64,000 bases of DNA from Polytrichum commune. Its lineage: Eukaryota > Streptophyta > Polytrichopsida > Polytrichales > Polytrichaceae. The DNA lies in contig OX485804.1 in the NCBI GenBank assembly GCA_950295325.1, positions 14,262,001-14,326,000 on the forward strand, written 5' to 3'. Both the position numbers and the translations under genes were made by a program. Below the pieces are notes generated by a model. The model was not told the DNA's origin, did no database searches, and was given only the letters and a program-made list of their open reading frames with translations. The stretch's first letter is position 1. Each line of letters opens with the position of its first letter. Positions 1-64,000 of the stretch are shown here, one piece after another.

Positions 1-959
1 AAAGAAATGCCTTCAGTGTGAGACCATACATCATAAGATGCAACATGGTTTAATCAACATGTAAGCATCAACATGAGCTCATAAATACATAAAATTCCAT
101 TTAAGAAAAATAAATTTTAGATTATAAATAAATGCACTTGATTATGAACAATAGGGCAACATGCCAAAGGACCTCTATTTTGACAATACTTGGTGGTTTC
201 AAAAAATATTTACACAAATTAGGATGTAATGGAGTGATACAAACTTAAAGTATTCTTAACCACATAGAAGACATGTACAAATTATTCATCTCAAAGCACC
301 AATTGCCTCGTAATTATAAATATGAAAAAAAAAATTGTGGTTATTGACAAAATTTTGAGTTAGAAAATTGCTTCTATATCCATACTAGCTTTTTGTGTTA
401 TTCTTTTATTTTTGGGAGGCATTTTTGCATTTCTTACGTCAGTAATAAAAAAAAATCTTGATTCTTGAAGGGATACCCCAACCTTGCATGCACCCTAGAA
501 TCTATCATTATGATAAGTGAGGTGGAGATTTCTTACAAATAAATTTGTTTGAAATGCCACATGTATTGATGTGAATGTGATTACTATTTTCATCCCATAT
601 GACTAAGTTCGAACATATGTACTTGGCGTGAGTCAAGAAAAGTTGCATTGCCCATAATTATTTAGGTTGTCAAAATTATAGTGGACCAAAATAATAGGTT
701 GTTACCAATGTAGTTGCCACCAGACAATTCCACATGGGTTTCAAACTTGTAGTGATCATGCCAAACATTTTTTTGGGCGCATCTAATATTGATTGGATAT
801 AAGAAAGCACAATACTATGACATGTAATCGATGATCATGTTATCTTTATGTCATGGTGTAGCCATAATTTACATCCAATAATGCATACATGTCACCCTAC
901 CATTGTATTATAGTATAACCAACATTGGGCAATTTGACGTGAATTTGAGCCTGTTGGCC
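1..959. other. Intergenic, A+T-rich, no gene seen
   Basis: No open frame of convincing length or composition is present on either strand. The stretch is A+T-rich with short A and T runs. No inverted terminal repeat or tandem repeat was recognised. Confidence 0.6.
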
Positions 960-1310
960 CTTCCATGTTCAAGAATCCCCTTGGTGCAGGGTGGGGTTTA
1001 CTGCCTACCTTGTGGTGGGCGGGCTCTTGGCTTCCTACTTATCTAGCTAGTCTTTTATGTCAAGTAGAGAGAAGATTTCATAGTGGAAATCGAACCACCA
1101 ACCACTCCATTCAAAAATGGGCACCTCTCCACTATCACCCAGTAGTTTAGGGTCATCTCGGACCACTACCATCGTATTTACTAAGCACCCAATACCTCCT
1201 TGCTGCTTCCGCAGTTTGGTGGATTGGGCGCTCCTCAAATCTATCACCTTATTTGGTGGGGTAAATGGCCATAATGTGGACATACGCCTCCAACCATGTA
1301 AATTTTTGTG
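960..1310 (-). repeat. Possible tRNA-derived SINE (perhaps dimeric)
   Basis: On the minus strand 1134-1124 reads TAGTGGAGAGG, which fits the RNA polymerase III A-box consensus TRGYNNANNGG. 1096-1086 reads GGTTCGATTTC, one mismatch from the B-box consensus. The spacing is about 27 bp, close to that in tRNA promoters. Further upstream on the same strand (about 1255-1225) a related GGTGATAG...GAGG...GCCCA segment occurs, so the unit may be a dimer. No cloverleaf was drawn and no target duplication was found. It could instead be chance similarity. Confidence 0.35.
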
Positions 1311-4300
1311 ACACCTATCAAGGGTGGGGCAAACCGAGGGAGGGAAGGGAGAAATCGATGATAATCTACTATTGCATAGCATGTGTTTTTCTTGTTTTTT
1401 TTAGCATGATTAACCCTTAAGCGCTCATAAAACCCGAAATGTGTCGCCACCTAATATTTGATGGGTTTGCGACCCCCTAGGTGGAAATCTACGTGGATGG
1501 AAGGTATTTATTGGTGTAGGGTGGTGCCCACGACCATGTGGGCCAAAATAAGATATAAAAACCTCATACTCTAAGCATGTAGGTTATTTTTGTTAGGTTT
1601 GCATTTGCTTGTTTTGGGAGGTGCTCTCATGAGCTATCTATATGTAGGAGCCAATATCTTCTACATCTGTTGCACAATTTGAATGGAGTTTTTTTCCTCT
1701 TAGGACAAGGTGATGGTTGTGCACAACTTGACCACATGGATTTGGAAAACAATTAGCGCACATGTTGCTTGCTCCATGAAAAAGGGAAAATCTCCCCAAA
1801 CTTACCTCATGTGTCCCTCCAACTTTGAGGGCGACATACTTCATCTAAATTTGCTAAAAAAAACCCCAAATTTTGGGGAGTAGCTCATTCGACATGCACA
1901 TAAAATATCGCCCCATCCAAATTGGGCGTCATATGTGGAAGACACTGACTCATTATGGGAAAGTTGCCAACTTTCTAATACTTGTGGCATGACCAAAATG
2001 GTCATGAAACGAAACATTTCAAAAAAAGAATTCTAGGTTCCCCCAGAGACCATGTTCATATTCCAATAATCTAACTGTGATTCAATTGACTTAAAATCTT
2101 CACAGCAAAAATATATGGTAATCTAGTTCACATATGTACGGTTGGATTTCAAAAAAACGGACTCTAATTTGCTACATAACAACAACAAAAATCAACATTG
2201 GTGCTAGAAATGCCTGAAAATGGAATGTGAAAGCTTGAGCGGTGAGGGATTAACCCCTCAATGCGGATCAAATCCCCTAAATTAGTTGAGCACTCGGGGA
2301 CCTTCAAGTGCAGCCACACCTGAGGGGGACCTAACCGGTTGAATCATGTGTCATGATCTAGATGCGGCCAAGCCCTAAGTTAGTTATGGAGATGGCCGGT
2401 GAGCTGCATTATACCATTAATGGTTTGTGTAGGAAATTTTCACTTTTAGAACGTGTGGAGATCATTGTATAGAATTAACTACGTTATTCAAGTGTGACCC
2501 CATCAAAAGGTGTTGGTTGTCAGTCCTCCAACAATACCAACTCATAAATTAATTGCTAGTTTACACCAATCTTGTGGGAGTTGGTATTGTTTTTTTGCAT
2601 ACACCGCTGATGATTAGGCGAAGGTAATGAATGGGAACTTTTCGATTTTGTTACTTCGCGAGCCATGGTGTTGAATGCATTTGTCTACAGTCCAAGGGTG
2701 TAGAGATGATGCCGAAGATTTTTGCGATGGTATTCATATTTTGGAGAGATTTTCCAACTGGGAGAAATTCGAGCCAACTTGGTCACTATTCTTACTTCTT
2801 CATCATTCATTAGATGTTCTTTGAAATGCTTCGAGTATTCCTTGTACTTGTTTTCATTTCAAAATAACTGTTCCAACAAGTTTTTTAAAGTTTCAATTTT
2901 GAATTGGTAAAATGAAGTGGTTCATCTATAACTACACTAAATAGATTTATTATGGTGGGTCACAACAATTTTCTAGAGCCGATTCTCATAATGAGAGCTA
3001 ATGTAGGCCTCAATAATTTCCAGCCCATGCTATATTTCTTTTAGAAAATTAGGGCCACATATAATGGTTTTCTAGAAAATTGTTGAGGATGATTAGTTTT
3101 TATTATGTGTTGCTTTTCTCCTCTAACTAATATTCAATAAATTGGTCGGAAGTCTCCACGAAGACTTAGGGGAAGACCCAAGGTCTTGGACCCACATAAT
3201 TTCCTCCTTGACTAGAAAAGTGGTGTGGCCCATGTTCATTAGTTCCACACTTATTTCCAAACCACACTAATAGGACTATTTAGTGTAGTTCTTGCTTCTC
3301 CCCGTTCAATATTTGGTGCACGTTTCAAGTGGGCATCTGAATTGATACTTGAAGGATGTGATACCGACGGGGTCAAATCTTTTGTACCATACAGATACTC
3401 TAATTGATACATGGCCCTAACATTACTCAATTGATGAATTGTGTTTAGCTATCTTGACTTCATATTCAGTTTGAAGTACTGGGATTCCAACATCCCGAGG
3501 CTTTATTCTTGAATCTACTACGGGGCCCATGAACATAGCTCATTAGCTGAGTAATGTTATGGGGTTCATCGTATAACATTGGATTCCACTAGTCGATTCA
3601 CTTCTTTATACATACGTGATGATGGACGGAGCTATTATTACCAATGGCAAGAACTTGAAGCCAAGTTTGCTTGCCTTTGGAGTTCAAGAAGAGACAGGAT
3701 CGGAGCATGCTATGCAATAATCCAACATCTTGGGCAAGATTTAAGTGCAGGCTTGGATCGGAGCTAAGAATTAACGCAATGTCATGTTCGCTGAAATTGG
3801 GTGGCCGGGAAGTGAAGTGGCTGCTTTGCAAGGAAGCTGTGACGAACTTTTGTCAAGGCACACTGGCAATAATAATTGTTGGTCCATCTTTATGACTAGA
3901 GTACTTTTTTCAGAAGACTTGCTTGTATTCCTTCACTAGAGAAATGAAGTCTTGCAGTTCATTATTGAGGCTCCTTATTGGTAAGTATTGCCATCCGACT
4001 GATTTATGTTGTGGTGGTACACCTCTAGATAATTAATTCCTGTAACACCTTACTGCAAGCCGCTGCTCCAATTATCCAATCAGCATGGACACTTTGGATT
4101 GCAGCATTTGCAAGCTCACTTTGCAGAGAAGTACGGCAATAGGCCTCAATCAATTCAAAGTCCTCCACAACACGTCAATTGGAAATTCTACTCCTTCCCT
4201 TTCTACACAAAAAAGTTGACTTTTGAAGCCTTAATAAGGTCATACTGCAGCAGGTTATGTGTGGCAGCTGTCTGGAACAGTACAAATGTTAAGAGATTTT

Positions 4301-5725
4301 AGAGAAATTTATAAAGAGTGATCATGATGAAGTCACTGAAGAAAAAGCAGAACACGATGAGCTCTTTGGTGAATTAACTTAAGGTACTATGTATGTCTAA
4401 AATCGACACTTCCAGCCAATGTACCACTTTATGAAGCCCGAAAATCCAATGATAATTGCAGCAGATTTGTGAATGCTCTAGGAGCTCAAATCTCTGGCCA
4501 GGAAATACTACAAGCCTACAAGTCCTCGGTAAATGACCTGCATCACTGGAAAATGTCTTTTCTCACTGAAAAATCTGCAAATCTATGCCAGTAATAAATT
4601 TGCATATTTCTTTGAGGAAACTATCCGTTACTTCACCTATACTTGTTCCTCTACTTCCAAAGGTGGAGCCCCATTTAATGAATCCCAAAAGAAAAATTAG
4701 AATAACAAAATTACATAGAGGTGCCAATGATGTGTTGTCAAGATGCCAATTGTGCATCTATAATGTCAAGTTTCCTTCCTTTCTCTCCTCCAGGAGGACC
4801 TTGTAATTTTCTTAACTTGTCTCTCTCTTTTCCTGCCTCATGCATTCCTTGGGTCCTCATATACACTATGTTCAATTAAGATTTAGCAAGTTTTAAGATG
4901 ACGACTATGTGTTCCAAGAAAAGAATAAAGACGCGCAAAAAGAGATGAAATGATCAAAGATAATAAAGACATGCAACTACTAGTTACCACAAGACATATG
5001 TCAGTGATAACCTTGCTTGTCCAAAGGGTCTTTCAATTTAGTTTTAATGGTCATGACTATCCAGGAATGTACACATGATCTAAGTCTCCTAGCCTTATCC
5101 CTAGCTCCAACACCGCTCATTGCCCCTTGCTCTATTTTAATTCCTGCTATTTGATTCCTGAATTGTTATCGGGCTCCCCACGCTAAAATCTAGTGGCCCC
5201 AAATGGAATGACGTCTCAACAAAGCCTAGACTAGGGTAAAATATGACCTTAGGTCGTGCAGGGCTCACATAAAAAGTGGAGCCCAAGCATCTTGTGTTGA
5301 TGATGTGTTTGTTGACATGTTTGTTGATGAAAAGTGGAGCCCAAGCATATGTTTGTTGATGATAAGTCATGGCCAAGCAAAATTTGCACCATTTGCAATG
5401 CCTCCGCTGTTTCAAACAGGATAGAAATGGGTCCCCTTAATTGAAATTGTGTTGAAGCCCGCCTCCTGTTGATTTTGTTGTGCTACCTCAGAAGGTGCTC
5501 TATTTCATCAACCCATGCCGGAATAATGTAGTTTCCACATTGGATTCAAGTGGGCTTCCACCAATGTAGGAACGACATGTGGCAAATTAATTAGAGAAAA
5601 AACACATGTTTTCATAGAAATAGAGTGCCCTCTATGGTATGGTCAGCTTCATGCTGGGGGATGGATGGGTACAGCAGCCTTGATTCCTGAAGATAAGTTT
5701 CTAGGTTGGCTCTTTTGATCAAGTC
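1311..5725. other. Intergenic, no gene seen
   Basis: About 4.4 kb of A+T-rich sequence. The only open frames are short and have no recognisable product. A local duplication of a 19-bp string ending in GAGCCCAAGCAT occurs near 5272 and 5331. The segment at 2215-2420 is less A+T-rich and may be an old repeat, but no boundaries could be set. Confidence 0.55.
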
Positions 5726-8700
5726 TCAGTTGAAAAATGTTCTCAGTTCCAGGTCACAATTTCTTCGGCGCTCAGTTTCTGTAGAAACTTTGTACGAGAC
5801 TGTGTCTGTGCCACAAGCGCAATATTGCTGCTGATTCTGGTTAGCATCAATTTGATTTTGTAGAATGTCTACCTTTTGGCGTTTGGTATCGGCCGATCTC
5901 CGCAACACATTTCGCGTCCACCTTGAGAGATGGGTGGCGTTTAGTCCCACCTCTCTGTTCTTGAAGAATAAAATACACCGGATGTCGCCCTTAATCTCAG
6001 GGAATGGGCATTCGGGGCCCTCTGTGTCCTCCCAATAACCCTCGTGCACTAGGCCCACCCAATTAGAAATCCATTCGAAAGCTTTCTGGCTACCTCCCAC
6101 GTATCTGAGCCACCCTTTGGGGAGTAACTCCATTACCTGGGATCCAGGCGTCATGAAGATGATGTTGGTCATTTGCACCCCATGCACGGAAACTACTATA
6201 TCGGTGTTACTCAGCAATGACACCTGCCATGACCCACATAATCCCTATAAATAACTTTCATACAATCACCAAGGAAAATATTAACAATTGTCAGAGATTT
6301 TGCTCCATGTTTTAACCCTTCAAGGCCTCAAGGAGAGCGTTTTCTAGGATGTGATGTAAAGTAACGTTTCTAGGGGCCCTTGAGAATTATCGCAGAAGAT
6401 AAGTTGTGGGACACCATTAATTCCCAAAGGATTGCATCCAAATGGTTGAAAACACAAGAAATACCTTGATCCTCCCACTAGGAATTTCGAAGCAAAAACG
6501 AGTCTGAAAACTTGGTTTTTATGAGAATATTTATATGGTTGGCTGAAACTAACAGATACTATAGATTGTTAAAGCTACAAGCATGAAATGATGGAGTGAC
6601 ATTTAATTTTTGAATTTGGAAATTCATATCACCCTGTAGGAAAACCTGCATAATTGAAGATTGAGGGATCCAAGTTATGGGAGCGTTTCCTCTAGGCCAA
6701 TAGGAAGCTGACAAATAGGCAAGCCTAACCATAAAATTAGCTCAGGAAGCATAGAGACGATATGATCAGATTAATGCACGCAATCATGCTGTAGGAGTAG
6801 GAAATTAGCTTTGTTAGTTGTTGGACCCAATGACTATCTATAACATAGACCATAAGCAATAGATTCAAATCTAGATTTCGACCCACCCAAAACTCCACAG
6901 ATTTCAGATTCATGTAGCAAACACCAACAATAATTCGTATAATAGCGAGTGAGTCACCTGTTCACAGAAGCTGTATCCGTCAAAGTTGATGACCTCCAAT
7001 TGGCAGCCATCTACCTTGTCGCATTCCCCTTGGATGACCTCAGCCACCGCTGTTGTATTTTTGAACGCCCTTGCGCCATTCCTTGTCAACAAAGCCACAT
7101 GAACTGGCGGTGGCGAGGATTGTCCATCATCACCTTTACGTCCTAATTCCTCTGATGTAATCGCGCAAAATTTGCGTACTTTGCAACGAATCGTATCGAA
7201 GAGCTCCCGTCTCACATTGTCATCCATCCCTTCCATCCCACGCCGGTGGACAATGGCACGTTCAAAACACACTGAGGCCGAACTGTTGCGGACTGTCTGG
7301 TTTTGACTACCCTCTTGAACACCGGAACCCTGAGAAGTTGAGGCTGGGAGCTCCAAAACCGTGATCTCTGTGCCCACTAACACATGCAACAGGTGTTGGA
7401 GCCACTTTGTCGTGTTTGATGCGTCACAGACCTCCCCCCAGTGGTACAACAACATGCGGTCAAATTTTGTGCACTCGTGCCGCATGCGCCACATGCCAAT
7501 GTTCACGACTGCACCCATCCCATGCCACAAGTTGCGGTAGTCCCAGTAATTTTCGTTCACGAATGTGGTGCCGTTCAAGAGGGTGGAGTTTGGGGGCAAC
7601 TTTGCTGCGTCAAAGAGGCCATAGCCGTTCTTTGTGCCGTCATGTATGTTGTTCCCCTGAACACATAAAATCCGACCGGATGGGTCATCCCGGGGAAGGT
7701 CGAAAGCCTCCGGGTGGCCAGGATCCGGCTTCCCTCTGAGCCCACTCATGAACCAGTTGGTGTCCGTGGTGGTGTGAGCTGGCAAACTCGGGTCCTTTAG
7801 AGGTAAGAAAATGTCACCTGGCATGGACTTGAGAAGCTCATTCTTCTTGTAGCGCTTATCTGAAACAACACTAAGTTAGCACACTCTAGCTTTGTTGAAT
7901 TCAGCTGGTCATCAGTAGCATTCAATCAATTTGGGAATGATGCTGGATCCATTGCTTATAACAATTATGAAGGAAGGAGGATTTCATACCTAATACAGGG
8001 GTCGAGGCATTGGTGCTCAGCTTATGATCTGAAACGCTACCAGATTCCAGCTTGTGTGTTGCTGCAATATCCTGTTTGATGAGATTTGTAGTATTCTGAT
8101 CACCAGGAGCGGTTTTGGGCATAAGTACTAGGCGAGAAGGCAGCGGTGCTGGGGAGTCGGCAGATTTGATTACATTTGGGCGATTTTGATCAGAGCCAAA
8201 CATTCGCTTCCTTCCTGCAACATCCAACAAAATTAGGTCATGTTCACCCGAAGATGAACATTCAATAACATTCTTCTTCTTAACAAAAGAATTACAATAG
8301 CTGCAGTCTAACTCATCCTCACAAGGAACTTTTGGGCAATTTACGATCTAGGAAATCAAGAACATCCTCAACAAGGACCGGTTCCCAACTATCTGGAGAT
8401 CTGAGTACGATGCATCAGTCTCTGCAAGCTCATCAAATTACTCACGCCATAATTTGATTATGAAACATGGGGTAAAGTGGACACAACCTGGTCAATGGGC
8501 CTCCGTTCACCAGGTTTTTCCCACTTTACCCCTACGTGCAGTAAATTGCCTGAAGTTCCTTAGGTGAACACAAAAACTCTGAGCTGGTATTTAGGAATCT
8601 AGTGACGCCTGTTTCTCTTTCAATTTCTTCTCATATCGGAGACTCAAGAATTGGCAACTTCTCTCTCAAGCCACAGACACAGAAAATATAAGATTGTGTT

Positions 8701-9659
8701 GGAAAGTTGATCCTACAGTGTCAATTCGTGGAGTCCAGACAAAAGTCCTTCCTGTACAGTGTAGATTCAGCTTCGCCACAAGCTCATCATTAGGGGAACC
8801 ATCTCGGAACGAATACAACCTCAACCAAACAAGAAGTTCTGGCGCCCCTGTGCCACGTGTAGGTTCGAGAATCGAAAAATGAGAATGCTTTAGGATTCCA
8901 AAATTCTACTAGGGCATTAGGGTTTGACGGTTTCCCGCTAAGCAGGAGGTCATGAGATAATACTGCTCATGCGAGTTGGTCGGATCGCATTTCAAAACAA
9001 GTAGCGGTGATCCAGTCGCCTAGCCAAGGCAGGATGTGACGAAAGCATCATCAATATTAGGTTTGCCATTTCCTTTCATACCTTCCAATCCCCATCGGTA
9101 AGTATTCCCAGTCATGAGCAGCAGCAGGAATCAAGGTGTCCAGAGTCCAGCACCAATTCGAAGAGTCTAAGCTAATAGCTCAATTACCAAAAGGTCTCAC
9201 GTGACCTTATATATGTTCTTATATATGAGGAGCTTAAGCTTTAAAGTAGATGAACAACCAAGTGTTTGGTGTTCTAGTATTCGTGTCAAGAGACTACAAG
9301 TGTAATCTACATTTGAATAAGAAGATGAGCCTCTTAAGACGTAGAGCTTACGTGACTTCCTTCTCTAAGGTTGGGTGGACTCTCACTCTCTCTAAAACAC
9401 CAATATGTCATCATACATGTAAGATTCATCGCAACAGAGTGAGCATCTAGTAAGAGTATCCGAGCGACATACCTATATTCAGGAATCGGTGGTTGAAGAG
9501 CAGGTCGTAGGAATCGCTGAATCTGGTTTTGGACATGGCCCGCGAGGCCAACCCACTCACTCCATCCTCCAGCACAAACAGCTGCAGGACTCCAAACACT
9601 CCGATGCAAAGCAAAATGGATGTGAAGAACGACGACGCTAACCTCTTCTTCGTCGACAT
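5726..9659 (-). CDS. GT61-family (DUF563) glycosyltransferase, four exons
   Basis: Probable Golgi type II membrane glycosyltransferase. In plants the GT61 family includes N-glycan beta-1,2-xylosyltransferase and xylan arabinosyl/xylosyltransferases. Exons, in order of translation, are 9659-9473, 8214-7990, 7859-6958 and 6223-5726. Each intron has GT and AG ends, the phases (1, 1, 0) join in frame, and the product is about 603 residues. The ATG at 9659 is the first in frame; the N-terminus has a short basic stretch (MSTKKR) and then a hydrophobic signal anchor at about residues 10-32. Residues 60-140 form a polar stem. GT61 hallmarks are CFERAIV and LLTRNGARAFKN in exon 3 and the diagnostic SVHGVQMTN (residues about 450-458) at the start of exon 4. 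No stops or frameshifts interrupt it, so it is likely functional. The acceptor sugar cannot be told from sequence. Intron 1 is 1,258 bp, intron 2 is 130 bp and intron 3 is 734 bp. Confidence 0.88.
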
Positions 9660-11070
9660 TGTATCCGTCACTGTTGCAGCAGGTTGTCCAAAACCTTATG
9701 CATGAAGCACCCTGCAACTCCTTCCCAATGTAACTTCTCTTCACCTCACGGCACCTCTTCTCACCTCTTAATTAGATACAGCTACCGATATGACACGGTA
9801 CGTGGACGATGTGCCGGCCACATTACCAACACCATTTTCATATCAATGTCGGTGGCGACATCCATTATTGCTCCTGGAGTAGTGCTGCCACCACCAACAT
9901 ATGCCTCTGTCGATGCTCCAAGTTCATTGAGTATCTTTGACCAATCTCGAACACTTCAAGAGTGTGTTTAATTATCTGAAACTGACTCGGTTGCAACCGC
10001 AAGGTTTGGTTAAGGTCTGCAAGTACTTCTAGTTTGAACGACGTCGTAGACATAAGAAAAGTTGCACTCGACCTGCAACATTAAGCTTCGCTACTCCTGC
10101 ACTCCCATGACCATCCACATATCCCTTGATGCGATGCTGCAAATTGAGTGAGTATAATCCACAACCAAATTCGAACACACGATCACGAGTGTGCAAGCAA
10201 TCTGGTGATCGGGGAGCCCGAACTGATCATCGCAACCGCAAGGTTCGATTAGGGTTAGGTACTATTTCTGCAAGTTCTGGTATAAATGAGACTCACAAGC
10301 TGCTGTACTCGACCTGCACAATTAGCTAAAACGGCGCTCAGTTATGTATAACTAAGTGCACCCGGGCCACCTAGTTAAGCTCATGCGAACTCAGTAGTTC
10401 TGCAGGGATGATTCCGAAGGAGGCAGTGTCCGAGGAGGTTTTTGGCATAATCGGTCAAAATGGGTCCAATTCCAACCGGGTACATGTGGTGATCTTTCGG
10501 TTTTCCTTTACGAACACGAGGTATATTCCTCAGATTCCCCTAAAACGATCGGTGGTTTCCCTGAAATCTTGAACTTCAACCGGTTCTTCCTCAAACTCAA
10601 CCATTTCGTCTGTAACTCGCGGTCGGTCCTCCCCGCTCATTGGAAGGAGGAGCGAGCTGCAAACGGGTGGAATCTGGATGCAATTCGACACTTGCTCTCC
10701 TTTCTCAACTAATTAAGTAGATAATCAAGTTCGCGGTCCGGACGCCGTCATCGAGGGTTGGAGCGCAATGATCAACAACGCAGCTTCAGGAATGATCTGT
10801 GCAAGCCGCCACCAGCTGCCAAAATCATACCAGCTTATCCCCGTCACGAATCAGCCGCCGACAACCTTAATCTACATAATTTATCAGTCAACGGGTGCAC
10901 GTGTGGAATATCATATTCACCTTGGGCCGGGAACAGTTGAAAACTGAAACATCGAGAAAAGAAATGAAATGAAATGAAATTGATTTTAAACCTCGGGAAG
11001 CTAAAAAGGTTTGTGGGATGAATGGATATTCCACCATTGCACCCATGACCACATAATTTCCATATCCTCA
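9660..11070. other. Upstream region of the GT61 gene and flank of the MULE
   Basis: This should hold the minus-strand promoter and leader of the glycosyltransferase gene, but no TATA box could be assigned with confidence. A weak direct duplication of about 95 bp starts with CAACCGCAAGGTT at about 9993 and 10229 and ends with CTCGACCTGCA. No protein-coding gene was recognised. Confidence 0.5.
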
Positions 11071-11079
11071 AAGGCCGCC

Positions 11080-11306
11080 CCTCGGCACTAGGCGCTCCTC
11101 GTTTGTGAGGAGTTGCCACTGCCCAAAACAGTTTGCCCTGCCCGAAACACATTGCGCTGCCCGGCCCTGCCACTGCCCGGCTCTCCCGCTGCCCGGCTCA
11201 CAAGGCTGCCCGACTCTGCTAACTTGCCCGACTCCGCCCCTTATCTCTCTGTGAAGCTCGGGGTTTCACAGAGAGCTCCACAAGGAATTAGCAAAGTGTG
11301 TGGCTA
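11080..11306 (+). repeat. Left terminal inverted repeat of the MULE
   Basis: 227 bp, nearly identical in inverse orientation to 35589-35841. It is G+C-rich, built largely from repeated TGCCCGGCTC-like words. It contains an inverted repeat able to form a stem-loop at about 11249-11276 (CTCTCTGTGAA, loop, TTTCACAGAGAG). The adjoining 9-bp AAGGCCGCC lies at 11071-11079. Confidence 0.9.
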
Positions 11307-12404
11307 GTTTGAGCATAGTTTGAGCATGTAGTCCAATTGCTTTTTGGTGTTTGTTTGTAGATTCATACCCAGTCACATGCCGCTCAAATGTAGGTGTCCA
11401 TATTATTGTTGTGTTGGGATTAGGCATGTCTATCTTAGTATAGGATTTTGATTGACAGGTCATCAAAAATGATTGAGAGACTTGTTGTAGTCAATTCACA
11501 TGAGATCCACCAAGGCACTCTCTAGAACTTCCATTACCATAAGGAAGTTAAGAGCTCTCAACCTCTTTAGTCCTTAACCTCTCTAGTGTAAAGAGGGCTT
11601 AAATTAGCTATTCTTTGGATTGGATAATGTTCGTGTAAATAATAATGTTGTTTTCATGAAGATCGTGTGAATGGTTTCGTGAGATATCTGCAATACATAC
11701 GTAAAAATAAAATAAAATAAGTTATTCCATGAGTTCACTTTATGAATACTAAATGCTGTAAATTTGAAGTACCCGGTGAAGATTCAATTACTCCACACTG
11801 TCTCTGGACTTTTGAAGGATCCAATTGATTAAATAACCAAAAGTTTAAGTTCTATATGACCGAATTAGTGTAAGATACTGTGAGTGCGTATAAGTATTGC
11901 AATCTTGAGAAAAGAATGTAGTATGATTTCTTAAGAGGATGGATGTGAAATCCATACCACTGGAGTAATTATGATTATGTTGCTCCCTGAGTTACCGGAT
12001 TTGTTGAGAGTTTCCTTGAGAGAAAGAGTGGAGCAAGCTGTCTGATAATTCTACCTTTAAATTTATGTTCCCCACACACGTGTCAATATCCTTCTCTACA
12101 AGGGGAGTGACCTACGGCGATTGCATATGAGTGTCAGGTGCCAAATCCTCCTGTGAGAATGAGTGTGTAAGCATGTGAAGCTCTCACAGTGGGAAGAGTG
12201 AGGGAGGAGTGGAAATCGTGAACCACCCCAAGTGGGAGAGCGTCTCACCCATTAAACCCATATGGTTTGGGTGGAGGCAGTGAGGCAAGTATAAAGGGAG
12301 GGTCTTACCCCTTCTCTTTCGAATACACTTGGACTTTGACTTGGTTTTGAGACTATGGACTGCCCATTATGGTTACTCGTGACTAGACATTGATACTGAT
12401 TATT
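11307..12404. other. MULE left subterminal region
   Basis: No open frame of note. This is probably promoter, leader or untranslated first-exon sequence of the MULE transposase gene, but no splice donor could be tied to the coding exon that follows. Confidence 0.45.
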
Positions 12405-12983
12405 GGTGACGTTATTTGATACTTGTGATTGGTTACTGGGTTACTAGACTATGGAACCGTGTTACTGAGGCTCTGCTTACTGGTACGTTGGCTCACTCAC
12501 TTAGGTCCCCGTTCGCTTAGGTCGCTCGATACTAGACACTAGACTTTTGTTGGAATTTCATAAGTTAATGTAATTGTAATTATTTAAAGGATGTTTGATG
12601 TAATCTCATATAAGGAATTAAGTGTTAACTTATCCTTTTGAAGATGAATGGATATGTGATGTGGTTACTCATACTAACTTTGTGGGTTACTTTGTGACGT
12701 TACTTGATACTTGTGATTGGTTATTGGGTTACTAGACTATGGAACCGTGTTACTGAGGCTCTGCTGACTGGTACGCTGGCTCACTCACTTAGGTCCCCGT
12801 TCGCTTAGGTCGCTCGATACTAGTTACTAGACACTAGACTTTTGTTTGAATTTCATAAGTTAATGTAATTTTAAACCTTTAAAGGATGTTTGATATAATC
12901 TCATATAAGGAATTAAGTGTTAACTTATCCTTTTGAAGATGAATGGATATGTGATGTGGTTACTTATACTAACTTTGTGGGTT
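12405..12983 (+). repeat. Tandem duplication, about 288 bp, two copies
   Basis: The segment starting GTGACGTTATTTGATACTTG at about 12406 is repeated from about 12694 with few differences, both copies ending in CTAACTTTGTGGGTT. It lies between the left TIR and the transposase gene and may be a duplicated promoter or leader. A third, partial similarity (GGTTACT/GACTAGACA words) lies just upstream. Confidence 0.85.
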
Positions 12984-13400
12984 TGGCATAAGGAAGTGAA
13001 TTTTTGAGAAATTACAAAAGTGGTTTACGTAAAGTTTCAATATGGTGGGAAGCAAGCCTCATCGCGCCACATCCACGCATTCTAATCATTGTCACCTCGT
13101 CATCAAATAAAAAAACATGACTTTTTATATCCTATAGTATAAGATGACACCTCAATTTCAAATTAAAGCATTTGAGACCTCACTCATCACATATAGCTAG
13201 GTTTAATTTTCCACATACACTCCACGAACTCTTCCTTTTCTCTTGACTACTTGTACTTCTTGAGTTAGAGAGTGTAGTGGAGGGAACATGATTAGGGGTT
13301 GAAGTACATGAAGGTGCATTTTACTTCCTTCTCACTTGAGTAATAGAATGGTGAATGTGTTTTTTTTGTGTGTATTTCTTTTGAAAAATAGTCTTAAAGC

Positions 13401-16084
13401 ATAGAGGAAAATTGTGAGTTCTTGGGTGATGATTGCATTTATCCTTCCGATTTTGAAGAAGAGTTATTTGATGTAGTAAGTGTAGAGGAGCTACTCCAAG
13501 CACCACAAGAAAGCAATGATTTTGCTTCATGTAGCACCGTCCGAGAGACCTACTTTCACATCTCCGATTATGAATCGGAATTTGAAGAGGATGAAGAACA
13601 AAGAGGAGAGTGTGAAGAAGGAGGGAGAGATGCAAGCTTCACTTCTTTGATTGGGATCACTCCCAATTTTGTTGATGAGCCTACTTTACATTCTTTTGCG
13701 GATGTACCCATTGAGTCTTTTCCAAAATTTGTTCATTTTACAAATGCTAGTAGAGATCTCATGATCAAGTGTTTACAAGGTGGGTTTACTCCAACATTTA
13801 ATGAAATTCGTGAATGTGATGCAAGTTTTAAACCACACTCTCATAGTTATGGACGTCCCATTGATTCAAACGATAATCATCATATCATTGAACGATGGCA
13901 AAAAATCCAAGAGAGTGTGAAAGTCATAAACATTGGTGATAGACTTGGTCTATCACCGTTGAAGGATTTCAAAAATAGAGAAATTTCTTCTATTGAGAAT
14001 TGGAGCTGGATAGTACAATCTTCTCATGTAGATATTTGTGGTAAACATTTGACGTTTCGCACAATCTTACCCAAAATTCGGAAGAATTGGAGTATGGATT
14101 CTAGAGTAGGAGGCATTTCTTCAACCTATGTTGAAAAATGTCTTCAATCTTGTGAAATTTGTTTGAATGCTCAATTATGGGATGAGGTGCACAATGTCCT
14201 AATTAAAAAATTGGATGTGACATTAGACAAATTGTGTGAGAGACACCTTGTACTACGACGATGGGTTCGTACTTATCAAGATAAAACTCATGTTGTTAAA
14301 TACTACCGTTGTCATAGAGGTGGAAAAAGAAGGGTATCAACTAAACCTAAGGTGAATAGGTGCACAAGTAGTATCACCCAAGAAAGAAGAGAAAGAAAAT
14401 CTAGGTTATGTAATTGTTCATTTCAAATTAGAACAATAGAACCTGTAAATAAAGGGAAACAAATTGAAGGTTCAAGCGCCGGAATGACTACTATATCGTT
14501 ACGTACAAAGCATAGTGGACACCAACCCGGTACGAATACCGATAAACTATTCCTACCGGAGCATCCAATAGTTATGTCCTTAGTTATGGAGAATTTGAAG
14601 CGGATGGTGTCCACATCTACGGTTGCATTAGCATCCAAAAACGAAAAAAAGAAAATCATGAGCATGGTTGGAGGATTGGAACGAGTCACTTTTCGATTCT
14701 ACCTTATTGCAAAGGAGGTGGAGCAAATGCTATATTCAATGAAGTTAAACGGTATGTTATATTATATATTATTTATGTTTTATGAGTTACTTTGTGTTAT
14801 AGTTTTGGTTCTTATTGAAGTGGTGATTTGGTTTTATTAGATTCTTTAAGAGTGGATGATTGGGATTCCGCTCAAGTGGAAGTGATGAGGCTACAAGAAC
14901 AAGGCAAAGTCATATTTTACCAACCATATGTACCAAAGCACCCGGAGAGAACAAAACGACCGTTTGTTGTAGTTATTCAAAATGAGTTTATGAGAGTTGT
15001 GGCAATTTTTTTTTCAAAGGATAATGCATGGGCATTGGATTCTACTTTCAAAACAAACCAATGGGATTTACCTTTATATGCGGCTATTGTTCCAAATCAA
15101 GATGGAAAGGGGATGCCGGTATTTTATATAATGTGTACGAAAGACAAAAATGAAGGGCATGAAGGTATTGCCATTGAGTTGGCATTATCCGCGGTATTTG
15201 CATCTATCGGAGAGGTAAGACCCTCCGCAATAGTCATTGATAAATATAAAACGTCTTTTAACTCCATAAACAAGGTCATTTCCAATGACATTCATTGTTG
15301 GAATTTTATGAATGCCACAAAAGTTCAAATTGCGGGGAGAATTCTCCTTTGTCATTTTTATGTGATGAAGGCTTGGAATGAGAATTTGCTTACTCGCGTT
15401 CCGGAACCGGATAAAGAGAAGTTATGGCATTCATTGCATGTTTTGATGCATTGCCCCAATGAGTCTCATTTTGAAGTACATTTACAAAAGTTGTACAATG
15501 ATTTTCAACACATTCCAACCGTAAATGTTTATTTTCGATTGGGGTGGAGTGATCCGGATGTTCCGTGGAGAGCTTTATGGCCAAAATTCGGAAGATTATT
15601 TTCTTATGGCGGTATAGATACTACTAATCATGTTGAACGCCATTGGGAGTGGATCAAATACACTTTGTTACAAGGCAAAGTAAATCGTTCACTCCAATAT
15701 GTAGTTGTTGCAATCATTGGAAGCGCGGCGGACGGTACCCGTGTTGGGGGGCCTACCTTGTTGGATCACTTTCAACAAGTTCAACTCATAAGTAAGTTTA
15801 GTCTAAGTTGTTTATATTTTTGTCATGGTTAATAAGCTATGGTCTAGTATGACATTTTGTTATAAAATACGATATTTGAAAATTTTAAAACTATGTTTTT
15901 AATTTGTTTTGTTTTAGGTGATTCGGGAAGATATTCAAGAAGAGCAAATGATCGACATCATCAACGCCGGTTGAAAGGAGGAGATAGAATATTCAAAGCA
16001 TTTGAATTGAATCCGGAAAATACTTTGAAGGTGATAAGTGAAGAACAATTGTTATTGTCGCAACCCTTGCTAGCCCCCCCTTGA
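13401..16084 (+). pseudogene. MULE transposase, N-terminal and catalytic part
   Basis: DDE-type recombinase of the MuDR/FAR1-like group, which would cut and rejoin the element's TIRs. Three exons are visible: about 13401-14751, 14841-15791 and 15918 onward. Their junctions are GT-AG with consistent phase 1. The first exon has no in-frame ATG after the stop at 13395, so an upstream exon is likely. The N-terminal part is acidic (DYESEFEEDEEQ), followed by a basic Cys/His-bearing FAR1-like region. The catalytic core shows ALDSTFKTN (first Asp), VIDKYKTSFNS (second Asp), the MULE-typical LLCHFYVMKAWNENL, and HVERHWEWIKYTLL (final Glu). Coding breaks off at about 16062, where G+C-rich foreign sequence starts. 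The SWIM finger resumes at 17,032. Confidence 0.85.
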
Positions 16085-17031
16085 CCATCTTGCCAATTTT
16101 CAATTCTAGCAAAGGTTACGAGTCGCTAACCCTTCGCATACCGCCATGCTAATGGTTAGCTCCTCTAACCCCGGACCATTAGTTCATAGGAGGGGAACCA
16201 ACCCTCCTACTTTGATTTCGGGACTCACCCCTTTAATCGGTAACCAAACCTTAGATGTGGACTTCCATCCATGGAAGTCCAATCTTATGTTGATCATCGC
16301 GTTGCCGGAGCAACACTACAACAACCCGAAGCATACTAGGCAACTATGGCCTCACAATGGGCCAAAGCCCATGGAGGCCGTGCCGTTCGGCCTCGGGTGG
16401 GTGAGGCCACACCACCTCACCCATATAAGCCTCTAGGACTTCACGCGGGAACCCTACCCCACCGTCAACCAACCTCTTGTCTCTCTACCAAGAGTTGGGG
16501 CCAAGTGGACATTTTCCTTTAGCTGCTGGACCTAGAACCCCCCAGCAGCTTCAGACCATCATAACTTCCTTGTATGATGTCTGATCATAACAACCAACCA
16601 CTCCATCTTCATCTACGCTTCACGTAGATGCTGATGGACTCCTCACTTGCCCCATTCGGGCAAGTATTGAGGACGTTATGCCTGTTTGAACCTTGGCAGT
16701 CCCGGGAATCACTCCCAGGCACTGCTGTACCAGGGCGCTGTCCCGGGACAGCGCCCCACTCAAATGGCCATAACTCCTAGCTCACACCTCCGATTGAGGT
16801 GTTCTTGAGCTTTCTAGAATCACCACGCCATGAGCTACGCATAACTCATGGCCTTACCCTTGTGCATCCTAGTCTTCGTGGGTGGGAGGCGTTCCCAACG
16901 CCCGGGGCCCTCACCCACACTAGGATCACTTGGGCCCTCTCACCAACGGCGCCACAAGTCCCGGGTGTCACTCCGGGGTCCCCCTTGTGCCCATGGTGTT
17001 TCGGGCACTCCTCATGGAGAGGTGCGCGACA
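16062..17031. other. G+C-rich insertion inside the MULE transposase gene
   Basis: About 970 bp, much more G+C-rich than the flanking transposase exons. It separates the catalytic part (ending at SEEQLLLS) from the SWIM exon (starting RQLYRVRSE). Open frames in it have no recognisable product. It contains inverted words such as GGCGCTGTCCCGGGACAGCGCC (about 16734-16755). No intron borders or clear target duplication were found, so insertion is inferred from position and composition. Confidence 0.55.
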
Positions 17032-17506
17032 GTTATACCGTGTGAGAAGTGAAAGTTGTTATACCACAAAGTACAATGTTTCTATACAAGCGTACTTTTG
17101 TGATTGTGCGGCGCGCGTGTCAAGTTGCAAGCATATCTTGGGAGTTTAAATAATTGTGAATATGTATTTACTTCCACATACACACAAAGATGATGGATTC
17201 GAAATATTTTCGCCTATAGAAGGTACATGGGTTGGAACGACAAGCTTGGATGTGGCGAATGAGGAGAACATGGAAGATGCATTACCAATGGAATCAAAGG
17301 AACAAGAGTTGTTTGTCTTGCTTCAAGAATTAGAGATTTTAATGCAAGAAAGTAAACTTTCAATTCACAAGTACAAAAGAGAGGAAGTTCTTTACAAAAT
17401 TGAAATAGGAAGAAAGTTTTTGGCATCGTTCAAAGAGCCATTTACATTTGACCGCCCTCAAATAGTTGATCTTCCTTCAAGGGGATCTATAGTTTTTCTT
17501 CAAGAA
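17032..17506 (+). pseudogene. MULE transposase, SWIM zinc finger and following region
   Basis: This part encodes the SWIM domain expected after the catalytic core of MULE transposases: CDCAARVSSCKH, pattern C-x-C-x6-C-x-H. One in-frame TAA at 17147-17149 follows directly after HILGV. The same frame then continues through a helical, Glu-rich stretch (EQELFVLLQELEILMQES) to 17506. There it is cut by the TIR of the 16.2-kb inner element. Coding resumes in frame at 33,752 beyond the inner element. Confidence 0.85.
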
Positions 17507-17543
17507 CACTATATTCGGTATTTGGTGACTTTTTGTTGATTAT

Positions 17544-17909
17544 GAGACTATATAAGGATGCACATTTCAAAATTGGACCAGTAATGACGACTAAAAATCC
17601 CATATGTATAATGGTATGCTACTATTATTATACATAAAGGCATGGAAGTGAACAAAAATGTGAGGCATACATGAGAATAGTTGCGTATGAAATGACAACT
17701 CGTTATGAATGGAAGGGAAGATGCGAAGAATGAATGGAAGTTGAATGAATTAATTGGGATTGAAATACAATTATAATGGAAATACCATCAATGTCTTGAG
17801 TAACTTGGAATAGCATAGAAAGTAAGCACTTAAATATGTTCTACACCTAAGCCCATTTAGGGAGTCCGTCCCACTAGTACGCTTCTAGACGTCACACTAG
17901 TCCGACCCA
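17544..17909. other. Left subterminal region of the inner element
   Basis: A+T-rich, with no open frame of note and no palindrome copies. It may carry transposase binding sites, but no repeated motif was recognised. Confidence 0.4.
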
Positions 17910-18890
17910 CTATTTTTTTTTGCGGCTAAGTCCTTTTTTTGGCGGCCTCCATGGCTCTAAAAATCTCAGGTCCACGACTGTATCCTTGTGTGTTGCCTGG
18001 ACAGGAATATGTGTCGTTCTTGCATGTTTCAAGATGCGCTTCCGAATTGTAAGAGGTGGTATTATAAGTAGAATGCGAGGGTGTTTGCGAAAGGGAACGT
18101 CTTGCGCTTCTCCGGAGGGCCAGACAACGATCGGACTCGGAAGATGCGGCCTTGAGGGCGTGCCTATCCAAGGAGGACGTGGAGGAGGGCCGGGCACCAA
18201 GCGAGCGGGTAGCCACCTGCGAAACAACGTCACAGGAAGATAAGAATAGGAATGGAGTGGGGAAAATAATGAGGGCGGTTTGGGATGGGCGCTCGTAAAG
18301 AGAACGGCACGCAAACGGAAGACAAGGGAAGCAAAAGCGGGAAAGGGGTTTAGGGTTGAGGAGGGCACCTTGGCTTTGGGGACGTCCATGCAGGGAACGG
18401 TGGGAACGAGGGGGGCGTCGACGGGAGCATCCGGAGCCGATGGAACTATTGTATTGGTGAGTGGCGGGGGGGAGTCGAGGCGTGGAGGGCTCACGATGGT
18501 GGAGGACGTTGCGGGGGGAGGAACGGAGTCGGCGGGGGAGGTGTGGCAACGGGGGCCTTCCATGCGGAGACGCCGGCTCGGCCCGCGACGAGCGACGCTG
18601 TCGTCCTCAGAGGGCGAGAGGTGCCCCAAACGAACGAGCGTCCGTTTCTCCTTGGAGAGGGGGGAGGGCGATGGGGCGTAGGCGCGGGCGACAACTGCGG
18701 GGGGCGGGCTGTTGACGACGCCGTCGTCGATGCCGATGTCGCGGGAGTAATCCACGGCCGAGGCCGCGTCCACCGCCGAGAACTGGTAGAGGGATGGCAT
18801 TTGGAAGTCCGTGACGTCGCGGGAAGGGGAGGCAGGGGGCGAGAGGGGACGGGAAGGGCCGTCGACCACAGGGGCGTCGCATATGGGGGC
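17910..18890 (-). CDS. Proline/serine-rich open frame of unknown function, tentative
   Basis: A long minus-strand frame runs from a possible splice acceptor (CCCATAG, about 18,890) to 17,910. It is rich in Pro, Ser and Arg. The first 100 residues look most protein-like (for example DFQMPSLYQFSAVDAASAV). G+C content is high and several other frames are open too, so open length alone is weak evidence. It lies 3' of the HAD-like exon on the same strand and could be a further exon of that gene or a separate gene. No family was recognised. Confidence 0.3.
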   Translation of the reverse strand, partial: APICDAPVVDGPSRPLSPPASPSRDVTDFQMPSLYQFSAVDAASAVDYSRDIGIDDGVVNSPPPAVVARAYAPSPSPLSKEKRTLVRLGHLSPSEDDSVARRGPSRRLRMEGPRCHTSPADSVPPPATSSTIVSPPRLDSPPPLTNTIVPSAPDAPVDAPLVPTVPCMDVPKAKVPSSTLNPFPAFASLVFRLRAVLFTSAHPKPPSLFSPLHSYSYLPVTLFRRWLPARLVPGPPPRPPWIGTPSRPHLPSPIVVWPSGEAQDVPFRKHPRILLIIPPLTIRKRILKHARTTHIPVQATHKDTVVDLRFLEPWRPPKKGLSRKKK

Positions 18891-19004
18891 AGACTATGGG
18901 CAAGAACAACAACAACAACAATCACAACAACAAAAGACATCCAAAAACAAAGCAAGCATTAGTAAATGTGAACCACATGATACAAGCAAAGACATGGAGG
19001 CATT

Positions 19005-19772
19005 TCAAATCAATTTATTGAGTTTGGCGAGCCTCATGATGCTCTTGAATACATTATCGCGGGGGCTTAGTACCGCATTGCCGAAGGGGTTGGACCTAAC
19101 AAAAAATGGGATGCTACCGGCGTGGAGCACGAGCCTTCTAAGGTAGGGGGCTAGCCTATCGACCAAAAATGTGTCTTGCCTATCGCCGGTCCAAGTGTCC
19201 GGGAAGATGACGTTTCCCGGGGGGTTCAAAACGCTCTTGGTGGGGCTGTCGTCGATGAGGACGGTGTTCTCTGGAGTCGGCCACCACCCGTGCGGCGTCC
19301 CTTGCAGACGGGGGACGCCTCGCCAGAGTCTCGAGCGGAGGACCTTGAGGAACTGTTGTCCTCCGCCCCGACCGCCAAACTTGGGCACCGGTTGACCTTT
19401 CTCGTCGAGCAGCTCATCGCAGTCCTCTTGGCCGAGGACGAGGCACGGGCTCGGGAGATCGCGGAACAAGAAGTGGACGATGGGCTCCGTGTTCTCCATG
19501 ACCATGGAGCTCCACACAATGACGTGAGCGAACTCGACCACCTCGCGAAGGAAATCACGCAAGCCGGGACGGGCGCGGACAGCCTTGCGGTTAATGAGGG
19601 TGTCGAGCTCGCCGTCGTAGTCCCTTTCGTCGGGGTGACGAAAGGGACGTGTGGGGATCCTTAGGATGTGTTGGGTGTGATACAACACCCCGTTGAGGTC
19701 AAAAACGATGAAAGGTTTGTGCCGGGTGGGAGGTCCACTGGTCGAGGGGTTGCGACCTATCTCCGGGGGGTC
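19005..19772 (-). CDS. FCP1/HAD-like phosphatase domain, 3' exon
   Basis: The encoded segment resembles the FCP1 homology (NLI-interacting factor) branch of HAD phosphatases, which in CTD phosphatases dephosphorylate phosphoserine. Visible motifs are FIVFDLNGVL (motif I), VIVWSSMVMENTEPI (motif II region) and VLIDDSPTKS (motif IV). Motif I has Asn where active family members have the second Asp of DxDx(T/V); plant relatives with a DLNGLL motif are known. The exon opens at a good acceptor (TTCATCACAG, ending at 19773), because the frame has a stop and no ATG just upstream. The upstream donor at 20392/20391 has matching phase 0, so this may be the last exon of the ParB-like gene. No internal stop was seen. 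Confidence 0.6.
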   Translation of the reverse strand, partial: DPPEIGRNPSTSGPPTRHKPFIVFDLNGVLYHTQHILRIPTRPFRHPDERDYDGELDTLINRKAVRARPGLRDFLREVVEFAHVIVWSSMVMENTEPIVHFLFRDLPSPCLVLGQEDCDELLDEKGQPVPKFGGRGGGQQFLKVLRSRLWRGVPRLQGTPHGWWPTPENTVLIDDSPTKSVLNPPGNVIFPDTWTGDRQDTFLVDRLAPYLRRLVLHAGSIPFFVRSNPFGNAVLSPRDNVFKSIMRLAKLNKLI

Positions 19773-19905
19773 CTGTGATGAACAACTCGACTAGTTTAAT
19801 TCTATGATCCAATAATGAAATTTTGCGTAGAAAATGAAGACGGTGCATTATGGGGAAAGACGAGGAAGTGAGGAGAGTGCAAGGAAAATGTGCTCAAGGG
19901 CACAC

Positions 19906-20364
19906 TTGCGAACGAGCGTTCGTGAATGAAGGCTGCGGGGGCGGTGCGCATCATTTACGAGCGCTCGTTCGTGAGCGCGGCTACACGTACATTTACAAGC
20001 GGTCGTTCGCGAATGAGGTGAACAGTGGGTCGCAGCCTTTCACGAACGAGCGTTCGCGAATGAGGTGGGGTATGCAAGAATGAACATAATCTCATCAACA
20101 TATACAATATACGAGAAGGGGTCGAGGGCAGAGAATTTGAAGCAATGCGATGCAGATAACATAGGCTCATATATTAATCCGTTGAATATTTACATTTCTC
20201 ACGTGATAGTCTATCACATTTTCCTAAGGCAAAATGATGCCGTGTCCTACAAAACTGTTCGGCCCTAAGGGGGACCACTGAAGAGGGCTCTCGCAAGGCC
20301 ACTGGATGTCGATGAAGAGAAAAACATCGCGATGTTAGAGAGGTTACGAACGCGCGTTCGTAAA
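19906..20364. repeat. Cluster of five palindrome copies in the putative last intron
   Basis: Copies or decayed copies of TTTACGAACGNNCGTTCGTAAA lie at about 19906, 19954, 19990, 20038 and 20343. Decayed copies differ mainly at the outer A/T bases or by C/T changes. All lie between the ParB-like exon ending at 20392 and the HAD-like exon starting at 19772. Confidence 0.8.
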
Positions 20365-20391
20365 AAAATGGTATTCTCAGAGGAGAGTTAC

Positions 20392-23300
20392 CTCGTCATC
20401 GGAGGGAGGGGCAGCGGCGCTGGACCGAGCAGCAGGTCCCTCCTCAATGATTAACGAACGCGCGTTCGTAACCTCCACAGCTGCAGCCGCCTCTGTCTCC
20501 ATGGTCTCTGCCTCACGCTCCGGTTGAGACGCCTGTGTCGCCTGGATGCGCAAAGCGTCTTCTTCCTCGGCGCCCAGGTCGAGCGCGTCCATCCTGACAT
20601 CCTCCATCCACGCCGCATGGGTTTCTTCCACGTCCATCCCATGCACCCCTGGTGCGTCATTGGGGCTCCCCTGCGTGTCCTCCACAATGACCATGTCAGT
20701 GTGTCGCGCAGAGTCATCGCCCTGTCTGTCTACTACCCTGGGGACGACGGTGAAAGACGACGCATCGGTGTATGAGGGCAGTCCTACCCTTGAAGGGGGA
20801 GGGGTGAGGACTGGAGGACCTGAAGATTCACGAACGCGCGTTCGTAAATCCTCGTCCTCCTGGATGGCCACAGCCACAGCATCGTGGGAGGTGGTCGAGG
20901 GAACCTCTGGGGGTGGAGGGGTGCCAACAGGCGTAGGGTGGGGCGCCTGCTGGCAGGAAGGCCCTCCGGTGAACATGCCTGGTGGAGGGGATTGGGAGGG
21001 GTATCCTCCAGGGAAGGGGTAGGCCGGCTGGGGGGGCGCCGAGAAGCTCTGCATACGCTGGAGCATGGCGAGGATGGCGTCCGTCTTCTCGTTGGACTGC
21101 CTCAGCTCCTCCTGAATTGCGAACGTTTTCTTGGCATTCTCCTCTGCCGCCTTCGCTATGTCCTCCTTCATCTTTTGCTCGAGCTTGGCGTTAAGCTCGG
21201 CGACGGACAACGCCTCCTCTTTGACCCTCTTGTTTTTGTCAAAGTCTACCCCCAGCTCGACCATGATCTCCATGTCGCCCTCGTCCTCATCGGAGACCTC
21301 GATGATTGCCCCCGCAGGCAGCTCCACGTAGGGGGTCTTCTTCATCCTCCGCCTCGTGTTGCGGTAGTGGTCCAACGTCGGTCGGGACCGTTGGTCCAGA
21401 ACGTCGAGGTTCTCCATCTTGGGAACCACGATCGGCCTGGGCGACACGGATGTCGAGCATCCCCCGGGAGTGCCGAATGCCTCCGCTCCAGACGTTCTCG
21501 CGGGGAGGACATCTTGGGTTGTCCCCACCGACGACCCCGTGTATCCACCCGGAGTCCCTTGCACGTCGGATGGATTTCCCGACGGCGCCAAAATGCGGAG
21601 AGGAGTGACGTCCAAGGATCGGAGGATCGCCTCGACGTTGTAGGAGGGCGCGGGCTCGTCGTCGTCCGTCTCCATGGCGGGCATGCCCTCGTCGACGGGC
21701 ATGTTGATGTCCGTCCTCGGGAGGGGCATGTCCTCCAGGTCCATCGTGGAGGCCTTCGCCCTGTGCACGTGGAAGTCCTCCTCGTCGATGGCTTCAATGA
21801 AGCTGTTGACGACCAGCCCCAGCATCTGAGATTCAAGCAAATACGTTAGAATATACGAACGTGCGTTCGTAAACATCAACGACGAGAAACAATGTCATCA
21901 AAACCCAAGACAAGTTGAGGTGAACTTTACGAACGAGCGTTCGTAAATATTAGTTGGAGAGCTTACCATCGCAGCGTACATGAACTTGCTGCCTCCACAA
22001 ACGTTGTACAAGGTCTCTCCGCTTATTGCCACGCTCTGCAAAACGGAGACGTAGAACTCCAACCTGAGTTCCATCGCCGGGAAGACAGTGTACAAGGTCT
22101 CCTGCAGCAGATCCTTGGGAGGGGGATGGGGGATGATGTAGATCTTCTTGAACGTAGTATTCGCCCTGACAGGGGCTCGCCCATTCCGAAGCGCGTTGTA
22201 CGTTAAGAAGACGAGGTTGACCGCCCCCACCTGTTTGTTTCCCCTGGCCTCGTTGATGGCCACGATCCCTTCTGTCTTGGCGGGCACGTAAGTGCTGTGG
22301 AAGATGCTGTACTCGAATTTGATCGTCTTCTCGTATAGGTCGACTACAGCAGAGAGCTTTTCCTGCTCCACTATCCACAGCCAAACGTGAGGCTCCCTCA
22401 TGTCCGGAGACTTGTGCTCCTTGAACTTGGCCATGAAGGGGTCGTAGAAAGGGATGTCCTTCCCCCCCCTACCTCAACGCACCGGGGATCCCCCTGAAAT
22501 CGATCAGGGCAAATGGGCACCCCCGTCGATCCTCCCTCACCTCGGCCCTGCTCATGGTCCGGTCCCACTTGGAAAATGTGACCCTCTCCACTCCGGTTGT
22601 CACCAAACAAATCTGGCCACTCCTTCGAATGTGGCCAACCTCTTCCGCGCCAAAAAACTTATGTATTGCTCCACCTCCTGGGGATCCGTCTCGGTTTTCT
22701 TTGTCCTCTTGTTCCCCTTCTGATTCAAAATGGAGGCGTGCTCCTTGACAAGACAACGCATTGAGGGTCTGGAGATGTTGTAGTCGACCTTGAACATCTT
22801 CTAGCTGGCCCAATTAATGTCCCCGTCGGCTAGGATGAGTGCGTACTCTGGTATTAGGGCGCTCAACTCCCTCATTGCAGCAATCTTCAGCTTGCGGTGT
22901 TCGCACCATTCCTTGATGGAATACGTGCCGGGCTTGTGTCTTGGCCTCTTCAAAAATATCTTCGGGTATGGGATGGTTATTCCCACTGTGTTTCCAAGAA
23001 GATGCACCGCGCACCTTTGCAACTCGGACTTTGTTAACCCTTGAAGGGACCTGAAGAACTCCCTCAGTAGTGGAGGGGCCTCCCCGGTCTTCTACGCGCT
23101 GTACTTCTCCTCGGTGTCGGGGTTGACCAGATCGCCCGAGCTATGCGCATCAAAAAATTGTGTCCACAACTCCCAAGTGTCCCTGTTGCAACAGATGAGG
23201 CGGAGCTCACCCTTGAGCTCCAGGACAGACTTGGTTGTTGTAGACTTCATGTCGATGGAGGAGAACTTGTCCACCATCGCGTCGCAGAATGCCTGCAGCA

Positions 23301-24709
23301 AGAAAGGCATCAGTAACGCACAAAATACGAACGCACGTTCGTAAGTTTGAATGTCAAAGAACTTGAAATTTTGAATGTCAAAGATATTTACAAACGTTCG
23401 TTCGTAAACTCACCTTCCATTGTGGAGACGGCGTCTTCGCGTTCTCCCTTTCTTTGGGGGGGCACCCGTGGGCGACCCAGACGTCCCTTGCAGCCACTAT
23501 GTTGGCTGCCCACGACGCCTCAAAGGCCTTGATCTTGTTGCCGGAGTTGAGGAAGGTGGATATCTTTCGCAGCTTGTCCCAATCGTCCGACCACACCAAG
23601 AACGCCTTCCAGTAGCGCAAATCCTCCTTCAGCTCATGCTGGAAGTTGTCGTCCTTGAGGATTATCTAGGATGCCTCCAAGCTGTGTTGGCCGTCTATGA
23701 TCCAGAACTCTCCATTCTGGATCCGTGGCCAGTCCTTCTCCGTCGGACGGGATGTCAGCCCCTTCGGCATGACGCAGATGGTCTGCCTGTCCCACTTGAC
23801 GTTGTTCATTAGATTATTTATCTGCCACTTCACACCACCGCTCTCGCGAGACCGAACCACCCATTTGTTGGGGGACATCTCGCACTTGAAGCAGTCCACG
23901 TTGAATGTGAAGTGGCGTCCCATGGGCCAGCAATCCTTCGAGTAGTTGTTGAAGTCTCGAAGGATCCTCGTGGCCTTCACAGCGTCAGGGTTCTCGCCCT
24001 TTTTCAAGGGGGTGGGCATTACGACAGACGAGGTCACCTCCGCGGTCTCTGTTACTCCCGATTTCTCCATCTCCTCCCTTGTCTTCTTCGATGGCGTGGA
24101 GTGTCTACTGGGGCCCTCCGTCGCCCTGCTAGCGGAAGGCACAAGCCTGGGTGCACTTCTAGATCCTCCTGCCCCTGATGTGGATGGTTTCCTGGGGCTC
24201 TTCTTCTTCTTGTTTGCCTCAGTGACCACACTGTTGTATTTGGAGATGTTCAATGCAAGGGCCGTCAATTTCCTTGCCGTCCAGTATGGGCTCAACGCAT
24301 ATTTGGAGAAGAGGCCGTCCAGGTCGAAGTGCTTGGCATCTTCCGCTACGTTATTGGTGGCCTATTGGTAGGAGAAGGTATTTTTCTGGAAATGCAACAA
24401 GAGGTTGATATGATCATTCTTGTTCTTCATGTCCAGAATTACATACTCCCCCTGGGCCTCTATGGACTCTATCTCCCACGTCTTCATTTGAACCCACTGT
24501 TCGGGCTGGTCCGGTCTTGTCTCCAGCTCGTAGGTGAAGCGCATGCAGAAAAGGCCGTCCCCGATCTTCTCTGGCAGTGCCGTCCACTCCCCCATGAAGT
24601 CTTCCTTGGGGACATAGTTGTCGTTGCCGTTATCGTCTAACACCGACTCTGGGAGGCCATCGACCTTCACCGCGAACATCTCAATGGCGCTTCTGCTTGA
24701 TCTTGCCAT
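20392..24709 (-). pseudogene. ParB/DGQH-like protein with coiled coil, cargo of the inner element, damaged
   Basis: At least three exons: 24709-23414, 23292-21967 and 21825-20392, with phase-0 GT-AG introns of 121 and 141 bp. The first ATG sits directly after an acceptor (TTCTGTTGCAG), implying a leader intron. The motif EFWIIDGQHSLEA resembles the ParB/sulfiredoxin-fold or DGQHR signature; ParB proteins bind palindromic DNA and CTP, but this assignment rests on one short motif. The last exon is acidic and proline-rich. It has a helical region (roughly KNKRVKEEALSVAELNAKL and on) likely to form a coiled coil. In-frame TAG stops occur at 24362, 23666, 23092 and 22801, and frame changes near 22,608 and 22,475 (at a run of eight G). 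The exon could splice on to the HAD-like exon. Palindrome copies lie in both introns and also within the last exon as coding sequence. Confidence 0.55.
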
Positions 24710-24737
24710 CTGCAACAGAATATAAACAATTAGTGAC

Positions 24738-35850: not shown

Positions 35851-36713
35851 CAGTGTATCTTGATAACCCCTAACTTTTCACGTCCACTTTTCCTCCAATT
35901 TGTCCAAAAAATATGACATCGATGGCAGCAACGTAGCTGAAGATTTAAAGTTTTTTTGACAAATCCAATCGTGGAGATGTTTGCAGGTTAGGGGTCATTA
36001 CTCACCGTCCAAATTTAAACGTTGAAGTTCTATTATGTAGGAGAATATAATAGGAATGTCCATAGTGATCTTGAGGGCCAGCAGTTTAAGAATTTTAGTG
36101 GGGGTGGGTTTTTTGATTGAATCTCCACTCAATTCATCTCCAAATGACAAAATTCTACCCTGCATTTACAAGGGGGGGTAATATGCCTACTCAAATTAGC
36201 TCGCAAAGCTTGAAACCATTATTTTGTGATTTTGTGGAAACCTTTGCAATTGAGGCAGTGGTGCTACAACTAAACACATTCCACATGGATTTATACCCAC
36301 CAACACATGTCCAACTAAAAATTTCAGCAGTATATGTTTAGGATATGTTGTATTTGAGTGTCATGCAAATTTTAGATCAATTGGGCATCATTTGCACATA
36401 AGGATCAACAAAAAAAACATGTTTTGGATTTGTTGCCCCTAAACCGCATAGGTGACAAATGTCAAGTTTTGGTTCGTGAACCAGTTCCACTGTAGACCAT
36501 ATGAGAGCACGCCCCCATATGTAAATTGATCCAAAAATAGCTAACTCTATTGAATCAAAATTATCCATGTGGTTAAACATAGCAGTCTTGAACATGAACA
36601 AGAGGAGGAGTTAAAACAATCAAGAAACCATCCGAACTAGTGTCAAAAGGGTCAAAGCATAGGACATTAGGGGTTAAGGTAGATCTACCTAACAACAACA
36701 CCACAACTACTTA
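35851..36713. other. Intergenic, no gene seen
   Basis: A+T-rich sequence to the right of the MULE. Short open frames only, none with a recognisable product. Confidence 0.5.
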
Positions 36714-36960
36714 GGGCACTTCGCACACGGGACTAAAGGTCCGTGACCATTGCATTCTAAGATCTCTCATTGGTCAAAAATGCCGAGACCGCCCAAGTTC
36801 ACTTCACATTAGAAGATACAGGTATAAGGGCCCCACGAACTTATCATGGATGAAAAATTCTACATGGGTTCCTACATCATAGACCATGTCACTGGTTGGT
36901 TGAGAAACAAGGGTCCTCACACGTACATGGTCATGGTCCTAGGCTTGTGTGTGAGTGGCC
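36714..36960. mobile_element. Harbinger-type MITE, short diverged copy
   Basis: Starts GGGCACTTCGCACACGGGAC after TTA and ends TTGTGTGTGAGTGGCC before TTTA. It is related to the copies at 41,011 and 42,155 but half as long and more diverged. Confidence 0.65.
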
Positions 36961-37326
36961 TTTAAGCTACGTTAATATGTGCAATTAGCTTGCCTTCGCA
37001 AATGCAAGAGGGAATAATTGTATACAAGCATACCTCTCATTCATTAAACATAAAAACCTTGAAATGATATACAACCTGCAATTTTTATTAAAGTTGATTT
37101 GACAACATATTTTGTTTCAAAGACCCCAAATTTAGGCAACTTGAGGTCATTTAAGCTTAAAGGTTTCCTTGTATACAATAAATCCCTCTCCTTCACGAAT
37201 AGGTTGCCTCTTTATCCATGCACTTATCATGGGTCAAATTAGATCACAAAACTTAAAGCTTTGTTTATTCACTTGTATATCAACAAAAATCAAATAATGA
37301 TTCATTTATTTTGATTTTGTGATAAC

Positions 37327-38924
37327 CACGGGGGGGTCACACCCCCTTACATTTTGTAACCACGTGCGATAATGGGGTATTTAATGGGGGGGCATTTATG
37401 CACCTCTCGGTATGTTTTCCCTCCCTATTTGTAGATATAAAGTTGCTTTGACATATTTTTAAGCACCCTATGTTTATTTGTAATTTTTTAGAGAGACCAA
37501 TTTTTGGCATCATATTTTTTTTATAAATCGTACAAGTACACAAATAGTGAACGGAATACTATAGCATTGCAAAATCAACTATGTGGCCAACAAACGTTCC
37601 ACACCATCCATCTTATCATTTAATCGGTTTCAATTAGTTATACCAATGCTAAAGCATTCAAAATGCCATTCAAAACACAACCAATAACACTTGGAATTTA
37701 GTTAAAAGATTACCAATGAATATGAAGATAACAAAATGTACAAGCTAACATAGACAAGTTGTAAACACGGATAGAACAAAATAAGAATTATAATCAATTG
37801 TCATAAGACATGAAATTTTGCATAATTATATACTCCAAAACAAAAGATTGCATTCAATTGAAAAAACCAAATACAAAAATTGAAAACATTTACTTTAATT
37901 GTGTTCATAAACACATTCAACCTTGTACCAAATATTTACAATGTGAAGGGTTAGGATATAACTATGCACCCTCCAATACATGTCAAGGTACATATCGATA
38001 TCCTCTATAATGTCATGATAAGACAAAATGTTTTGGAGAGGTTTAACACCAATGATGACAAATAACTAAAACTAATTGTTGGCATGAGGCGGGCAACCTT
38101 CGAAGTCTCCAACCACTCCAACACGTATCCTCCAAGGCAAAGTGCAATCCTCCGAGTCTGCCATGGTGAGGTGCCAAATGTTGTAGCGCATCATCGATCA
38201 TCTACAAAAGGTTGTTGTAGCAAAAAGGCAATGAATAGAATGTTGGCATATTAGACACTACTAGCAAGACAAGTAAAACTAATAACAAAAATTTATGAAG
38301 AATGAACTACATTCCAATCTTAATTCTCATAATTTCATGGCTTGAAAACTAGGTTTTTTGAGTGAAACACCTGTGTGAATGCTATGGAGCAATGAAAAAA
38401 GCTCCAAAAAATGTGTCTTACCTACCGCCTTTGTGCCACGCTTCACTACTTCACCCCTTCACGCTTCATGCTTCACCAACGCAAGACCTCCTACCCAAAC
38501 GCTTCACCGCCTTCACGCCACTATGCTTGTCCAAACCCTAAGCCAACCCAAGGGCCGTTGAGAAGTCACAATGTTCCTTCCCCCAAAAAAATTCACAACA
38601 TTTTCCCTCCATACTAACACTTTTCATTCAAATTTGGACAGAATTTACACAATTCTTCATCCAAGTAGTCAAACCCATAATTATTCTATTGATTCTACTA
38701 CACACATTTGGGGGGATCCAATATCTATAATCCTATTTTTTTTCTACTGATTACTAAAATGGAGGAATTATTCACCGCCCTATTTTATATATAATCATGT
38801 ATGGGACATATTTCCAAAGCTATGGTAGATCTAACAAAGTTATAAATTTTACCCTCAACGAATTAAATTGACCCTATTTTTTATCTCACGTGGTTTCTAA
38901 AATTCCGATAGTCACCCCCCCGTG
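37327..38924. mobile_element. Non-autonomous element with G-tract TIRs and 8-bp target duplication
   Basis: Starts CACGGGGGGGTCACACC and ends GTCACCCCCCCGTG. The flanks are the perfect 8-bp direct repeat GTGATAAC (37319-37326 and 38925-38932). An 8-bp duplication fits hAT-like elements, although the TIR is atypical for hAT. The 1.6-kb interior is A+T-rich and has no transposase. Confidence 0.8.
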
Positions 38925-38932
38925 GTGATAAC

Positions 38933-41007
38933 AAGTACCCAAACTAGTGTAGGATGTTGATCAATTAGCGTGGGGCAACCCAATCGCACACTTTAGTGTA
39001 GATTCTCCAATTCAAACATCAACCTTCGAATTAGCCCCATGCATGCATTTGGGGGTTGCCTAATAGACTTAATTGACCCACATCAGCAAGTGTGGTTGGC
39101 AACCTGAAAAATTAGTGTGCCAACAAGGATTAAAGGCGATTTGTAGTGGTAGGCAACCAAAAAAACGTTACGTGGTAGGCAACATCTGGTAGCTAAAATG
39201 GTGGAAACGGACAAAATTTCTACTAATGTTACATGGAGGTCATACACGTTCAAAAACACCCGTTTCAACACGGAGTTCGGTGGATCAAGGTAACAGAATT
39301 TGGCCTTGATGCATATTTAACCTCAGGGAGCTTAGTTTAAGGTCAACTCTCCTTTGTTTAGCATACACCTCCATTTTCAACTTCGATCCAAAACAATAAT
39401 TTTGTAAGGTTCAACTTTAAAGCCTTCGATTCTTCTTGAAATTGGGAACAAACATTTTGAACCCAAAGATAAACTTGGGACCGAATGCTTCAATATCCTA
39501 TGTCAACTTTGATCCTTCTGTGTTGATGTTGGAGCATTCTTGGAAATAATTGGACCTCCCATCAATGACAGGGACAACCGACCACTAGTTACATGTGAAC
39601 CAGCTGAGTTTGAGAAATAGCGGGTTGAAGTTCAAGATTTCAGGAGAATTATGGATATTTTTAGAGGAATATATGGAATATATTTCAACTCAATAAAGAA
39701 AACTGAAAGATCACAATATGTAACTAGTTGGACTTGGAAACACTTGGATTTTGACTCATTATGTCTAAGAATCTCCTTGGACACTGCCCTGAACATTGCC
39801 CCCCTGCATTATCTAACCCTAAGAGATGTTCACACATTGTAAGCCAAACGCAACACACAAAGGGGTGCTAAATAAGGTAACATTATTTTAGAGGGGAGTA
39901 GTCTCATTATATGTCCCACACGTTCACTCTTTGTGAGCTTCATAAACTATGGGTCCCATGATCATATTTAATATCTTATAATACATGGGGCTTTACGTAG
40001 GAACAATTGAAGCTAAGTTTCTATTTAGTCAAAGAATGTTAGGTATTGATAGTTGATTCTCTTATAGCAAAGTTGAAAGCTAGGCCATAATATACCCAAG
40101 TTATTCCAGTCCGGGAGGGCTTTCAAGCCCACCAATGGAATTCTAATGGTTGGGTATGATGCATGGGTCCACCTCCCATGCTAAACCCAACACTCTTATG
40201 TTTCGAGTAGTGTGTATTTTTGACAATTTGTTTTTGCAAGTATTCAATAATTGACACGCAAAAAATTGCACAAAAATAAATGCACACCAATTGACACCCA
40301 AAATTTGGAATTTGACATGTAGTGTGATTTGTGAAGAAAAAAACCACACGTCAAAACACACGTACTACTAGGCATGTGACATTGAGGTGACATTTTAGAA
40401 GAAAATATAAATCACAACGGTACTTAGGTGACGAGTTGGGTTCATGGGTTTAGGAATTTGGAGGGAGTGTGGGAGGATCTTTCCATTTTTAAGCAAGATT
40501 TGGTGCACTCCCTCTAAATTTTGAAAATGTGGTGTTTTCAATGAGGGATTTCACCTACGTCAAATTTTTACAATTCTTTTTTCTTGAGAAATATCTCACG
40601 TTTATTTAGGTGTGCTTCTAATAATGGTAATTTCAGTTTCTAATTTTAGGTCAGTCAAAAGATAGGTTTTGGTTTGCAGTGAGCTTTACCAAATTTCAGA
40701 GGGATTCACTATTTCTAATTGCTCTCAAATTCCTCGAAACCCCACAAACTCCTACAAGTACTACCATTTTTTAGCAAACCTGCATATATACATATATATA
40801 TATAAAGTAACCCATAGAATTGTGAGTCAAAATTTGTTTATCCAGCAGCACTGTTCAGTGGCAGGTGAGGTAGGCTTTTCTCAGCAGGCCGCCAGCGTCA
40901 GTAACCATGACGTGAAGTTATGTTTACAATCACCCAATATATATATATATATATATCTAATTTTTTAATATACCCCAATTTTTAGCCCAGCCTTGTCTCA
41001 GGAGCAC
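38933..41007. other. Intergenic, no gene seen
   Basis: A+T-rich, with AT microsatellites at about 40785-40805 and 40938-40960. Nothing coding was recognised apart from the dispersed repeat at 39,597 listed separately. Confidence 0.5.
39597..39790 (+). repeat. Dispersed repeat, first copy (empty site for a MITE)
   Basis: Similar to 42699-43160: shared words include GAGTTTGAGAAA, AGTTCAAGA, GGAGAATTA and GGTTGGACTTGGA/AGTTGGACTTGGA. In this copy the sequence runs straight through the point where the second copy is interrupted by the MITE at 42850-43121. Confidence 0.65.
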
Positions 41008-41010
41008 TAA

Positions 41011-41512
41011 GGGCCACTTCACACACGAGACTGAGAGCACGTGACCATTGCGCTTCAAGCACTCTCATTGGTGGAAAAGGCAGAGCTGGTCCAAGTTCGC
41101 TACTTCACACTACGCTTGAGGGACCAACGGAGTATGTAAATGCAACATGGATGTAAAGTCCACATGGATTCTTACATGGCATCGAATGGATCATGTTTCA
41201 TGGTCACTTGGATTATTTTCAAAATCCATCTCTTGAAGGTAGGCCTAACACAAAACCGGGAGACCATGGCACTTCAATTACTCACAACTGTTGATTTATT
41301 CTATCTTATCATGTGTGAAGACCCGCATGAGTAGAAATTCATTGAAATAGCATTTGATCGAGGGCCCGGTCACACATGGCTTCACACTACACTTGAGGGT
41401 CCGTGACCACACTACATGATTTTGGAGGTGTGTTGGGATGGCCTTTGGACACGTTCTTTTGGGCTCTCACAATTTCATGGTCACGGCTCTTGGCTCGTGT
41501 GTGAAGTGGCCC
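41011..41512. mobile_element. Harbinger/Tourist-like MITE, copy 1
   Basis: TIR GGGCCACTTCACACACGAG at both ends, flanked by the 3-bp direct repeat TAA (41008-41010 and 41513-41515), as expected for PIF/Harbinger elements. Length 502 bp, with no coding capacity. Confidence 0.85.
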
Positions 41513-41515
41513 TAA

Positions 41516-42151
41516 CTACTTAACTTATGCCGCCTTCCCACCTGACTTTACCAAATAACCAAAGTATTTCCTAAAAACCAAGTAAAGCTCCCTCAATTAT
41601 AGTGGAGGCATCCGGCTATCCCAATGCACCTACAAGAACTTGCTCCGGAGATTTTCAAGTAGGTTTTAGTTAAGTAGCTTTCACACATGTTCATTATTTT
41701 ATCTACCAAGCAATGACATGTTGGATAGTTTTTGTCCCATCCCCAAATGCCTTGCTACTCACCTATCTTACCATCGGATATGTTAATGGAGTTCCTCGTG
41801 CCCTCATAGCTAAGACTAAAAAGCAACCAATCACAAGGGCAGGAGACGACACTTTTAAAGGTCTTATATTCTTGCCTCATGTCTAGGTACCGATGGGAGG
41901 GTCGGTGCTTGAGGCTTAAAACCTCCACTTTTAAGCCATGCCACATCATTTGCCAACTAGGCTCGGCACTAGATAATGTCAATGGTGTGAAGGCCATGTT
42001 GTTAGAACCAACTTTTCGTCTTAGCTAAAGTCAAGTGGGAAGAGGGCATTAGAGCACACAAGATCAACCTAACATAATTTGTAAAGCAGCCAATACTGTA
42101 GTAGAATGTTTGTGACCTAAATATATCGACAAGTTGACTGATATTCCACGC
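41516..42151. other. Intergenic between two MITE copies
   Basis: No gene or repeat recognised. Confidence 0.5.
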
Positions 42152-42154
42152 TTA

Positions 42155-42652
42155 GGGCCACTTCACACACAAGACTAAGAGCATGTGACCAGTGCACTTC
42201 AAGCACTCTCATTATTGGAAAAGGCGGAGCTGGTCCAAGTTCGCTTTACACTATGCTTGAGGGACCAACGGAGTATGTGAATGCAAGACGGATGTAAAGT
42301 CTAGATGGATTCCTACATGACATCAAATGAATCATGTTTCATGGTCACTTGGACTATTTTCAAAAACCATCTCATGGAGGTAGGCCTAACACAAAACCAG
42401 GAGACCATGGCATTCCAAACGCTCACAACCGTTGGTTTGTTCTATTTAATCATGTGTGAGGCCCGCATGAATAAAAATTCATTGAAATAGCATTTGGTTG
42501 AGGACCTGGTCACATATGACTTCACACTACACTTGAAGATCCATGACCACACTATATAATTATGGAGGTGTGTTGGGACGGCCTTTAAAAACTTTCATTT
42601 GAGCTCCCACAACTTCATGGTCACGGCTCTTGGCTCGTGTGTGAAGTGGCCC
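42155..42652. mobile_element. Harbinger/Tourist-like MITE, copy 2
   Basis: Same family as 41011-41512, 498 bp, flanked by TTA on both sides (42152-42154 and 42653-42655). The two copies are closely similar along their whole length. Confidence 0.85.
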
Positions 42653-42698
42653 TTAGATCGAGGGAGCAATGAATGAGGAGAGCCAGCCTCTAGTTATA

Positions 42699-43160
42699 GA
42701 TGAACCAGTTGAGTTTGAGAAAAGTGCGATTGAAAGTTCAAGACTTCCGGAGAATTACAGATCGATTTGGAGAAAATCTATGCCATGCACCCAACTTCAA
42801 TGAAGAAAAACCGAACGATCCCAAGATGTAACCGGTTGGACTTGGAGACACTACACAAAATATGATATTCAGTGTTTGATTACATTTAATGTTGTTACCA
42901 CCCTACCATGCTCAACACTAATTTTTAATTCTTTGACAATTAGAGTTAGACATAAATGTGCCGCTACTTTCCTTACTGCCTCCTCCCTTATAATATCATT
43001 TTTTCATATCTTTACTAACACTAAATTCAAACATGTAACTTCCACATATTACCATAGTTGATATTTAGTGTATGCGTTTGTATTTAGTGTATCAAACACT
43101 AAATATCATATTTTGTGTAGTAGGATTTTGATTGATTATGCCCAAATTCTCCCCGACGTT
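42699..43160 (+). repeat. Dispersed repeat, second copy, interrupted by a MITE
   Basis: Partner of 39597-39790. The repeat breaks at about 42849 and resumes at about 43122 (GGATTTTGATTGATTATG compared with GGATTTTGACTCATTATG). Confidence 0.6.
42850..43121. mobile_element. MITE, 272 bp, TIR of about 30 bp
   Basis: Ends are ACTACACAAAATATGATATT and its inverse. The inner TIR continues with AGTGTTTGAT. The homologous repeat at 39.6-39.8 kb lacks it and so gives the empty site. The ends are compatible with a TA target duplication. Confidence 0.8.
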
Positions 43161-45050
43161 GCAATGGAGATACTTGGGCACGCATGCAGGGCACAATGGA
43201 ATATGGTAACAAGACTCCCTCATGAAGTTGGCGTCTTCCTCTTAAGCGCTGCTTCACACGGGGTCCCAAGTCTCATGCCTCGATCACACCAAAAACTTCC
43301 GTCCAGTTCCAGCCATGAAATTGGTGGAGATGATGTTGAGATATAGATGTAGGCCCACCACTTTTTCACATTGTTACATCCAGAGATGCTGACGGATAGT
43401 GTTTGAATTGGTCAGTGTGATCAGCCTCTCAAGTCCCCCACTCATGTTAGCGAGTCCCAACATGGACTCGAGGCAACGTCCCAACTTTTGAGCCTCAACA
43501 AACCACCAAACTATATTCTATAGTCATTGAAGTCGGATTTTGATTACACTATGCGAAAATGTTCACGGGACTTGCATAACATTCTAGCATGTATTGGTAT
43601 GTTCTTGTATACCATCTAGTACCCTTCACCATCAACATTGTAAAAGTTGACAATACATACATTGCATGGTTATTGAAAATGGATAGTATGGATAAATATG
43701 AGAAAATGAATAGCATTTGGCAATTTTGATTGGAAGTAAGAGCATGTAACTTTATTAATCAGTGCAAGCAACCTACATGTTGCAATTTTAAACCATTGTT
43801 GCATCTTATTGGTTTTGCAATTGAATAATTTTCAATTTTGTGAAATTTTGATACAAAGGTTTTACTAGCATATGATGGTTTTCTTTTCCAAATTTGTGTG
43901 GTAGGATCGTTACTCTATAGGGGTTCCTAACTGTACCATTTACTCAAAATTTGAATAAGCATTTCTAGCACATGGATTGAATAATTAAATAAACATGAAA
44001 TTACTTTAGAGAGTAGAAGTTTTTTTGATTATTCACATGCAAATTGAAAAAATAAACTAAAAAAATACACATAACATATAGTAGCACACAAATTTTGAAA
44101 TCAGGCCCCTCCTTGACTTAATTTTGGACTTGTGAGTCTATACACACTAAAAAATCAATCCACTTGCCCTTTGCAAATCCATTGTAGAACATGTGCTTGA
44201 TATGCAAACATAAGTTGGCTTTCATTGAAGGGTGGGTGAATGCTCTACTTTTTAGCCTTTGCTTTGAAACGATGAGCATGTCAAGTGTGAGGGCACATGA
44301 CAGAATTTTGCAAATTGGTAAGGAAACATTTGCGACAAATATTTGTACAATTTCCAAGTCAAGGAAGGTTCAAAATATTGGCAAACAATCTACAGGATAC
44401 CTCCCAATATCGAAACAATTGATGAATCTAACAATTCAAAATCTCGCCTCGGTGATTGGATGCAATAATTATTATTGCAGGAAATCTTTCCACTCGGCAT
44501 CACTTCAAGGTATTGTAGACACAAACTGGTTTGAGTACATTTTTATATTTTCTTTGACATAAGACAATGTATATAATAAGGTTTCAAACACACACATATA
44601 TGTATATAATATGAATTATGAACTTTGGTGAACTTCTAACCCAAACTTCTTTCTTCTTGGAAGCACAAAACATTGCGCTCAGAGACAGAGAGCTGACCAA
44701 TCTTGTCTAGATTATACTCTAGTAAGAATAGGATATATTATCCCTCTTGTAGAGTTATGTTATGTAGATTTAAAGACAACATACATTCCTGTCCGAATGG
44801 GGTCTCGATAATCAGATAGTATTTTCTTATTCATTTCTCACTGTATCAATCATGCGTTGGTAGGCTATCCTTCTGTCCTTATTAAGCAAACCTTTCTGGC
44901 TTAAAAGAGTGGATCAAATATCAAAGTTAGTAATAGCTTCATGGTTATCAATAATCCCGGTTTATAATTCACCCTAAAAGCTTAAGGGCGCTAAGTAACG
45001 TCTGGTCTCAAATGGTCATCCTTCTTATACAGAGTATGAGTAACAACACC
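43161..45050. other. Intergenic, no gene seen
   Basis: A+T-rich. An open frame at 44191-44562 has no recognisable product and is not supported by anything else. Confidence 0.45.
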
Positions 45051-45316
45051 TATTAACAGTAGTTTGGTGTGTTAACTTCTTGTGTAGTTGTAACATATAT
45101 CATATGATCAATGTATATACTGAATCTGTATGTCTATTTTATATCATCTCTGTTTCGACTAACTCAACAGGTTTATCGAAGCATGTAATAAGTATGAGTG
45201 TAGTCATAATTATTCAACATTTCTCTCGTACATGATCATATTCAAAGAAATATCAGGTGCAAGGATCCATGCGGTTTCCTTTTCTGCACCAATCCAATAA
45301 ACCAAGCTCTCACAGG
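45050..45316 (+). repeat. First part of a tandem repeat, interrupted by the hAT-like element
   Basis: Matches segments at about 62,000-62,250 and 62,500-62,760. Shared words include CGAAGCATGTAATAAGTATG, GATCATATTCAAAGAAA and AAACCAAGCTCTCAC. It ends in CTCACAGG, the target site of the hAT-like insertion, and the continuation (GTTACTCC) lies after 61,816. Confidence 0.85.
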
Positions 45317-45705
45317 CAGGGCTGTTTTTTCACAAAGTTTTTACCCGTCCACGTCCCAAAACCTCGAATTGAAAGGCAAAAAAAATTGCAACCCGTCCCA
45401 AAACCGGTAATTTCAAAACCAACCCATCCATGGAAAGGTTGAAGAAAAAACAACCTGTCCCAAAACCGGTAATTTCTAAACCAACCCGTCCATGAAAAGG
45501 TTAAAGGAAAAAACAAATTGATAAAGATAACCCGAAAGATGTCGGCATGTGATTGGTGCACTTGCCACTTGGAAACAATAGTATCTTACTATCTTCGTTC
45601 ATTTCTTCTTTTTCTATTATAATTACCAATTTGCCAGACTGCCACTGCCCCATTTTGTCTGTTTGTCCACAGACTAGTTCAGAGAAACTGAACTAGACTC
45701 AGTCA

Positions 45706-45941
45706 CTCAAACTCAACCAGTTCATTTGAAACTAACTCGAATTCAAGAAGTTGGAGAGTGCCGCTGGAACAGTCTCCTCCTGCAATCTTGAACTTCAACA
45801 GGTGTTTTCTCAAACTCAACCAGTTCATTTGAAACTAACTCGAATTCAAGAAGTTGAAGAGTGCTGCTGGAACAATCTTCTCCTGCAATCTTAAACTTCA
45901 ACAGGTGTTTTCTCAAACTCAACTGGTTCATTTGACGACTG
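45706..45941 (+). repeat. 103-bp tandem repeat inside the hAT-like element
   Basis: Two full units plus a partial third starting CTCAAACTCAACCAG at 45706, 45809 and 45912. Confidence 0.9.
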
Positions 45942-46269
45942 CAATCAAGTTATCTCTCACCGGTCTCTCAGTTGCTTTAGCTTTCAGTTGCATATGTTCG
46001 ATTCATTAGCATCCTAAATCTTGAGAGTCTTATTCCTCTCTTTTGTTGTGGGTTGAGTGCAGATTCGAGGGCTGTGTAGGAAATTTCTGTCAATTCGAGT
46101 TAAACCCTAGCAAATTGTAGGGTTGAGCTTGTAAGTTGTTGGGTCAATGTATGAGTAGATATTTGAGCCTTACATGTGCCTAAGATGGTGGAAGCATTGT
46201 CTTTGACATTATGTTAAAAAGGTTCTAAATTTTGTGGTTGATGAATTAATGTATGCAGGTGAATCAAGC

Positions 46270-46709
46270 TGTCACGTGAGGTGACATCGGGGCCTAAGTT
46301 ACGTCAATTTAGGAGTAAATGGACTCCATTAGGAGTCCATGTGTGTTGGGATGAGTAACGGACTCCATTGGGAGTCCTAGTTAGTTGTTCATCCACTCCA
46401 TGGATGAACTCCACATAGGATTGGGGTTGTATGGAGAGGAAGGCCTCTTGACTTGCCATTGTTGTCAAGTCAAGTCTTGTGAGTGTGTTTTGAGAGAGAG
46501 AGAGCTTGTTGTTGCTTTCTCATGGCTATGGTGTAGTAGATTATGAGTAAAGCCTTTGCATTCTTTCTCCACCACTTGCACTCTTGGATTCTCCCTTCGT
46601 GGAGTGAGAGATAGCTTGACTCTTGTGTGTGAATTTCAGAGTTTCTTAAGCTTTGTAAGAAGACATTTTAGTTTCTTAAGCTTGGAGAGAGAAACCCTCA
46701 TACTTGACA
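46270..46709 (+). repeat. 5' LTR
   Basis: 46270-46701 matches 61009-61440 with about five substitutions in 432 bp. The end is taken at TTGACA (46709), which pairs with the TGTC start. A longer LTR cannot be excluded, because the 3' copy changes sequence at this point. Confidence 0.75.
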
Positions 46710-47757
46710 ACAATGGCTCAAATTTTTCATTTTTGGTTGTATTTCTGAGCTAGAATGGCCCAGTAATGAGAGCATATGAGTGATACAAGTGTTTGAAAAC
46801 TTAGTTTGTCATTTCTTGCAACCCTCAAGAAGATTTTGAGAGAAATCTTCCCATTTTTCTTTTGTTGTCTCTTTGTATTTTCTTCAATTGTTGATGGTTG
46901 AATCTTGAGATTCCATTTAGTCTCAAGATTCTCAAGTCACATTTTCTTGCTTGCAAATTGTGGAAGCAAAGTTTAATTCAAACACAAACACAAACCAAAA
47001 TTAAAATCCAATTTGTTTTTAATTTTGGTTGAGCTCCGGACGGATCCGGAGCTCACCGGACCCTCTTGGAGCTCTTGGAGCTCCTGGAGCTCCAATTCTG
47101 GGAGGACCGGGGGCGGGCGGGCGGGCGCCAGCCAGGCCCTGGCAGGCACGTAAGGTAAGCCCTTACCTTTTTTCTTTTTCTTTTTAAAAAAAAATTGTTT
47201 TTTTTGTTTTGTTTAATTAAAACAAATATTTTTATTTTATTTTATTTTATTTTATTCACATTTTTACTTTCACCTTTCAAACTTGGCATCCAATTCTCAC
47301 AAACTTTGAGGTTCAAATTTGGGGGCATACTAGCTCCGATTGGAGTGAAATTTGAGCCTATCTTGTGTGAAATTTGCCAAGGAATCCAATGGTGTAATTG
47401 GATTGTTGATTGGAATTCAAAATCATTGCTGAAATTATTAATTTCAACGCTGATTTTTGTTTTTGGGAGCAAATTAACTCCGAACGGAGTGAAATTTGAG
47501 CCTAATTTGTGTGAAATCTTCCTAGGAGTCCATTGGTGCACTTAGTTTGTTGATTGGAGTCCATAATCACCTTGGAAATGAGCCTTTTCAACGCTGATTT
47601 TTCATTTTAATTACCAATCTCAAACCTTTGCACAATTTTGGAATTCTGGGGGCATAAACACTTGGCATTTGGCAAGGGATTGCCATTTAGATAGCCCGCA
47701 ACAGGTGCAGGTTGCCATTACCTTGTAGATAGTTGCAGGTACTCAAGTGATTATTTT
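46710..47757 (+). other. Leader between LTR and gag
   Basis: About 1 kb without a long open frame. No primer-binding site complementary to a common tRNA was recognised. It contains an imperfect duplication around 47330-47400 and 47475-47545 (GGAGTGAAATTTGAGCCTA in both). Confidence 0.5.
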
Positions 47758-49398
47758 ATGGTGCAAACTAGGAGCCGATATTATCGATCTCCATCACCAG
47801 ATTACTTGGAGGACGTGCATACCACAAATCTTGAGCCAGAGGTAGATACCAACGAGGCTTTTGAGCCTATTTCGGCGTTGGACACTACTAGTAGGCTTCG
47901 GATTTGGAGTGTCGGCACGTTCAACGAAATGGAGGACGATCGCCACAATTCAGTGCGTGATCGATTTTCAGGTCGAGCTGGGGGCATTTCCTTGCCCGAT
48001 TGGAAACTCCGGTTTCGTACCTGGATTAAGGAGAAACGCCAAAGGTCTTCCAATTTCAATGATTGGTATGCCTTTGAACTTCTGCCTCAACATTTGGAGT
48101 ATGAGGCACTCCAAACTTATGAACGCTGGACAGAGGGTCATCAGCGACAACTTCGGGAGGTGGAGCAGTATTGGGAGGCTCGGGTTGAGCTCATTTCAGC
48201 CCTTAAGGATGGGGCGGTTGCTACCTTAGCTCCACCCACCTTAAAGGAGGAGGAATCGCCGGCGGAGTCTAAGGACACGGAACTGGCACTTGGGCCAATG
48301 GTGGCTAGCAGTAGCACAGCAACCCTTTCACGGGTGGCACGTGCTACACAGGCAGCATTGACGGCTGTTGGTCCACCACCTCCGTTTAATCCCCTTACTG
48401 AATTTGTCGCACATTTGGAAGTGGAGTATGGTGGGTTTCAGCGAGACCAAATGCAGCGCATCCAGGATTTCCGCCGAGAGAAGGATGATACTCCACGGAC
48501 CATGTATACGCGACTCGCGCGATTTGCTGTGGAGTCGGGAGGTGTTTTTGTTGAGAGTCAGCTTGTTAAAATCTTTTTGTCTAAGATTGACAAGCGGCTA
48601 CTTGAGTTGGCATCACCTCGGATTATCCTCGACTACAAGGGCCGAGCTACGCTTGCACAAGCGTTTGCTGTGGTTGAGAGATGTGATCGGGCTCTTTGCC
48701 AACATGATGCCACGGATATGGTATCTTGGATGACAGAGAGTCCAAAACCAAGAAGAAATGTCACAGCTACTAGTAGTTTAGCTGAGACTCAACCCGTCAA
48801 GGAGCAAAAGATTTTGCATTGTTGGGGTTGTGGAGAAGCTGGTCATTCGAAGAATGATCCCAATTGTCCTAAGAAGAAGAAAACTCAGCCTTTGGGAAAA
48901 TTAAAACAAAAGATGGAACCAGTAAAGGCAGGGGACAATTCTAAGAAGAGACAATTGAAATGTAACCATTGTGGTGGCACTAATCACGATGTGGATCATT
49001 GTTTCCAACTTCATCCTGAGATGCGGCCTGCCAATTATGTCACTGGAAAGTCTCCAAGGGAGCAGAGTCTTGAGGCTAAGGTGGCAGAGCTTGAGCAAAA
49101 ACTCAAATCTTCTGCATCTTTTGCTCAAATTTCTGAGCCGCATGTGGGTGGTGGCACCTCGGGTTCGGACATGTATATGTTTGGAGCAGCTGGAGAGGTG
49201 GTGGCGGCGGTTTCTACTCGCTCACAAACATTGGCAGATGCGGTGGCTTCCACGAGTGGTGGTAGCAACGAGGTGCTACATCCTCGCCATGCCGGACCAG
49301 CTGATCAAATTGGTCAAGCACGTTTACCTCTTTCATTTGGATTGGTAGACACCACTGTTGTTGGGGCTAAAAACCCTATACCATTAGGAGTGAAATGA
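47758..49398 (+). CDS. gag: Gag polyprotein of the Ty3/gypsy element
   Basis: Structural protein that would form the virus-like particle and bind the RNA. 546 residues from ATG 47758, no internal stop. The central region (FNPLTEFVAHLEVEYGGF...) has the helical look of retrotransposon capsid. It is followed by two zinc knuckles, CWGCGEAGHSKNDPNC (C-x2-C-x4-H-x6-C) and CNHCGGTNHDVDHC (C-x2-C-x4-H-x4-C). A short C-terminal coiled coil (EAKVAELEQKLKSS) follows. The last codons and the TGA stop come from the inserted DNA transposon. Beyond it, the gag frame continues for 11 codons to a TAG at 54936. pol lies in the +1 frame relative to gag, so a frameshift would be required. Confidence 0.9.
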   Translation: MVQTRSRYYRSPSPDYLEDVHTTNLEPEVDTNEAFEPISALDTTSRLRIWSVGTFNEMEDDRHNSVRDRFSGRAGGISLPDWKLRFRTWIKEKRQRSSNFNDWYAFELLPQHLEYEALQTYERWTEGHQRQLREVEQYWEARVELISALKDGAVATLAPPTLKEEESPAESKDTELALGPMVASSSTATLSRVARATQAALTAVGPPPPFNPLTEFVAHLEVEYGGFQRDQMQRIQDFRREKDDTPRTMYTRLARFAVESGGVFVESQLVKIFLSKIDKRLLELASPRIILDYKGRATLAQAFAVVERCDRALCQHDATDMVSWMTESPKPRRNVTATSSLAETQPVKEQKILHCWGCGEAGHSKNDPNCPKKKKTQPLGKLKQKMEPVKAGDNSKKRQLKCNHCGGTNHDVDHCFQLHPEMRPANYVTGKSPREQSLEAKVAELEQKLKSSASFAQISEPHVGGGTSGSDMYMFGAAGEVVAAVSTRSQTLADAVASTSGGSNEVLHPRHAGPADQIGQARLPLSFGLVDTTVVGAKNPIPLGVK

Positions 49399-49844
49399 AC
49401 CCATAAAGGGGCCGCCTGACAATGCAAATTTGAACCCACTCACAGCCCGGGGAAGGCATCAAAGAGCAATCATGTTGCCCGGGCAACCTCTTGATCTAAG
49501 AAATCGACGGTCCAAAAAACTTATTTCGTTCGGGCAATCTGATAATGATTGAATGGCACAGTTGTTGGGATATCATTGTGGAGGCAGTGCTGGCATGGTT
49601 CTGTTCCCGCCCACGGTGACGTGTGCTCCTGACTGGCATGGGCTTCCCGCCAATGGTTCTAAGCGATGACTGGCATGAACTTCCCGCCCATGGTTCTAAG
49701 CGATCGATGACTCTTCTGGGCTGTGAGCGATCAACATCTTTGAGCTGATTTTTTGGTATGAGTTGAGCCTCGCTGATTCTCGCTGCAGTTTTTGTCAATT
49801 GGAATGCCAGTGTTGTTGTGAAGGTCTACTGTTATTGTTTAGAC

Positions 49845-52800
49845 ATGGTGCTTAGAGAAGCAGATCTTCCAACTATGTACAAAGCACAAGCGTCAATTGC
49901 TGCAAAGTATGCACCGCTTATCCAAAGAGGCAAGTTTCTTCATGAACAGGTCTCGAAGTCTGCATTCCCCGAGAAACGCAAATCAGGTCATACGAATATA
50001 GACCTTTGGTACGATGCTTCCATCTATCCAATAGATCCACGGACAGGGAAACGCCCACGATTTTCATGTTTGAAATCGCTTTTAGAATTTGTTGGAGATG
50101 GCGAGGACGGTCTGTTTGGCTACGTCAAAAGTCTAGAGTCACCAGGAGGTCAAAGTCATGAAAGTCGGTATCTCGTGGAGTCTTCATTGCTAAAAGAGCG
50201 AGTGCTTAACTTGCAGAGAGAAATCAGTGACCAACAATTACATGTGGAAGCAGTTCCAAGATTAGAAGAGAGAATAGTTTTTCTTGAGGCTGAGCGACTG
50301 TTAGTTGAGGAGCGACTGCAGGTTTTAGAAACACAGGTCGACGTTGAGAGGAAGGCAAGGGTGGACTGTGAAGAGGGCCTTGAGCGACATAAAACAACTC
50401 TGATAGAAAACCACAATTCAATACTACAATCAATCAAACTAGAGCTTTTGAAGACAAAAATAACTTTGAAACGTTTAACTGAAAAATTTAAGGGCCTACG
50501 GAAAACACCATTTGGATATCGATGTCAGGTTAGGCAGCGGAGAGATTTGTCCAGTTTGTCACAGACAGGAGGCCATGCTAAGGCTCAAAAAAGATTAGTA
50601 CGTATGCTTGTTGGACCGCAAACAGTGAGGAATGTCCAAGAGGAAAATGCGTCACAGGGAAGATCACAACGTCTGCATGGAGGTACTGCTTCACAAATGG
50701 AAGCTGGGCGGGTTTTTGCTAGTCTTTTGTCAAAAACTGAAGTCAATTCTTTATTGGAATCACCGAAGTTGTCCAATGTTGGCACAACGATGGTAAACCA
50801 TTATTTGGAGAAGATTGGGAAGTCAATGGGACCGGAGCATATCCTTGAAACATGTGATAGGAATGGCATCACCCACTCTGGGTACGATGCAATTTACAAA
50901 AGCTTTAAAGGTGTTGTGAAGGGCGTAGGAAAAGGGTTCCGAGTGGGATGCCTACCGAATCCCCATCAAGTGTCAAAGCTCCGACAAGAAATGAATTCTA
51001 AGCTGGAGGACATGATCGGAGAGCACTACCATATTGAGAACACCCTTGTCATTCCTCCCCCTGCAAAATCCAAATCTAAAGAGCCTGTGAAAATTGTCTT
51101 ATCAGCTCGGAATTCCTTCTTTGTCGATGTTGAAACTGTACAGAGGACGATGGCCAAGCTCTATGGAATAACAACTTCTGGTATGTCAACTTTTATGCTA
51201 ACACTGCTTTTATTTTTATTGAATGTTGTTGGACATTGTAAATGCCGAATTGTAACAGTCACTATATTCGTTAATTTGAGATTTTCTTTTGTCTCAAATT
51301 AATATATGTCTAATGTTTGGGTCGTCCTACCTAAACCATCTTGATATGAGTTCTTGATTGGGTTCTTGATATGAACACCTGATTCAAAGTGTTTGTATCT
51401 TACAACATACTCCAATACATATGTGATTTTATCCATGCTCTTATATTTGTAATTGTCTCAAAATGCCAAAAAAATCCCAAATTAACGAATATAGTGATAG
51501 TGGTATATTGTCTTTGCAGAAGTGGAAGGTGATCCGCTCATCTTTTGTTTGAAGCTAGATGAGGCGGAAATCATACATGGGCAGAAACTAGAGCGAGTTT
51601 CAATTACACTAATGAACCGTGCACTCAATCCAGCCATCAAGCCAGGTTCTGTAGAGTATTTTTCAGTTCAGTCAGAGCGTGAGATTTGGCCCATTGCCAG
51701 TTTTCAAGTTGCAAAGGAATCACACCAAGTGTTAGATTGGGTATTTAAACAGACATCGATTCCTACCTTGATAGAGGCTCAAGAGGATGGAAAAAAACTT
51801 GAGGTACCAGGAGTTGGGGAGTTCCGAGTCCAGTGGCACATGGCAGCTGATATGAAGACCATAAAGTGCATGTACGGCCTTCAACACGGTGCTAATAGCC
51901 GCTTCTCTTGCATCTACTGCCTACAGGAAAGAACGAAACCTATTGTAACAACAGTTGCAGCAGCAACAACTATGCTTACCAAGCGTGGAAGCTCCTGGGA
52001 CGGGGGTTTGTTTTCCAGGAATCACCATTCCAAACCAATTACTGGATCTCGAAGTATGGGCCGCTGGAAACCTGTGTTGAAAATTCCCATGGACCGCGTC
52101 CACATATGCACATTGCATGCCATGAATAGAATGGTTGAAAAGATTTTGCACTTACATTTCATGTTCTTATGGACAATCAGGGACAAACATGTACAAGCCT
52201 TAGCAATTGACCTCATGCAAAAGATTATTTCTTCCACGGGAGCTCACGGAGGCAATGTAATTATTTTCAAGGACCCTGAGTTGTCCGGAAAATCTAATTC
52301 CGTGCCAAATAAACCCAGCTTGAGCGGTGCCAATTGCAGCAAGTTGTTTAAACCAAGTACCCTAGAGGGTGGGTCCGACAAGTTGTGGAAAGATGTAGTC
52401 AACTCAACGAAGAATCTTCTAGATGGTGGAGATGCGAAAAGGCTACAACTAGAGATGTGGGCATCATTGGATGATTTGCGGCAATATTTTAGTTCTGCCC
52501 TCACATTATCTGATGATCAACGCCATCACTTTAAAGAGAAAGTCGAGCACTGGGGTCGGCTGTTCATACGTTGCTTTGGTGAGCAACACGTGACGCACTA
52601 CATGGTGAGTATGACTAACCCGCTAATTTGTTTTATCAACTTCGTATAGTAACATACTGAGGACAAGGTTTCTTGTGCAGCATGTCATAATAAAACATGG
52701 ACCATGGTTTGTGGACGAGTACGGATCTCTCTCCGTCTGGAGCTGCCAAGGAATGGAAAACTCGCACCATGCTGCTAAGGCAACTTATCATCGCCATACT

Positions 52801-53052
52801 CAACATTCAGGCGGGATTTCCAGAAAAAATGCACTACACCAGACCTTTGAGCATTGGTATCGCATAATTCAACATAGATTCCGCAACAAGGAGTTACAGG
52901 AAAGTGAGGTACAAACACCACAGTCAAGTGAGGATATGGCCGAAGCATTGGCGACGAGACGAGCTCGCACCTTTTCCTCAAGCGCTGCTGCTCATTGGGC
53001 AGAGTGGCGGGCTAACTGCACTCGGCAAGGATCCCGTTTTGTCCCAAACTAG
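49845..53052 (+). CDS. Transposase-like protein of an unnamed DDE-type family, three exons
   Basis: Exons are 49845-51180, 51520-52604 and 52681-53052, with GT-AG junctions in phases 1 and 0 and about 930 codons without internal stops. Start is the first in-frame ATG; an upstream exon is possible. The N-terminal third has a heptad-rich coiled coil (about 50170-50480). The C-terminal half has HMAADMKTIKCMYGLQHG, then SCIYCL, a Cys pair likely binding metal, and near the end MENSHHAAKATYHRHT. This layout recalls uncharacterised transposases in cnidarians and other invertebrates (an acidic residue before LxxxLGL, then a CxxC). A catalytic role is inferred from position and resemblance only. Intron 1 contains a MITE. 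Confidence 0.6.
51260..51496. mobile_element. MITE with CACTATATTCG ends, in intron 1 of the transposase
   Basis: 237 bp. Starts CACTATATTCGTTAATTTGAG and ends CCCAAATTAACGAATATAGTG. The 11-bp end is the same as the TIR of the 16.2-kb element at 17,507-33,743, so it may be mobilised by that element's transposase. Target duplication is unclear. Confidence 0.8.
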
Positions 53053-53202
53053 ATACATTGAACAATTTGGAGTCTCTTAGGGGGCATCACCTCCTCCGTA
53101 ATTTGCTTATTTTCATTACGCCTGTTGATCTTCAAAACATTTTGTATGAATATATTGTTCCAACATTGACTCTATTCTCCAACAGAGCATGATCTCAAAG
53201 AT

Positions 53203-53379
53203 CACTATATTCGTTAATTTGAGATTTTCTCTTGTCTCAAATTAATATATGGACCACAACAACATGGTCTAATGTTTGCATCTTACAACATTCTCCAATA
53301 TCGGTGTGATTTTATCCATATTCTTATATTTGTAATTGTCTCAAAATGCCGAAAAAGTCCCAAATCAACGAATATAGTG
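53203..53379. mobile_element. Second MITE with CACTATATTCG ends
   Basis: 177 bp. Ends match the copy at 51260-51496, with a similar interior (GTCTCAAATTAATATATG and ATTGTCTCAAAATGCC). It lies between the two convergent genes of the 5.5-kb transposon. Confidence 0.8.
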
Positions 53380-53399
53380 ATAAAGACATGGCAAGAAAT

Positions 53400-54881
53400 T
53401 CAAACCTTATGTGCTGGAAGTCCATCTTGAACAACCCACAATTCAAATTCCTCTGGCACAATTGCTCCAAGTGTAACACAAATCTCTTGCCGCACATTTG
53501 AGATTGTCCAGTTTCTGCCCACTTCGACCTCACCCTGCCATTCTTCAAATTCGCACATAACTTTTATGACATCGATGGGTCCACATTGGTCCATAAGCTC
53601 CCAATTGCCTACTACACAACGCTTTCTATTGTAACTGAAGTTACAATATAAAATCGATCGACCAATGTGAAATCGAAAGAGAATGGATAGCCGATCCACC
53701 ATACACTTTATGATATCATCCCCAATTGTCACCTTAGTGTCCCAACCACAATCCATGAGAGACGACAACAATTCTTCCGAGATGTCTTTGAACACAAAGA
53801 ATGTCATTGTCCTGTGAATGTTGGAGGCGTCTGAAAATAAATCAACAAGCACATGAATTGGCATCCACCATTGCAGATGCGTCTGCTTGCTACCCATATT
53901 GGGTCTCATCGATTGGAGAAAATCAGTGCGCATACGAGCCCGAAATGACTCTGTGGTATCCATATCCGGCAGAGGCCACGAAGGATCATCAAAGGCAGGT
54001 AGAGGAATAGATTCCAAACTACCGAATTGTTCTTGCCCTACTCGTGGGTGATAGTATGCGTTATAAAAGAACAAACTATCCTGCAAGAGTTCCTTGTGTG
54101 TGCGGCAACCTCGACCTGCCTCGCCAATATCCGCATGGACAACGTTGATCGGACCGGTTATGCTCTTAGCATCAATCCAGTCCTCATAACGTGAAGGATA
54201 CAAATCTGTCAAGCACAACAAATAAATGAAAACGTAAGTTTGAAGAATCTAAAGACAAACTAACATTGAATCACACTCCGAGTAGGGATCACATAGTACT
54301 TACAGTTGCAACCACATTGTGCTACATGAAGAGCTGGGTTCAAATCCAATTGCCTCATCATATACGCATGTTGAACTCGCACTTCACTAACAACCGATGA
54401 GCCTGGTTTCACACGAAACTGCAAGATTCAAGCCTTGTAATCACCGTCAACACTACTGTTTTTATGCTTCTTAGCGTCCCGTGCATGGCCGCCCTGTTTC
54501 CCAGGCATTAGCATCACCCACGAGTGTACCTCATACTTCTGCGGTATCCACTCACCCTCAGTGTCTCTCACATTATACAACATAACAGCTTGAATAGATG
54601 ATCGCGGTCTCATCTTTCATGGTTTCGTACACAAAAAAGAATCGTTTACGAAAATTGCTTGCGGAGCTCACACAAAGCTCACACAAAGCTTCCAACCTTC
54701 CACTGACTTCGTTGGGAAGTTGAAAGTTGTTCTGTTGGCGCTCTAATGACAAACCAAGTGTTACTTTTTCATTCACTCTTTGTAGCGGAAAAAACTCTTT
54801 GTAATGATAGCGTCCTTGTGTGTCACCTTGTTTGATCCTGTTGTTAGTCCTACTCAGTGGCCTCAATGCTAGGCTGTACAA
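53400..54881 (-). pseudogene. Accessory protein of the 5.5-kb transposon, function unknown
   Basis: Minus-strand gene convergent with the transposase. The 3' exon runs from an acceptor at about 54207 to about 53400. The upstream exon runs to a donor at about 54300 (GTAAGTAC) and joins in phase 1. In that upstream exon an in-frame TGA lies at about 54428, and the frame changes near 54,600 between the segments read as FVYETMKDETAI and IQAVMLYNVRD. The protein has a Trp-rich middle (THLQWWMPIHVLVDLF) and a Cys-containing motif AQCGCN. No family was recognised. The pairing with a transposase recalls the second genes of Harbinger or MuDR elements. Confidence 0.45.
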
Positions 54882-54906
54882 TAATCATTATGGGTTGGGC
54901 AGGTGA

Positions 54907-56265
54907 AAATTGGTGGGAAAACTGGAAGCCCTTTGTAGGGTCCATTCCACTCCTAATGCTTTGAGAGATGGGGATTCCATCTCGAAGGATGTTACGCAGG
55001 CATTGGCATATAAAATTCTCCATATGCCAATTTTCTCGGGTTCGGAATTTATGGCTTCGGATTTCAAGCCTGCTGCAGTTTTTCATTTAGCTGGGAGAAT
55101 GTTAGAAGGTAAGGCGGATTTGCCATCCCTTCAAGTATCCCAAGCTGTGGTTGACGTACCTGTGGCTGAGGAGGTGGAGGACTTAGCCAATTTGCGAGCG
55201 AGTCTTGCGGATGCGGCAATCATTGCTTTTGGTAAGCACACTGATATTCCTCCAGCATCAATTTCAGCAGTGGATACGTCATTTTCGAATTATGCGTCGG
55301 GAGTGGCATATCTTGCAGACATTTCTGCAAGGCCTGCTCGCGAACGGCATAATTTGCAATCTGGAGTTGTACGGCTGATGAACGACAAATCTTTGTTTGT
55401 CGTTTCACGCACAGATATGCCCACTATCCGTGCTACACCACTGAGAATTATGATGGATTCCGGTGCTCAACCGGTTATGATTGGCAAAAGACTTGCTGAC
55501 AGTCTTGGATTGACGCCAGCAAGCTTGGATCCTTGTCCATTCACTATTGTAACTTCAGTAGGGGGCACTGAACGTACAACAGGTTACACCAAGGCACCTC
55601 TACGTTTGATTTTTCATGTGGGGGCAGGGCCTACTTACACTCATTTGTCAATGAAATGTGTTGTTACTAATGCTACCAACTATGATATACTTGTTGGTCA
55701 GCAAGCTCTTTACCCACTTGGCTTTGGTTTGGATAATTGGACGGAAGAGGCATGGATTAGACCGGGATGGTCCACTGGAGATGGCAGGAAGGTATTTATT
55801 CCCGTCACATTTGTAGCCACTGCTATGATTATGGTTGCGGAGGCAATGTTTGGTTGCAGCGGTTCAGTTGCAGATTTGTCTTGTGCTCCAGTTTTATTGG
55901 AGGAAACAATGGACTACACTTGTAATGCGGCAGAACAACAATTTTTACCATCTTTTCAAATTCATGCTCGACATTTCAAGGATCCACCTCCACCATGGCG
56001 AACTCCTAAGGAATTATCCGACCATTGTCAACACATTGTAGCGGATTTGGAGCTTGGAGAGGCACCTCCAACTTCATCCTTATTTTCTTTTGCTCAACCC
56101 ATTCGTTGGCAACCATCACCTGAAAGTATTGTCCTTGTGGAGATCTTTGGAGGCATTGGCACAGGTTTGGCGGCAGTGTTGGAAGCTGGAATTACAGTTT
56201 GGCGATATATTCATGTGGACAATGGGTATGCAGCCAACAAAGCCGTCCGACACCACATCCAATAA
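54907..56265 (+). pseudogene. pol: pol part 1: protease and start of C5-methyltransferase
   Basis: The frame opens after TGA at 54904-54906, +1 relative to gag. The retropepsin is marked by RIMMDSGAQPVMIGKRLADS (catalytic Asp codon at 55456) and by DILVGQQALYPLG. About 230 residues later the methyltransferase begins: IVLVEIFGGIGTGLAAVLE is motif I (AdoMet binding, nt 56128-56184) and YIHVDNGYAANKAVRHH is motif II. A single in-frame TAA at 56263-56265 interrupts the domain, and coding continues in the same frame directly after it. The motif I form (GGIGTG) resembles the DNMT3-like GxxTG type. Confidence 0.85.
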
Positions 56266-57051
56266 TTGTTGTTGAGATACCCCGTACAATTGTCAGCCTC
56301 TGCCATTCATGGATGTTGTGGTCAACTTCCTCAAGATGTCACTATGATTAGTGATGAGGATTTGAGAAGGTTGGGCCACGTGAATTTGATTATTGCAGGA
56401 TGGCCTTGTCAAGGCCATTCGCGGGCAGGAACTGGCCAGGGATTGGACGATCCTAGGTCTAGTTTGTTTGCGGATTTGATGCGATTGACGCAATGGTGGT
56501 TTACCCACCAATCAACTCCGCCAAGGTACATTTTCGAAAATGTACCATTATTGGGTGATATCCGGCACAAAGTGGTGAAAGATGGTGAGTACATTAACCA
56601 AATTCTGGGTACTCCAACATTTCTGGATGCTGCATCTTTGGGATCCTTTGCTCATCGGCCTCGTTGGTTTTGGACCAGCTTGGTATCACCTCGGGTGCTT
56701 TCAGCGGCGATTGCCCGCATTCCCCGCCTTATGGATCGCAAGGTGGATGACATTTTAGATGATCATCGTGTTTCCTTGGCAGTTACCAAGGATGACACCT
56801 TGTCATTTGCATTAATTAACAAGGTGGGCATTCCGAGAGGTGCACTACCTACTTTTGTGACATATCCACAGTCTTTTGCATTTCGATTTCGTGGACCTGG
56901 CATGGTTTGGGATTCAAAATCCCAAACTTATGAGGAGCCTACGGCAGATGAGCGGGAACGCGCCATGGGTTTTCTTACAGGTACCATGGCTGCTCACGGG
57001 CTTCAGGAAAGGTCAGAGACGTTTCCTATTGGGGCAAACTATGAATCTTAA
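56266..57051 (+). pseudogene. pol part 2: C5-cytosine methyltransferase core
   Basis: Cytosine-5 DNA methyltransferase, which would transfer methyl from S-adenosylmethionine to DNA. Motif IV is IIAGWPCQGHSRAG, with the nucleophilic Cys codon at 56407-56409. Motif VI is YIFENVPLLGD, with Glu at 56536. Motif VIII-like is HRPRWFWTSL. A target-recognition-like region follows, then DERERAMGFLTGT and motif X. Motif order I, IV, VI, VIII, X is canonical, not permuted as in plant DRM enzymes. A frame change at about 57,010-57,025 moves motif X (FLLGQTMNLNS) into the next frame, so the domain extends to about 57,100. It sits between protease and reverse transcriptase. Retrotransposon methyltransferases have been reported in charophytes and dinoflagellates. 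Confidence 0.85.
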
Positions 57052-57099
57052 TAGCATTGTGTGGATAATTGGAATTTGTCTTGCTGCTCAACAACGTAT

Positions 57100-57444
57100 G
57101 GATGACCAATTGCTTACTCTGAGGGCAGAGAACAATGGTCAGGGGGCAATGGAGCCGCAATCCAAGGATCACATTGAGGTCAATGACACCGAGGGATTAT
57201 TTCCTTTGAAACTTCATGTTGCGGAAGAGCTTCGAGCCCAACGTGTTTTTCGGCTTTGGCCCAAGAGTTTGGGAAGTTGGAGGCCCATAAAATGTTTCCA
57301 CTTCTATTTTTTGGTGATACTTCATATGTGGGTAGCTATTTAGCTACACAAACTGATTGTAGTGGAGAGGATACGCATTTGGATTCAAGTGCAGATGATG
57401 GGGGCAAAGGTGTTGCCCTCTCCACGGACTAGCAATCACAGGCT
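57100..57444 (+). pseudogene. Linker between methyltransferase and reverse transcriptase
   Basis: The frame opened by the change near 57,015 continues to about 57,290 (LLTLRAENNGQGAMEPQ...). There another frame change returns to the original frame (FFGDTSYVGSYLATQTD). TAG at 57430-57432 interrupts it. No domain was recognised; it is an acidic linker. Confidence 0.6.
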
Positions 57445-58265
57445 GTGCTGGCACCAAGTGGCAATCCTTCTATGAAGAAGGAAACCACGGAGTTTGACGA
57501 TTGGCCAATTGAAGTGGGGCCAAAGCTTACTGGTGCTGAAGCACGAAAGGTACGGGCATTTATTCGCTCTTACCGTAATTGTTTTGCCTTTAGTCTTCAT
57601 GATCTTGAAGGATATAAAGGTAAACCTGTTCGTATTCAACTCGAGGACGACCACCCCATTTTTAGACCACCGTACAGACTTAGTACCTCTGAAAGGTAGG
57701 GTGTTCAAACTCGATGTCAAGAGTTATTGGCAGCGGAATTGATTGAACTCTCCAATGGAGAGTATGCTTGTGCCACGGTTATACCGTCAAAGAAGGATAT
57801 CTTTGGCAACTGGACGGAAAAACGGATGTGTGGTGATTATCGTCCAGTCAACCGCAAGACCAAGTCGGATCGATATCCAATGCCGATGCCGGAGGAGTTA
57901 TTTGATGCACTGGAATTTTCTAGAATCTTCAGCACTCTGGATTTGAGGTCTGGTTATCACCAATTACCTTTGTTGTTGGGTGATCGGGTGAAGACCGCAT
58001 TTTGGGGAATTGATAAAGATGGCAAGGATCAACTTTATCATTGGAAATTTCTGTCATTTAGTCTCAAGAATGCACCAGCTGAATTTCAGCGGGTGATGGA
58101 CCAATTATTGGCTGGTTTGTCATTTGCTAGATGTTACATTGATGATGTTATCATCTTTAGTAATAGTCCACAAGATCATGTGAGACATTTGCAAGCGGTA
58201 TTTGAACGACTTCAACGGTGGGGACTCCGTTTACATCATAGAAAATGTAAGTTTTCCATGATCAA
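57445..58265 (+). pseudogene. pol part 3: reverse transcriptase
   Basis: RNA-directed DNA polymerase of Ty3/gypsy type. Visible blocks are PIFRPPYRLS, MCGDYRPVNRKTKSDRYPMP, FSTLDLRSGYHQL (first catalytic Asp), LSFSLKNAPAEFQRVMD and CYIDDVIIFS (YIDD catalytic box, about nt 58,133-58,160). An in-frame TAG lies at 57697-57699. A frame change occurs at about 58,250 in a short T run just before the thumb (PYLGHMIVPGG). Confidence 0.92.
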
Positions 58266-58892
58266 TTGCCCTATTTAGGCCACATGATTGTTCCTGGCGG
58301 TCTTGGTGTGCAACAAGCGAAGGTGGATGCTTTGCACAAAATTCCCGTACCTAGTGATGTACCACGGCTTCGTGCATTTCTAGGATTGGCAAATTATTAT
58401 AGGAGGTTTGTCAAAAACTTTAGTTTGATTGCCAAACCTCTTACCATTCTCACGGGGAAAGATCAACCATGGATTTGAAGTCGGGAACAACAACAGGCAT
58501 TTGATACATTGAAGCAGAGGCTTGGTTCAGCGCCAGTGCTTCGACGCCCGGATGTGTCTAGAGCTTTTCAATTGCACACGGATTGGAGTGCAGTGGGATT
58601 GGGAGCGGTATTGACACAGAAAGATGAAGAGGGAAATGAATATGTGGTGGCTTATGCATCTAGAAGCAATAATAGTGTTGAATCTAATTATTCTTCTTAT
58701 GAAGGCGAGGCCTTGGCGGCCATTTGGGCCATTAAACATTTTCGACCTTATTTGTATGGGCAAAAGTTTACTTTGGTGACTGATCATCAGCCTTTAAAAT
58801 GGCTTACGGAATCAGATAAGCTCACCGGAAAACTTGCAAGGTGGGCATTATTACTTCAGGAATATGATTTTGAAGTTGTTCACCGAGCATGA
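58266..58892 (+). pseudogene. pol part 4: reverse transcriptase thumb and RNase H
   Basis: Continues with LRAFLGLANYYRRFVKNFS. RNase H follows, with FQLHTDWSAVGLGAVL (Asp), SYEGEALAAIWA (Glu) and TLVTDHQPLKWL (Asp), ending at FEVVHRA. In-frame TGA stops lie at 58476-58478 and 58890-58892. Confidence 0.9.
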
Positions 58893-59240
58893 ATTGCCAA
58901 CTTGGATGCAGACGGATTGTCTCGCAATCCAAGTCCTTCAGATGAGGATTTAACTGGAGCCATGTGGCATGGAGATTGTGATCGTGAGGCAGTGTCGGGT
59001 TGGCATGCTGCCACATATCTCACAATGATGTCGGGATTGGCTGCTGAGATCCTTGTAGAAGAACAAGATGAGGAGGTTGATAAATCTCTCGTTGTCAGTG
59101 ATGTGTGGGAAGACCAGGCGGTCTTGCACAAACTTCAATAAGGGATATTTCCTCTTGGGCTATCTGCTATGGAGCGAGATAGAATTAGTCACCGGATAAC
59201 AAGGTTTCGTTGGGCAAACAGCTTGTTATTTCGTGTGTAG
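58893..59240 (+). pseudogene. pol linker between RNase H and integrase, with stops
   Basis: Same frame as RNase H (LDADGLSRNPSPS...). TAA at 59139-59141 and TAG at 59238-59240 interrupt it. No separate domain. Confidence 0.8.
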
Positions 59241-60393
59241 CCGAACGGAACGAGGCGCATCGTTCCAAGGCCAGATCAAAGAGCTTCTTTGGTGCGGCAA
59301 ATGCACGAGGAGCTTGGACATTTTGGAGTGCGAAAGACGCACTCTATGTTGCACAACCAATATTGGTGGACTGGTATGTATCAACAGGTTGCCACTTATA
59401 TTTATCGGTGTGAAGTATGTGACCGGGTCAGGTCAAGTTTTAATACTTTGTCACCTCAACTTCAGTCTTTACCTATTATGGGCTTGGGATATCGTTGGTC
59501 TTTGGATTTTGCCGGACCGCTTACTATCACTCCACGTGGTTCCAAGTATGTGTTTGTGATGGTGGAGCATTTTAGTAAGTGGATTGAACTCGTGGCTCTT
59601 CCCCAAAATTCCTCAGAATTGGCGGCTATGGCATTTCTTGATCGAGTTTTGGCACGGTTTGGAGCACCTGCAGAGGTGTTGACGGATCAAGGGAGAGAAT
59701 TCCTTGGATCTTTCAAGGCTTTGTGTACCAAGGCTTTGATTGATCATCGGACAACTTCCAGAGATCACCCTGAGGCAGATGGCTTAGCTGAACGAGTTGT
59801 TCAGACGGTTAAGCGCGGTTTGCGGAAATATGGATTGCTTCATGGCAACCATCGCGATTGGGACTTGATGTTACCATGGATAGCAATGGGTTATCGTTTC
59901 AGCAGGCAAGCATCTTTGGCATCCTATAGTCCTTACCAACTCTTGTATGAACGGGAACCAATTTTACCTAGCTCGGTGCGAGAGAAATTGGCTCCCGTGG
60001 TAAACTTGGATGATCCAGATGTTTGGGCTCAATGTCTTCATGACCGAGCAACATTCTTCCAAAAGGCCATGCCTATGGCTATGGAGAACTTAAATATTGC
60101 TCAACATCGTGATACATTACGGTATGTCTGGATCCGCAGTGGAGCTTATCGACCTCAGGTTCGTAGATTTCCCAAGGGGAATTATGTTTACTTGCAACGG
60201 GAGGCACCTACGACATTGGATGTCAAGGCTGGGCGCACGATTTTGCGGGTAAAAGATGTCTTGCCAAGTGGTATATTATTGCTTGAAGGCAAGGATGGAC
60301 GGGAATGTCGTGAGCATTCAAAGAATTGTGCTCCATGTCACCTTCCCATCGACGGCTCTGTGCATCCCGAGTTGGCGGTTGTACCACAGGATT
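59241..60393 (+). pseudogene. pol part 5: integrase
   Basis: Inserts the cDNA into the host genome. The HHCC zinc finger is HEELGHFGVRKTH...YRCEVCDRV. The DDE core shows YRWSLDFAGPL, VLTDQGREFLGS and SRDHPEADGLAERVVQ. The C-terminal region (RRFPKGNYVYLQRE...) is the GPY/F-like part that follows the core in gypsy integrases. No stop after 59240. The open frame runs on into the PHD finger, with no chromodomain seen. Confidence 0.92.
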
Positions 60394-60575
60394 TGCCTTG
60401 TTATGTTTGTGGAGAGAAGAAAGGAGCTGTAACAATGTTATTGTGCGACCAATGTCAACGTGGATGGCACATGACATGTTTGACACCTCCCCTTTTTATT
60501 CTTCCTTCTGGCAATTGGGTTTGTCCTCGTTGTCGGAAAGCCTCTCATTTTGTGGCCGTTAATGGTCATGATTGA
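60394..60575 (+). other. PHD finger fused to the integrase C-terminus
   Basis: CYVCGEKKG...LLCDQCQRGWHMTC...NWVCPRCRK gives the full C4-H-C3 pattern of a PHD finger, including the conserved Trp before the last Cys pair. PHD fingers bind the tail of histone H3, often according to the methylation state of Lys4. At the end of an integrase it could steer insertion, as chromodomains do in chromoviruses; that role is inference. The frame ends at 60573-60575. Confidence 0.88.
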
Positions 60576-60900
60576 GAATTTTGTGGATGTTTACCACATG
60601 TTTTAGTGGTGAAGTTGTTATTTAGTTGGTTGGAAATTTTATGGAATTAAGACCACATTGAAAGAGTTATCCAAGAATTCAACATTAATTGTTGAAGGCG
60701 ATTAAGGATGGGGCTCACATTGCACCCAGCCTACAGTTCTTGGATTACTTTGTCAATCACGAGTTTAATTCCTTCGATTACTACTACCCAATTAAATATG
60801 TATAGATGTAGCAACAACTTCATCATGTTCAACAACTCTACCGATGAGTGTGTTTGTTCCTAGCCGATTGGAGGGGCTCCTTATCTGCTAGTGGGGGCAC
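60576..60900 (+). other. Non-coding region between pol and the 3' LTR
   Basis: No open frame. A purine-rich stretch (AGTGGGGGCAC, about 60889-60900) may be the polypurine tract, but it lies about 110 bp upstream of the TGTC start of the 3' LTR. Confidence 0.5.
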
Positions 60901-61548
60901 TTGAAGAGGTGGTTGTTTAGCATTTTAGTTTGCTATTTTATTTTGCTAATTGATGTTGACAACGACACTCGATCTGTTGTATTTAACGATCTTAGTTTAC
61001 ACGACAGTTGTCACGTGAGCTGACATCGGGGGCTAAGTTACGTCAATTTAGGAGTAAATGGACTCCATTAGGAGTCCATGTGTGTTGGGATGAGTAACGG
61101 ACTCCATTGGGAATCCTAGTTAGTTGTTCATCCACTCCATGGATGAACTCCACATAGGATTGGGGTTGTATGGAGAGGAAGGCCTCTTGACTTGCCATTG
61201 TTGTCAAGTCAAGTCTTGTGAGTGTGTTTTGAGAGAGAGAGAGCTTGTTGTTGCTTTCTCATGGCTATGGTGTAGTAGATTATGAGTAAAGCCTTTGCAT
61301 TCTTTCTCCACCACTTGCACTCTTGGATTCTCCCTTCGTGGAGTGAGAGATAGCTTGACTCTTGTGTGTGAATTTCAGAGTTTCTTAAGCTTTGTAAGAA
61401 GACATTTTAGTTTCTCAAGCTTGGAGAGGGAAACCCTCATCTTGAAGAGGTGGTTGTTTAGCATTTTAGTTTGCTATTTTATTTTGCTAATTGATGTTGA
61501 CAACGACACTTGATCTGTTGTGTTTAACGATCTTAGTTTACACGACAA
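60901..61548 (+). repeat. 3' LTR with a flanking 107-bp direct duplication
   Basis: 61009-61440 is the counterpart of the 5' LTR. It is bracketed by two copies of a roughly 107-bp segment starting CTTGAAGAGGTGG (60901-61006 and 61441-61548), both ending TTACACGACA and differing by two or three bases. The join GACA-GT-TGTC at 61003-61012 looks like two LTR ends placed head to tail. Confidence 0.8.
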
Positions 61549-61808
61549 AGCACTTCAAGATTGATAGTTTGATTGGGTATTAGTGGTTTGATTGCATTAT
61601 GCTTATATTCACATGTCATATATGACATAACATAATTGATATTTGTATCATTTTTTTAATTTAAAAATGTTATTTTTAGAACCCGTCCAAAGTGAATTTG
61701 ACACGTCCCAAAACCGGTTCATTTTCTAAGAACCCGTCCACTGGAAATGTTTTTTTTTTATGAACATGTCCCTAGACATGTTAGGGACCTTGTGAAAAAA
61801 CACCCCTG
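61549..61808. other. Right arm of the hAT-like element
   Basis: 260 bp of A+T-rich sequence with ACCCGTCC/CCCAAAACCGGT words also present in the left arm, ending in the TIR. No coding capacity. Confidence 0.8.
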
Positions 61809-63010
61809 CTCACAGGGTTACTCCTAATGCTATTTTGCTGCAGTAACATACTCTAAAGCAAATCTTTCAAGTGGTTACTATGGAAAGACTTAGGGTATGT
61901 TCATAAGAACGTTTACCATTTTTGACCAACTCTCATCTGGTCAATCAGACTCCATAAGTAATAGTCTCTGTAGTCATATAGTTATACAACATTATTATGT
62001 TGAAATTCCACAGTACTGTAGTTGTAACATACCTCATATAGTCAGTGTATGTACTGAATCTGTATATCCTTATCATCTGTGTTTGACTACCTCAACAGGT
62101 TATCGAAGCATGTAATAAGTATGAGTATAGTCATAATTATTTAACATGTCTCTCGTATATGATCATATTCAAAGAAACTTCAGGTGCAAGGATCCATGAA
62201 GTTTCCTTTTCTGCATCAATCCAGTAAACCAAGCTCTCACAGGGTTACTCCTGATGCTCACAGCATGGTTCTGAATCTTATTATTTAGAAAGGTCTTTAT
62301 TTCGCCTAATCAGCAAACCAATTTTAAGTATGAGTATCTTCACAGATTTGCTGCAGTCACATACTCTGAAGCAAAAATCTCAAGTGGTTATTATGGAAAG
62401 ACTTAGGGTGTGTTCCATAAGAACTTTTTCCTTTTCTAACCAGCTCTCGTCTGGTCAATAAGACTACATAAGTAATAGTCTCTGTAGTCATATAGTTTAT
62501 ACATCATTATTATGTTGAAATTCCTCAGTACTATAGTTGTAGCATACCTCATATAGTCAGTGTATGTACTGAATATGTATATCCTATCATCACAGTTCGA
62601 CTAACTCAACAGGTTATCGAAGCATGTAATAAGTATGGGTATAGTCATAATTATTCAACATATCTCTCATATATGATCATATTCAAAGAAACATCAAATG
62701 CAAGGAACCATGAAGTTTCCTTTTCGATTCAGTAAACCAAGCTCTCACCAGGTTACTTCTAATGCTCACTGCATGGTACTGCATTTTATTATTTCGTCTC
62801 ATCAGCAAACCAATGAGTATCTTCACAAATTCGTTGTAGTAACATACTCTGAAACAAATCTCTCAAGTGGTCACTATGGAACGGCTTAGGGTGTGTTCCA
62901 TAAGAACCTTATTTCCTCTCTGACCACCTCTATTCTGGTCAATAAGACTACATAAGGAATAGTCTCTGTAGTCATATAGCTATACAACATTATTATGTTG
63001 AAATTCCCCA
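61809..63010 (+). repeat. Tandem repeat units of about 430-510 bp
   Basis: Units start near 61,811, 62,236 and 62,747 with CTCTCAC(A/C)(A/G)GGTTACT. Each contains CTCAAGTGGTTA, ACTTAGGGT, TAGTCTCTGTAGTCATATAG and ACATTATTATGTTGAAATTCC. The part left of the hAT-like element (45,050-45,316) belongs to the same array. Open frames are short and not conserved between units, so they look non-coding. Confidence 0.8.
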
Positions 63011-63954
63011 GTATTTGTCAGATTATATTGGTAGCAAATAACAAGCATGGAAACAGATCAGAATATCGCTGCATTGTTTTAACGGCCATAACAAGTTCTT
63101 ATTACCCGTCTGTCATAGCAGGTATATGTATCCATCAATATGTAGAGTGTATATACTGTTTGTCATCAAGAAAGCTAAGCTCATGGTCAGTATTTCAAAT
63201 TTCAATGAGAAATTTCTTGGGAAATAGCCATGAGTGGACAATTCTTCGGAAGGTGCTCAGCACTTGTAGAAGAGGTCTTCACCTGTGCCCATGCTCCCCA
63301 CAATTACAAGAAAAGTTAGTAGAGCGTACATCAGGTGTCAACGGACCTCTTACTTGTTATCGATGTCAACAAGTCTATACATCTTCCTTGGAACTTATAA
63401 AATATTCAATATCATCTACATATAGTTGCATATATTGAAACTGTTCTTGAAACAAAAATTGGGTAAAATCAGATAGTAGCTGGATTTCCCCTGTATTTCT
63501 ATTCATTCTCAAGTGTCATCTGTGTAGTTGTGCAACTCTTTAGAATAACACCTTGAAGTCACTGTCGGGTGAGCTCTTCTTGCTCATCTTGATGCAACTT
63601 TTCGTACTAGAACTTGTGTGAACCCTGTCTCCAAAGCTTGATTGAATTGCTATGAAGCAGGTAATCAAATTACACGAATACTGCAGTAAGTGTATCACTG
63701 TTTATTCTATGATCGACTGTTCACAGAGCCTTCAAAGCTTTCACGCTCATCTCGCAGTCTATCATCCTACTTGCATCGGCTGATTGCTGAGGAACTTTCT
63801 TGAGCAACTACTTTCAGGGCCTGACTCATTAGGCCGAGGGTGACTCTGCATTGACAGACTTCACCCTTATGTATCGGTTCTTATATAATATTGTAGTTTG
63901 TCTCATTTTCGGGCAGCCCGTAAGAAATTTTACGTAACCCGTACTTTCAGAGTT
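63011..63954. other. Non-coding, no gene recognised
   Basis: An open frame at 62995-63438 has no recognisable product, and its start overlaps the repeat array. Nothing else was seen. Confidence 0.4.
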
Positions 63955-63981
63955 GAGAGAGAGAGAGAGAGAGAGAGAGAG
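63955..63981 (+). repeat. GA microsatellite
   Basis: (GA)n, about 13 units. Confidence 0.9.
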
Positions 63982-64000
63982 CATTTCTTGAGCAATTCTA

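Follow-up and report, generated by a model that had tools for sequence, protein, structure and literature searches.

The window, a stretch of 64,000 nucleotides from Polytrichum commune, carries a damaged copy of a Ty3/Gypsy-type retrotransposon family in which a C5 DNA methyltransferase, classed as DNMT3-type by profile and fold comparison, and a PHD finger are both under purifying selection. The family is high-copy and was probably active until recently. Retrotransposons are usually the targets of DNA methylation; this family keeps a methylation writer of its own together with a probable chromatin reader. We give roughly even odds (about 0.5) to the whole scheme proposed here, namely a Gypsy-type family with two chromatin tools, expression of its second frame by readthrough, integration from a circle and an integrase tethered by its PHD finger.

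The element spans positions 46270-61547, is bounded by a 4-bp target-site duplication (AAGC at 46266..46269, identical to 61548-61551) and is split by a foreign nested insertion of 5.6 kb (49382..54958) with imperfect 31-nt terminal inverted repeats; its inverted repeat I4 is 81% complementary, and copy L013 has the uninterrupted site. The preliminary description had started the element at 54907, which falls within this insertion; upstream, the element resumes with gag and with its 5' repeat from 46270. The repeats, frames and domains lie on the forward strand. Repeat A1 (46270..46707, aligned to L013) starts with TGTCACG and shares 98.6% identity with this copy's A2. The gag part of ORF1 follows (47195-49385; 47695..49386 by tblastn with residues 1-564 of the L013 ORF1, 94.5% identity); CCHC knuckles are readable in relatives, and L025 gave a PF00098 match (E=0.0038) that falls below the family's cut-off. 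Beyond the insertion, the second part of ORF1 (54959..57429; tblastn, residues 559-1386 of the L013 ORF1 at 86%) is broken in the window and comprises a linker, an aspartic protease (55418..55760; PF13650, E=2.9e-5, narrowly above its cut-off), the methyltransferase (56125..57084, transferred from L013 ORF1 residues 952-1271) and a spacer. A UAG stop with the 3' context CAATCA (57430..57438) separates it from ORF2 (57433..60575; tblastn and Pfam), likewise frame-broken, which encodes reverse transcriptase (RT; 57703..58278; PF00078, E=1.1e-25), RNase H (58509..58889; PF17917, E=1e-39), an integrase with H2C2 zinc domain, DDE core (rve) and C-terminal domain (59289..60380, by Pfam and model; PF17921, E=1.1e-14; PF00665, E=5e-14) and a C4HC3 PHD finger (60399..60533). 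The 3' end consists of a purine-rich tract AGTGGGGGCA (60890..60899), repeat B1 (60900..61006, 98% identical to B2), repeat A2 (61009..61440) and repeat B2 (61441..61547, ending in CACGACA), with the internal B1/A2 junction at 61003..61012 reading GACAGTTGTC in the window copy and GACAGCTGTC in 15 fetched copies. Stops interrupt the window copy at 56263, 57049, 57430 (the conserved UAG), 57697 and beyond; its frame also changes near 58254, and a segment at about 57010-57250 is out of frame.

Pfam matched the protease, RT, RNase H, H2C2 and rve domains in the window copy, and their order (PR-RT-RNaseH-IN), the DDE integrase and the short (4-bp) target-site duplication are those of Ty3/Gypsy elements. 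Two complete LTRs around the body are lacking, and the direct repeats are split in the manner of DIRS/PAT elements. Scans of ORF1 and ORF2 in three copies (L013, L025, L001) returned rve and no tyrosine-recombinase family, nor any chromodomain after the integrase, where the PHD finger stands. The domains were found in copies with long frames and also in a contaminant contig.

The repeats follow the order A1-body-B1-A2-B2 in 15 of 19 copies, and none of 20 upstream stretches held a B before A1. A perfect 4-bp duplication surrounds TGTCA...CACGACA in all 19 assessable copies (L029 being outside this count) and in the window, and the element ends are the halves of the palindrome GACA-GC-TGTC. The internal CACGACAGCTGTCA is intact in 15/19 copies, and the 14-mer at the junction occurs 149 times in the genome (reversed control, 0). 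From these arrangements we infer integration from circular cDNA cut at the palindrome. The plus strand would be primed at the tract before B1, giving an ordinary linear LTR-body-LTR molecule (LTR = B-A) whose ends would be joined into the A2/B2 junction; the integrase would then cut one of two palindromic B/A sites (GACA-GC-TGTC) and insert there with a 4-bp duplication. The uncut site would persist inside each new copy as B1/A2, because the integrase is proposed to recognise the repeat-internal palindrome and not the ends left by reverse transcription. Copies L010, L012 and L020 are A1-body-B forms with a target duplication, as expected if a circle with one LTR were opened at its only B/A site; such forms can also stem from B1 x B2 recombination. 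Foamy-virus integrase, as described, cuts the palindrome of two-LTR circles in vitro (PMC1180852); that palindrome is the LTR-LTR joint, whereas the one in the present element is internal to the B-A repeat, and its cutting is proposed. We hold only tentatively, at somewhat short of an even chance, that this is a circularly permuted LTR element which inserts from circles at a repeat-internal palindrome and, with its writer at the level of Gag and its PHD reader on the integrase, delivers pre-methylated cDNA into chosen chromatin.

A DIRS/PAT-like route, in which RNA would run from A1 to B2, the missing ends would be rebuilt on the B1-A2 template or splint, and the DDE integrase would insert the circle, is also possible, if on the unlikely side. 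The order A1-B1-A2-B2 is that of PAT-group elements, which share the split direct repeats A1-body-B1-A2-B2 (PMC4157794, PMC5633606), and the intermediate proposed for DIRS-1 is circular and contains a complementary region internally (PMC5633606). Copies of one subfamily share the same A2/B2 joint (13/14 copies; L019 differs), so that a templated DIRS-like route explains it as well as end joining. However, PAT-group elements are described with a tyrosine recombinase (PMC4157794, PMC5633606) in place of the rve integrase and 4-bp duplications found here, and in three subfamilies (five copies compared) the purine-rich tract abuts the start of B1, a feature for which this route has no need. Inspection by eye recognised no tRNA-type primer site after A1. 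The combination of DIRS-like repeats with a DDE integrase and target duplications is relevant to the dispute over whether circular cDNA serves as a substrate for integration.

The C5 methyltransferase that had been placed between protease and RT was recovered there by Pfam (PF00145, E=4e-11, on 56266-57048). Among the motifs reported for it, those which we take to be I (EIFGGIG, 56140-56160), IV (PCQ, 56404-56412), VI (ENV, 56536-56544) and VIII (RPR, 56656-56664) are readable in the window translation, while motif X is out of frame there; in relatives, motifs I to X stand in the unpermuted order of DNMT3. Grouping with DNMT3 is favoured by the methyltransferase profile (E=2.5e-21, vs 3.4e-13 for DRM and 1.8e-8 for HaeIII) and by Foldseek, whose best 50 rows are all DNMT3 entries; a single-sequence query left HaeIII and DNMT3 tied. 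Motif IV of DNMT3 is PCN, as seen in the comparison sequences and in host DNMT3 and DRM proteins, and a DRM-like gene piece of the host genome (L069) is permuted and carries PCN. The element, in contrast, has PCQ in 14/14 rows, replaced by ECQ in P0252 and P0163. C-to-T changes in the window copy (CG 21/436, CHG 16/409, CHH 64/2135) are in only mildly context-biased excess, and thus give no sign of CG self-methylation in this copy; retrotransposon DNMTs able to methylate CG de novo have been described (PMC5890265).

The PHD finger after the integrase was likewise borne out (PF00628, E=1.1e-9, residues 371-415 of the frame at 59289-60575). Each of its eight C4HC3 zinc ligands is present at ≥90% in 50 sequences, one being lost in L025 and in five listed relatives. 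Its neighbours in sequence and fold are the PHDs of BHC80, UHRF1, KDM5/Lid and CHD4; several of this group read unmodified H3, and the titles of UHRF1 and BAZ2A entries name readers of unmodified H3. By this kinship the domain would most likely read H3 tails unmethylated at K4. An analogy with the ADD domain of DNMT3 had been suggested, but the domain is a PHD, not an ADD, and is fused to the integrase; because it sits there, we consider a role in insertion-site choice more direct than one in a DNMT3-like reader-writer. Chromoviruses likewise carry a chromatin-binding module, the chromodomain, at the integrase C-terminus. The PHD finger would take its place, tethering the integrase to nucleosomes, most likely through H3 tails unmethylated at K4. 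That the methyltransferase and PHD finger jointly methylate chromatin around insertion sites is improbable. The first is nearest DNMT3, the second is near several unmodified-H3 readers in a manner resembling ADD logic, and both are present in the fetched copies; yet they belong to different primary products with a stop between them, RT and integrase intervene on the ORF2 side, and the PHD is fused to the integrase.

This division replaces the single pol polyprotein of the preliminary description. Related copies have two separate in-phase frames, ORF1 (gag-protease-methyltransferase) and ORF2 (RT-RNaseH-integrase-PHD), divided by a stop, and the window copy is broken besides. The stop reads TAG-CARYYA in 19 of the 20 copies examined and in the window, with the hexamers CAATCA, CAACCA, CAATTA and CAGCCA in four divergent groups. 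The type I readthrough consensus is UAG followed by CARYYA, and by its letters the element's stop fits this leaky viral signal. A minority of ribosomes would read through the UAG to make the enzyme part. Because a leaky-type UAG divides the frames, the PHD finger is probably carried on the rarer readthrough product, and the two domains are not one primary product; of the proposed union of a writer with a histone-reader fold in one element, their joint recurrence stands and their shared primary product does not. Most Gag-side molecules would carry the methyltransferase, which for this reason may be packaged in the particle, where it would methylate new cDNA. The order of parts thus yields separable predictions: methyltransferase at the level of Gag, PHD only on integrase. 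Rice Gypsy elements including RIRE2 are described as readthrough candidates, with UAG followed by CAA-UYA, as in TMV (PMC2754532); the context here appears to be of this type, whereas the pre-stop unit includes protease and methyltransferase.

Re-initiation at ORF2, or an mRNA for it that is either separate or produced by splicing, would account for the in-frame ATGs within it and for some Marchantia models that join methyltransferase to RT/integrase, as splicing would. We regard this as quite improbable, given that the UAG is in phase, that its hexamer stays CARYYA though the letters vary between subfamilies, and that the first ORF2 ATG varies by subfamily (codon 13, 116 or 4). Fifteen protein clusters of ORF1 length (P0226-P0240) terminate 0-49 residues beyond the last ORF1-tail match, without running into ORF2. 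Some distant relatives are without the stop, as 9 of 34 listed relatives (P0245, P0246, P0249, P0251, P0252, P0253, P0255, P0256, P0259) continue from methyltransferase into RT or integrase sequence. Several of these are Marchantia or Sphagnum gene models, possibly spliced; P0249, P0252, P0255 and P0256 are unnamed or 'hypothetical' sequence-archive entries.

The genome holds at least 123 scored methyltransferase matches and at least 150 PHD matches. Among the matches listed, 53/123 methyltransferases are followed on their own strand by a PHD within 8 kb (the spacing is 3.86-4.06 kb in 50 of the 53 pairs), against a mean of 0.19 and a maximum of 2 pairs in 200 random shuffles, which excludes chance pairing. 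Intact members lacking either domain, and a separately inserted methyltransferase, had been named beforehand as counter-evidence; within this genome the family withstood that test. Of 20 copies fetched for their long methyltransferase frames, 19 contain a PHD within the fetched stretch and the twentieth, L029, has one listed 1.3 kb past its end, presumably in the same copy; all eight copies picked by PHD frame have methyltransferase sequence upstream (one partial, one seen after a longer stretch was taken). No separate borders delimit the methyltransferase, which in 18/20 copies lies within an open frame of 1356-1386 aa. The pairing is not universal, because P0252, a full-length metagenomic relative with methyltransferase and integrase, is without the PHD.

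Between subfamilies, where dS is near saturation, finite dN/dS values are 0.10-0.14 for the methyltransferase and 0.035-0.094 for the PHD, vs 0.44-0.76 for the spacer beside the methyltransferase. Within subfamilies they are noisy, from few changes, and reach 0.84 and 0.61, respectively. These latter values and the many broken copies, the window copy among them, are what passive cargo decaying after accidental capture might leave, but such decay is very improbable beside the low between-subfamily ratios and faster spacer, the P-C-Q, the ENV glutamate and the arginine of AHR (invariant in 14/14 rows), and the open frames of recent copies, 7/12 of which have A repeats identical over the compared length.

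As had been surmised, the element belongs with the described charophyte Gypsy elements that carry a methyltransferase. KnitGypsy-Dnmt3 of Klebsormidium nitens (de Mendoza et al. 2018, PMC5890265) is described with the same Gypsy domains, purifying selection and unpermuted DNMT3-related methyltransferase in its Pol region, and with repeats 'the same as that of a DIRS retrotransposon'; a Gypsy element that combines DIRS-like repeats with a DNMT3-related methyltransferase, as this one does, was thus already known. We saw no PHD after the integrase, leaky-type UAG or palindromic ends with 4-bp duplications described in the main text of that paper, in which neither 'PHD' nor 'readthrough' occurs and the sole 'TSD' refers to a LINE. 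SymbioDIRS-Dnmt3, as described there (PMC5890265), shares the DNMT3-type methyltransferase and the A-body-B-A-B repeats but has a tyrosine recombinase instead of a DDE integrase, and belongs to a different superfamily. Two integrase-PHD proteins of K. nitens, P0004 and P0026, are among the relatives, and others occur in Marchantia and Sphagnum; the hosts of the protein relatives are liverworts, a peat moss and a streptophyte alga.

The pairing of a methyltransferase with a PHD finger, which a preliminary description of this DNA had proposed, was checked in the 408 Mb genome (64 contigs) by looking for family members lacking either domain. A PF00145 search returned at least 123 scored methyltransferase matches, and a search with the window's PHD at least 150. 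Among the 20 copies fetched from the methyltransferase list (L010 to L029), 19 had open frames of at least 1325 aa as listed and L029 one of 1220; all 20 contained methyltransferase, reverse transcriptase (RT) and integrase sequence, and 19 had the PHD within the fetched stretch. For L029 the listed PHD lies 1.3 kb past the end of that stretch and presumably belongs to the same copy. Reciprocally, methyltransferase sequence was found upstream in all eight copies picked for a long PHD frame without a listed methyltransferase match, in one only partially and in another after a second fetch. Both samples were chosen by long frames, from methyltransferase and PHD matches respectively, and decayed copies are therefore under-represented. 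The locus L067 was withdrawn as a copy without methyltransferase, its fetched stretch being too short and L068, upstream, having the domain. Three subfamilies were distinguished, with methyltransferase identities to the window of 91–94% (79% in L029), about 60%, and 43%.

ORF1, comprising gag, protease and methyltransferase, is open over 1356–1386 aa in 18 of the 20 copies, the exceptions being L028, with an in-frame stop, and L029, which ends early at 1220 aa. In those 18 copies the methyltransferase lies inside this open frame, which rules out the separate insertion that the preliminary description had named as an objection. ORF2 (RT, RNase H, integrase and PHD) is open over 1037–1048 aa in 13/20 copies, and both are open in 12/20. 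The single pol reading frame originally envisaged must be amended, as in open copies ORF1 and ORF2 share a frame divided by one in-phase stop; in L024 the frame shifts where ORF1 ends. UAG readthrough contexts include a wider form, CARYYA. TAG followed by CARYYA was found in 19 of 20 stop contexts (L010–L028 plus L001, a copy in a bacterial-bin contig; L029 falls outside this set because its ORF1 ends early), with L024, which has an earlier stop in another frame followed by TAGCA, as the exception. The hexamer varies by group yet fits the consensus (CAATCA, CAACCA, CAATTA, CAGCCA), and the window's own TAG-CARYYA stop stands at 57430. UAG followed by CAA-UYA is the TMV-type readthrough context, according to the available part of PMC2754532. 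Among 34 listed ORF1 relatives, 15 (P0226–P0240) stop 0–49 residues past the match to the ORF1 tail, while nine continue into ORF2 sequence, P0252 across nearly all of it. These nine rule out a universal stop and make it a trait of only part of the wider family; they also slightly raise the standing of the alternative that ORF2 is made without readthrough, which we nonetheless consider improbable.

Pfam matches in the window bore out the protease, C5 methyltransferase, RT, integrase and PHD first described at 54907–60575, and also included RNase H. That extent was too short, since alignment to the long-frame relative L013 delimits a larger copy, with a 5' repeat starting at 46270, gag at 47195–49385, a nested insertion at about 49382–54958, and a remainder at 54959–61547, the identity over the last part being 97.4%. 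AAGC flanks this copy at both ends, and stops and a frame change disrupt its reading frames. A 5'-truncated copy was ruled out by the gag part and A1 repeat upstream of the nested insertion. The insertion (49382–54958, 5.6 kb) is bounded by imperfect terminal inverted repeats of 31 nt (CATTAGGAGTG...) and contains direct repeats; the two scanned frames, at 49818–51299 and 51522–52646, gave no Pfam matches up to E 0.1, and comparison with the uninterrupted L013 site revealed no clear target duplication.

TGTCA begins A1 in 20/20 fetched copies, B was not found upstream of A1 in any of the 20 upstream stretches, and a perfect 4-bp target duplication flanks all 19 testable copies. The order A1-body-B1-A2-B2, with internal CACGACAGCTGTCA, is present in 15/19; L010, L012 and L020 are A1-body-B, each with a duplication, and L027 is rearranged. 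The genome count of the 14-mer was 149, against 0 for its reversed control. In three subfamilies a purine-rich tract lies directly before B1. Over the length compared (214–434 bases), 7/12 copies show no difference between A1 and A2, which suggests recent activity. In L014 the same internal partial duplication occurs in A1 and A2, as expected if both were copied from one template.

If the LTR is read as B-A, a conventional (B-A)-body-(B-A) product joined at its ends and cut at one B/A palindrome would yield exactly A1-body-B1-A2-B2, and a one-LTR circle cut at that palindrome would yield A1-body-B. Both predicted forms were found among the copies. The candidate integrase target would be the palindromic GACAGCTGTC. 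In the text available from PMC1180852, foamy-virus integrase cleaves palindromes of this type in vitro, in each strand just behind the CA. A DIRS-like templated route would equally yield the main form, and recombination between B1 and B2 would produce the short one. In L014 the same internal partial duplication occurs in A1 and A2, as expected if both were copied from one template.

Between subfamilies, dN/dS was, where finite, 0.10–0.14 for the methyltransferase and 0.035–0.094 for the PHD, compared with 0.44–0.76 for the spacer that follows the methyltransferase. Because synonymous sites approach saturation, this contrast counts more than the values. Within subfamilies, where changes are few and estimates noisier, values reached at most 0.84 (methyltransferase) and 0.61 (PHD).

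Methyltransferase affinity was judged by profile and fold scores, standing in for a family tree. DRM origin was ruled out by a lower profile score and permuted motif order. HaeIII and HhaI also scored lower by profile, on which bacterial origin was rejected, yet HaeIII tied with DNMT3 when a single sequence was the query. CMT and DNMT1 entries were absent among 55 profile matches, which is no proof of distance. Scans of viral contigs with both proteins of the element returned no relatives. In the window copy, the excess of C-to-T changes leans only slightly towards particular contexts and gives no clear footprint of CG self-methylation. A DRM-like host gene piece (L069, G000:C2:4702400-4705400, minus strand) has its ENV-bearing part ahead of the segment that contains motif I and PCN.

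Each C4HC3 ligand is kept in at least 90% of 50 PHD sequences, and the histidine is lost in one copy, L025. By sequence, the closest PHDs of solved structure include CHD4, PHF12, Lid/KDM5, BHC80, UHRF1, KAT6A and DPF. A model of the integrase tail plus PHD (pLDDT 79.8, pTM 0.45; PHD part mostly >90) matched PHF1 first, and also BHC80, UHRF1, BAZ2A and ATXR5. Some titles of fold-match entries name unmodified H3; the element's PHD may read H3K4me0. At least 65 residues follow the integrase C-terminal motif in 45 of the 120 integrase matches listed, of which 39 fit a PHD pattern accepting Tyr in place of His, five are PHD-like with a lost ligand and one is truncated. The remaining 75 were left out, and any lineage that lacks a PHD would be concealed among them. 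A literature search at the level of titles and abstract openings found no paper on PHD fingers within LTR elements; in the available text of a Culex paper containing both terms, these name a neighbouring host gene.

Proteins related to the integrase-PHD segment occur in Klebsormidium, Calypogeia and Marchantia, along with many unnamed ones, and relatives of ORF1 in Marchantia and Sphagnum. Together with the DRM-like gene piece, these relatives mark the genome, seven of whose contigs measure 42–78 Mb, as plant-like. P0079, a Marchantia model, is a single protein that combines pieces of the methyltransferase with integrase and PHD; P0252 has the methyltransferase and lacks the PHD. The class was described in 2018, including a Gypsy DNMT3 element with DIRS-like repeats, as the accessible portion of PMC5890265 indicates. 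The present analysis contributes a copy-based test of the PHD pairing, a stop of the leaky type, 4-bp duplications together with palindromic ends, and additional hosts; part of this may already stand in that paper's figures or supplements, which lie beyond the accessible portion. The retroelement L001 (CADCWO010000201.1), which is nearly complete and has both methyltransferase and PHD, comes from a contig assigned to a Synechococcales MAG (cyanobacterium), and P0121 is likewise labelled a protein of an Obscuribacterales MAG; both are probably eukaryotic contamination in bacterial bins.

Elsewhere in the window, a MULE transposase domain (14828–15829; PF10551, 3.2e-10) and a DUF7869 protein (31752–33338; PF25273, 9e-40) are perhaps other mobile elements. 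Just downstream of the element, at 61817–63013, lie tandem-like copies of about 500 bp (repeat families D1–D3, D6 and D7).
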